NCBI GenBank assembly: GCA_003024785.1
Contig: PUQB01000407.1
Span: forward strand, 165,673 to 229,672
Direction: 5' to 3'
DNA: 64,000 bases
Source of the DNA: Selaginella tamariscina
Taxonomy: Eukaryota; Streptophyta; Lycopodiopsida; Selaginellales; Selaginellaceae
How positions within the stretch are numbered: position 1 is the first letter of the stretch; every line of letters starts with the position of its first letter. The notes under the pieces are model-generated. The model saw only the letters and a program-made list of their open reading frames with translations. It did no database searches and had not been told where the DNA came from. Shown here one piece after another: positions 1 to 64,000 of the stretch. A program made the position numbers and the translations under genes.

Positions 1-464
1 AGTGCTATTTTATTTTCACGTGGATAGTTTAAATTTGCCTGTAAGTATGATATTACTCTTCGAGTCATAAGAAGAAGCAATTCAAGATATCTAATGAAAA
101 ATTCCATCATGGTAATGTCGTTGGTAACTTGTAATAAATCGTTTACAGGCTTTACACGTTACGATTTAGGAGAGCTTATAAGTGTGTGTATGTGAGTGTG
201 CCCGTGTCTGAACTATCAAGAATCACGTTCAAAACATGGATGTGATTCTTTTACAGGATATATACACAATTGCAGCTGCAACTAATACTTCTGCAGAGCT
301 CACATGATCTGCCTGGGCCAAGATGACGTTCAAGTATAAAGAGCAGGTAAGGATTGTGAGAATGACATTCCAAACTACCTTCCACTGTACGACGGTTATT
401 AAACACCTAACTAGGGTTACACACGACAGACAACAAGCTTCAATATCTTGCTGTAGGTCACATT
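1..464. other. spacer downstream of the glycosyltransferase
   Basis: No gene is seen. The open frames here run antisense to the 3' end of the minus-strand glycosyltransferase or lie in its likely 3' untranslated region. Confidence 0.5.
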
Positions 465-2020
465 TCATTTACGTCTTAGATCGTTCAGGAAAGCCATCAG
501 GTTGCTATACGACATCCCTTCTTTCCTGTGTGTTGCTTTCCTGCCTAATCTCATTAAATCTTGGGCTCTTCTCTTCGTCTCTTTGCCTTCAACACTGTCC
601 ATCACTCTTGAAATCCCTCTCTGAATCTCTTCTTTTAATTAATTTACTCTCACTGTCTTTTGCAAGACAGATCCCAATCTTCCAGTCATGCTCCATGAGT
701 TTGCAGTTCATGTTTGCTCAAGTCCGTAAGGCCATCCTATCATAGGAACCCCATGCAAAGACTCTCCATTATGGAATTCCATCCACAATGGTGTAAGGAA
801 CGCTCCCACTGAAGAATGTGCAAGGACTTGTGGTTGTGGTACCCATGATGCAATGTATCCTCGTGGCTTTGTACGTTCTATAAGATCATTGTACTCTCTT
901 GTGGGAGTCCTCCAGTCACTAGATCGGATCTTAAAACCCACAGTAAGGGCTTCTTTGTCATCTCAAGAGCAGCAGATAACTCTTCGAACTGTTCCCTTGA
1001 CAAGACTGCTAAACTTCCAAATGATACATAAAGAACTGAGCCTTTCTCCTGGTGGTCTAGCCATTGTCTATATTCAGTGTCATGGGACCTAAAGATGGAC
1101 ATGAGAAAAAAAAAAAATGATATAGCGAGCATGATATATAAAGAAAAGCAGTTACACACAACATGCACGCACGCACACGAGCTTTAATCGTACCTGAGCA
1201 CAAGATTTGTTGTGGTCCAGCTGCCATAGATTCATTAAACAAGAACATCGGGCCTACGGGCACAAGCTTGTTCGAGTTCACTCCTCAGAAAGTCGAACGT
1301 CTCCCGCTCTAGATCATAAAACGAATTGACAAGAACCCATTCTGCTTTCTTAATAGAAGAGATCTCTTTATACTCATCTCCTTAATTAGCTCATCGTCTC
1401 CCGAGTAAAAGTCCGGAATAGCAGAAAGGGGTAACCGAGTAAGGCCTCCTATATAGTCAATAATTATCGAATTGACATCTCCAACTACATAAAGAGTTAG
1501 TATAAGAAGCTTAAATATATTCAATGCAATTACCTTTGGAAGATGTGACCCTTTGCTATCAGCTTCGGAATGTGATATTCCATGGTAACCCATGCGGCAT
1601 TTCCAGGCCACAAAATGGTACATGGAATACCAAGCTTGTTTGCCACATCCGGCACCCAATAGAAGAAATAGTCTGAGAGTATACAACTTACTGCCCCAAA
1701 TTTGATGGCAAGCTGCTGGACAAGTTGAGATACTGCAGGAACAAGCTCCTTCACAGAGTCTAAGTTCCACTGCCCTCGGTTCTTTATGCTACTCTCTGCA
1801 TCAAGCCCTCTGGGATCTTCCATGAGAATGGCACAGGAACAAGGTGAAGGTCCAGGCCTTGGGGTGCTTCCCAGTGTTTCATCATCTCCTCATGAACACT
1901 GTCAATGCTCACAAAGGAGACGGTGAAACCTTCCTGGCTTGTATAAACTTACAGAGCTGCATCATTGGAGATAGAGTGCCCTGTGCCGGAAAGGAGACAG
2001 ACAATATGGATCTTGCTCAT
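465..2020 (-). pseudogene. UDP-glycosyltransferase (family 1, PSPG box), frameshifted
   Basis: Family 1 plant UDP-glycosyltransferases move a sugar from a UDP-sugar to small molecules such as hormones or phenolics in the cytosol. The start is ATG at 2018-2020 (MSKIHIVCL). Three exons follow, about 2020-1534, 1484-1194 and 1088-465, with GT-AG introns of 49 and 105 bases. The N-terminal acceptor half includes LSDYFFYWVPDVANKLGIP. The C-terminal half holds VLYVSFGSLAVLS and the sugar-donor PSPG box starting WVPQPQVLAHSSVGAFLT. The box core, normally HCGWNS, is scrambled by a one-base gain and a two-base gain that restore frame at ESLHGVPMIGWPY. A base is lost right after EQ, and further shifts occur near 1950, near 620 and near 515. 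The true end is probably SNLMAFLNDLRRK followed by TGA at 465-467. The acceptor substrate cannot be told. Frameshifts could be decay or sequencing error. Confidence 0.88.
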
Positions 2021-5000
2021 GGTCAGCAAGTGATTGTGTGAGCAGAGTGTTGAATGGAGCTACAGATATAACGATACAGTAAGTGCCACGTGTCGGATTG
2101 ACTTGTTTCTATTTCATATTTTTAAAGTTGTGTCCAACAAACGCAACTACTACGACCGTCTCTTTGTGGACGTGCAGGTGAAGCATGACCATACACTCAC
2201 ACAATTAGTGGACACAATAATGATTTAAAAATCACTTAATTCATAATTAGGTGAATTAGTTAATTAAACATCATAGAATATTCTTAGGATAAAAGGATAT
2301 ACTTGCGCACGATAGAAACGTGAAACTGAGAAAAATATAAGATAAAAATTAATAAGTTTAAATTTCTTTAAAACATTTTTTGTTTGGCCTTAAAATTTAT
2401 TAAAAAAATTTACCCCTCCACGTCACCTGCCATTGAGGTCTGTATGTAAAATCATGCATTAACTTTAAAAGTATATCTCTTTTATTTTAAATTATAATAA
2501 ATATAAAATAAATAATAATAAAAACTAAGAAAGATAAACATAAATAAAATGTTAACCCTAAAGGTTTTATGTATATATTTATTATATTTTAAATGAAATC
2601 AAATATAAAAATAATAATTTAATAAATATTAAAGCGAAAAGAAATAAAATATATATAAAAATTTATGAATAAATTAAAAAACTTGTGAAAAACCATATGC
2701 ATTAACTTGAAGGTCTTTTATATATCTATCACATTGTAACTGTTAAAATATCTATATTATATAATGGGCGGACCAACCCAGGACGCACCTCAAATTAAGT
2801 TTATCCCTACGTGTGTGCCTACGTGCTCATTTTAATCAAAAGAAAATAAAAAACCAACACCCACCAACCTACTCCGATTGCACAATTAATCAAGTTTACT
2901 CCCCGTGAGTTGTGTCACTGATTATAGCGTGAAAGCAGGGCAACACTTGCATTAACCTATGTGTGTTATAACCTAAAGATTTCATATTGCATCAATTTGT
3001 ATAAAGCTTTTATTTAAAGAAAATATAAGAAGGTTGGATTAAATTCAATACTAACTCATAAAGTTAAACATTTTGAAGTTTTGCACATCCTCATCCATCC
3101 GCATAGATTACCATTGGGCTTTCCCTTGTCTCCACATATCTAAACGAATAACCCTTACTTTACATTATCCCTATCGAGTTAGCCATGTCATTGCATATCC
3201 ACAAAAAATGAATTCATATGTCATCCACAACTAAGTTTAATTCTATTGTTGTTGTAGTGAGCAATGTCTCTTGTTATTGTCCCTCTTGGCTACATTATCC
3301 ACATTTCTATCTTCTCCCACTCACCCTTGCTTCCACCACCTCCTCGTTGCTGGTGAAGGAAGAGAGAGGTCGGTGTTGTGATTGTGTATTACTCAATGTG
3401 TCCTTAAACTTGCTTTTTGACTAATCTTGGTCAAGCTCAATTTCTTTGTGTTTCTCATGCGTTTAATAAGTCATTAATATTTATGAAAGTGAATTTTCTG
3501 AAAGGAAAGTCATTATCTTAAAGATGCCTTAATACGTGAGAACAAAAGAGACAGAATATGCTTGAACATGCAATTGTTAAAGCTGAATGTTTTGGTTTTT
3601 AAAATTCGTCACGTACTTTTAAAGATAATAATGAGACACTTCTTGTCTTATGTCAAAAGTAATGTTGTGTAATAACTAGTATGCAATTTAATTAGCAATC
3701 TCTTGCTCCATTACTAGTGTATTGTTCACATTTTTCAAATCCTGTTAAAACATATATTCAACCCTTCACTAATGAATGTTTTTCCATCCCAAATTGTTGA
3801 ATATTCTTAATTTATACAAGCATAGAGTTCTCTTTGTGAAGAATTTATATCCTTATAAGATAGTCGAATGTGTTCCTATGGGACGCATACAATTGGTAGA
3901 TATGAGACCTATTACTATTTTATGTTACCTCATTAATTAATCTAATAACACACATTAATTCATTCAAAACTGTTTCAACTCTTTCTTCATGGCAAAGTTC
4001 ATTTTAACATATGTTACTATGTTCTTTTTAATATATTAAATGCATAATTAAACTACTTGTTATTGGTAAAATCTTCTTTATAACTGCCATTAAAAATTAT
4101 TCATGGTCAATTATAATTGCTCTAGGCATGTGCTTTGAGAAGTGCCCTAAAAAAATGAATATAAAGCATTTTTTATATATAGTCTTTCTCAATTTTATCT
4201 CTCAAAAATAAAACACAAAATAATGCATTGGTAAATGCCAACCTAACCATATGCATTATGAATTTGAATCATGAATAAAAGATCAATATTATTTAAGTAT
4301 TGTGCAAATAACATATGTAACATACTGATTTGTATGATATATCGAGCACATTAAATGACTAATGAAAACTCATCATCCCTAAATAATCATGCATAATATT
4401 TTTCTTATGCAATTCATTAAAAAAAAACTTTCAAAAGAATATCCATTCAATTCATTATCTCTCAACAATGCTTTAACATTATATATATCTTGAGATATTA
4501 AGTGAGTATTGAGGTTGGCTTTGGCCAAATCATCCTTGGTGGAGCATTAAATTTGACATTTGCTCGATGGTTATGGCTTCTTTATTTGACATGATTCAAC
4601 ATAAAAGATATTTTGATATATTTGTTAGTTGTGAGCAGTAGACTTCATTAACACCCATCATGATAATATGCTTCATTTCCGATTTATTCCTAACAAACCA
4701 AAGACATCTTATACACTTCATACTCGTTTTGTTTTTACGATTCTTATCATCCAATTTATGTATAACCATATATGAGTAGAACAAAGACATACTTTGTAAA
4801 CTTAATCAAATTTAAACTTATTTAATCCTAAGTGATTGACATCATAATTCTACATTATATTGCAGATTTTACCTCTTCCAAGGTAGAGTAAGTGTCATTT
4901 TTTAAGTGGTTTAAGAGCCATGGTTATTCACTCAATCTAAATTAATTTGAAACCTCAAAAATCAAACTAAATATTTATCACATAATAAAAAAAAATATTC

Positions 5001-6950
5001 CATTTGAAATTAACTTTCAAAGGAAATGATTTGTTCACTTTATATAATTTGACATGAGAATTAATTTTCTGAGTTAAACATATATTACACCACTTAAGTA
5101 ATCTAATCAATTAGTGTTTTAAAGCGGATTTTAATGTCAAAGTTGGGCCCATTTAATATTTAAATGACTTTTCAAGTATGTTTTTTTACGGTTCCATCTC
5201 CATCATCATGTGTCACATTAATAAGTTTATAACGTGACATCAATATAAAAGATTTATGGCACATGCGGACCAGATTAAGTTTATTTAATTCCGCGGACCC
5301 ACCGTTATGCCTACAGCTCATTGTTTTAGAAATAAAATCAAAAAGGAAAACACTCAACCCCCAAAATTCAAAAATTAAATTAATTGTAATGGCTATGGTG
5401 TGATACGCTCACTCCATTCCCTTCCTAGTTCCATTTGTTGTGCATGCAACCAAGCCTATTATATATATATATGTAATATCAAAAAATATGAACCTTAATC
5501 TCCTTTGTGATATCCTCTTGACTTGCTAATTCTTCATCATGGAATGGTGTCTGTAATCAAAATGTAAATATACTCAATACATATGCACATACAAAACATA
5601 TACTTTCTATGGATGTCTTCTTCTGATTACTATGTTATTGTTGGTACTTCATTATCTGTATAATCAACATGTACGTACAATATCACATATGCATACACTC
5701 CTCCACATGTATAATAATTAGTATATTATTAATTAAATATTTATTATTAAAGATACATAATCATCATAAAGATCATTATTAAACATATATGTTAATTATA
5801 ATATATAGACAATAATTACATAATCACATATATATTATACACATATAACCTATATATATACAAAATTGTTTTAAATTTGAGTGAAAACAAATCATAAGAA
5901 AGTTGTATATATATAGATATGGATACATATTAGATTGTGCATGTTTAGTCAGTATATGTGTGTGCACTTTTAAATGGTATTTATCCATCTGTATGTATGT
6001 ATAAGTGTGTGTAGCTCTTACTAAGTTTAATACATAAAGGATAATACCCATGTCTCGGATGTGTATATAATGTATGTATATATTATACATGTGTGTATAA
6101 ATGTATCAAAGATGGATATGAAACCTGCTCTCCAACGTGTCATTTTCATGCTACATATATATATAATATACACACATCTATCTTGCATATGCATGTCTCT
6201 GTGTATCTCAAGTCGTCCGATCCATATGAACCAATGCATGAATGTTACATTAAACCATCCAATTACTCCCAACGAAGTATGTAATATAAGAATTACTATA
6301 TAAATTATATACTATGGAATTACAGGGATGTTAATTAATCTAAATTAGATTAATTAACTTAATTTGAATATTTAACCGGCAGATTTCCTTATACATTTAC
6401 TTTTCGGAGGGTCCCTTCTAAATCAACAATGAATGGGATTTTAAAAATTTTGAACTGGTCAAACCATGGGAGTCCCGGGACTTTACGAACCCAAGGTGTA
6501 ATGTTCCACGCATATGGATCTTGGAAAAGAACAGCTCAACTTGAGGTAGGTGGATACCATCTTATGCAAAATATGACTTCATGAATGATGTTCTTCTATT
6601 AGAAGTCTCAGGAGTTAGTGCATGATTGTACTAGCAAAAGATCAAATACATAGTTACTGATATATAAGACATTAAGAGTGATATTTAATATATAGTAGTT
6701 AATAAATTAAATAAATAAAAAATCAATTATATATATAGTGTACTTTTCATATCATACATCATGCACTTATTTACTATATATAAACAAGCTCATGTCCATG
6801 TTTCACAATATTTGAGTTTATAATATATGTATTGACATATTTATTATATATATCATTAATTTATAGAAATCCACTATTTATATTTTATAGTTAGATATAT
6901 TAATATATTTTTAATTTGATTTAATTAATAAAACGTTATATCTCAACTTT
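2021..6950. other. AT-rich intergenic DNA
   Basis: No convincing gene is seen. The stretch is rich in A/T runs and TA/CATA microsatellite-like DNA, strongest at 5450-5480 and 5820-6300. The short open frames show no domain and lie in low-complexity sequence. The glycosyltransferase promoter should lie just above 2020, but no clear element is recognised. Confidence 0.5.
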
Positions 6951-6959
6951 TTTACAATT

Positions 6960-7560
6960 AATGTTTTTAGATGAAGTTGAAAAATATAAAACTTTCTAAG
7001 GATATATTCATTACTTAAATATAATATATTATTAGAATATTAAATCCTCAATATTTAAGCCCCTTTAACTTAAACAAAGAATATTATCAACGTTTTTATA
7101 ATTAATATTTTAAGGTTGAAATAAATTCTGAATCATCCAATTAAGATGTATAGATGTAATATGTCTTAAGAATAGTCTCCCTCACGAGTGAAACAATTAA
7201 TGTATATAATATACAATGGTTAACATTGATTACGTAAATTAACGTTTTTATTTAGTGTGAATAATTATGTGTATATACTTATATACATGTGTAATGCACA
7301 ACGAATAGTAATTACACAAACTATAAGTTAAAATATTAATCTTAAATTTTAATTATAAATATTAAAAAAATGCATATGCATATATTTTAAATTTATAAAT
7401 ATACACAAATGAATTTAAATATTTATGAAAACCCTTTTATTCATTACCGGAGTGCAGGAACATACAAATTAATGTATTAAAATTGGTCGTGGAGTATGAA
7501 TATAATAGGCAAACCCAAAAAAGAAGTCCCAATTGCATTTGCATAATGAGAAACTTCATA
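6960..7560. repeat. duplicated flank of the transporter tandem unit (outermost copy)
   Basis: This stretch aligns by eye with about 40,080-40,770 upstream of transporter copy B. Shared landmarks include the run about 'ttaagcccctttaacttaaac' near 7060, 'ctgaatcatccaattaag' near 7130, 'agtaattacac' near 7305 and 'ggagtgcaggaacat' near 7449. Its first part also matches the end of the window (about 63,790-64,000). It probably marks the left edge of the tandem unit that holds transporter copy A, later separated from the gene by insertions at 7.6-17 kb. Confidence 0.65.
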
Positions 7561-9600
7561 AGTACTAGTACATTATAATTGTTTGTAGTGAGGAAAGAGT
7601 GTCACTATTTCATGTAACGATGGATATTGCATCACAAATATAGAGATTCCCAATTGAACCCTTGTAAACACTATTATACAATCAGTCATCATGAAGACAT
7701 GAATGTGTATGATTCCAAACCCCAAACCTGAAATTCACATTGTGTTATAAAAGAAACCTTAAAGAAATCATATTTATTAATATTAAGGCATAAGCTCACT
7801 CCATCAAACTAGAACAAATGTTTAATCTTTAAGTTTTAAGGAAATTAAGAATTCCTCAAACTCATCTACTTTATCTTGCATGTTTAATAATTTTGTTTCA
7901 CTAAGTCTTTTAAGTTCACATCAACTTCATAATCTACATCCCTTTAATTTTTTATAGCATGAATGAGACTTTAAATTATCATAATAATACATCAACTTTT
8001 CTATGTTTTCAAACTTTAATAACTTTTATATTAGTCTAGATAAGGGTCTATATACTCCAGTTCCTCTTTGCAACAACATAATTTAATTAAGAACACATGA
8101 AATAAACTATTGTAGCTCAGGAAATTGAGATTCATATTTTATATCATTTTATTTTAAAAAGATGCATGTTTTTATCTTTAACAACTTCTAAACAATCTAA
8201 AAACTTATATATTATTCAATGGGATTTCTTTACATCTTCAAGGTATTAAGGTTAATAAACTAAAATACTTATACCACAATGAGCCACAGATGGTAGATTC
8301 GATCATGAAGGTCACAACCAAACCGATTTGTTTGTGAAATGGACTCTACACTATGAAATTCATAATTTGTTAAAAGGTTATCATAAGGGCTTTTGATAAT
8401 GTGTTTCTATGTGTATTATAAATAATATTTATAAGTGATACATAATGTGGTATTTTCACCATCTTATATAGTGTTATCATAATCAACTTGTAGTGTGACA
8501 AGTTAGATGTTAAAGATAGTGTTAAATGTAGTGGTTTTTATTGAGAATTGTGGTGTATTTGGTAATGATATGAAAGTGCCGTTCTTTGTGGTTTATGCAG
8601 CAGTAAATAAAGCAGCATATTTGAATATTAAAATCATAAATATTTAATTCATATAACAAATGGAGTAGAAGCCGTATTTGTTAAATAGCCATAGTAAAGA
8701 AACGTCCACTATGGAATTACAACCGAATCTCCCAAGGTTAGTATGAAATACATTCCAGGTTTAAAAATTAAGGCTATGCCATACGGATTTGTCGACTTTG
8801 ATCACACCTTTAGCGGTTTCTCTGTGTGCAACGTGGTTAATTACATTAGCGAACCACATTCTTGAGGTAAGATTGAATACTTTTGCTTCTGTTGTTTTGT
8901 TATATTCTACAACAAATGATTTTAATGTCACTAACAAAAGCGACTCCTTTAGCTTTTGGAGAAGAATGCTTCCCAAGAGTTTATAGCCCTCAATGTGATG
9001 ATAATCAAACCTAACTTCTTAGTTGTCAAGCAATTGTCTTAAATAGTATGAATCATTAAATTAAAAGTGTGAATTTGAACTTTTATTATGTAGTCAGGTG
9101 GATGTTCCTCTTCCACAATTTGAGTGTCACTGTTAGTGCATGGATCTTTTTTGTTTCCTATGGAATATTTCCTTCTCGCTCAGAGATAGATTTGGATTCA
9201 TTGCATGTCCTTTTGCAAATAGAAATAGAACCATATGTAAACAATACAAGAAATCAAATACAGATACATTACCTTTTGCGAATTTGGGATTGTTTTTGAA
9301 AGTTTGTTCTTATCAATAGAGGTGCGCTAAGGTTTGTTGGAGTTGATAGGTTGGTCTTGACCGTATAGGCCTTGTCATGTAAGTTGAAAACAAATTAATT
9401 AAATTACCAACCCTTGAAGGTTGGTACCCCAAATAAGTTCTTCCTCCTTTGAATCACTCTCAGAGTCATTATGGTCCACATCTCCTAGCCTCTGAGTTGC
9501 CACATATGTTAGCCATCCCTTAATTTATAAAAGAAATTTAATTACTTTTTGAGAATTTGATATAGCTCGTCATCCACCAATCAAAGTTTGTTTGGTTGAC
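7561..9600. other. inserted DNA without a recognisable gene
   Basis: This is the left part of a roughly 9.5 kb block absent from the matching place upstream of copy B. Short open frames at 8761-8976 (minus) and 9069-9299 (plus) show no recognised domain. The base composition becomes less AT-rich from about 8.7 kb on. Confidence 0.4.
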
Positions 9601-11000
9601 TATCTTGTTTTGTCCTACCTATAATGTTGTCATCCTCAGTTGCTGTAGGCTACATAGAGGAGGGCTTCAAAGAATAATGTTATTGTCTTCAAACTCTGGA
9701 TTTGTTTCACTTGAATCTACATCTTCATGTCTCTGCACAACAAAGTTTAAAATTTTTTGAAATGTCTAACACAACAGATAACTTTCCTTTTATGAATTTG
9801 GAATGGGGGCCATGTTGATTGGTGTGTCAACGTCCTGTAACTTATTCCCCAGTTTCTTGGTATTACTACCACTAGCTTCCTGCAAATCAAACGTCTTATG
9901 TACAATACATGTAGGTAATGATGAGTTCACAATGTGAAGTACATCATTGTGGCTGTCAGTGGCTTTAGCTTTTTGTTACTGGACATCACTAGTGACCGCG
10001 TTAAGCTTGCTTGAAATTCCCTTATTTGTTGTATCCTGCAAATTACATACTCCAACTTGTGGTTAATAATGCCACATGACCGTCCAAACAATTGTTACCA
10101 AATCATATGATTGCAAATTTCATTGTTTCTTGGCAGGAGGGCCCATGTTCTCAAGAGGAGGAGAGTTGTCTTTTTCTTCCTCAAAATCAAAGCTATCAAA
10201 GCTTTCATCCTTGTTGCATGGCCTAGTGCAACATTCAAGCCATGCAACAAGCATTTGCGTGCAAACATGAAATCCGTCAACCTGTAGATATTGAGACCAT
10301 CTTACCTCTAGCTCCAGCTGAGAAACAAGATAGGATGGCAGCCCTCTTCTGACTTCAGACCTTGTTGGAATGGAATAAGCAAGTCCTTTGTTATGTGGAC
10401 TTTGGTAACAATTTTGACATGCAGAACTTTGTATGGATGATTTTTGTTCTCTACCTCTCCCACGACCACCGCTATGCCAACCTGTTACAAAAAACATGGG
10501 TCAAGTAAGGAAACATAAAGAATTAATCCATAGCTTGACTTGCCTTCTTCTCCTTCTAGTAGTGTGCTTTAGCATGCGTGCAAAGTAGAGTTGTATAAAG
10601 AATTCCATATCAACACCTTTTAACTTCCTCTCATACGCCATCAAGTCCACCATTGTTGTTTTCAAATATATTGCCTCTCCAAGCATCCCTCCGCCTCTAT
10701 AGACCAACTGAAGTGGGTGAGCTTAAGGCCTATTTCCTTCTTTGCAATTGCTTTGGTTTTGGCGAGCACTTCTGGCCGTAGAGGCGCTCAATAAGCTGGG
10801 CCCTACGTGGCTGATACTTGGCCGCATGCCTTCCCTTGAACTTCGCTGCCCAGAAATTGGGGAACTTAGCTTTCACAGCAGCTCGTATCTCCTTTGCAAA
10901 AATCACTCTCCCTGCTCTCAAATCTATGGAGCATGAACTCAAACTCAGGCGCCATTAGTCATAGCTCGCTCACCTCCATGAATGTGCACTTTGGTTTGGC
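9600..11000 (-). pseudogene. unrecognised decayed coding region
   Basis: The minus strand reads as several protein-like pieces in series. A basic segment lies at 10,942-10,730 (RVIFAKEIRAAVKAKFPNFW and a Lys/Arg-rich tail). A second lies at 10,707-10,501 (MVDLMAYERKLKGVDMEFF). A third, at 10,497-10,120, ends in an acidic stretch (KDESFDSFDFEEEKD). Hydrophilic pieces near 10,040-9,790 follow a possible intron acceptor (ttgcag at 10,035-10,040). No family is recognised. The mix of basic and acidic blocks and nearby frameshifts suits a decayed transposon or captured host gene. It lies inside the block inserted upstream of transporter copy A. Confidence 0.3.
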
Positions 11001-11499
11001 TGTCGTGTATTTAAACTTTGGGTTTTGTTGGTGGTGGAACTGAAGTAGAGATGGGCGTGTTCATTGAGGATTTCACAAATTGCACAATGGCTATGGCTGT
11101 ACCTTGCTTGATCCCCACATCAGACAAGTCCCTTGTAGACATACCAACAAGGCCCACACCAGTGATCTACTCAACCTAAACTCCTGACAACAAACTAAAT
11201 GTATATGTATGTATGCATTATGTACATGTGTGAAAAAATAATAATCAACAAAATCATTTTCACAAGATCCGAACTTGCCTTGTAGTAGGGCGCCCACCTC
11301 CTAGACGCTCATGGATGCGAAGCTCATGCCTGTCACTTTCAGTCGATTTGAGTGTTCTATGCGTGTCACTTCACTAAACAAAAATACAAAAACGAAACCT
11401 TACTACGTTAACTCTTGGATGGAATATACTAGATTTTGTGTTTTAGTGGCTTAGTTGGCAAAGTTAACAACGACGGCTATGTCACTCAATAGCCTTCTC

Positions 11500-13090
11500 A
11501 AAAACTGTGTGGCCGACTAAATTAAATTAAATGTGGTCCAAAGGAACCAAGTCAAAGTTCCACATCTTAGTCCATGACCATGCGCAAAGAGTATTTTGTC
11601 AATGGCCAGCAAGTTAGCAAAAGTGCATGGAGGTGGCACAATCGACAACCAATTGAACATGAAGGTGGCTCTATTGTTCATTGAGATTATGTGTGTCAGT
11701 GTTGGAAATGCATTGCAAGTAATGGGGAGGAAAGAAAATTTTTCACTAAGTCCAGTTTCTACAACCATCTCCACCTCATTCACAAAGCAAAACTCTCTTC
11801 CCATCATATTCCCAAAGCCATGGAGAGCGACGAGTACCATGACGCAACCCCCTGTTCAACAACATGGCAATAGTGTTAGCTTGATACTTGATGCACTAGT
11901 GGCAGAGGACCTAAAGAACCATGCTCAAAGAGGATTCAGAATTTGAGGGTACGTAGAGGTTGAGGAGGGTAGTGATGAAAAGCATTATTTAGATTCGGGG
12001 GTGCCTACCCCTGCTACACCCAAGTTATGTTGTTCCTTTGATTACAATCATGTATTCGAGGCAATTAGGACACAAAGTTTGCAAGCATTGTTTGGAGAAA
12101 GGTGGGGTGACTTAAAGGTTTTGTGCTCTTTGCACGCGCTGGATCATCTTTTAAGCGAGATAGGTATGCTAGAACCAAGACAACACGATTTTTGTTGTCA
12201 CAAAGACCACCTCACTTTTGCTTTTGGACTTTGTGATGAATTATGTGGTTGTGCAGGTAAGGTTTACATAGATTTGTCTTCTTCTCTCCAAATTTACAGG
12301 GTTTGTTCACTTCTACATTTAGGGTTCCTCATCCCAAGTGCGAAACTTGAAAGGAGAAATGCTTTGTCTGTGGAGTAGAGATCAGGTAAGCAATCTCATT
12401 TTACTATGTTCCACTTGTTGATCGCCTCTGATTAAGAGCAAAGGTCATATCCATATGTTGGGATGATTTGTGCCCATGGAGGGCACGTAATACTTGGTGG
12501 GGAAAAGATGTGCACAAATGTCCTCACAAAATAGCAGAAATCTGGGAAGAGAGCAAGCCTTTTTTATTCCGAGCAAGAGTTTGAATTGCCAATTAAGTAC
12601 GGCTGTTGCGAAGAATTCATAAGGCAATGGCCGACAAAGAACCCTTGTATAGCGGGCGTGGTAGCCGGTGGTAGCCAATGATCATGGCATGTACACTATG
12701 AAATGCCCTTTCTGTGAATCCTAGCTTCAAGCACCTTAAAGAATGGTCAAAGGCGATCCAAGAAACTTGGCACTTCAATTGCATTGGGATGGATTCTAGA
12801 GTGCCAGAACACCACAAAGAAGCTCAGGTGGTATAAACATGCAAGTTTTGAATCCAGGTCTATAAGGAGCTGCTCATTCAACGAACTCTACCAATTATGT
12901 TCATTCCAAAATCAAAAGTTGATTCTAGATGCATTAATGGATTTGATGTTGAAGGAGCTAATCTCCTTGTTTATGGAAGGCATGGAAGTAGAGTACGCTC
13001 TTGAGGCTAACCACTATGCAAGCATGCTGAAGAAGTTTCATCTAAGAGTGTTGTTGCTGATCACCAAGCGCAGTGTGAGATTTTGAAGCT
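11500..13090 (+). pseudogene. unrecognised decayed coding region with a zinc-finger-like patch
   Basis: The plus strand carries protein-like segments in different frames. One at 11,691-11,873 reads CQCWKCIASNGEERKFF followed by a His-rich stretch (FYNHLHLIHKA), spaced like a C2H2 or BED-type finger. Another at 12,001-12,378 is Cys/His-rich (HDFCCHKDHLTFAFGLC). A third at 12,784-13,086 holds a Leu-rich stretch (LILDALMDLMLKELISLF). The finger-like pattern is seen directly; its reading as a DNA-binding domain of a transposon protein is inference. I cannot assign a family. Confidence 0.3.
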
Positions 13091-16000
13091 CTCCAACGGT
13101 ACATATAAACTATTTTGAAGCACCTTGTTTGTGACTAAAAAATTTCATTCACTAGGTGGGAAAATTAGTTATGGAAAATGCAAAAGCCCAATGACGCTTG
13201 ATGCTAAGCATTGGAAACATGGTGATATTTTGTGAAATTCCATGGAGCCAGCTGCTCCTCACAAGTGAGATTAGTACAATTATTTTGTCAACTTGAAGCA
13301 ATAACATGTCCCTCCCAAAAATGAAAATTTCCTACAATTACAATAGTCTCTGATGTATTGTTTGTTATGGGAACATAGTGAACTTGTTGGAGTTATCATC
13401 ATGCATTTATTGTGCTTAAATGTTCTGAAAATGTGCAATGAACACACATTTGGACAAATGCTATAAGCATGCAAGAGCGAGTCCAAACTATTCGAAAGGC
13501 ATATAGACATCCTGCTGCAACATTACACAAACTGCATGAAGCATGATCGTCACCCTAACCATCCATTGAGCTCAAGAGCACCAGCATTTTGTGCAATTGT
13601 ACCAGACCTATGCTATGGATGGGCTTGTTGATAACAAGCATTTCAAAATTTGTAGCATGTTGATTGAGATTACTAGAGTTTTGTTTGACTGGAGCCAACA
13701 AATGAGTGGATAGAAGACACATTGGAACACATGCATGAATTGTGCAACACAGTTGAGGTCCTTTGATTCTATAAGTTTGGCCTGCACCAATGTGTGCTAT
13801 TGCATGCATTCAGCCGCGAGCACATTGTTGATGACATTTTCATGTTTAATTCTTAAGTGAACACATGGTGCTACAGCTATGAATATGATTTCAAGGTTCT
13901 AAATGCCATTGACACAAACAACATTAGCAGGACAAAAGCCCACTTGAGGTCCATACTCTCTATTTTAACAATTGGTTGTCTTTACTAATGTGGTGGTTGG
14001 AGCAAGGCTTTCTTTACGATGATCCAAGAACACATGATGTTGGAACAAGATCAATTGCTTCCACCCCAATGGTTGGTTTACACTCAATCAGAATTTTGTG
14101 AAACAGCGTCTGCATCAATGTTGGACAAGGTACTCGTGAAGAAAGCATAGTTGTGGTGAAATAGAAGAGTTAGCACTTGAGCTATGGAGAAATTGCATGG
14201 ACATGGGATTGTGAACTTGAGGAAACACATTCTGGAGACAAGGGTGCTTGTCCACATGCAAAGTGGGACGAATCAACCAGTTACAGTCATAGCTGTAGCA
14301 CGCCTTGTAGGAATTGATTTTTAAATGTCCAATATTACAGCCAACAATGCTTTGGCCACAAGGCATTTGTATTAAAGGCGTAATTTTCAAGTGCAGAAGT
14401 ACGCTGGTGACCACGACCTAGATAATCCAGCATGTTCATTTACAAACTTCAATTTTTTTTTACATCAAGCTATGTTGACATAGGTGAAGTTTGTTATGCT
14501 CACTAAGGAAATATTTTCCGTTGACTATAACGATCAAATATGTGTTATTTTAGCAAACTTTAGAAAGTAAGCATTTAAGTTTACTATTGGATTTGAAATT
14601 CATTTTTGGTTTCCATGTGCAGATACACTGTGTTGATCATCATTCTCGCCCTGCTATTCACGAAGCTAGCGGAAGGCATGTTTTAGCTCTGGGTCGCTAT
14701 CCATTTGACTTGACTTGCATTTTATTGGTCGAAGACATTCTAAGAGAGGTATGTATAGTACCACATACGGACCTAGGAACTGCCTAGGAATGGCAAACAA
14801 AGGCTTCGACATTGCTACTAAAGTAATCGCAAGCTCGTGTCCAATGCATCTATAGATTGGGGCCAGCAAAAATCCTTTGTGGATTGAAACAAGTGATATT
14901 GTGGAGATACTTGGAAGGGTAAGGTTCAAATTTGTGCATGTTCAATTAAGCAATGCTGGATGTGCAGTGGTTGATCCAACAACATATTGCAGATGATGAG
15001 GAGCAGTGTTTATATCCGTAGTCAAAAAATGCTACGGATTAGTAATTAAACTAGATTAGTAATAAAGGTTTTATTACTAATCTAGTTTAATTATTAATCC
15101 GTAACATTTTTTGACTACGAGCAATTAGTACTAGATGTTTCGCATAACAATTCAAATCAGAAGTGGGCACATGTATGTTTTGTGACAAACAAGTAGTAAA
15201 GAATGCATTTGTTATTATTGAGCTTGACGATGTGGTAGAGCTACACGTAAACATGTTGGTTGTGATTTGCTCATTTGTGAGGAAGTCCTCAAAGTTAAGC
15301 TAATAAAAGTTGATGATGTTGGTTTGGACAAAATAGCCAACACAAACCCCATGCTAGTAGGGTGGTCTCATATTGAATGTAAGAGGAGAGTGCAAGTCAC
15401 AAGCAACCTTAAAAGTGCTTTGTTATATTTTGTAATAGATAGTGACCAAGTAAAAAAACTAATATCAACTTTAAAAAGTGATATGCAATTGATACCACAA
15501 TCACATTTGTCTCTACAATGAAAGCCATTTTAGTTTCTCACAATACTCAACCCAAAGCCACTTTGAAGTCCAAAGCCATTATGTAAACGTCCTCTAATGC
15601 CAAAAGCCGCTAGACTTGGAGAAGCTAGAGCTTTTGACTCATTGTGTACATGTCTTTTTCCCCAACATCCTCTAGTATATTCAATTGCAATGGAAGAAAC
15701 AATGATTAACATGTTAATATATTGTGCATCACGATTCACTAACATCCCAATCACTAACATGGCTCAATACTCATAGTTATTACACACTGAGGCCTACACA
15801 TTCTTGTGTTGCAAGAAACACTTATGCTTATACCACATGCATTACATACACACCACAAGTTAGAAGGTGCAACAATACAATGTGCACACATGCTATTTCG
15901 AGGTGTTCGGCTATCACATGGCCAATTTATACTGGTCACCTTCATCAAACATGGCATACTTCATGCAACTCCTCTAGACACTATTGAACTCAAAACATAA

Positions 16001-16446
16001 TTAAGCCTATGGTTTTATCTCATGGATGTCACATAATTTATATAATTTGAACTCTTTGTGTGCATAGTAAAGGGTCCATAAACCTCATTTATCACATGTT
16101 TATGTCTGATGTCATTAGGAGGGTTTTTAATAGGGGTATTTACGTTTCGCAATAGCAATGTAAGGGGGTCCATTCAGATCTAAACTTTTCCCATTAAATT
16201 TGATCGATTTAACTCTTAACATGGGGAGAAGGATGTAATATTGTTATTACATCAAGGAGGCTTAAAAAGGTGGGTTTCTTCTACGAATTAGATTTAGATG
16301 CACCTATTTAAAGTTGAGAAATGAAATAAAAAGAGATGAGATCAAGGGTCTCCTTAGAGAGGATTAGGGTTTCATAGGTCTAGAATACTTGCATTGTCTC
16401 ATAAGCAAGAAGAACGCCATAGATTTGAAGGTCAAGAAGTGAGATT
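13091..16446. other. low-copy-looking inserted DNA with further coding-like remnants
   Basis: This is less AT-rich than the surroundings. Short open frames at 14,587-14,787 and 15,267-15,521 (plus) look protein-like (for example EVLKVKLIKVDDVGLDKIAN) but match nothing I recognise. They may belong to the same decayed element as 11.5-13.1 kb. A long hairpin interrupts it at 15,017-15,119. Confidence 0.35.
15017..15119. repeat. 50-bp-arm inverted repeat (hairpin, MITE-like)
   Basis: The left arm, 15,017-15,066, begins CGTAGTCAAAAAATG. The right arm, 15,070-15,119, is its reverse complement with about two mismatches. The loop is three bases (ggt). The arms are far too long and alike to be chance. 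A fold-back MITE or a very young inverted duplication is likely. A small-RNA precursor is possible but there is no direct sign of one. Confidence 0.85.
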
Positions 16447-18246
16447 GAAGAATTTAATTAAGTCTTCTCAAAAAGAATTAAAGTGCATATGGATGAACAA
16501 GCAAAAGAAAACTACCTAAAGAAGTTGAACATTAAAAAGTTTTAAGTTATTAAAGTGGTTTGGACTGCAATTCAAAACACTCTATTGAGATATCTCTTGC
16601 ATCAAAGGATATGACAAGCAAGTGTGGAAGGCAAATTTATTATTGTTATAGATAAACAATTATTTAATGGAAAAGTCTATGGAAGAGGATGCGGTATATC
16701 TTTATTTTCACTAAAAATTAATAATGTAATAAGTTAACTTTTGTTATGCAATTTTATTTTTATGAAAATAGGAAACACCTGCACCTACGCACTCAAGTCA
16801 CAAAAGGGGACAATGTTTTAGTCATTTGAGTTTATACGTTGGATAATATAGTTTTTAATTTTCACTTAAATTTAAGAAAAGACCTATGGGAGTCTTGAAG
16901 AGAACTTTCATAGGGTCCTTCCCGCAAAGGATACCAAGACATTACGATGTGTGACATTTTATATATGCACATACCCCATCTGAAACACTACAGACATACT
17001 GGTCAGATCACGCATGCACATACATATGTATCCCAACTCAATATTCAAATTGAAAAAGCACAAAAGCAAGCTCTAATCGTGTTGTAAACATACCAAACAC
17101 ATATATTCGTATCAAGTCCATATATTTATATGTTTATGTATGCAATTAAAAAGTACGTATACAGCGCATTAGTATCCTAGTGGATATACATGCTTAAACC
17201 ACGTTTCTTCTATCATAATGGTGTAAGTGTCATAAAAATTATTATGAAATTAATGAATTAATTAAATGCTTTTACGGTAAATAATATTTAAATTCTACAA
17301 AATGATAAATTAAAATTATGTATATATGTACAGATACACATACATATAAGACACAAGATCTACACCACATTTATGTAACACATATAAAAACTACAGAGCT
17401 TTACTTCGTTCACAAACGGGAAAAAATAAGTTGAAAATAAATGATTTTTCATCAAAGGGGTTTTAAAGATTCCATTCGTATGATATACTGTTACAGATTA
17501 AATAAAATATTATATTAAAAAGCTTTATGTAGGATAATACACGTAATATGTTAGAATATCAGACTTTGTTATACACGGAGTATATATTTACGCGCCAGCT
17601 TCTGAAGATCAACGCGAACATTATATCCAAATTCTTTAAAAGCTTTCTAAGAAGATCATACCATGCAAGATCTCCATCAATGTGACGTGTAATACGTGGA
17701 GGGCCGTTGGTTCACAATGCCAGCGCGGCCAAGTCCTGAAGTTTTCTGAGATGAACTTCTACAAAGATTGATCTTTTCTAATGGAATAGACTTGTGGAGC
17801 CACTTGTACAAGTACTCCTCACATGCAAAATCTGAATGTTTCAATGCAGCAATTTTGGATGTTATAAGAAACTTCTCTTGACAATGACAAGAGACTTGTT
17901 ATGTATCACCAGAAAATGGAGAGTCTTCTACGTACTTGTGCAAGGCTATCACGTAATAAATGTTTAAGTCTTCTATTATCGAGCTTCTATGTTCTGCAAG
18001 ACTATTGAGCCAAACTATTTAATAAATTAAATGATTTTTATCCAGATAAATTTATGAAGTATATCACTAGTTAATGAACAAATAGATTATTACGTATACA
18101 AAACACGATGTCTGTGAGTCAAACGGTGATTACTTGCATATACAGATGCTTCAATGAGTGATATATATGTATATATATATTTAGTATGGTGTGTTTAGTT
18201 CTTCTTGAGAATTTTAGAAATTTGTTTTGAATTAGAAATTATGAAT
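16447..18246 (+). promoter_or_regulatory. upstream block of transporter copy A, shared with copy C
   Basis: The sequence from 16,447 to the start codon matches 45,750-47,529 upstream of copy C nearly end to end. Copy B shares it only from about 17,110 on. The block presumably carries the promoter. The outer 0.5 kb contains a short open stretch (in copy C, MDEQAKEELPKEVEHEKVQ) that looks like the tail of an older gene or element. No TATA box stands out from the AT-rich background. Confidence 0.6.
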
Positions 18247-20298
18247 ATGACTAGACGGAATTCCTTTCAGAGGTCACAGAATTTTGAAGAGCATAATGAA
18301 CGTTTATCAAGCTCATTCATAGTGAGTCCATATTGTGTACATATATATTCTATTAGTATACATATCTACACAAGTTAAAGCTTTTTTTTAGGGATTTGTA
18401 AAAAGAAGATGGAGTTTGTGGCTCACTCTCAATTCTTCTTGGTCAAGTCGATGGTGGTATGCAACTGTGCATATAGTCACAGCAACAATAGGAGCCGGTG
18501 TACTGAATCTCCAAAGTCCAATGTCTGTCCTGAGCTGGTAAATAATGAGTTTAATAATCAACCACATATATTAAGATGTTAAAATATTCCACACTATGGA
18601 TTGCATGCATATCAGACATGCAAGTTAAAAGTTAAAACACACCTGCATCCATATGAGCATGCACACACATACAGACAACACATTCACACTAACACTAATG
18701 ACACACTAATGGTTAACATAACACACACACACATTAGGACATTAATGCCGCACACACATGTAGATCTTTGGCAGGGAACTAGGAATCATTGCCTTGTTAT
18801 GGTTTATAGTGTTTAGCTTGATTTGCTACTCACAAATGGTGGAGATGCATGAGATAGGAGGCAGAAGATTTGACAGATATCGGACCTGGGAACATCTATT
18901 GGGAGAAAAACGTGGTTTCTGGCTGGTTGTTCCATTTCAGTTTATCATTATATTCATTGTTGACATCGTCTACATAATTACAGCTGCATCATCACTAAAG
19001 AAGATATTTGCAAGACACACGTATCCTACATGGCCTTGGGCTCTTGGTTTTGGATCCTTTCAACTCTTACTTTTGCAGCTTCCTGACTTTACTTCACTCA
19101 CGTTTGTGTCACTTATTGGTGCCATTGGGTAATCTCTTAAATATGCATACATATGATATATGCTTTTGATACATATATATGTATGCAGGTATTCTACAAT
19201 TGTATGGATTACTATTGTTGCTTTCAATAGGAACGGGCAACCACCTTTTGCTCCTAAACCAGTTCGGCATGATTACCCTCACGACGATGATCTGGTATTC
19301 AGAATATTTGCAGCACTTGGGCAGCTAGTCTTTGCATGCTCCGCAGGGCAAAACATAGCAGTTGAAATCCAAGCAACAATACCAAGCACGCAACAAAGGA
19401 CTTCAAAAGTTGCAATGTGGCAAGGAACACTTGTTGCTTATGTGATAATTGCCTTATGTTATATCCCAGTTGCAGTTGCAGGTTATTGGCTTTATGGAGA
19501 TCAAACACCGAAACAGTGTCTCCATCACTTCAGAAACTGCCATTTGCTCATTGCACTTGAAAAGCCGGGACTTTGATTGTGGCTGCAAATGTCATGTTAG
19601 TCCTTCATCTCTGTGCTACTTATCAGGTAACGCACATTTTAGGGTTCAGAAATAGTCCGTGCTTAACGAGATAATTTGCAGATCTATGCAATGCCACTCT
19701 TCAACTCACTGGAAGACTACGTAGAGAATGCTTGGAAAATGTCAACCTTTCAAGTTCGACTAATTATCAGAGTTTCATACGTTGGTAAGTTAACTATTTC
19801 TCATAAGTTTTAGCTTATTAAGTGTGTTGTTTGCCTATTCAAGCTATAACAACAGCTATAGCAATGGTAACGTCACCTTACTTTATATATTGGGAAGCCG
19901 CTGTTGGGGGACTTGCAAACATACCCACGTCTTACTTGGTAAAGAAAGTACACAATTGACCATCCGTAATTATTAACTAATACATGTATTTACAAATTCT
20001 TGTAGATACCATGTATATTGTGGCAGAAATATCGTAAACCTCGGAGATTAAGCCTCTTATGGCTTGGAAATATAGTGAGTGTGTGTGTGCATGTGTACAT
20101 GTGTGTATTGTGTGTGATCACCATTTAGACAAGAATACAATGTATGCTAATAATATGTACATACATATAATATTTAAGATTACAACTCACACCTTTATGC
20201 AGTTTTGCATTGTATTTGCGGTGTTGGTGGCAATAACATCTACCATCGGCAGTGCACACAATCTGTCTAATAACCACTACAAATATGCTTTACCTTAA
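18247..20298 (+). CDS. LHT-type amino acid transporter, copy A (one frameshift)
   Basis: Proton-coupled amino acid permease of the LHT (lysine-histidine transporter) branch of the AAAP family, normally in the plasma membrane. Eight exons with GT-AG borders: 18,247-18,321; 18,392-18,538; 18,764-19,128; 19,189-19,626; 19,682-19,784; 19,844-19,938; 20,006-20,074; 20,203-20,298. About 460 residues, the usual family length. Diagnostic stretches are RWWYATVHIVTATIGAGVLN, QMVEMHEIGGRRFDRY, VEIQATIPSTQQRTSKVAMW, YIPVAVAGYWLYGD and IYAMPLFNSLEDYVE, plus many hydrophobic segments. One base is missing near 19,570 (ccgggact, against ccgaggact in copy C), breaking exon 4 inside the KPRTLIVAANV stretch. 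Exon 3 lacks nine bases present in copies B and C, in frame. ATG 18,247 matches the start of copy C; an in-frame ATG lies at 18,241. Confidence 0.85.
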
Positions 20299-20757
20299 GA
20301 AAGCTTGATTAACTCATTGTGATTGTATTTAACCATTTAAAAACGTATTGATTTAACTTTGAATATGTCGTAATACATTTCAAGACCAACGTTGACTAAA
20401 ATATCTAACTGGCCCTCCAATAAGTTGCTAACCATTAAAAAATAATAATTTAATCTGAATAGAGCAATCATATATATCTGTTCTACCACCAAAGTTTAAC
20501 CAGGCTGTGGTGTCATACGTAGGGTGTGACTGTAAAGCAAGTTTTGTGTTCTGTTATGCGATTCTTTCGTGAGGGAATCATCATTAAGAATTTCAAATTT
20601 AAATTATTGCCGCGAACACGAATGACCAAGATTCTGCCACAAAAGCAAAAATCTGATGTCTCATGGATTGGTTAATCTCCTGTTTATTTAAATAAATATT
20701 CATTTGAATCTGATTTATCCAATGTTTAATCCAATTTTATTTAAGATTGAACAATAA
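20299..20757. repeat. shared 3' flank of transporter copy A
   Basis: This matches 49,608-50,095 after copy C and, in part, 44,016-44,350 after copy B. The match to copy C stops at 'aagattga' near 20,758, which marks the left edge of the 19 kb insertion between copies A and B. Confidence 0.7.
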
Positions 20758-23220
20758 ACTAAAATTAATATAAGATTAGATATAGTCAATTTTAACAGCA
20801 TTTGCCAACCAGAACATGTTTTAACTAATGAATTTTAATGGGAATAAACACCTATATAAATGTTTTGAATTTGAATGCAACTAAAGAACATATGGAACAC
20901 CATAAACACTGTAAAGTTTACGATAAAAATGGGTGTGTAAATGTGGCTAAACTTTTATGACACAATATATTCTTTATTAATTCTTATGGATTCTTTATTA
21001 ACCAGGATAATCTAAATTGTACTCAGTCACTATACAAAAAAATTAATCATCATCTATTATATAAAATCAAATAATTAATTGCATTCAAATCAAATCAAAT
21101 ATTTAATTCTGTTTTGAATTTGAATGCAACTAAAGAACATATGGAACACCAAGAATGTAAGACACAAATATATTCTTTAACCATATATATTCTTTATTAA
21201 TTCTTATGATTCTTTATTAACCAGGATTCTATAAATTGTACTCAGTCACTATACAAAAAAATTAATCATCATCTATTATATAAAATTAATTTTCATGTGA
21301 AGTGTGTACATAGCACCCATACATAATAAAATTCTTACTTAATTTTTTTTAATCAATCTTATATATTAAATATTGAATCCTGTCCATCGGATCTACCCGG
21401 TTGACTTCATGCCACAAGATCGTAATTTGAAGGAAGTACTCTGATGCGTGATAACGTTGGGATCATCACGTAACCTAATTGAGAGATATGGATATGTGAT
21501 TCATTTGATGTGTGTTTAAATACTTAATCAGTGTCCTGTACATTGTATTGATCAAGCAAGTCGTTGAAAACACACTAAAAGATTTGCATTTTATAACTAA
21601 TACATAAATACCCAAAATTAACATAAATGCTGACCGGGGAGAGCTTGTGTATGTGCATTTACATACCACCCAGACAAGAATATATTGTAATCTATATACA
21701 TAAAAAGTCAACGTATAAGTTTTTGAGCTGCTTTTGAAATTGAGAATAATTTTTTATAAATTTTAAATTAAAAATTCATATATTCTTAAATAATTTTAAA
21801 ATTCTGTAACATAAATATGTTTATAAATAAAATACTATATTTTATTATTAAAGAGAGTTAAAAAAGAGCATTTGCAGAGACAACAAGAAACTACTAGGAC
21901 AAAAATAAATTAAATTAAAATAACACAATTAAATTTATCATATTAAGGACATTACACAACAAGAGGATGTAATTTAAAAAGAACATTATTAGATTTATCA
22001 TCCCGACTTTATAAGACAAGAAAGGATGGCATCCTAGCAAGTGTTAATTTTAATTTTAAAATGTAAGTTTGTAAAAATTAATATATTTTAATTTTAATAT
22101 TAATTTATAAAAAGGTTTGTATTGAACATAAATATCCATTATTAATTTTAAAATAAAAATTAAAGTGGCTCCATTCCATAATTGATATAAATTTATATAT
22201 CAACTATTAACAATGTAATTTTATTATGATGTAATAAATATAAATTAATATATTTAATATAATGTTTTAAATTAAATTATATATAATTTAAAAATAAAAT
22301 ACATTTATTTCTATTTATTATATTATTTTTACACGTACATATTTGTTTAATTTTATGTCATATGTATCAATTAATCAGCTTTAAGTAAATTATAATTACA
22401 TGTGGTAACAACGTCAACACAGCTTAGTTGAAAATGTTTTCTAAATTATTTATGTGCTTTTTATTATAAGAATATACATGCATAATTTAGTATGCAATAA
22501 TTGTAAGTGTTGAGTGTTTATGCAGTATTGCGTCATGCTTATATGCAAAATTTCCTTTCCAATATATTTTGTACAAATTGAAAATAAAATATTTTAAAAA
22601 ATTTAAAATTTTTATATAATAAGTTTATTCAATGTGTTTATCGTCAATGCTTCATCAATGGATATTCTAAATCTTATTGGAGGGTAATTTTAATCTTAAA
22701 TGTCAAATGAATAACCATCTTAATTTTAAACCCCTATGGCCCATCCAATCGATATCCTAAATTATAAATTAGCATGGCCCCATTTCATAAACTCCATTTA
22801 TAATTCATTAAATAATTATCTTAAATTCTCATATAATTTATTTAATGATTATCCTATATTATCTTTATAATTCACTAAACTCTCTATATAATTCAGTAGA
22901 TGAATATTCTAAACTCCTTAAACATTTAGGAAAAAAAAATGGAAACAAAGTTAAATTATCATAAACTCACAATAATTTAAAAGAGGTATAAAAAAGAAAA
23001 ATTAACACATATACATAATAACCTGACACAATGAGAGAAATAAAGTGATTTTATATATTATTATATATATATATAATAACTTAAGAGAAAATAAAAGAGT
23101 TAAGTTATTACATGTTTTAAGAGTATAATGTTTTACATGGTGGATAAAGGCCTTTTGATGTTTGATATATTACAATAGTTTAAAATATGTGGTCAAGAGT
23201 GTTAATTGTTAAGTAATCAG
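20758..23220. repeat. repeat block Y, inverted copy at 59.8-61.87 kb and 50.69-50.83 kb
   Basis: Many landmarks recur inverted. The stretch at 20,860-20,900 (tgaatgcaactaaagaacat) recurs near 61,740. The stretch at 21,340-21,410 (gatctacccggttgactt) recurs near 61,310. The stretch near 22,720-22,800 recurs near 59,900-60,000. The stretch at 23,095-23,220 (tggataaaggccttttgatg) recurs near 50,690-50,830, now parted by the chromovirus. Within it, about 20,864-21,060 is repeated directly at about 21,112-21,290. No gene is seen; it is likely non-coding transposon sequence. Confidence 0.7.
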
Positions 23221-25893
23221 ATGCATTTAAGGCGTGAATGCTTCTTGTTCAAGATTGAAATGTTGTTTTACATAAAAGTTTTTATCTAATTCACTATTTG
23301 ATTTTATTCAAGTTTGATTATAAAGATCTTTAATTAATTATTGATTCTTTTTCCTTTACAGTAACAAATAAATAAGAAAGTCAACACACTAAGAACGAAT
23401 GCCTTGTGTTTTACTTTCCAAATGTCAATATACTTGTTAAGTCTATATACATACGTCTATGTTTACACTTACAAATGAAAAGCATTAATATATTTGCAGT
23501 TTCACGCTCGTTTTAAGGATAACATTTGATTGCCTTTGACTTTCTCTTGGGTATTTAAATTTACTTAGTTTATTTTCATTCATGTTCAGTGCATCTTTAC
23601 TTGTTATAAACACAAGAATAAGTTCATACTCTTTTAATTTTGAAATGTAAAATAATTTATAATTTGTAAAGATGTCATTGCTTATGGATGTTGAGGCTTA
23701 CACTCCAACCATAATGTTGTTGTGCCTCCTCTTTTTAAACCATATGCTAGTTTAATTCCAATTGTGCTAAGTTTTTCTCAATTATTTATTAACTTTATAT
23801 TTAATAGTTTTTTTTTTCTCCATTGTAAGACAAAAAAAGATTATTCCAATATGTGAACTCAACTTAGCAAACACTCAATTATACATAATGTCTCAATTCA
23901 CTAATGTAATGCACCCTCTTGAATTGCTTAGCATAGGCCTAATAATGGACATGAAAAACTAAAATAATTATTTTAATGGGAGAATCTTAAATATTTGCTT
24001 ATGTTTTTTTTAAGCTTTCTAATATTAATTTGAATTTGAATGTAAATATGGGCATTTTGCAAAAGGAATCATCTAGTGTGTATGGGATTCATGCACAATG
24101 CATGTATTCTACTTTAAAAATTTATTAGATGGCTTAAAGAATTTTAGTGGAATATAATAAAAATGTTGCATAATGAGATTATCTTGTAGGAGCTAGACCT
24201 ATGCAAAATGCTTGTTAAGAGTTGCATGCCATTGAAACATTAAAAAAAAAATTATTTAATACTTTGATAAGTCTTTTAATTTACTTACTCCTACATTCAT
24301 TTCTAACTTTTTTATTTGTTGTTCCATATTGAAGGTTGGATTTTCATTCATTTATGATTTTTGTTTGTTATTCCATACTGAAGGTTGGAATTTTATGTAG
24401 GCATATGAAATGCAGAACTCAACATTTGTTTACTCAAATGTTGTGGTGAAACAATATAATGTGACTTGCCTAATTTCCCATTATATAGGTATTATGAATA
24501 TCAAAAGATGAGGTGCATATGCATATTGTGAAGAATAAAAATGAAGTGTGTATAGGCCATCTTTATATGAAATTATATTGGATTAATAAGAGTGTGACTT
24601 CAAATATTTTAGTATAATTACTTTCAACTATGTTGAATGTGAACTTGAGATACTAGCACATACTAATGTGAGGAGATATAATTTGACCAAAGGACTTCAC
24701 TCCTTATATCAAGCTGGAAACACATGTGCAAGTGGTTTAGGAAAAATCCCCTATATACACAAGAATAAACCAAAGTTAACCTCTGTATACATGGAAAAAA
24801 ACTAATCTTTATCCATACCTTTGTGTACTATACCATAATAAAATGAAAATGCCCATTAAGTAGCATATATGAAAGATGTTACTAGAATAAGAAGAACTAC
24901 AAAAATTCTTCTATAGTACATGTTTTTTACTACAAAACATTTACGTTTACACACACTCATTATGTTGTTTATCATTGTCTTTTGTAGTTACTAATCAAGA
25001 TAGCTTTGTACATGAGATAAATAAACCAGATAACGATGGGTTCAGATAGTACGGTTGGCATGAGTGAAACTGGTTGCTTGTATAGTGGCCAACATCTACA
25101 ATGTAGCTCAAGTAATAATATGGTAATGCAGTTGTATTGAACGGACATTATTACACTTAAAGCTTCAAATGGTGTGCGTGTTAACTTCATATTTATATTT
25201 ACAGACTTGTTGCCAAAACATATATTCAACCTTGATACGATAAAAGGGGTTTTGGTTGATTTCTTGTTTTGCCTTTGTTGCGGCTCATGTGTCAAAAATT
25301 TCTATAAACTTACACACATCCTTAATATCATTGCAATGTCTGATATCCAAATTAAGCATCAGTAGGAGGTCTATTAAACATAAGAAACATTCATTTATAT
25401 ATACACACACATAAAACCTGTTTTTGAATGCCTTTGTGATTTTATATTAAAATTCTGTATATATATACACGTATATATATCTAGTGTATATATAAAATCT
25501 ATGTATGTATTCATGTTTGTGTCATTCAAAAAATAGGTTTTATGTACATGGGCGTTGAAGATACAACATATCCAATCGAAGGGGCACAATTAAGGACCAA
25601 AAAATGTGTCCTTCATTGCATTTTTCAAGAACATCTCAATAATAGAAATCTGCCCATACAATGGCTCCTTTTATCAATCCTATCACTGACATATATGTAC
25701 TCGTACTTACTAAACACTCTGACTTTGATGTAGTCGTTCGTTTTTGAATTGTCACAATTCCCAACACAAAGCCTCCATTCTCACATGAACATACCTCAGT
25801 CGGTTTGAATGTCATACCCAACAATCCGTTTGAATGGCATAGCTTTAACAACAATACTTATAACTTCTTCTCCTTGTTAATCGGTATATACAG
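23221..25893. other. AT-rich DNA without a recognisable gene
   Basis: This segment has no counterpart that I can see in the inverted copy near 60 kb. The longest frame (24,972-25,295, minus) shows no domain. A small inverted-repeat element lies at 25,411-25,543. Confidence 0.4.
25411..25543. repeat. short inverted-repeat element (MITE-like)
   Basis: The terminal inverted repeats are about 20-21 bases: ATAAAACCTGTTTTTGAATG at 25,411-25,430, and its near-perfect reverse complement at 25,523-25,543. The 90-base middle is AT-rich. The size suits a MITE or fold-back element. Confidence 0.6.
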
Positions 25894-26249
25894 TAATTAA
25901 AGTGGGTATATACGTGAAAATGGGAATATAAAATAAATTATTAATTAATACTTAAGTTTATTATTAATTAATTATTTAATTAATATGTAATTAAGCCTTA
26001 AATATTAATTAATTAATAAATTAATTCTTCAATAACCTTACTTAGTAAGGAATATTCCTAAAATATCTTAGAATATTCATATTATTTAAAAATAATTTAC
26101 AATAATTAAAAATACTATCAAACATAATTACAAATGAAATCATTTTCTTATCAACATTAATTTTTTTATAAATACTTTCTTCCTATCATACAAAGAAATC
26201 TTCTCATTTTGTCTAAATCATCACTTTCCGAATTAATCGAATCATTTTG

Positions 26250-27240
26250 TCAATATCTTGATGTTGTTGCCACCTAACACTCTCACGAATGCAATTGGGA
26301 GTTGCCATCCTTGTTAATACATAAGATGTAAAGAGAAGGTCTACATAAAGGCTCATCTAAAAATGACATTCCTTAAGAATAATATTATAAAGCGCCCGGT
26401 TGTTATCCTTCATTTTATAAAATTCAAAATCACGAGAAAGAAAAGCTTTAGGAAATGTTTAATACGATGGATACTGCTCACAAAAGTTTTCAATTCTTCT
26501 TTCTGAGGCACGTATCCAAGTAGTTCACTAGCTCATCCATGATATCGGTATCAGAATATGGGTCGAAAGTGATTGATGAATACAAGCAATGTTTTGGTTG
26601 AGCATAGCCTTCTGAGGAGAGTCGTTACCACTAACAATGTATTCTTCATTATCCTTAAGCGATGATCTCCCCATGAGTCCCAATTATTCTTTCATTCTTA
26701 AGAAGTATGGCTTGCTTTCTTTTTTATATTGTAAAATTCGAGAGGTTTATAACATACTCGTTGTCAAAAATCCAATCTTTATGAATCACCTCTTCTGCAA
26801 CACTACAATGTTTCTTAAGCAAATTCAACAGCGGTGTTAAGTTGTGAATCTGCATGCATGACCAAATCCCCACAATGCACCCATCTCTTAAGCTTTTGAA
26901 AGAGACGATTCAACCCTGGATGAAAAATAATATCATATCAAAATTTACCATGACAAGGAATGAAATCTCCTTGTTTGATTTTTTTTTCCTATCCTCGAGC
27001 CTTTGTCGATGAAGCAGAACACCATTGACATCCAACAACACAATATGGCCATGAGTAACACTATCTCGTTGCCTATCCCTTTATCATTTAATTGTACATC
27101 ATCCTTACAAGATTCAAATATTACAGGTGTTAAAGAAATTGATTTCGGAACTAAAGCCAATAGAAATGGTGATGAAAAAATTGAAGTGGTCCCATGATAA
27201 CGATGTTTTGAGCTACATTATTATCCATTTCCTGCATGAA
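26250..27240 (-). pseudogene. FCP1/NIF phosphatase-like domain, inverted copy (decayed)
   Basis: This is the inverted counterpart of 62,200-63,265, where the reading frame is better kept. Recognisable pieces on the minus strand include SCKDDVQLNDKGIGNEIV and CFIDKGSRIGK. Relative to the right copy it lacks about 85 bases near 27,055 (the stretch present at 62,363-62,440) and has several frameshifts. Function is very unlikely. See the right copy for the domain reasoning. Confidence 0.6.
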
Positions 27241-27689
27241 CTTTATCATTCTAACATGTGGCACAAGAAATTTTCACCAAACCCTCTCTTACCTCATGAC
27301 AATGCTGAAAATCCATGTCCCAACTGTTTCATTACATCTACAAAATGATAGTTAACTGACCTTATAATTATTAAGGTATATTATTTACCTTGTTAATGTG
27401 TGACCCATGTTTGAACTAAAAGCTTCATTAATCCTTGAGAATTTATTTTCTGTACAAATATAAACGAATATATAAATGCCTTATGTTACAAAACTAATTT
27501 CGTCACTCTAAGAGACTTAATCAATTCTTCTTCGCTATTACCTTCTAAGTGAGGCGAAGAAGGTCTAAGCCGCTTGTGAGATGGTTCAAGATCTTCTATC
27601 TTCTATTGATGTTTCCATGGGTAATGGAGTGTGTGAATGTTCTGTACTCCTCGAGATAACTTCCGGTCTAATATCTGATTGAAGTTCGT

Positions 27690-30590
27690 CTCAGACTCCG
27701 ACATTGAACCAGATTCGTCTTCAGAGCTATCGCACTTATCGGAGGGAACTTTCTCAAATACTCCTGTATGGTTTGTTGGGGTAGTCAGTTGAGAACCTCT
27801 CTATCCACTTGTTCAGGTCCTCAACCATGGTCTTATCCTTTTCAACGGCAAACACACATGTATCCCGAAGGTAACACTCCTTCAAGACGGACCCCCTAGT
27901 GCAGTAGTCAAAAACCCACGCATCACTGTGAGGACCCCTGATCAAGTTGACGATGCTCCGTGCCGCTTGACTTGTAATGTTTGGATAACGTACATTGCCG
28001 AATACGTCACTCTCAGCTATCGGTGTATCGGATGGAGGTTCAGGGCCGTTGGAGTGCAAACAGATGCCTGCCAGTCATTTGGAAGTTTGAAATTGTTTGG
28101 CGCATTCCTAACAACCAAGTGAACAACCGAATCAATGCACTTCGGATCAGCATCATTCATATAAAATCCTGTCCAACGATGTTTATTCCTCTTGGCAAAG
28201 GCGAAGGCAAAGGTATCGGTGACATGAGCAAGAATCAAGAAATAAATACCTGAAAACGTAGATATCAGTCAAGAGTGCAAGTATGAATTCAATAATAAAT
28301 ACCTTCTTTGTACATGCTTGCACGGCTAAGTTTCTCCACCAAATCCTCTAGTGTCCTGTCTGTCGAAGGATTTTTTGACACCCGCCGATCCATCACGAAC
28401 AATTGAAACGGTTTCCTACAAGCAGTGATGGTACCCCATAAAGTCTCCGAATCCAACAACAAACATCTGTAGGGCTTGTCGTGATTCGTAGCATCCTCCT
28501 TTATAAGGTTCAACTCGGTTCTCCGCTGCTGAAGGACTGCCATAAGAGAAGGCGTCATCGCAATGTTCTCCTTTTTGGCGTTGGCGTGCAATAGATTCTT
28601 GCCCAGATCTTCCGATTGATTCACCCATTCGACAAGCATATCATCGTTTGTCACATGCAAATATTTGCTGACCTCTTCGTATGTTGAAGCCGAGGTCCAA
28701 CCCAGTTTGTGGCAGTGTATTCCCAACCACTCCTTGAAGTGCCTGACCGTCTTCAACTCCATTGCCTTGAGATGAAAAGGAGAGGTGGGGCTGCTGTTGT
28801 TAATCTGTATTTGCCATCAATCACCAAATCAGCCAAGACTTCCATCTCCTCCATCGTTGTTCCATTTAAAGGCTTCAACCATGTGAGCTTGAAATCGTTG
28901 TCTACATCCTTTTAAGATTGAACAGACTTAGCCTTCGGCGTCTTACTGGGTTTCTTTGCAGACTTCTCTGAGGGCTCCCTTCACTTGTCTGCTTCTTCTT
29001 CAGTGTTCCTTTTGCAAAGGATTCCATAATCCCCAACCATTTGGCAAAGATCCTATCCTCGGGACAAGAAATCAACATCATCAAAAAGGATGTTTCCTTC
29101 CCGCCCACCTGGGCAAAATCAACTGCTACAATTTCTTCAACTCTCTGAAAAAAAGACAGATTAATATACCGGCGAGATAAATCCCGCCCAAACAATTTGC
29201 TTACCCGGCAGATTGTGTATTCCCTGCGGTAGCTCTTTGTGGTCGCTGAAGAGATTCCCACACGGCTCGCGTGTGTTTGAACTTCTCCCATATTTTGCTG
29301 TTGTAGTGGTTGGTGTCTGCAGCGTCCCATTCCGCCGATAACTTATGGTACTGCTCGATTGTGAGATTCGGCTTCGCTAAAAACGCCGATCTTTTCAGCT
29401 TCTCACGGGTATGCTCGGAAAGTTTTGTTGCCATCGTTCCTTTGTTGTGTTCTCGAGAAGTCGTTGGGCTGCCGTTATTGTGTGCTGGCCACTAATGATG
29501 TAGTACTTGATTGATTTTCTATTCTCCGTCTGAATCTTCCTCATTTGTTCGGTGTTGTGATCCACACTTTGTCAGCGCCTTTGTTTCTCTTAGTATGGCA
29601 CAAAACAGCATTATGTGGAACGGTGTAAGAATTGTCGTCCTTCATCTTCTCCATGAGCTCAGCTACACGTTCCTGTTGAGTGGCCTGTAATTGAAGTGCT
29701 TAACCCTACACTCGTAAATCCTATCATCCAACATCATTTCCTTGTGGCTTATTGCAGCATGGGATGCCACAGGTGCAGCTGACAAAACGACTGATGATTT
29801 TTTTTCGATCCGAATCAACATGTGTGATCCCCGATTGATGCTGTTCTAATGTTCTCGGCACACTCTTCCAGCTCCCAAATTTCTAAGCAAATTGAACGTG
29901 ATCTGTAAAGAACCTGAGACCAAGCCACCCTCTCAATCTCCTTATGATGTCGTGTGTTCTTCTTCAATGTGAAGAGGGACGATTGCTCCACTTGGATTTT
30001 CTGTATTGTGAAGCAATATCTCTGCAGAATACACCTACTCGATGAGTCTGAAGATCTTCGAAGTAGACATCCATGGATCCCCTCCATAGATGGGCTTTCG
30101 TTGAGTTGAAGAAGAACTCCACGGTCAACATCATTAGTGAACACGTGAACGTCATTATCCACAAGTCGACAAAACCACCCGAAATTAATGTTGTAACTGG
30201 CGACCTCTGGATCCGAGAACGTGACATTGGATGGAACAAGGCATATGTGTCGAGCATCGTTCAATCTGGGTTCAGCATGCTTTCGGATGCTTGACTAGCA
30301 CACCCACTTTCCATTGTTTTGCTTGTCCATGCGATGTGACAGAGGTTAGTTTGACAGCAACCATGGTTGTTCCAATGCGCTTCCCGTTTAGTTTGAAATA
30401 TGGCCAAGTTGATTCCAGAATCCCCCTGCCCATCTCTTCTCCTGCTCTCGTCTTAATGTCACCTCAATTCCACATCTGAATACAAAAATGATTTTCAAGC
30501 ACATATCCGAGTATAACAGATTTTATTTTAATTCTTACCCAGAATTTGACGACGACTCCATACTAATGACTCGATCTCCTTGTTTAATTA
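27690..30590 (-). pseudogene. transposon gene with DNA-methyltransferase-like C-terminus
   Basis: Leftward multi-exon coding region, broken by frameshifts. Pieces from 5' to 3': 30,590-29,815 (MGRGILESTWPYFKLNGKR; NINFGWFCRLVDNDVHVF), 29,434-28,902 (MATKLSEHTREKLKRSAF; FQRVEEIVAVDFAQVGGKE), 28,915-28,780, 28,762-28,289 (HFKEWLGIHCHKLGW) and 28,238-27,690. The last part reads AWVFDYCTRGSVLKECYL then CVFAVEKD, like the AdoMet-binding motif I and the following acidic residue of DNA methyltransferases. Upstream, FQLFVMDRRVS sits where the catalytic DPPY motif would be in a permuted beta-class enzyme. If so, the catalytic motif is lost. The tail is acidic (DSSEDESGSMSESE). The methyltransferase reading is inference from two motifs. 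A second, better framed copy of the 3' end lies at 50,110-50,665. Confidence 0.5.
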
Positions 30591-30892
30591 AATCGTCCTT
30601 CTGCAAAATAATACACTATGAATAAATCATATAAAAACGCACACACACTTGTATAAACCCGAATATACAAAAATAATACACAGAGAGAAGTACGGAATTA
30701 ACTGTCCAAAGCTCACATTTGTGCTAGTGCAAAAGAAAGATAACATTTCGTTTTAGAACCACCACAAATGTGAGCTCTGGACAGTTTTACATAGATTCCT
30801 AGCTTTTACTCGAAATATTATGATAAGATGATAAAAGTAAATAAAATGAGATATGCAACTTATATATACTAATACACATATATATTCACATG

Positions 30893-32020
30893 GAAGGTGC
30901 GGCGGGATTAATCTCGCCACCCCTTCAATGCCTCCTGAAAGAGTGGGCGGGATTAATCTCGCCACCTTTCTGGAGGCCTTGAACGGGAGTGCGGATTAAT
31001 CTTGCCACCCTTCTCGGTCTCAGAGAGAACTGGGCAGGATTTATTTGGCACACCCCTTCAGGGCTCCAGAAAGGCGGCGGGATTAATCGCCCACCATGTA
31101 AGGGATGGTGAAATGAATCTGCCACCCTTCTCAGTCCCTCCATTGGTATGTTGTAAACCTTCTACGTCTCAGACAGAACGTTTGGGATTGGTCCGACTCA
31201 CCAATGGAGGAAAAAAGAAGGTGGCGATTCATCCTCCACAGGCATTGAAGGCTCGCGGGATTAATCCCGCCACCCAGGCCCTTCCGCAGGCCATGTGCAA
31301 CAGGATTAATCCACTGAATTCTACACAGGGCATGGGCGGCGGGATTAATCCCGCCGCCATGGCCCTGCGTGCTAACCTACACGGCAAGATTAATCCTACC
31401 GCGTACGCATGCCCTGCACAAAATCGGCAGGATTAATCCACTGCCAAGCCCTTCTCTCAGGCCCTAGGCGGCGGATTAATCCCGCCGCACGCCATGCCTT
31501 GTGCGAATTGTGGGATTAATCCCGCTGCCTAGGCCCTTCAGACAGGCCATTGGCAACGGGATAATCCTACTGGATTCCGCACAGGCATGGACGTGTAGCG
31601 GGATTAATCCCGCCGTGTAGGTCCAGCACGCATGTCTTGGGCGGTGGGATTAATCCCGCCAGATGCCCATGCCCTGCACGGAATCCACAGTGGATTAATC
31701 CGCTGCCTAGGCCCTTCAGATAGGCCATTGCGGCGGGATAAATCCGCAGATTCCGCGCATGGCATGCGTAGGTGGCGAGATTAATCCTGCCGCTAGGCCC
31801 AGCACGCAGGCCATGGCCAGTGGGATTAATCCCGCCGCTCTTTGGTTAACCTCATGGTGCGGGATTAATCCGCCGTTCATGGGCTAACCAAATAGCCTGC
31901 CTAAAAGCAACGGGATTAATCCCACTGCTCATGAGGCTAACCAAATAGCCTGCCTGAAGGCGGCGAGATTAATCTGCCGCCAAGGGCTAACCATATAACG
32001 GCGGGATTAATATCGCTGCT
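30893..32020. repeat. palindrome array 1 (GGCGGGATTAATCCCGCC, about 25 copies)
   Basis: About 25 copies, most about 40-50 bases apart, of a motif whose consensus is the perfect 18-bp palindrome GGCGGGATTAATCCCGCC. Clear copies lie near 30,904, 31,257, 31,338, 31,599, 31,645 and 31,819. Many copies carry one or two changes or a one-base loss. The later spacers share words such as 'aggcccttc' and 'caggccatg'. The array is a GC-rich island in AT-rich DNA, just upstream of the leftward gene. Confidence 0.95.
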
Positions 32021-32039
32021 AACATTATATTATCTATAT

Positions 32040-32441
32040 GTATAATATGCGTGTAGGAGAGTGCATGTGTGTGCCAGAGATAAACAAATCAGATAAAATT
32101 ATACTGATACACACACACATATAATATGTATATGTATATCGTATGTGTGTGCTAAATAAATTAAATTATATAAATACACACACACACACACACACACATA
32201 TTATATATATATATGTATATATTGCATATGTATATTTATGTATATGTATATGTATATACAGGTAGTTGCATGTGTGTGAGCGAAACAAATAAATCATACA
32301 AACACACACACACACACACACACACACATGTGTGTGTGTTGTGTGTATGTATAGGAGTGTGCGTGTGTGTGCCAGAGATAAATAAATAAATAGAATTATA
32401 TAGATACTGGTAACATAATAGTATGTATATATGTATATAGG

Positions 32442-32476
<35 letters not shown>

Positions 32477-32594
32477 ATAGTGTGATGCGTGTGTAGCGTA
32501 TGCGTGTGTGAGCAAAACAAATAAAATCATACAAATAAACAGGAGTGTGCATGCGTGTGCAAAATAAAATTATATTAATAAAATTATACAAATA

Positions 32595-32630
<36 letters not shown>

Positions 32631-32870
32631 CTGTGTGTATATATTATATAATTATATATATATATGTATTATATAGTATAGGAGTGTGTGCGTGTGTGTG
32701 CGAGAGATAGATAAATAAATTTATTATTAAGATAAACACACATATAAATGTATATGTGAATAAAAATAAATAAATAAACTGAGTGTGCATGTGAGAGAGA
32801 AGAGAGATCTCACCTGTGTGTGAGAGAAGATCTCACCTGTGTGTGTGTGTGAGAGAGAGATCTCATAACC
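32040..32870. repeat. (CA)n/(TG)n and TATA-rich microsatellites
   Basis: Runs of CA or TG of 18-30 bases occur at about 32,174-32,200, 32,302-32,340, 32,452-32,477 and 32,594-32,620, set in TA-rich DNA. A purine-rich GA tract lies at 32,790-32,870. Apparent long His/Thr/Tyr or Val/Cys reading frames here come from the repeats and are not genes. Confidence 0.9.
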
Positions 32871-33199
32871 GTGCCTCGCCGCCTTGCTTCTTGAAACCTT
32901 AGGAATATACCTAAATCCTAAAAGGAATAGAAATATATTAACCTTAATCAAATATTCCTTCTTAAGAATATACTTAAACCTAAAAAGAAAAAAGATAAAT
33001 TCGCCCTAAACGAATATTCTTTCATTATATTATCAGTGTTGCGTGTGCGTGGTGTATCACATACACCCCAAGAATAAAAACATGCACGGGTTTAACATGT
33101 GTGTCTCCATAAAAGTGTTAAAGTTTCACGTGCAACGATACATATATCATACATAGTATTATACACATAGACATACAGACATATTAGTACATATTAATA

Positions 33200-33850
33200 T
33201 TAAAGAGACAGAGTACATATTATGGATCATGGTGTGTATGTTGAGACAAGAGAGACTGGTGTGTATGTTTGAGAGAAGAGAGATAGTACATATTAACATG
33301 GATCATGCATGGTGTGTATGTATGAAATAGAGAGAGAGTGTTAACAAATTAAATTCATACACATTGCATATATTAGATATATATATACATACACACGTGT
33401 ATACACACAGACATACATAATATTACATGTGTAAATTCGGGTTTAGGGTTTAGGGTTTAGGGATCATGCATGGTGTGTATGTATGAGAGTGGAGTGTAAA
33501 AAATTAATTTTGTACGCATTACATATTAATACACATATATACATACATATTATACATAGATATACATATTATGGATCATGCATGGTGTGTATGTATGAGA
33601 GAAGGAATTATGCATGGTGACACTGTGTATGTATGAGAGAAAAGAGAGTGTGTTAACAAATTAAAATCGTACACATTGATAATTAGTACACATATATACA
33701 TACACACGTGTATACACACAGAATACATATATATACAAGTTGTAAATTCAATGTGTTACATACACACAAAACTGAGTACATATAAATCATACATGCGTTG
33801 AACATGAGTTTTTCAATAAAGAAGCAACATATAATTTCTCAAGTTTGGTT
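33200..33850. repeat. dispersed short tandem motif with interstitial telomere repeats
   Basis: A motif like 'catgcatggtgtgtatgtat' followed by 'gagag' recurs near 33,226, 33,301, 33,464, 33,573 and 33,606. Three perfect TTTAGGG units stand in a row at 33,442-33,462. Confidence 0.75.
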
Positions 33851-33964
33851 TAGGACAATATGCATGTGTGTGCATATGTGTCTCTGTAAGTGCTTCTAAT
33901 ACGTGTGCACGTGTATATATAAATTTATGATTGTGTTTATATATGTGTGCAAAACAAACATCGA

Positions 33965-34700
33965 ATAATTAAGAAAATAATATTAATAAACACACTATGA
34001 ACATATTTTAAATTATACATAATAATATATGTTTATCTAATATATAGCCATATATATTTTAATAATATATATTAATTTAATATTGATAATAAGGTTTAAC
34101 ATTGAATATTTTGAAATAATAAGAAATTAATTGAGAAAATCCCATTAATATATACAAATGCAGATCAAGTACTGAAATAATTAACTAAATTAATTATGAT
34201 AATCATGTTTAATATTGAATATTCTTAAATAATAAGAAAATAATAAAGAATATCCCATTAATATAAAGAAGATTAATTACTCAAGTAATTAAGAAAATAA
34301 TATTAATATACACACTATGAACATATTTAAATTATACATAATAATACATCATTTTATCTAATATTAGTATATATAGTTTTAATATATATTAATTTAATAT
34401 TGATAATAAGGTTTAACATGAATATTCTTGAAATAATAACAAATTAATTGAGAAAATCCCATTAATATATACAAATGTAGAATAATTACTGAGATAATTA
34501 AGAATAAGACTAATTTAATTATGATAATTAGGTTTAATATTGGAATATTCTTTGAATATTAAGAAAATAATAAAGAATATCCCATTAATAGTAGGAAATG
34601 TAAATTAATTACTCGAGTAATTAAGAAAATAATAATAATAAACAGACTATGAATATATTTTAAATGATACATAATAATATATCAATTTATTTATTGTATA
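33965..34700. repeat. AT-rich tandem repeat, period about 320-330 bases
   Basis: The start 'aattaagaaaataatatta' recurs at about 33,968, 34,287 and 34,619, each time followed by 'acagactatgaa' or 'acacactatgaa'. Within each unit there is a half-unit echo ('cccattaatata' near 34,141, 34,253 and 34,458). The third unit is cut short. Confidence 0.75.
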
Positions 34701-35275
34701 TATATATATATATATATAATATAAACTTAATAATATATACTTGAATATTAAGAATGTAGAATAATTAAAAATTTCGTAATATTAAACAGCTTGAATCACT
34801 TGAATGACATTAAATGCAATTTTAAAACACTCATTGGAATTGGAGAGTATATATGTCAGACTGTCGGTTATTTGTTTCAACTCATCTTAAATTTTCTTTC
34901 TGTTATTTCGAATTTCTGATAAAGTATTGTCGGTCTGACATGTAAATTTGAAAATGCATTTAATTTCCCACTCAAATTCAGATCTGGTTCTTTCTTTGCA
35001 AGGGTTTCTTCATTTTTTATTTTCACTCTTCAGATTTTCTTTTTTCTTCATTAGTGATCACTCAGGAGCATTAAATTGGGTGCACTATTGTTTATAGGAA
35101 AGCACGGGCCTTCAGTGCTTTACAAGTATTATAAACAAATTTAGATATATTTATAAAGATTCACTCTCTTACATTCTCTTAAATTTTTAATTTAGATTTA
35201 GGAATGCATTAGGATTACAATATATTCTGTTAGGGATTTATCCCGTTTAAATATACTTTAACTTAATATTCTCGG
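34701..35275. other. AT-rich DNA between tandem repeats and palindrome array 2
   Basis: No gene is seen. A small hairpin (AAAGCAC, then GTGCTTT) lies at about 35,100-35,124 in a slightly richer stretch. Confidence 0.4.
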
Positions 35276-35279
35276 TTAG

Positions 35280-36062
35280 CCGGGCGGCGGGATTAATCCC
35301 CATTTTTTTTCGCCTCTTGAAGAGGTGGCGGGATTAATCCCGCCACATTCTTTATACTATGGCAGAATTAGTTCGGGCAATGCTTCTCCCTTTTAAAAAG
35401 AGCGGCGGATTAATCCCGCCGATAACTCTCTCAACTGAAAGAGTTACTTGAATTTATTAGAAAGAGTTGTCGCGGGATTAATCTCGCCAACCATTTTAGG
35501 AGGCAGAGAAGGGGTGGCGGGATTAATCTCGCCACACTTCCCTGTTTTAAATATTTGGGCAATTCATCCCGATCTCTTTGAAATCAGTTTCAGAAGAGTT
35601 GTGGCGGGATTAATCCCGCCGCCTTATTCCCGTCGTCAGAGTTGTGGGCGGGATTAATCCCGCCCCTTTCCTCGAGGGATTTGGCGGGATTAATCCCGCC
35701 TCTTCTCCGACGAGGAAGATCGGTGGGGATTAATCCGCGCCTCTCCGACGAGGAAGATCGGGCGGGATTAATCCCGTCTTCCTCGTCGGAGGGAGTCGCG
35801 GCGGGATTAATCCCGCCCCTCTTCCCGACGAGGAAGACGGGCGGGATTAATCCCCCTCTTCCTCGGGAGGGAATCGCGGGGGATTAATCCCGCCGAGTCT
35901 CTCCGATGGGGTAGAGTGCGGCGGGATTAATCCCGCCGACTCTCTCCGAGGGTAGTTGTCGGCGGGATTAATCCGCCGACTCACTCTCCGAAGGGGTAGA
36001 GTCGCGGCGGGATTAATCCCGCCCGTTCCTCGTCGGAGGAGTCTGGCGGGATTAATCCCATC
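35280..36062. repeat. palindrome array 2 (GGCGGGATTAATCCCGCC, about 17 copies)
   Basis: About 17 copies with a spacing of mostly 35-45 bases between 35,600 and 36,060 and looser before that. Perfect or near-perfect copies lie near 35,328, 35,601, 35,681, 35,800, 35,919 and 36,005. The spacers here ('cctcttcc', 'cgacgaggaag', 'ctctccga') differ from those of array 1, while the core palindrome is the same. The array ends about 140 bases before the DUF7869 gene. Confidence 0.95.
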
Positions 36063-36202
36063 AGTTGTATTAATAAAGCATGAGATATTATCTTATACAT
36101 AATTATGTATTATTGCACATGCATATTATTAAGCAACCGTAGTTATGATTTCTTAAAAATATTGCATAAACAGATATCATAAATAACACAATTTATGTGC
36201 AG

Positions 36203-39200
36203 GACAATATGTATAATACTGGAGATAAAGTATGTCTTCTTCGGAACAACGAGATAGTTGGCACTGGAACTGTGGAAGTTCGATGATAATGCATCATGTC
36301 ACAATATTGCCCAAGGATCTTGTGTGTACGTATGGGTGAAACATTTTCAAGCATGTTGAGGTTCGGAATGGAATTTGAGGAGGGTTCTCCTGTATTGTGG
36401 AATTTGGATGAAGTCAAGGCTGACAAAATATGCAGAGTCACAAACAAACATAGCACGAGTTTACCAGATGATGGCTTGCCTGCTGTGATGGATGAGGTGA
36501 TTCTCTTTCTTCATGAGATTGGTTGGGAGAGGCATCATCACAGCTATAAATCCAATGGAAGCAGTGTCAGAAGAGAAACTAGGGTCCGACTTCGTGGGTG
36601 TAGTTGTGACAGAGGTTTCACCTAATGGCACATTGCATCCTGGATCCCTCGTGAGGTGGCGAACATCTGAATTAAGACGGCAAGATGGTTCAACATATTC
36701 TGGGTTGGATTTCAATAATAACAACCCGGAAGAACAACTCATATTTGAAGAGGTTCCTTGCATTGGTCCTATTGTAAGAAAAAGGCGATTCATGGGTTGC
36801 AGATCTTCCCTGCAAGTTTCAGCAAGAGGTGAAGATGGATCCTACATCTTCCGAAAGTGTTACGAGCATTTCCACGATTGACTGCTGCAAGAAGAAGTGT
36901 TGTCAGATGGCAGACCGGAATGAAATTACCCAATGTAGACATGTCTTTCGTACGCTCACCCAAAAGCAAAGGCATGAGTTTGTATATGCTGCACTAACTG
37001 GGTGTATTGATGGAATGGCCTCGGACACAGGTTATCAGAGTACATCCATGGTATTTAATAAGGTGGCCATCTGCTTCAAAGCTTGGTACAGTATATACGG
37101 GATCCCAAAGACCACGTTCTACCGTCGGAGGGATGAGTGGTTAGATGGAGCGCGAACCTCAGTACATGGGAACACTGCTTGGTCAAAACCCGCTCTCACA
37201 TTATGGCAGCCATAGAGATACTCAAGGCTTTTGTGGAAGCAAATGCAGACAGGATGCCTCACAAATGCCGAACCACAAATGCAGGGGTCAGGGAAAATCT
37301 CAAGGTTTTGCCTTGATCTACACTCAATTGAAGCTGTGTGAACATGTGAACAAGTGCCTCAGCTTGATGGGGCTGCAAGCAATCTGCACTGGTACCTTCA
37401 ACAACATATGGAATACTCATTTTAAGGATGTGGAGATTGCAAAACACTCTAGCTTTTCCAAGTGTGACACTTGTACATCATTGAAGGCTGCAGAGGCTTG
37501 TGCAAAAACCTTGGTGGAGATCACTACCATTCAAAAGAAGATGGAGGCCCACATGATTGCACAACAAACTTGCCGGTCTCAGTACTATGCACACCGCATG
37601 CTTTCTGTGTCACGCCCATCAGAGTACCTGTGCTTGATCCATGACAAGATGGATCATTCAAAGACCAGCATTCCAAAGCTCGTTGCAACACCAAAGTGCC
37701 TTGGAAATGTCATGAAACTTCCGATTTCATTGACAGGTGTGCTAACACATGGACACGGTTGTGAGTCATATGGACACTTTTCACTTCCACATTGGTCTAG
37801 CGACTCCAATTTCACTATTGGGTCGTTGGCCATGTGTTTCAGAAACCTTGAAGCCCACTCACAGACAAGTCCTATCAGTGATCTCAAAGTGAAGAAACAA
37901 CACCTTCAACCTTTACATAATGCTCTCATGAACACGTCTGCACTTGAGGCTACTTGGGAATATGAGAGGCATTGTCAGCAGCCTGCACAAAAAACAGATG
38001 GCCCTGTTGAGAGTTCAGGTTCAGTGGAGGGATCTAGCTCAAATAGTGTACATGTGTCCTCAACATCAAATAAGCTTCCTCGTCATTTGCTTTTACAGAT
38101 GGATAATTGTGCAGGCGAGAACAAAAATAGGTAAATCATTTTACTTAAGGGTTTCTCAAGCTCATACTTACTTTTATTTTCTAGATATGTGCTAGCATAC
38201 TTGTCAATGCTTGTTGCCAAAGGTGTGTTTGAAACAATCACGCTCATTTTCTTATGGTTGGTCACACTCATGAAGATATTGATGCGTTCTTCAGCAAGGT
38301 CTCCAACTCTACAAAAAGGACAAGTGCACTTACCTTACCGCATATGATGAATCTTTTTGAAAATTGCATCTCCAAAAAAAGTTGTGCTTTGCTTGTGACT
38401 GAGGTGCCAGACTTCAAAAAATTTCTCAAGGAGTATATAAAAAGGGAGTGATTCTTTAGTTGGTCACCTTGTGCCGCTACAATTCTTTTTCTCCATACGA
38501 GATGGTATACCTATTATGCAGTACAAGTTACGGCCATCAGAGCAGGAGTGGTTACCGAAAGAGGGGTTAATGCTCTTCAAAAGTGGAGAGATGGAAAGCC
38601 ACTTCTCCCAGAAGGACAACCAGACCCTATTCCATTGAGTGCCCAGCTCAAGGAACAAGAGGTTATTATTGATGGCATCAAAAAATATGTGGCATGGGTT
38701 CAAAAATCGATGCCAAAGAATTCTGATAAGGCAACTGGTTACTCAGAACTATATAAGCATGTGGTGACTATTGGGAGACTGTTGTTCGAGAGTTGGAAGG
38801 GCCTACTGTCACAAGTACAGAATTGCAACACCCTTTTGGCCTAAAACAAGGTGGCGAGAGGAGATTGAAATGACATCACTGAGCACAGACGACATAAAGC
38901 CAGTAGTGATGTGGAAGTGCAAACCCCACACTTTGTTGGACAAAGGAACCAAAAACCTAAAGCATACTTTGATTGCTGCAAGGATCTTCAAAAACTAATG
39001 ATGGTTCTCATTACTCCAGATGCGTCATATAATCAGCCTATTTGGATGGGTCAAATTATCGACACACCTGAAGTAATCACAAAAAATAGTATTGTTAAGG
39101 TTGCATGGTTCAAACCACAAAAAAGGCGACACGAGAAGGAGAGCGAAAGATATAATGGATGCCTAGAGAAAACATGGTCTCCCAATCAAAAAGACCCAGC

Positions 39201-39216
39201 ATTTTATAAATGTTAA
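36203..39216 (+). CDS. DUF7869 transposase-like protein (frameshifted)
   Basis: DUF7869-type proteins are widespread in non-seed plants and animals and look like RNase H-fold transposases; their exact chemistry is not established to my knowledge. Coding starts after a likely acceptor (tgtgcag) near MYNTGDKVCLLRNNEIVG. A basic middle follows (FYRRRDEWLDGARTS). Next come a CxxC motif (SKCDTCTSLKAAEAC, about 37,461-37,505), then DKMDHSKTSIPKL (about 37,641), MDNCAGENKNR (38,098-38,130), a 54-base GT-AG intron (38,131-38,184) and GHTHEDIDAFFSKV (38,260 on). These Asp-rich motifs are the likely catalytic residues. Frame is lost at 36.3-36.6, about 36.88, about 37.2, about 38.25 and about 38.45 kb. 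The C-terminal part (WMGQIIDTPEVITKNSIVKV) looks like a small beta-barrel reader domain. It is divergent to the leftward gene, with the palindrome arrays between them. Confidence 0.75.
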
Positions 39217-39776
39217 ATCCATTCGATATGGGTGGATGTCAAGAAGCGTTGATAAAGTCACGATTAACAAAACTGCAAGGGAATGTATGTTTTCTGAAGC
39301 TTAAAGCAATTATAAAATTATAAAATATCATATATTTAATATTCATAATTATTATAAACTCTTTAATAATAGTACCAAATTGTTTACTTAACTATATAAA
39401 TTTAAAAAATGATATGGAAGATTGACTATATTATTATAGGATTTTATTATATATATATTATTACTACTACAAATTTTTAATTAATAATGTTATATTTAAA
39501 TATTAATATTTTAATAACAACATCAATATTTATATAATGTACCTCTTATGCTCTTCCTTAATTGTTATATTAGGCAATATATTATATAATTTAATATTCT
39601 ACTTTTATAATATTAATTTTTGTTCAATGAATGCTATAATTTATTAAAGGGTCGAATACAAAATAGAATTTCTAAAGAATATTCTTTTCAAACATATATT
39701 CTAAAGAATTTCCTTTAATATTAGAAAATGCTAATTAAATAGCTAAAATTGCTAATTATTAGAAATGGGACTATAG
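39217..39776. other. AT-rich right end of the composite element
   Basis: This runs from the end of the DUF7869 gene to the terminal motif. It is A/T-rich with no gene. A short readable tail (about 39,220-39,308) may extend the DUF7869 frame. Confidence 0.4.
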
Positions 39777-39789
39777 CCATACCCATTTT

Positions 39790-41943
39790 AGTTACAACAT
39801 GCATGTATGCTTTGAATTTTTTTTACACCGCTGCATAAATAAGATTGCCCTCTCGTATACTTTAATTCAAATACATAATACCCCCTGTTTAAAACACATA
39901 CGTGTATGTTGAACATGAAAAAAACCCTTTTTTCTGCACGTTTTTCTACACAACTTTAAGAGTGAAGTCCCCATGAGTTTAACATAAGAAACAGAGGAGT
40001 TATAAATTATTCAATCAGGGTACCTTTTACTAAAGAATATTATTAAAATATTTTAAATTTATTTTATAATTAGTGTTTTTAAACCAAATTTAAAATAAAA
40101 TTTAAAAAGTATATTCTTAAATCATCAATATCTAAGCCCCTTAACTTAAACATTGAATATTATTAAGATATTTCAACATTTTATAATTAATATTTATTAA
40201 TTTAGCTGGTTAAATAAATTCTGAATCATCCAATTAAGGTATATATTATGATGTAACATGTAATATATTTTCCACACAAAATTAAATTGCTCAGTTACTA
40301 TGTGAAACAATATAATATATATATTGTTTCACATTAGAAGTGGGAAATGTTCATTCAATTAATCACAAATTAAACCATATAAGATTATTGGATGAGTGTG
40401 AGTGAGGTTATCAACGGTAGTAAAACTTTAATCTTACTTAAACTACATTTAAGGTTTAAGTTGTTCATGTTAAAAACTAAGTTTAGGGTTTAGTCCTAAG
40501 CTCACCATGAAAAACACTGCACATATACACAATATTAATATACACTTAATAGTTGTACATGTTTATAAATGCATAAAAGTGATTAGTAATTACACGAACT
40601 ATAAACAAATATTAAGTTAAAGATAAATATTAAAAGAATGCATATATACAATACAGACATATAAGTGGATTCAAATTATTTTTTAACCCTTTGTTTCTTA
40701 TGGGAGTGCATGAACATGCAAATCATATGTATTAAAACTGGTTATGGAATATGAACTCAATATGCTATAAATCTATCAGTGTTGAATGCTTAAATTTGGT
40801 CCTGTTGTTCTTGCAATCCAAGTACAAGTCAATATATGTTCATATGTATATTTATGCAATTAAAATACACGCTACAGCACTTTAGTATTGGTGAATATAT
40901 GCTTAAATCTTTTATTTCTATGGTGAATTTCATCAAAATTATTACGGAATTAATGAACTAAATTAAAATGCTTCATGGTAAGTAATATTTAAATTCTTAA
41001 AATTATGTATATATATACTCACAGAAACACGTATCTTTAAGACACAAGATCTATACCACATTTATATATAACCATGTAAGAACTATATCGTTCAAAGACA
41101 GCTTAACTAAAATAATAAGTTGAAAAGAAATGATTTTTGTAATACATTGGGTACGATATTATATTATATTGGTTATACAGATTAGGAAGTAAACTGACCG
41201 AAGTTAAGTCAAGAGCCGTCAGATGGACTTATATTCCGGAATGGACATTAATAAACACATTATATTATAAACCTTGATGTAAGTACACAGATAAATGTTC
41301 ACTGTATAACACTTGACTATGTTAGAATATGAGACTTTTTGTGTTATACACGGATGTAAATCATTCCGTGCGACCTTTTGAAGATCAACGGCTATCCCAA
41401 TTCTGTACATTAGTTTTTGTTAATGAAAATGTCCTGAATACTACAATGTGTCGTCACACAAGTGCCTTTATAAGAAGCATTAGATCATACCACCATGCAA
41501 GATCTCCATCGTTGGTTCACAATGCCAGCGGGACACGTGTGCACGAAGCCTACAATACAAAGTAGACGAACAGAACAGACTTCTACAAAGATTGACTTTT
41601 TTAAATATAATGGACTTGTGGAGCCACTCCGCACATGCAACGACTTGGATGTAATACACAAGCACCTTGGCAGCGATCTGCTAATTGACAGTGACAAGAG
41701 AGTTGTTATGTATCACCAGAGAAAATGAGCAAGGTTATTGACGTAATAAATGTTTAAGTATTTATAAAATACATCGCTAGTTAATGATGTGATTAACAAA
41801 TAGATTACTGCTATATACAGATCACAATGTCTGTGAGTCACTTGCATATACAGATGTGCTTCAATGAGTGATATATGGTTAGTTCTTCCTGAGAATTTTA
41901 GAATTTAGATATGTAGATGCTCAATAGATTTGAATTAGAGACT
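39790..41943 (+). promoter_or_regulatory. upstream region of transporter copy B
   Basis: The first 0.5 kb matches the end of the window (63,590-64,000) directly. About 40,080-40,770 matches 6,960-7,560. From about 40,815 on it matches the regions just upstream of copies A and C. It is therefore the least interrupted version of the ancestral upstream sequence. It contains no separate gene that I can see. Confidence 0.6.
40301..40333. repeat. 33-base AT-rich perfect palindrome
   Basis: TGTGAAACAATATAAT is followed by its reverse complement around a TA-rich centre, giving a potential hairpin or cruciform. No function is evident. Confidence 0.6.
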
Positions 41944-44015
41944 ATGAACATGTCTTTACAGAATTTGGAGGATCACGATGATCGCTTATCGAGCTCATTC
42001 ACAGTGAGTACATATTGTGTACACCATATGTTCTATTAGTATACAGACAAAACACCACACACACACTGTACTACTTAAAGCTTTTCATTTAGGGATTTGT
42101 AAAAAGAAGATGGAGTTGTGGCTCACTCTCAATTCTTCTTGGTCAAGTCGATGGTGGTATGCAACTGTGCATATAGTCACAGCAACAATAGGAGCCGGTG
42201 TACTGAATCTCCAAAGTCCAATGTCTGCCCTGAGCTGGTAAATAATGCGTTTAATAAGCAACCACATATATTAAGATACACCATTTGGCGTATACTATGC
42301 ACATCACACATGCAAGTTAAACACACACTGTAATAGGTCCCCACACCCACATCCGCATGAGCACGCACACACATACAGACAACACATTCACACTGACACT
42401 AATGACACACTAATGGTTGACATATAACTAACACACGCGCGCGCGCATTATGACATCAATGCTACGCACATTTTACTTATGTAGATCGTTGGCAGGGAAC
42501 TAGGAATCATTGCCTTGTTATGGTTTATAGTGTTAGCTTGATTTGCTACTCACAAATGGTGGAGCTGCATGAGATAGGAGGCAGAAGATTTGACAGATAT
42601 CGGACCTGGGAAGACATTTATTGGGAGAAAGACTTGGTTTCTGGCTGGTTGTTCCATTTCAGTTTATCATTATATTCATTGTGGACATCGTCTACATTAT
42701 TACAGCTGCATCTTCACTAAAGAAGATATTTGCAAGACACGCGCATCCTACATGGCCTTGGGCTCTTGGTTTTGGATCCTTTCAACTCTTACTTTCGCAG
42801 TTTCCTGACTTTACTTCACTCACGTTTGTGTCACTTATTGGTGCAGTAACTGCCACTGGGTAATCTCTTAAATATGCATACATATGATATACGCTTTTGA
42901 TACATATATATGTATGCAGGTATTCTACAATTGTATGGATTACTATTGTTGCTTTCAATAGGAACGAGCAACCACCTTTTGCTCCTAAACCAGTTGGCAT
43001 GATTACCCTCATGACGACGATCTGGTATTCAGAATATTTGCAGCACTTGGGCAGCTAGTCTTTGCATGCTCCGCAGGGCAAAACATAGCAGTTGAAATCC
43101 AAGCAACAATTCCAAGCACGCAACAAAGGCCTTCAAAAGTTGCAATGTGGCAAGGAACACTTGTTGCTTATGTGATAATTTGCCTTCTGTTATATCCCAG
43201 TTGCAGTCGCAGGTTATTGGCTTTATGGGGATCAAACACCGAAACAGTGTCTCCATCACTTCAGAAACTGCCATTTGCTCATTGCACTTGAAAAGCCGGG
43301 ACTTTGATTGTGGCTGCAAATGTCATGTTAGTCCTTCATCTCTGTGCTACTTATCAGGTAACGCACATTTTAGGGTTCAGAAATAGTCCGTGCTTAACGA
43401 GATAATTTGCAGATCTATTGCAATGCCACTCTTCAACTCACTGGAAGACTACGTAGAGAATGCTTGGAAAATGTCAACCTTTCAAGTTCGACTAATTATC
43501 AGAGTTTCATACGTTGGTAATTAACTAGTCCATTGTGATAACTTTTTAGCTTAGTAAGTGTGTTGTTTGCCTATTCAGCTATACAACAGCTATAGCAATT
43601 TTAACGTCACCTTACTTCATATCTTGGGAAGCCGCTGTTGGGGGACTTGCAAACATACCCACGTCTTACTTGGTAAAGAAAGTGCACAGTTAACAATTTA
43701 TAATTATTAACTAATACATGTATTTACATCCTCTTCTAGATACCATGTATATTGTGGCAGAAATATCGTAAACCTAGGAGATTAAGCCTATTATGGCTTG
43801 GAAATATGGTGAGAGCTTCTTTAACACGTGTGTGTGTGTGATTACCATGTAGACAAGAAATACAGTGTAAGTTAGTATAGACATACATATAATATTTGAT
43901 AAGCTTACAATTTATGCAGTTTTGCATTGTATTTGCGGTCTTGGTGGCAATAACATCTACCATTGGCAGTGCACACAATCTGTCTAAATACCAGTACAAA
44001 TATGTTTTACCTTGA
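41944..44015 (+). pseudogene. LHT-type amino acid transporter, copy B (several frameshifts)
   Basis: Same eight-exon layout as copy A: 41,944-42,003; 42,093-42,238; 42,485-42,859; 42,920-43,357; 43,413-43,516; 43,579-43,672; 43,740-43,808; 43,920-44,015. The family signatures are still visible in pieces (MVELHEIGGRRFDRY, LGFWLVVPFQFIIIFIVDIV). One-base changes against copies A and C break exons 2 (one T lost near 42,116), 3 (T lost near 42,532 and a scrambled stretch near 42,603-42,635), 4 (near 42,993, 43,180 and 43,298), 5 (T gained near 43,418) and 6 (A lost near 43,583). The stop is TGA rather than TAA. The loss near 43,298 is the same as in copy A. It is the most damaged of the three. 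Confidence 0.85.
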
Positions 44016-44945
44016 TGATTGTATTTAACCATTTAAAAACGTATTGAATTAACTTTGAGTATGTCCTATACATTTCAACACTGGCCCTCCAATATGTTGT
44101 TAATCATGATATGTGTGTGTGTGTGTGTGGATAATCATCTCCATTTCTCCTCATAGTTTCTTCGTCCACCAAAGTATAACTGCAGCAGGCTGTGGTGTCA
44201 TATGTAGGGTGTGGCTACAAGGGAAGACACTTTCCAATAACCTGTAGTTTGAACAAACGTATTTGATTATAGTATTTTGAATTTGGTGCCATTATACACA
44301 CAATAAACTGTTAATATAAGATTAGATACAGTCAATTTTCAACTTGTTTAAATCAATTTACTATGTCTTTACAGGAGTGTGACTAATGCCTACGGGTCCA
44401 TATGCGCGGTGCGTGCCAGGATCACGCAACTGTACAGAATCCTCGAGAAATATTCCTCTAGAAATCCTTGGCGTCACCTGGTGATTGGACAATTGTTTTT
44501 TTGAATACCGATCACAATACGTTAATGTAATAACCATTAATTATTTATCAAAGAAAATTAAACGATAACACTCAAAGTGAAATTGTAAACATTTAACCTA
44601 TATTCTTGATATATTTTAAATAATAATTTATATAGGTACATAAGATATATTATTTCTAAAGAAATATTTAAATTTATATATTATGTGAAATTTCATACTG
44701 CAAGTATATACTCGGTATGTAACAATACGAGTGTTTATACAGTTCTCTTTAAAATAAAGAATATATTATATAATTATATACAAAATATAATTCCGTATAT
44801 ATATGTGTATGTATACACGATTATATAAACAGTCCACGTGTGCAAACAGTAAACGAAGCTATAATAGTACATGTATATATATGTACGTATGTACGCGCGC
44901 ACGCACGCACAGGCAGAAGAGACGTACCATCAAGAGTTTAGCTGT
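44016..44945. other. 3' flank of copy B and spacer
   Basis: The first 330 bases match the 3' flanks of copies A and C. The rest is single-copy here and leads into the 3' side of the minus-strand YebC-like gene. No gene is seen. Confidence 0.5.
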
Positions 44946-45748
44946 TCAAGGACGCTGTGTAGAATAAACAGCATCCACATCTTCTAACTCAAGTAGTTTA
45001 TCAAATAATGTCTTGTTTAGCTCCATGGCTTCATCATCTGCCTGAAAATAAATAAATAAATAAACCGTTTCAATATTACACACACGTGCACACAAGCACC
45101 CAAAGTACGTATATATAGCCTTGAATGTTGTATCAACGGTATATGCAACTCGTTATTGCAATATCATTTTGTACGATTTCGCACACACATAATTGTTGTA
45201 TGTGTATGTGTGTGTGCAATACGTACGTCAACAAAAGAATTGGGAATGAGCTCAAGTCCTGAGTTATCCACGTCTATAGGGAAGCCGCCTTCTCGAAGAG
45301 CAGAATTCACACGCCCGAAATTCTCAACCGCTGTCAAAACTTTAAAATACCTGCAAATCAAAAATCACTTAAGATATAAAAATTACCGTATGTCATTGAC
45401 ATATACAAAGAGTATGTATGTATTTATGTATATCAGGCCTTACTTGTCCTCAGCTGCAGTTTCTTCCTCTAAAGATTCAGGCTCTACCACGTCATTAGCA
45501 CCTTTAATGGATCACCACTTACAGAGTTAAGAACTATACATAAGATATATGTATGCACGTAAGTCCTATGCACATATATATGATACAATATATACACACA
45601 CGTGTGCGTACGTGCAGTTAAAGAATTTTATAGTATTTCTATAATAGCGTAGAAAATCTGAGAGAAACAAATACTAACCTGCCTCTGCAGCAGCAAGCAA
45701 AACATCCTCTACATTTACACCAGCATGTTTAACTGCAACTACTCCAGC
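44946..45748 (-). pseudogene. YebC/TACO1-family protein, 3' part only
   Basis: YebC/TACO1 proteins act in translation in bacteria and organelles; plant forms are probably organellar. Four exons on the minus strand with clean GT-AG borders in phase: 45,748-45,679 (VVAVKHAGVNVEDVLLAAAE), 45,501-45,444 (GANDVVEPESLEEETAAEDK), 45,350-45,227 (YFKVLTAVENFGRVNSALRE, DNSGLELIPNSFVD) and 45,041-44,946 (ADDEAMELNKTLFDKLLELE, DVDAVYSTQRP, stop). These match the C-terminal two thirds of the family's last domain. The frame is fully open across all four exons, unlike every other gene here. The gene is cut at 45,748 where the block shared with copy A begins, so the N-terminal half is missing. Confidence 0.85.
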
Positions 45749-45749
45749 C

Positions 45750-47529
45750 GAAGAATTTAATTAAGTCTTTAAAAAAAGAGTTAAAGTGCATATGGATGAA
45801 CAAGCGAAAGAAGAACTACCTAAAGAAGTTGAACATGAAAAAGTTCAAGTTGTTAAAGCGGTTTCGACTGCAACTCAAAGAACTCTATTGAGATCATCTC
45901 TTGCATCAAAGGATATGACAAGCAAGTGTGGAAGTCAAATTTATTATTGTTATAGATAAGCAATTATTTAATGGAAAAGTCTATGGAAGAGAATGCGGTA
46001 TATACTTATTTTCACTAAAATATAATAATGTGACAAGTTAAGTTTTGGTTATGCAATTTACTTTTATGAAAATAGGAAACACCTGCACCTTGTTAAAGAG
46101 GTGAACGCACTCAAGTCACAAAAAGGGGACAATGTTTTGGTCACTTGAGTTTATACGTTGGATAGTATAATTTTTAATTTTCACTTAAATTTAAGAAGAG
46201 GCCTATGGGAGTCTTGAAGGGAACTTTCGTAGGGTCTTTTCACGCAGAGGATACCAAGACGTTACGATGTGTGACATACCCCGTCTGAAACACTAGAGGC
46301 ATACTGGTCTGCACATATGTATCCCAACTCAATACTCAAATTGAAAAAGCACAAAAGCAAGCTCTAATCGTGTTGTAAACATACCAAACACATATATTCG
46401 TATCAAGTCCATATATTATATGTGTATGTATGCAATTAAAACGTACGTATACAGCACATTAGTATCCTAGTGGATATACATGCTTAAACCACGTTTCTAA
46501 TTTTATTTCTATCATAATGGTGTAAGTGTCATAAAAATTATTATGGTAAATAATATTTAAATTCTACAAAATGATAAATTAAAATTATATATATATGTAC
46601 AGACACACATACATATAAGACACAAGATCTACACCACATTTATGTAACACATATAAGAACTACACCATGAGCTTTACTTCGTTCACAAACGGAAAAAAAT
46701 AAGTTGAAAATAAATGATATTTCATCAAAGGGGTTTTAAAGATTACATTCGGTATGATATACTGTTATACAGATTAAATAAAAATATTATATTAAAAAGC
46801 TTTATGTAGGATAATACACGTGACTATGTTAGAATATCAGACTTCGTGTTATACACGGATGTATATATTTACGCCCCAGCTTCTGAAGATCAACGGCGAA
46901 CATTATATCCCAATTCTTTAAAAGCTTGTTTTACGTGAAAATGTGTTTGACTTACCGTCACATACAATTTGTCGTTGCACAAGTGCCTTTCTAAGAAGAA
47001 GCATTAGATCATACCATGCAATATCTGCACCGTTGGTTCACAATGCCAGCGCGGACACAAAGATTGATCTTTTCTAATGTAATAGACTTGTGGAGCCACT
47101 TGTACAAGTACTTCGCACATGCAAAATTTGAATGTTCCAATGCAGCGATTTGGATGTTATAAGAAACTTCTCTTGACAATGACAAGAGACTTGTTATGTA
47201 TCACCAGAAAACTGAGAGCCTTCTACGTACTTGTGCAAGGCTATTGAAGTAATAAGTGTTTGAGTCATTTATACACGCGCTTCTATACTTCTATTAAATG
47301 TCTTCTCCAGATCAAAAGATATTATTTATGAATATATCACTAGTTAATGAACAAATAGATTATTGCGTATACAAATCACGATGTCTGTGAGTCAAACCGT
47401 GATTACTTGCATATACAGATGCTTCAATGAGTGATATATATGTATATATATTAGATATGGTGTGTTTAGTTCTTCCTGAGAATTTTAGAAATTTAGATAT
47501 ATAGATGCTTTGAAATAGAAACTGTGGAC
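45750..47529 (+). promoter_or_regulatory. upstream block of transporter copy C, shared with copy A
   Basis: This matches 16,447-18,246 nearly throughout. It joins abruptly to the YebC-like exon at 45,749. It holds a small open stretch at 45,791-45,958 (MDEQAKEELPKEVEHEKVQ and on) of unknown meaning and presumably the promoter of copy C. Confidence 0.6.
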
Positions 47530-49607
47530 ATGACTAACTGGAATTCCTTTCAGACGTCACAGAATTTGGAGGAGCATGATCAACGCTTATCGAGCTCATT
47601 CATAGTGAGTACATATCGTGTACATATATATTCTATTAGTATACACTAAACACACAACTTAAAACTTTTCTTTTAGAGATTTGTACGAAGAAGATGGAGT
47701 TTGTGGCTCAGTCTCAATTCTTCTTGGTCAAGTCGATGGTGGTATGCAACTGTGCATATAGTCACATTAACAATAGGAGCCGGTGTACTGAATCTCCAAA
47801 GTCCAATGTCTTTCCTGAGCTGGTAAATAATGCGTTTAATAAGCAACCACATATATTAAGATGTTAAAATATTCCACACTGTGGATTGCATGCACATCAG
47901 ACATGCAGGTTAAAAGTTAAAACACACACTGTAGTAGGTCACCACACCTGCATCCGTATGAGCAAGCACACACATACAGACAACACATTCACATTAACAC
48001 TAATGACACACTAATGATAACATAACACACACACACACTAGGACATTAATGCGCACACACATGTAGATCTTTGGCAGGGAACTAGGAATCATTGCCTGCT
48101 ATGGTTTATAGTGTTTAGCTTGATTTGCTACTCACAAATGGTGGAGATGCATGAGATAGGAGGCAGAAGATTTGACAGATATCGCGACCTGGGGAGACAT
48201 CTATTGGGAGAAAAACGTGGTTTCTGGCTGGTTGTTCCATTTCAGTTTATCATTATATTCATTGTAGACATCGTCTACATTATTACAGCTGCATCTTCAC
48301 TAAAGAATATATTTGCAAGACACGCGTATCCTACATGGCCTTGGGCTCTTGGTTTTGGATCCTTTCAACTCTTACTTTTGCAGCTTCCTGACTTTTCTTC
48401 ACTCACGTTTGTGTCAGTTATTGGTGCAGTAACTGCCGTTGGGTAATCTCTTAAATATGCATACATATGATATATGCTTTTGATACATATATATGTATGC
48501 AGGTATTCTACAATTGTATGGATTGTTATTGTTGCTTTCAATAGGAACGAGCAACCACCTTTTGCTCCTGAACCAGTTCAGCATGGTTACCCTCGCGATG
48601 ATGATGATCTGGTATTCAGAATATTTGCAGCACTTGGGCAGCTAGTCTTTGCATGCTCTGCAGGGCAAAACATAGCAGTTGAAATCAAGCAACAATACCA
48701 AGCACACAACAAAGGCCTTCAAAAGTTGCAATGTGGCAAGGAACACTTGTTGCTTATGTGATAATTGCCTTCTGTTATATCCCAGTTGCAGTCGCAGGTT
48801 ATTGGCTTTATGGGGATCAAACACCTAAACAGTGTCTCCATCACTTCAGAAACTGCCATTTGCTCATTGCATTTGAAAAGCCGAGGACTTTGATTGTGGC
48901 TGCAAATGTAATGTTAGTCCTTCATCTCTGTGCTACTTATCAGGTAACGCACATTTTAGGGTTCAGGAATAGTCCGTGCTTAACGAGATAATTGCAGATT
49001 TATGCAATGCCACTCTTCAACTCACTGGAAGATTATGTAGAGAATGCTTGGAAAATGTCAACCACCTTTCAAGTTCGACTAATTACCAGAGTTCCATACG
49101 TTGGTAAGTTAACTATTTCTCATAAGTTTTAGCTTATTAAGTGTTTGTTTGCGTATTCAAGCTATAACAACAGCTATAGCAATGGTAACGTCACCTTACT
49201 TTATATCTTGGGAAGCTGCTGTGGGGGGTCTTGCAAACATACCCACGTCTTACTTGGTAAAGAAAGTGCACAATTAACAATCCGTAATTATTAACTAATA
49301 CATGTATTTACATCCTCTTCTAGATGCCATGTATATTGTGGCAGAAGTATCGTAAACCTCGGAGATTAAGCCTCTTATGGCTTGGAAATATGGTGAGTGT
49401 GTGTGCATGTGTGCATTGTGTGTGATCACCATTTAGACAAGAAATACAATGTATGCTAATAACATGTACATACATATAATATTTAAGATTACAACTCACA
49501 CCTTTATGCAGTTTTGCATTGTATTTGCGGTGTTGGTGGCAATAACATCTACCATTGGCAGTGCACACAATCTGTCTAAATACCACTACAAATATGCTTT
49601 ACCTTAA
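47530..49607 (+). CDS. LHT-type amino acid transporter, copy C (two frameshifts)
   Basis: Exons: 47,530-47,604; 47,677-47,823; 48,067-48,442; 48,503-48,943; 48,998-49,103; 49,162-49,256; 49,324-49,392; 49,512-49,607. It begins MTNWNSFQTSQNLEEHDQRL. Copy C keeps ancestral-looking stretches lost elsewhere: RFDRYRDLGRHLLGEKRGFW (as in well-studied LHT proteins), IGAVTAVG, and an intact KPRTLIVAANVMLVLHLCAT. Two single-base losses break it: near 48,096 (gcctgctatgg, against gccttgttatgg in A) and near 48,686 (gaaatcaagc, against gaaatccaagc). Without these two it would be a full transporter of about 466 residues. Final residues KYHYKYALP, stop TAA. The best candidate for a working member if the two losses are sequencing errors. 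Confidence 0.87.
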
Positions 49608-50109
49608 GAAAGATTGATTAACTCATTTAATTTGTATTTAACCATTTAAAAACGTATTGATTTAGCCTGAATACGTCGTAATACATTTGAAGACCAACGT
49701 TGACTGACAAAATATCTAGCTGGCCCTCCAATAGGTTGCTAACCATTTAAAAGAATAATAATTTAATCTGAATAGAGAAATGATATATATATATATCTGG
49801 ATAGTTTCTTCTACCACCAAAGTTTAACCAGGCTGTGGTGTCATATGTAGGGCGTGACTATAAGGCAAGTTTTGTGTCCTGCTATGTGATTCTTTCGTGA
49901 GGGAATCAGCACACGCGGTCATTAAGAATTTCAAATTGAAATTGTTGTCGCCAACACGAATGACTGAGAATCTGCCACAAAAGCAAAAATCTGATGTCTC
50001 ATGTTTGGATTGGATTGGTTAATCTACTGTTTATTTAAATAAATATGCTAAAATTTATTCAATGTTTAATCCAATTTTATTTAAGATTGACTAGATTGAA
50101 AGAACTCAT
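49608..50109. repeat. shared 3' flank of transporter copy C
   Basis: This matches 20,299-20,757 after copy A. It ends near 50,095 with 'aagattga', followed by 'gaactcattaacaa', a short word that also sits at the X/Y junction near 61,872-61,887. Confidence 0.7.
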
Positions 50110-50702
50110 TAACAATTCTTCTTCGCTATTACCTTCTGAGTGAGACGAAGAAGGTCTAAGCCGCTTGTGAGATGGTTCATGATCTTCCGTATCTTTTGTT
50201 GATGTTTCATGGGTAATGGAGTGTGTGAATGTTCTGTACTCCTCAAGATAACTTTCGGTCTAATATCTGATTAAAGTTCGTCCTCAGACTCCGACATTGA
50301 ACCAGATTCGTCTTCAGAGCTATCGCAGTTATTGGGAGGGAACTTTCTCAAATACTCCTGTATGGGTTTGTTGGGGTAGGCAGTTGAGAACCTCTCTATC
50401 CACTTGGTCAGGTCCTCGACCATGGTCTTATCCTTTTCAACGGCAAATACACATGTATCCCGAAGGTAACACTCCTTCAAGACGGACCCCCTAGTGCAGT
50501 AGTCAAAAATCCACGCATCACTGTGAGGACCCCTGATCAAGTTGACGATGCTCCGTGCCACTTGACTTGTGATGTTTGGATAACGTACATTGCCGAATAC
50601 GTCACTCTCAGCTATCGGTGTATCGGATGGAGGTTCAGGGCCATTGGAGTGCAAACAGATGCCACATTTGATTATCGAACAATCTAACACTCTTGACCAC
50701 AC
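50110..50702 (-). pseudogene. methyltransferase-like 3' fragment, second copy
   Basis: About 90% or more alike by eye to 27,530-28,060. It is open over the last 140 codons: CGICLHSNGPEPPSDTPIAE, RSIVNLIRGPHSDAWIFDYC, CVFAVEKDKTMVEDLTKWIE, EYLRKFPPNNCDSSEDESG and MSESEDEL, stop near 50,271. It confirms the true C-terminus of the leftward gene in the composite element. The match ends at about 50,665, where inverted block Y begins, so the rest of the element is missing here. Function as an enzyme is not possible from this fragment. Confidence 0.6.
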
Positions 50703-50830
50703 ACTTTAAACTATTCTAATATATCAAACATCAATTGTTGGCTGTTTACCAAATAATAAAAGGCCTTTACCCACCATGTAAAACATTACACTCTTAAAAC
50801 ACATCTAAACAAGCATAACTCTTAAATCTG
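50690..50830. repeat. end of block Y, inverted
   Basis: Reverse complement of about 23,095-23,220 (shared word 'aaggcctttacccaccatgt'). It is separated from the rest of inverted block Y by the minisatellite region and the chromovirus. Confidence 0.7.
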
Positions 50831-51590
50831 AGGGATAGCCCACATCTTAGAAATAATGTCATATGAAGATGTGATGCTAAGCTAAATGGCATGCGGTATA
50901 GCGCTTAAGGCACACCCTTTGGGGTTGTCTCATGGATTTAACGTCGAGGGGTTGAATACTCTAGTTAGATCTTGTAATTGGATGTGCACACTTGACTAGG
51001 GGGTTGTTTTCCTTAAGATTCAAGAGTTGAACGACTTAAGCTCATTAGCAAGAGTTCATTCGTAAAGCACTTATAAGGTCGAGTACTTAGAGTTATCCAA
51101 ACCTAACCTTAGGGAGTTTACTTAGCAGAACACTCATGTCCGCTTATAGCACACACTCGTGTCCTCACTAAGTATGAACCCTAAGTCTAAGGTATGACTT
51201 GGCCACTCAAACCCTTAGGGGTTAGTTGTGATCAAGGTACCCCTTCTTGCCCTAAAGGGGTTGTACTCTAGGATAAGGATGATTCCTTAAGAACTAAGTC
51301 ATGATGCCTTAGCTTTATTATAAGGGCATGGGGTTAGGGCATGAGCCTATCTAGGTCTCTTAGAACATGATTCTAAAGTTTACTCGGATTATTTTTTAAG
51401 GTTCGGAGGATTATTCATTTTAGGTGACTTAAGGTAGGACCCTAAGTCTCATGCTTGTTTGGGCATTTAAGTCAGACTTATAAGGTTGTCTTGAAATACT
51501 TACATTGTTCATATAGGGTGTTAATGTTGAATGACCACTTGGTAGCCATGTGTTGCCACAAGTTGGCTCTTTAGGTTAAAACTTTAACAA
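50831..51590. other. unassigned spacer
   Basis: Less AT-rich DNA with many 'ccttag', 'ccctaag' and 'cttaag' words but no clear period and no gene. It may be the non-coding part of a transposon. Confidence 0.35.
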
Positions 51591-52780
51591 TAACCCAATT
51601 GTTACACCCTAATTTGGATCCTTAACCCAACTATTTAATGACCTTGTTATCATTAACTTGGTGAGTTTATCCCTTATTTGGATCCTTAACCCAATTGTTA
51701 TCCTTAATATAAGAGGTAAGATATCAATTGTTAAATGACAAGTTTAGGATATATTTGGATTAGGTAGGATATCAATGATTGACTCCTGGTGTCCATGACA
51801 CACACAAACACACACAATATAAACTTATTAATATTCTTAACTTGGTGAGTTTCTTTAACCCAATTATATCCTTAATGTGGTGAGTTATCCTTAAGCTTAT
51901 GCTTGAGATTAACAATTTATTGAACCTGAGTTTATCCCTAATTCGGACCTTCAACACAATTGTTATCCTTAACTTTATGAGTTTATCTCTAAGTTGAATC
52001 TTTAATCATTTATTATCCTTAACTTGATAAGCTTATCCCTATGTTGGACCCTTAACTTAGTTGATATTCTTAACCTAGTAAGTTTATTTCTAAATTGAAC
52101 CTTAACCTAATTGTTATTGTTATTTTTAACCTAATGAGTTTATCCTTATAACCCAATTATTATTTTTAATTGGTGAGTTTATCCTAAGTTGGATCTTTAA
52201 CCCAGTTATTATTCTTAACTTGGTGAGTTTATTCTTAAATTAGACCCTTAACCCAATTGTTATTCTTAACTTAGTGAGTTTATCCTAAGCTAGACCCTTA
52301 ACCTAATTGTTATTCTTAACATGGTTCTTAACCTAATTGTTATCTTTAACTTGATGAGTTTATCTTTAATCTAGATTCTTAACTCACCTTAACCTTATCA
52401 GTTTAGAATAACCGTTAGTTTGAATTTAAAATAACCGTTGAATAAAATTTAAGATAATTGTCAGATGGAATTTAGGATGGCCATTGATGGAGAAATTTAA
52501 GATGGCTATTAAATAGGATTTAAGATGGGGCGTTCATAACAAACACACACATAATAAATGGTTATTGATGGGGCATTCATGACAAACACACATATAAGAT
52601 AGTAACACATGCTCACATTGGTAGGCTTAGTTATTTAACTATTTAATAGACTTTTAACCCAATTGTTATTTTTAACATAATGAATGTATACCTAAGTTGA
52701 ATCCTTAATCAATGAGTTTATCTTAAGTTGGACCCTTAACCTAGTTATTATTCTTAATTTATTAGCTTAAGTTATTATTA
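51591..52780. repeat. degenerate minisatellite, period about 50-60 bases
   Basis: The unit is like 'cccttaacccaattgttatt' followed by 'cttaacttggtgagtttatc' and 'cctaagttgga'. At least ten imperfect copies run from 51,590 to 52,370, with two more at 52,650-52,760. A few other stretches (52,380-52,620) interrupt it. Confidence 0.8.
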
Positions 52781-52824
52781 TAGTTTTTACTATGACTTGA
52801 CCCTTTACTTTGAAGGTTGAATGT

Positions 52825-53666
52825 TGTTATCTATTGGATTATGTGACGAACCCTAGATGTAGTGAGAAACAGTCCCACTTAGTGCACTTAGGTGTTTAGG
52901 GGTAGTCACTTGATATTTCGAAAAACTCTAGACAAAGGTAGCACTTACCTTTTAGAAAACTCTCCCTCGATTTTACGTTTCAGTTAGATTTTCCTCAAAT
53001 AGTATAACTTGTCAAAAGGTTAGGGACACCCCTAGGGTTGACCTAACCCTAGGGCTACCCTAACCCCACGCATTTTGACATTTTGTGCCAACCCACTTAC
53101 TCAATTAGGAAAACAAGGAGGGGGGGCTACGTCACATAAATAAGGTAGAGTATATGTAGTGAAAGTTCTTAAATTTAAAAGAAGCTCGTTATTCTTTTAC
53201 CGATGCAAGCTAAGCTTGTGAAGGCACAACTCTTGTTGTGCCGCCCTAACCACACGACAAGGGTACGTCCCACCTTCAAGTTAGCCTACCCTTATTGTTG
53301 GCAAAATTTCGCCCTTGTGACTAGGTACATCATGTCCAAGGAGTTAGCCAATTCTTTAGTCTATTTACCCGCTCGCAAGCCTAAAAAGGATTGCCCGAGT
53401 TCACGTTCTACAAAACTATTAAATGAGGCCTTGCTTTGGCCACTTCATCCATGCCAAGTTAGGAATGATACTTGTAGCTTGGCTAGCCCACACATTCTGA
53501 TTCACAAGGTGAGCCTTGATCATGGACTTGACCAACTAAGGATGTGATTTCCTAAGAGACGAGTTACTAATACAGGTACTTTACCAGATTATGGGGTTTC
53601 TAGAAAGGGATTCCAAGGTTGGCATCTAGCAAGTTGCCTTTGTGGCACTTGGTAAAAACTTTGATA
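52825..53666 (+). repeat. 5' LTR
   Basis: It starts TGTTATCTATTGGATTATGT and ends near the primer-binding site. It matches 58,403-59,279 with many substitutions. The open frame at 53,203-53,547 lies in the LTR and is not a gene. Confidence 0.85.
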
Positions 53667-53997
53667 ATTGGTATTGGAGTTTGTTCTCTGCAGTCAGTAG
53701 GACTGCCTAAAGTTATAGGGTATTTCAGCGTTTAGATAACTTTAAAAATTCTTGAATTACTCTATCACTTTCAGTTGACATATTTGTATTTTGCACATAG
53801 AGTTTAATCTTATGAGTTATCAATCTTTGGAGAACACTTGCTCAACGAGTCGACGTGAGATTTTAAGTATGTCCAAAAGTCTTGTGCTAGTTTAAGCTGA
53901 TGTGTATGGGTGTACAACCTGTGCAGAGTGTTTCCAACTTCATATTGGGAATATTCCAAAGCATATTCTCTAAGTGTTGAAACTAGGGTTCAATACG

Positions 53998-55230
53998 ATG
54001 AGCAAGAAAAAGCAACTAGAGCCTGAGGCAGAAAGGCTGTCGCAGAGGCTCAAAATGAGAAGATGGATGAAGCTAACCTAGGTCGACCTCCTAGGCTTAG
54101 ACAACGGCCTGGTTGGCAGAAAATAATGATGGATGCCCTAAACAAACTTTAAGGAAATATTTTCGGGTTGAACAATCGAATTGATAATGTTGTCGTTCGG
54201 ATTTCAGCAGCTACCGCAGTACCAAATGTTCTACAACTAGACACACAGAAAAAGAAGAAGCATGATTCAAAGTCAAGTTTCTCTGGATCGGATTCTTCAG
54301 CATATGAAGGTGGCAGTGGTCCCAGTAAATTCAAGCTAGTTAAATCTTTGGATTTTATGAGTTCAAAAAACTATAAAGTTCTAGATGAATAATTATATAA
54401 TATGGAAAGTTATTTCGAGGTTGCTTTTGTAAGAAAGACAGAGAGGGTTGCGTGTACCAAGCAGTTTCTCAAATGAGAAATTAAGACTTGGTGGCGGATT
54501 ATTGATGGTGAACGTGCATACCGAAATAACTGGAAACACATGAAAAAGAAGATTAAAAAGCAATATATGTCAGATGACATTGGATTGCAATTGCGTGCTA
54601 ATTTGATAACTTGTAAACAAGAAATTCAGGGAAACACGGTGGACTATGTTTACCAATTCGAAAGTGTATAGCATTTGGTCCAAACATGAGTGATGATGAA
54701 GCTCGAAGTTGCTTCATGGCTAACTTGAATGAAAAGACGCAAAAGGAGATCCTAAGGTCAAGCTATCGGGAATGTCAGGAGGCAGCCCAAAAAGTTACTT
54801 ATGGCATATTGTTAGAAGACTTGTACAATAAGGGCGAGGAATCAAAACCTAAACTGCGGAGCTATCCTCCAACGTCTAGGTTCAAAAGGTTTGATAAACA
54901 ACCAAATCAATCACCATCAATTCGAAGTGCAAATTCCTTTGTCGACCGTTCCAAGTTTTCGGACACATTAAGACCCATTATATCTTCAAAACCGTTAGGG
55001 TTACCACCACCTCAACAGGACAAGGGCTCGGCTTCAAAGTCCTTTCCTCCACGTTTGCAAGTGGAGTTCCAAAATGTTATAATTATAACAAGTCTGGTCA
55101 TTTTACTAGAAAATGTCAGGCACCTTCACAATAATCAGGTCATTTCAAGGCGATGGTAGAAGAGGAAGTTGTTGAACCTGAAATGCTTGAAGATTCGAAA
55201 GATGAATCAGAAGAGGTAATGTTGTGCCAA
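53998..55230 (+). pseudogene. gag remnant with altered zinc knuckle
   Basis: Capsid-like stretches near 54,500-54,680 (RNNWKHMKKKIKKQYMSDDI, QGNTVDYVYQFESV) and 54,686-55,000 (MSDDEARSCFMANLNEKTQK). A nucleocapsid knuckle near 55,070-55,110 reads CYNYNKSGHFTRKC: the second cysteine of CCHC is a tyrosine. It is split over frames. The gag protein would coat the element's RNA. Confidence 0.75.
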
Positions 55231-55540
55231 ACATAACCTGCCTTATTCGCTATTCAAAACAAAATTGACGCTTTGCTATATTTGACAGGAAGGATATGAG
55301 GGGACTGAGTCAGAATGATGATTAATATTGGAACAATATACAACTTCATATCGAGTTAATAATATATTAAGGGCAGTTCCTATCCAAATCAAAAGTTGAA
55401 AGGCTAAGTTAGACTTAATTGTCTTTAATATAATGGGGTTTAACTTTGTGTTGGGTATTGGAATGGTTTTATAAACATGTAGTCAAAATAAGGGATAATC
55501 AATTACATTAGCTGCGAACAAGGAGGATGTTAGATGAACA

Positions 55541-56380
55541 ATGTTCAGGATGGAAACACTAATTAATAAGGATTGGAATCCTATGTTCCTCACCTTAACT
55601 CAGTTGCGTAAGACGGTTAGACATCGGGAATGTATATTTCTTGCAATGGTTTTAAATATCGGTAAGGTCAAAATAAGGGATGGTCAAGAATCTGTTCCTT
55701 GTCCCATTTTGGAAATCTTAAACATGTTTAAGAACATGTTGCCAAAAGACTTACTGCATGAGCTACCTCCACGTCGAAGTGTGGATCATAGAATAGAAAT
55801 TCTACCAAGTTCATTTACCGGCAAGAGCCCCTTATCGATTAAATCCTCAAGAGTTGATGGATAATTGACGGAATTGATTGGTCGAGGACATATTTGGCCT
55901 AGCCAATCCCCATATAAAATGCCAATCCTATTTGTAATAAAAAAAATGGTACAATGTAGATGTGTGTGGATTATTAAGCGTTGAATGGGATAACCATCAA
56001 AAATAAGTATCCTTTTTCACAAGTGGATGACTTATTTGATAGGCTATCAAAAATGAAGTATTTTTCAAGAATAAATTTGAGATCTGGGTACTATCAGATT
56101 CGGGTAGCAGAGAATGATATTGAGAAGACTGCTTTTCGAACGCGTTATGGATCATTCGAGTTTTTAGTTTTGCCATTCAAGTTATGCAATGCTCCAGCAA
56201 CTTTTTGCACAATTATGAATGATGTGTTTAGAGACTATCTAGACGAGTTTCTAGTGGTGTATTGAGGAAGAATCAGTTATATGCTAAGGAAAGCAAGTGC
56301 GCATTTGGTCAAACCAAGATAGACTTCTTGGGCCACCCGATATCATGTGGGAAAGTTGCGATGGATCTAAAGAAAGTTTA
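55541..56380 (+). pseudogene. reverse transcriptase remnant lacking the YxDD box
   Basis: 55,541-55,970 holds the region before the polymerase core (LPKDLLHELPPRRSVDHRIE). 55,981-56,265 holds the core: [65 protein letters not shown]. At 56,261 the sequence jumps straight to [20 protein letters not shown], so the catalytic FxDD box and about 40 residues are deleted. It cannot work as a polymerase. Confidence 0.88.
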
Positions 56381-56459
56381 AGCTATTACTGAGTGGACTA
56401 TTCGGAAAGATGTGCATGAAGTCAAATCATCTCTTGGTCTGATATGTTATTACCCATGT

Positions 56460-56965
56460 TCATAAAAGATTACTCAAAGATAGCAGCCCCATTGACAGAT
56501 CTCACGAAGAACATTCCATAGCATTGGACTCCAAAGTGTCAGCGTGTGTTTGTCAAACTCAAAGAAGTGAGCCGGTTTTGCATTACCCATCTTTGAAGAT
56601 CCATTTGAGGTAGAGTGTAATGCTTTCAACTTTGCAATTGGTGGTGTATTACAACAAAAAGGACATCCCATGTCTTTTTTCTCAAAGAAGTTGGATGCCA
56701 CACAAATTCGATGGCTTATTCACGAAAAAGAAATGTATGTTATTGTTGCTTTCTTAGAGTATTGGCGTCATTATCTTTTAAGTCATGGTACTATGGTTTG
56801 GATAGATAATGTAACTCTAAGGTACTTTAAAATGCAGCAGAAGTTATCATAAAAGTATGTTAAATGGCAACAAAAGTTAGCGCAATTTTAGCCTGATCTC
56901 AAATATAAAACTGGAAAAGACAATGTGATAGCTGATGCACTTAGTAGGAAGGGTCATGAGTTAAG
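56460..56965 (+). pseudogene. RNase H remnant
   Basis: Read in shifting frames: KDYSKIAAPLTDLTKN, PFEVECNAFNFAIGGVLQQK, GHPMSFFSKKLDATQIRW, HEKEMYVIVAFLEYWRHYLL and KYKTGKDNVIADALSRKG, the usual order for a Ty3 RNase H. One stop lies near 56,849. Confidence 0.85.
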
Positions 56966-56984
56966 AAGTTACAGTGTATACTGA

Positions 56985-57480
56985 TTCTGGAGCAACCATT
57001 TCAAAGTGTTACTTTGGACTTTGTCACAGGGTTGCCAAAATCTTATGGTTTCAATGCTCTTATGATAATGGTCGATCGGTTTTCAAAGGTTGCTTATTTC
57101 ATTCCAATTGTAAAGACAGTGAATGCAAAACAAGCATCAAAGTTATTCTTTCAAGAGGTCATAATAGTTTGATTGAGATCCTTAGTTTACAAGTAAGTTC
57201 TGGGGAATGTTGTTTAAATAGTTTGGTACAATACTGAGGTTTAGTATGACTTACCATCCGCAAACAAATGGTCAAATAAAGAGGGCGAACCAACAAGTTG
57301 AGAACTATCTTAGATGCTATGTTCTATGATCAACTTGATTGGGTTAAACACTTGGATATGGTTAAGATATGTTATAATAACTCGACACACACTGCAATTG
57401 AGTGTAGCCCGATAAAAGTGTTAACTGGGAATAAATGTGGTATTCCTTAGAGTATGGTATTACTAAAAGACAATGTTAAT
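56985..57480 (+). pseudogene. integrase core remnant
   Basis: FQSVTLDFVTGLPKSYGFNA and MIMVDRFSKVAYFIPIVKTV carry the first catalytic Asp region. YHPQTNGQIKRANQQVENYL (near 57,250) is the region with the catalytic Glu position. Stops and shifts lie between. The N-terminal zinc-binding part was not found. Confidence 0.85.
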
Positions 57481-57858
57481 CGAGTTTCCTTTGTAGCAGA
57501 GCCCACTAGACAGTTGTATCATAGATGGGAAGCTTCTCGTCAAGTGATGACTGCAGCACAAGAAAAGTATCATCAATAATACGATAAGCATTGACGGGAT
57601 GTAGAGTATCAGGTTGGAAATATGATATTATTGAATACCAAAAACCTGAAGTTTCAACGGCTAGTTCTATCGCACTACATAATTTACAATGATATGCAAA
57701 TTTTTTTTTTATAGAAATTGTGTAATGATGATTTTTATATGGACTTTACATACACAATGTATTTTATGTCAATTTGCTCGAACCATTCCACAAGGATGAG
57801 AAACATCGCAAAGATATGAAAACTTACATCGGCTTCATGAGTTGATCAACGATATGAA

Positions 57859-58048
57859 GGAGTTTGAAGTTAAATCAATTTTGGATGCAAAGAATATTAA
57901 ATGCGAAGGGTCACAGAAATGTAAACGTGAATATCTTATTAAGTGGAAGGGTTACCCGGCATGCGAATCAACATGGGAATCATTAAAACATATGTAGAAC
58001 GCGATAAAGTTGGTGAATGAGTTTAAGGCAAGGTCTCAAGCTGATTAA
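57859..58048 (+). pseudogene. chromodomain remnant
   Basis: EFEVKSILDAKNIKCEGSQK, then REYLIKWKGYPACESTWESL. The aromatic residues that read methylated histone tails in chromodomains are kept at F/Y, W and W. One TAG lies near 57,996. This domain defines the element as a chromovirus; it would guide insertion to heterochromatin. Confidence 0.88.
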
Positions 58049-58402
58049 AAAATAAAGTTTTATTTTTTCTTAACCCAGTGGCTGACAAATAACATTAACT
58101 AGAGGCCTCCAATATAAATTCTAGTTAACTTAAAAAAATTAATTAACTTGTTATCTATGTTGGGTGACAAACTTTGCAGATGTGCAAAAGGTCTCCAAGT
58201 AACTTCATATCGCAGATGGTGCCTCTGGTAGCTAAGCTCACCGCTTAGTAAACGACGGTTCTTAAGTACTTGGCTTCGCATAATGCAAGGGGTAATGAAA
58301 GTTATGTGAACTTTTTGCTTACTCCACATAGAGTGATTAGCGTTAGTTTTCAATTAATTTTTTCTAACCTAATCTAGTGTTGGAGTTGAACATCAACGAG
58401 GA

Positions 58403-59279
58403 TGTTACCTATTAAATTATGTGACGAACCCTAGATGTAGTTAGAAACAACCCCGCTTAATGCACTTAGGTGTTTAAGGGTAGTCCAACCGGATGTGACT
58501 AGATATCTCAAGAAACTCTAGGTGAAGATAGCACTTACTTTCTAGAAAACTCTCCCTCGGTTTGACGTTCTAATTAGATTTTCCTCAAAGAGTATAGCTT
58601 GTCAAAAGGGTTAGGGACATCCTAGGGTTGACCTAACCCCACCCCCCTAGGGGCTAGGTTTAGGCTTAGTAGGTTTAGGTCATCTCTGGCATTCCATGCC
58701 AGCCCACTTACTCAATTAGGAAAACAGGGGGGCGTTCCGTCACATAAATAAGGTAGAGTATATGTAGTGAGAATTCCTGAGTTCAAAAAAAAGCTCGTTA
58801 TTCTCCTATCGATGTAAGCTAAACTTATGTCGTCAATTTAGCTTGCATCGTCAAGGCCCATTGTGCCGCCCTAACTTTTACACAGTAGGGGTATATCTCA
58901 CCTTGAATTAACCTACCCTTATTATTGACAGGATTTCGCCCTTGTGATCAGGTACGTCACGTCCAAGAAGTTAGCCAATTCTTTGGTCTGTTTACCTGCT
59001 CGCAAGCCTTGAAAGGATTGCACAAGTTCACGTTTCATAAAACTAATGAATGAGGCCTTGCTCCAGCTGCCTCATCCATGCCATATTAAAAACAATACTT
59101 GCATCTCGGCTAACCCACACATTCTGACTCACGAGGTAAACCTTGATCATGGACTTGGCCAACTGAGGGTGTGAGTTTTTAAGAGGCGGGTTCCTAATAC
59201 GGATGGGTTTTTAGAGAGGGATTCTAGAGTTGGCATTTGGCAAGCTACCTTTGTGGCACTAGATAAAAACTCTGATAGT
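58403..59279 (+). repeat. 3' LTR
   Basis: It starts TGTTACCTATTAAATTATGT. It has a small extra inverted stretch near 58,820-58,860 (gtaagctaaac, then tttagcttgc) absent from the 5' copy. Confidence 0.85.
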
Positions 59280-59284
59280 TACTT

Positions 59285-59640
59285 TATGTAATAACTTAAC
59301 TATCTCTTAAAAACTATTGTGTAACTTCTCTTAACTCTCTCAAGTTGTTGTATGTTTCTCTCTTTTAAGTATATAATAACTTAACTCTCTTCTCTAATAC
59401 GTTTAAAGAGTCATACAACTTAAGTTTTAAGTATGGAATAATTTAACTCTCTCCCCTTCTTTAATATTCTAATATGTTTAAAGAGTCTTACAATTTAAGT
59501 TTTAATTATATAATAATTTAGCTCTCTCCCCCTTTATAATACTATAATATGTTCAAAAGTCCTACAACTTAAGTTAATGTATATATGTATGTGATAACTT
59601 TTAACTCTTTTATTCTCTTTCAAGTTATTATGTATATAAC
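59285..59640. repeat. tandem repeat, period about 90-100 bases
   Basis: Three to four imperfect units of 'taacttaactctctc', 'aatatgtttaaagagt' and 'cttacaacttaagtttt', directly after the 3' LTR. It is probably part of the host sequence that the chromovirus split. Confidence 0.6.
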
Positions 59641-59799
59641 ATATAGAATCATTTTCTCTTTCAATATGTCAAGTTACTGTGTATATGTGATAAATTTTTT
59701 CTTTTAACTCTCTTAAATTATTATGAGTTTATAATAACTTAACTTGTTTCCACTCTTTTTTCCTTTTTCAAAAGTTATTATTGTGTCAAAACTGTTTAG

Positions 59800-61870
59800 G
59801 AAATTTAGAATATCCATCTAATGAATTATATAGAGAGTTTAGTGGATTATAAAGATAATACCATCAAATAAATTATATAGGAGTTTAGAATAACTATTTA
59901 ATAAATTATAAAGAGAGTTTATGGAATGAAGCCATTTTAATTTATAATTAGGATAGCCATTGGATGGGCCACGTGGGTTTAGAATTAAGATGGTTATTAA
60001 TTTCACATTTAAGATTTAAGATTATCATTAGATAAGATTTAGGATGACTGTTAATGACATAAACAGATATAGACACATTTATTATATAAGATTTTTAGTT
60101 CTTTGCAGCATTTTTTTTCAATTTGTAAAGAATATATTGAAAAGGAAATTTTGTATATAAGCATGGCGCAATACTATATAAACACTCAACACTTAAATAA
60201 CATTATTGCATACTAAATTATGCAAGTATATTCTTGCAACAATTTTCAATTTTATGTCATATGTATCAATTAATCAATTATAATTACAAGTGGTAACAAC
60301 GTCAGCATGACTTAGTCGAAAATGTTTTCTAAATTTATTTATGTGCTTTCTGAACTATTCAAATTTGTACATGTAACAAATAATACAATAAATAGAGAAA
60401 TAAAGTGTACTTTTTATTTTAAATTATATATAACTTAATTTAAAACATTAAGTTAAATATATTAATTTATATTTATTACATTATATTAAAATTACATTGT
60501 TAATTTTAAATTTCAATTGATATATTATACATTTAAACATTTTAATTTTAATTTTAAAATTAATATTGAATTTTTATGTTTAAATATAAATCTCATTGCT
60601 GAATTATATATTAAAATTAAAATATATTAAATTTTACTATTTATAAAATTAAAATTAACATTTGCTAGGATGTCATCACTTGTCTTATAAAGTGGGGATG
60701 ATAAATTTAATAATGTTCTTTTAAACTTAATTACATCTTCACTGTCTCGCCTTGTCATGTAATGCCCTTAATATGATAAATTTAATTGTGTTATTTTTAA
60801 TTTAATTTATTTTTGTCCTAGTAGTCTCTTCTTGTTGTTTCTACAAATGCTCTTTTTTAACTTTCTTTAATAATAAAATATACTATTGTATTTCTAAACA
60901 TATTTATGTTACAGAATTTTAAAATTATTTGAGAATATATGAATTTTATTTTTAAAATTTATAAAAAATTATTCTCAATTTCAAAAAACAGCTCAAAACT
61001 TGACTTTTTATGTATATAGCTTACAGTGTATTCTCTGTACGTGCACATACACAAGCTATCCCAGGTCATTAATTTAGGGTATTTATGTAATGTATTAGTT
61101 ATTAAATGCAAGTTTATGGTATTTTCAATAACTTGCTTAAGCTGTTGTGTAATTATGAATAAATGCATAAAATAAATACAATGTATAGGACACTGATTGA
61201 GTATTTAAGCACACATCAAATGAATCGACATATACATATCCCCCAATTTGGTTACGTGATGATCCAACCTTATCACGTATCAAAGTACTTCCGATCTTGT
61301 GGCAGGAAGTCAACCGGGTAGATCCGATGGATAGGATTCAATATTTGATATATAAGATTGATTAAAAAAATTTAAGTAAAGATTTTATTATGTATGGGTG
61401 CTATGTAACGGTAATTGACACTTGGCATGAAAATTGATTTTATATAATAGATGATGATTAATTTTTTTGTATAGTGATTGAGTACAATTTATAGAATCCT
61501 GGTTAATAAGGAATATGGTGTTTCACAAACTATTCTGACATTATTGCTAAAAGAAACAAGTTGAAAACGTACCGTCTTGTTCCAAATGACATATTAACGC
61601 TTTTTATATATAATATGTAATAATAACATGTATAATAACTAACTGGAAAACAGGCGGTTGCAAATTTAAGAATATATTTGTGTCCTAAAAGGTTAGCCAC
61701 ATTTTGCACACCCGTTCTTATCATAAACTTGACGTGTTCCAAATGTTCTTTAGTTGCATTCAAATTCAGAACATTTATATAGGTGTTTATTCCAATATAA
61801 TCCATTGCCAAATTAATTAGTTAAAACATCAACTACAGTATTTGCTGTTAAAATTGTCTATATCTAATCT
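59800..61870. repeat. block Y, inverted copy
   Basis: Reverse complement of about 20,758-22,920, with scattered indels. It abuts inverted block X at about 61,870 through the word GAACTCATTAACAA in the reverse strand. No gene is seen; the open frames at 60,959-61,168 and 61,530-61,811 are in this non-coding repeat. Confidence 0.7.
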
Positions 61871-63590
61871 TATATTAATTTTAGTTTTTGTTAATGAGTT
61901 CTTAGAGTGACAAATAGTTGTAAATGAGTGTAACATAAGGCATTTTTGTATATTTCGTTTATATTTATACAGAAAATAAATTCTCAAGGATTAATGAAGC
62001 TTTTAGTTCAAACATGGGTCACACATTAATAAGGTAAATAATATACCTTAATAATTTTAAGGTCAGTTAACTATCATTTTGCAAATGTAATGAAATAGTT
62101 GAGAACATAGATTTTCAGTATTGCCTTGAGGTAAGAGAGGGTTTGGCGAAAATTTCTTGTGCCACATGTCAAAATGATAGAGTTCATGCAGGAAATGGAT
62201 AATAATGCAGCTCAAAACATTGTTACCATGGGGGCCACTTAGTTTTTTCATCATCATTTCTATTGGCTTCAGTTCTGAAATCAATTTTTTAGCGCCTGCA
62301 ATATCTGAATCTTGTAAGGATGATGTACAATTAAATGATAAAGGGATATGCAACGAGATAGTGTCAACAGATAAATGTGAAAGGGAACAAACAAGTGAGT
62401 TGCAAAGCATTCAAGAAGCAACGCTACCCCATGTTACCCATGGCCATATTGTGTTGTTGGATGTCAATAGTGTTTGCTTCATCGATAAAGGCTCGAGGAT
62501 AGGAAAAATAAAATCAAATAAGGAGATTTCATTCCTTGTCATGGTAAATTTGATATGATATTATTTTTTGTCTAGGGTTGGATCGTCTCTTTCAAAAGCT
62601 TAAGGAGATGGGTGCGCTTGTGGGGATTTGGTCATGCATGCAGATTCACAACTTAACACCGCTGTTGAATTTGCTTAAGAAACATTGTAGTGTTGCAGAA
62701 GAGGTGATTCGTAAAGATTGGATTTTTGACCAGCGAATGTGTTATAAACCTCTCGAATTTCACAATATAAAAAAGGAAAGCAAGCCATACTTCTTCAAGA
62801 ATGAAAAATAATTGGGACTCATGGGGAGATCAGTCGCTTAAGGATAATGAAGAATGCACATATCTTAGTGTAGACGACTCTCCTCAGAAGGCTATGCTCA
62901 ACCAAAACATTGCTTGTATTCATCCAATCACTTTCGATCCATATTCTGATACTATCATGGATGAGCTAGTGAACTACTTGGATACGTGCCTCAGAAAGAA
63001 GAATCTCGAAAATTTTGTGAGCAGTATCCACCGTATCATACATTTCCTAAGCTTTTCTTTTCGTGATTTTGAATTTTATAAAATGAAGGATAGCAACCGG
63101 GCGCTTTATAATATTATTCTTAAGGAACGTCAGTTTTTAGATGAGCCTTTATGCAGACCTTCTCTTATCACATCTTATGTATTAACAAGGATGGCAACTC
63201 CAATTGCATTCGTGAGAGTGTTAGGTGGTGGCAAACATCAAAATATTGACCAAAAATTCGATTAATCCGGAGAGTGATGATTTAGACAAAATGAGAAGAT
63301 TTTCTGTATGATAGGAAAGTATTTATAAAAAAATTAACATGTTGATAAGAAAATGATTTCATTTGTAATTATGTTTGATAGTATTTCTTAATTATTGTAA
63401 ACTATTTTTAGAATAATATGAATATTCTAAGATATTTAGGAATATTCCTTACTAAGTAAGGTTATTGAAGGATTAATTAATTAATTAATTAATATTAAGG
63501 CTTAATATTAATAATTAATTAATAATTAAAACTTAAGTATTAATTAATAATTTATTTTATATTCCCATTTTTACGTATCATGCCACTTTA
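61871..63590. repeat. block X, inverted copy of the composite element's left end
   Basis: Reverse complement of about 25,894-27,520. It ends at 63,590 with the terminal motif (cgtatcatgccactttag) next to the same host sequence (gttacaac) that follows the right end of the composite element at 39,790. Confidence 0.7.
62200..63265 (+). pseudogene. FCP1/NIF phosphatase-like protein (better copy)
   Basis: FCP1/NIF (HAD-type) phosphatases remove phosphate from serines, for example on the RNA polymerase II tail. Pieces in order: HIVLLDVNSVCFIDKGSRIG (the DxDxT position, with the second Asp an Asn), LDRLFQKLKEMGALVGIWSC, then a segment ending KKESKPYFFKN, and YLSVDDSPQKAMLNQNIACI followed by DELVNYLDTC. 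The DDSP-K motif and its surroundings are typical of the family; I know of nothing else with this order. The last 154 codons (62,801-63,265) are open. A frameshift lies near 62,806 and either a very short intron or another shift near 62,540-62,575. The C-terminal 80 residues match nothing I recognise. With Asn in the first motif, catalysis is doubtful. A decayed inverted copy lies at 26,250-27,240. Confidence 0.65.
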
Positions 63591-64000
63591 GTTACAACGT
63601 GCATTACACGTCGTTTCTACACAACCTTAAAGAGTGAAGTTTGACATAGGAACACAGCAAAAAGAGCAATTATAAATTATTCAATCAAGGTATCTTTTAA
63701 GAATATATTTCATTCCATTAAATATAGAATATTACTAAAATATTTTTGATATATTTTATAATTAGTATTTTTAAACCAAATTTAAAGCTAAAATAAAATT
63801 TAATAAGTAAATTCTTAAATCACCAATATCTAAGGCCCTTAACTTAAACATAGAATTTTATTAAAATATTTCACATTTTATAATTAATATTTATTAATTT
63901 AGCTGGTTAAAATAAATTCTAAATCATATCCAATTAAGGTATATATTATGATGTAATATGTAAAAATTTCCATACAAAATTAAATTTCTCACTTACAATA
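63591..64000. repeat. duplicated upstream flank of the transporter unit
   Basis: A direct match to 39,790-40,330 upstream of copy B, including 'gtttctacacaac', 'gagtgaagt', 'ataaattattcaatca' and 'aattaaggtatatattatga'. It suggests that a further transporter copy follows outside the window. Confidence 0.7.

Follow-up and report, generated by a model that had tools for sequence, protein, structure and literature searches.

Palindrome arrays beside two divergent genes of a high-copy Selaginella tamariscina DNA transposon are candidate recognition sites for an element-encoded protein

The window analysed here, 64,000 nucleotides of Selaginella tamariscina DNA, carries two arrays of an 18-bp palindrome. 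Both lie inside the elements of a DNA transposon family, away from their ends and outside recognised coding frames. We judge it somewhat probable (roughly 55%) that the arrays serve this high-copy transposon as cis-acting recognition sites, bound by a probably dimeric, most likely element-made protein that keeps the element's genes on or unsilenced. Such a sequence-specific protein would occupy many sites at once, adjoining the start regions of both divergent genes, and the bound arrays would keep these two genes active or shield them against host silencing. Tandem duplication would make the arrays expand and contract, with selection retaining each palindrome and the spacers drifting.

Array A (30893..32017, no strand assigned) comprises ~22 sites with ≤7 mismatches to GGCGGGATTAATCCCGCC at a period of ~44 bp; array B (35282..36062, also unstranded, start approximate) comprises ~17-20 sites of the same palindrome at a period of ~40 bp. 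At ≤3 mismatches the window held 29 matches versus 0 expected (100 shuffles), 28 of them inside the two arrays, and eight copies were perfect (one in array A, seven in array B). A looser count (≤7 mismatches, no indels) gave 22 sites in 30800-32100 and 20 in 35200-36100, so that the ~25 and ~17 copies reported by the first-pass annotation are fair once degenerate copies are counted. The majority consensus of array A widens to a 24-bp palindrome, GGCGGCGGGATTAATCCCGCCGCC; that of array B also reaches GGCGGCGGGATTAATCCCGCCGCC, but with its last two bases below 50%. Spacing was regular, averaging 43.9 bp and measuring 44 or 45 bp in 144 of 294 intervals, pooled over the window plus seven stretches sampled from the genome; we do not claim helix-phased sites because 44-45 bp does not correspond to an integral number of turns. 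Among copies of the element, the number of sites (≤4 mismatches) ranged from 15 to 28 in array A and from 9 to 19 in array B. The one match outside the arrays (29171..29188, unstranded) lies within an apparent 60-bp intron of the left gene, read from sequence (GTAAG...CAG), and is 1.73-1.78 kb from array A in all eight copies that have both array A and the left gene. A second repeat array in the window, at 51.6-52.8 kb, did not match the palindrome.

In the source assembly (300.7 Mb), the 18-mer occurs with ≤1 mismatch at 46,888 places, and a reversed control at none; we estimate the abundance of the family at ~1,600 element-equivalents. The element measured 14.7-15.0 kb from end to end, with 27-bp terminal inverted repeats, in the two copies fetched whole. 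Both of these have the order seen in the window: left gene on the minus strand, array A, AT-rich DNA, array B, and a DUF7869 gene on the plus strand. The same gene-array order was found in six copies that each hold the four parts (the window, C1a, C1e, C2b3, C202 and C113), which bears out the earlier placement of the arrays directly upstream of two outward-running genes within a transposon. The region between the arrays (32018..35281, unstranded) is AT-rich and microsatellite-laden, and spans ~3.0-3.9 kb in copies with both arrays. Comparison of terminal repeats and BLAST against other copies placed the window's own copy at 25884..39804 (~13.9 kb, unstranded). Its right terminal repeat is recognisable at 39778-39804 and the alignments stop at 25893 and 39803-39822; the outermost bases of the left end have decayed, making the left limit approximate. 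Some sampled copies are truncated, and one that keeps both terminal repeats has lost array A.

Association of the palindrome with the element was consistent among 15 clusters drawn from the first 100 genome places listed. Two were the reference copy, with both genes adjoining. All 13 others had an array A or array B flank on at least one side, with the proper flank on both sides in 12 (truncated in two of them, after 24 and 61 bp) and on one side in the remaining cluster; none lay away from the element. Not every cluster adjoins an intact gene because several copies are truncated. Eight prokaryotic stretches matching the two-site pattern contained no copy of the 18-mer and were rejected as unrelated, viral contigs gave no match to that pattern, and Rfam gave nothing at gathering thresholds.

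The palindromes have diverged more slowly than the DNA interleaved with them, the pattern predicted for a site that a protein has to recognise. Where gene-flank identity was below 97.5%, palindromes exceeded spacers in identity in 32 of 32 pairs of homologous arrays, at 95.4% versus 91.0% in array A and 94.8% versus 87.2% in array B, and the proposal that the palindrome itself is kept is thereby upheld. With all 73 pairs retained, the spacer was kept as well as or better than the site in seven, all at gene-flank identity ≥97.6%. Against C1a, C2b1 and the window, array A of C113 diverged by 2.6-8.3% in sites and 9.0-13.6% in spacers, with dS of 9.0-12.6% in the adjoining ORF; against C1a, the window and C1d, the corresponding values for array B were 3.2-4.3%, 10.4-14.0% and 5.2-7.3%. 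Because dS is uneven along the element, falling to 0.8-2.1% (below site divergence) in the second right ORF of 392 codons, the contrast between sites and synonymous positions is limited to the adjoining ORFs, and the contrast between sites and interleaved spacers is the firmer of the two. Gene conversion among array units could be another way to keep the motif constant. CpG-specific decay is not favored, as per-position site changes showed no clear CpG excess when judged by eye. The spacers of the two arrays, described earlier as unrelated, are not wholly so: there is an inverted match between 30888-30965 and 35469-35545 (82% over 78 bp), indicating a common origin of the two arrays at one edge.

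The perfect dyad symmetry of the sites might instead reflect DNA or RNA hairpins, acting as fold-back structures, cruciforms, small-RNA sources or terminators. The spacers are indeed quasi-palindromic, with self-complement alignment scores of 0.63 versus -2.09 for shuffles in array A and 0.11 versus -3.11 in array B. Symmetric changes in the two arms, however, numbered 15 against 15.7 ± 4.1 by permutation (337 sites), so that changes are not compensatory and it is the sequence, not base pairing, that has been kept; copying of palindromes via hairpins is unsupported by the same test. Moreover, ungapped arms outside the 18-mer paired no better than permuted ones, and array B spacers were no more complementary to themselves than to one another. 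The fold-back structure suggested earlier is thus already weakened, and we regard hairpin function as improbable. A long near-perfect hairpin lies between the left gene and array A (30694..30799, unstranded; z -8.8), and is present in six of six copies examined.

Arrays of repeated motifs also serve excision in plant DNA transposons: in PMC2613891, CACTA elements (En/Spm, Tgmt*) carry subterminal repeats bound by TNPA. The present arrays might likewise bind a transposase or accessory protein, and a right-gene ORF and the relative P0001 do contain a weak TNP1-like stretch, below cut-off (E 0.21 and 0.023, respectively). The positions of the arrays make this role unlikely. In the two complete copies, array A starts 5.1-5.2 kb in from the left end and array B stops 3.8 kb short of the right end. 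Within the terminal 1 kb on each side no site has ≤4 mismatches, the best match having 7; the first proposal, of binding sites for the element's own transposase, is accordingly not borne out as far as binding of the ends is concerned. The element further differs from CACTA in its terminal repeats, ATGCA(C/A)GTTGTAAC, which do not start with CACTA, and in its target-site duplication, which looks like 4 bp rather than 3. Nine insertions were sampled for this duplication, C14 being excluded because its right end was unrecognisable; an exact 4-bp flanking repeat was present at three of the eight testable insertions and no exact one at the other five, and a single nested insertion showed a 4-bp overlap with the empty site plus one extra base.

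The right gene (36190..39216, plus strand) is frameshifted in the window copy; in many other copies one reading frame extends over ~1050 codons, interrupted by only one internal TAA. The TNP1-like stretch, below cut-off, forms the N-terminus of the protein. The window ORF matched DUF7869 (PF25273; 49.4 bits, cut-off 26, E 5.5e-13), and P0001-P0006 are relatives. A structure prediction for P0002 from six sequences was set aside because its mean pLDDT was 33.8. When other DUF7869 lineages with a different motif were sought in the same genome with P0002 as query, the 69 matches listed were mutually similar copies as judged by score and open frame. No TNP2 transposase domain was found in the pieces scanned, and the literature searched gave no mention of either DUF7869 or the 18-mer.

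The left gene (27500..30500, minus strand) is broken in the window copy and has no family match. In another copy its open frames, 477 and 304 aa long, have a dN/dS of 0.12-0.31 versus three copies, which shows purifying selection on the predicted protein. A search of 5.8 billion proteins yielded 922 candidates and no match, nothing was above cut-off in Pfam, NCBIfam or PHROGs, and PDB sequences and phages offered nothing of use. The first-pass description of this gene as methyltransferase-like lacks statistical support in protein and profile searches: no ParB/sulfiredoxin-like or DNA methyltransferase profile matched above cut-off, and by eye alone a GQHTITAAQ stretch resembles motifs of these kinds. 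In another copy, the counterpart of the left-end region (25893..27490, minus strand) codes for an NLI-interacting-factor-like phosphatase (PF03031, E 1.5e-7).

Neither gene matched known sequence-specific DNA-binding families above cut-off in the pieces scanned. The palindromes might be bound by a host transcription factor, for example an E2F-like one or a homeodomain/GARP protein on GGATTAATCC, and have been co-opted to work as a strong enhancer in both directions. Sites adjoin both gene starts at the same position, GGCGGGA resembles half of an E2F-type site, and Brassica transposons are known to have spread E2F sites. Yet the conserved unit of 18-24 bp is long for a single plant factor, and AATCCCGCC mismatches the E2F consensus, TTTSSCGC, at its first two bases; we consider a host factor rather unlikely. 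Least probable, in our view, is an iteron-like origin of replication or maintenance, for which repeated 18-bp palindromic sites adjoin an AT-rich stretch. The 'family of repeats' of Epstein-Barr virus oriP has ~20 palindromic sites bound by a self-encoded dimer, EBNA1, that also raises transcription. The likeness is of layout only, organism and proteins being unrelated; replication proteins were not recognised in the frames scanned, and there are two arrays here, tied to two gene starts. Of the functions proposed in the first-pass annotation, the shared promoter or enhancer is the best remaining option, recast as a promoter/recognition array.

Recognition by an element-made protein would make these arrays like the VANC-bound arrays of VANDAL transposons, where a protein encoded by the element binds the motif and strips methylation. 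As in VANC-type arrays, a short motif is tandemly repeated in non-coding DNA and kept amid repeat turnover. According to studies of Arabidopsis VANDAL elements (PMC5735166, PMC10398659), these too are long plant DNA transposons with several genes, and VANC target repeats turn over fast with the motif retained; their motifs, however, are 8-9 bp and non-palindromic. The motif here is palindromic, 18-24 bp long and spaced at 44 bp, and the transposase candidate is DUF7869. Pfam scans of left and right ORF pieces found DUF7869 and the NIF phosphatase, and no MULE transposase (VANA) or VANC-type domain. VANDAL and Mutator-like elements have a target-site duplication of ~9 bp, unlike the insertions sampled here.

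A tentative extension, which we hold to be doubtful, is that self-recognition evolved independently: a DUF7869 transposon unrelated to VANDAL would mark its own copies alone through a trans-acting protein, perhaps the left protein, that recognises the array of 18-24 bp palindromes at either gene start, and so block silencing. Bolder still, the left protein might be a ParB-like clamp that loads at parS-like palindromes and then spreads from them.

To our knowledge, sequence-specific anti-silencing by transposons is known only for VANDAL. If the proposed role is true, an unrelated family with a far longer, palindromic preserved motif adjoining both gene starts would suggest that selfish elements repeatedly reach the same solution, and would provide a site-specific DNA-binding protein whose recognition sequence is very long. 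Comparing the rates of sites and interleaved spacers offers a gauge of selection on non-coding transposon DNA.

The 18-mer GGCGGGATTAATCCCGCC had 29 matches in the window at ≤3 mismatches; 100 shuffles gave none. All but one lay at 30.9-32.0 and 35.3-36.1 kb, in array A (30893-32017) and array B (~35282-36062); eight copies were perfect, one in array A and seven in array B. Spacing was regular: when the clustered sites of the window were pooled with those of seven sampled stretches (337 in all), they lay 43.9 bp apart on average, with 144 of 294 intervals at 44 or 45 bp. The majority consensus of array A lengthens to a 24-bp palindrome, GGCGGCGGGATTAATCCCGCCGCC, as does that of array B except that its last two bases fall below 50%. 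The spacers between sites are themselves quasi-palindromic, for which tandem plus inverted duplication of units would be one route. The first-pass annotation had called the spacers of the two arrays unrelated; that does not hold for 78 bp of array A, which match an inverted stretch of array B at 82% identity, so the arrays are not wholly independent. A lone site at 29171, 1.73-1.78 kb from array A in all eight copies having array A and the left gene, reads as lying inside a putative 60-bp intron of that gene. Between the arrays is an AT-rich tandem repeat (33961-34773; three copies of a ~320-330-bp unit), and between the left gene and array A a near-perfect hairpin (30694-30799; -43.6 kcal/mol, z -8.8), present in all six copies examined, for which an old MITE and a small-RNA precursor are possible identities. 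A degenerate tandem array at 51600-52800 (unit ~50 bp, AGTTTATCCCTAAGTTG...) is unrelated to the palindrome.

The right protein matched DUF7869 (PF25273; 49.4 bits against a cut-off of 26). Stitched together, it is 30-31% identical to two relatives in public data, P0001 and P0002, the latter being 75-84% identical to four others (P0003-P0006). A genome search returned 6,526 candidates, and 122 of these were scored; many copies ranking best against P0002 keep the same frame for ~1,050 codons except for one internal TAA, which in comparison with P0001 is consistent with a short intron. For the left protein, one copy has open frames of 477 and 304 aa, and family searches with this protein gave no match above cut-off. 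Its earlier description as methyltransferase-like is not supported statistically: a FDYCTRGS stretch resembles a methyltransferase motif, and a preceding GQHTITAA stretch ParB/sulfiredoxin proteins, both by eye and without statistical support. dN/dS was 0.12-0.31 for the left protein against three other copies. In the right gene, the main ORF of 660 codons gave 0.14-0.29, and the second, of 392 codons, gave 0.21, 0.26, and 0.90 at very low dS. A third frame, near the left end (L031 7312-8256, minus strand), matched NLI-interacting-factor-like phosphatases (PF03031, E 1.5e-7) and showed weaker constraint (dN/dS 0.51-0.60); it may have been captured from the host.

In the source assembly (300.7 Mb), 46,888 places lie within one mismatch of the 18-mer, and none for a reversed control pattern. 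A (TTTAGGG)3 stretch and the genes present suggest that the host is a plant. The left terminal repeat occurs at 3,160 places at ≤2 mismatches (control 0), a count that should take in perfect right ends, which differ from the left repeat at two positions. With 15 to 38 sites per copy at ≤1 mismatch (mean 28.7 in six copies, including the window's), both counts lead, by our estimate, to ~1,600 element-equivalents, or ~8% of the assembly. Two copies fetched end to end measure 14,730 and 14,955 bp and have 27-bp terminal inverted repeats, ATGCA(C/A)GTTGTAACTAAA(G/A)TGGGCATG; the window's copy, with frameshifted genes, runs from ~25,884 to 39,804. Nine insertions were checked, one of which had no recognisable right end; exact 4-bp repeats flanked three of the other eight and were absent from five. 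One copy, C202 (L057-L058), is nested in the left-end gene of another, and comparison with its empty site showed a 4-bp overlap plus one extra base. The window also holds two fragments of the same transposon, 550 bp of the 3' part of the left gene (50113-50663; 95.7% identical to 27522-28068) and an inverted left end with recognisable terminal repeat (61888-63604). The element is located between two of three related host segments (16447-20750, 40825-44340, and 45750-50090; 72-88% identical over parts), and a frame in one of these (42594-42860) matched the amino-acid transporter family Aa_trans (E 1.8e-10).

The order left gene, array A, AT-rich middle, array B, right gene was found in six copies (the window's, C1a, C1e, C2b3, C202, and C113). 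Two truncated copies retain just the left gene with array A (C1b) or array B with the right gene (C1c). Another, C1d (C1:312117-323982, L023-L024), keeps both terminal repeats but lacks array A together with the beginning of the left gene, 4.4 kb of interior being replaced by ~2.5 kb of other sequence. The first 100 assembly places of the 18-mer, taken by contig order and not as a random sample, form 15 clusters. Two of these are within the reference copy, with both genes present; the other 13 were compared with that copy with arrays masked, and each was bordered by the flanking sequence expected of array A or B, 12 of them on both sides and one on a single side. In two of the 12 this flank breaks off after only 24 and 61 bp, and in the 13th (C2:150973) one side abuts a fragment of a different copy. 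The expectation that palindrome clusters adjoin the transposon genes was supported in this sample, although truncation of several copies means that an intact gene does not lie beside every cluster. A role as element-end sites was not: in the two complete copies the outer edges of arrays A and B lie 5.1-5.2 kb and 3.8 kb inside the left and right ends, respectively, and the best palindrome match in the outer 1 kb at either end has seven mismatches.

Homologous arrays were aligned pairwise (A, 28 pairs of eight copies; B, 45 pairs of ten), the pairs having copies in common and hence not being independent. Mean identities of site, spacer, and adjoining gene flank were 95.8, 92.7, and 97.3% for array A and 96.4, 90.8, and 97.6% for array B. 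Sites exceeded spacers in 25 of 28 (A) and 41 of 45 (B) pairs, and all seven exceptions had gene-flank identity ≥97.6%. Where it was <97.5%, sites were the better kept in 16/16 pairs for each array (95.4 vs 91.0% in A, 94.8 vs 87.2% in B), in agreement with the earlier proposal that the palindrome outlasts its spacers. Six comparisons of C113 included dS (with C1a, C2b1, and the window's copy for A; with C1a, the window's copy, and C1d for B). Site divergence was 2.6-8.3% (A) and 3.2-4.3% (B), and spacer divergence 9.0-13.6% and 10.4-14.0%. For the two left ORFs dS was 9.0-12.6%, and for the main ORF of the right gene 5.2-7.3%; a previous comparison over a shorter part of the right gene had given dN 0.017 and dS 0.082. 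Spacers therefore diverge at a rate close to or above the synonymous rate of the gene next to them, and sites at a lower one. The synonymous yardstick is local, since dS in the second right ORF is only 0.8-2.1% and element copies may therefore be mosaics. Gene conversion among array units could contribute to site conservation. Aligning tandem repeats can also match units that are not orthologous, although in such units site and spacer have the same history.

Were the palindromes selected as hairpins, as in the fold-back structure suggested at first pass, changes in one arm should recur in the other. Symmetric changes numbered 15 in 337 sites and 11 in 125 distinct sites, against 15.7 ± 4.1 and 17.9 ± 4.2 for randomly paired arms; matched changes were no more frequent than under random pairing, and selection for hairpins was not supported.

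Membership in VANDAL is unsupported because the pieces scanned had neither MULE transposase nor VANC and the target-site duplication looks like 4 bp. Judged by termini, domain, and array position, the element is not a CACTA transposon (PMC2613891). Neither the 18-mer nor the term DUF7869 was found in the papers searched, and a search on palindromic repeats, transposons, and bryophytes gave nothing corresponding among the matches listed. The best-supported reading is that the arrays, resembling the VANC-bound arrays of Arabidopsis VANDAL transposons (PMC10398659), are predicted binding sites, beside both gene starts, for a sequence-specific and probably dimeric protein. We infer that the element itself encodes this binder, and that the effect of the arrays would be anti-silencing rather than plain activation.
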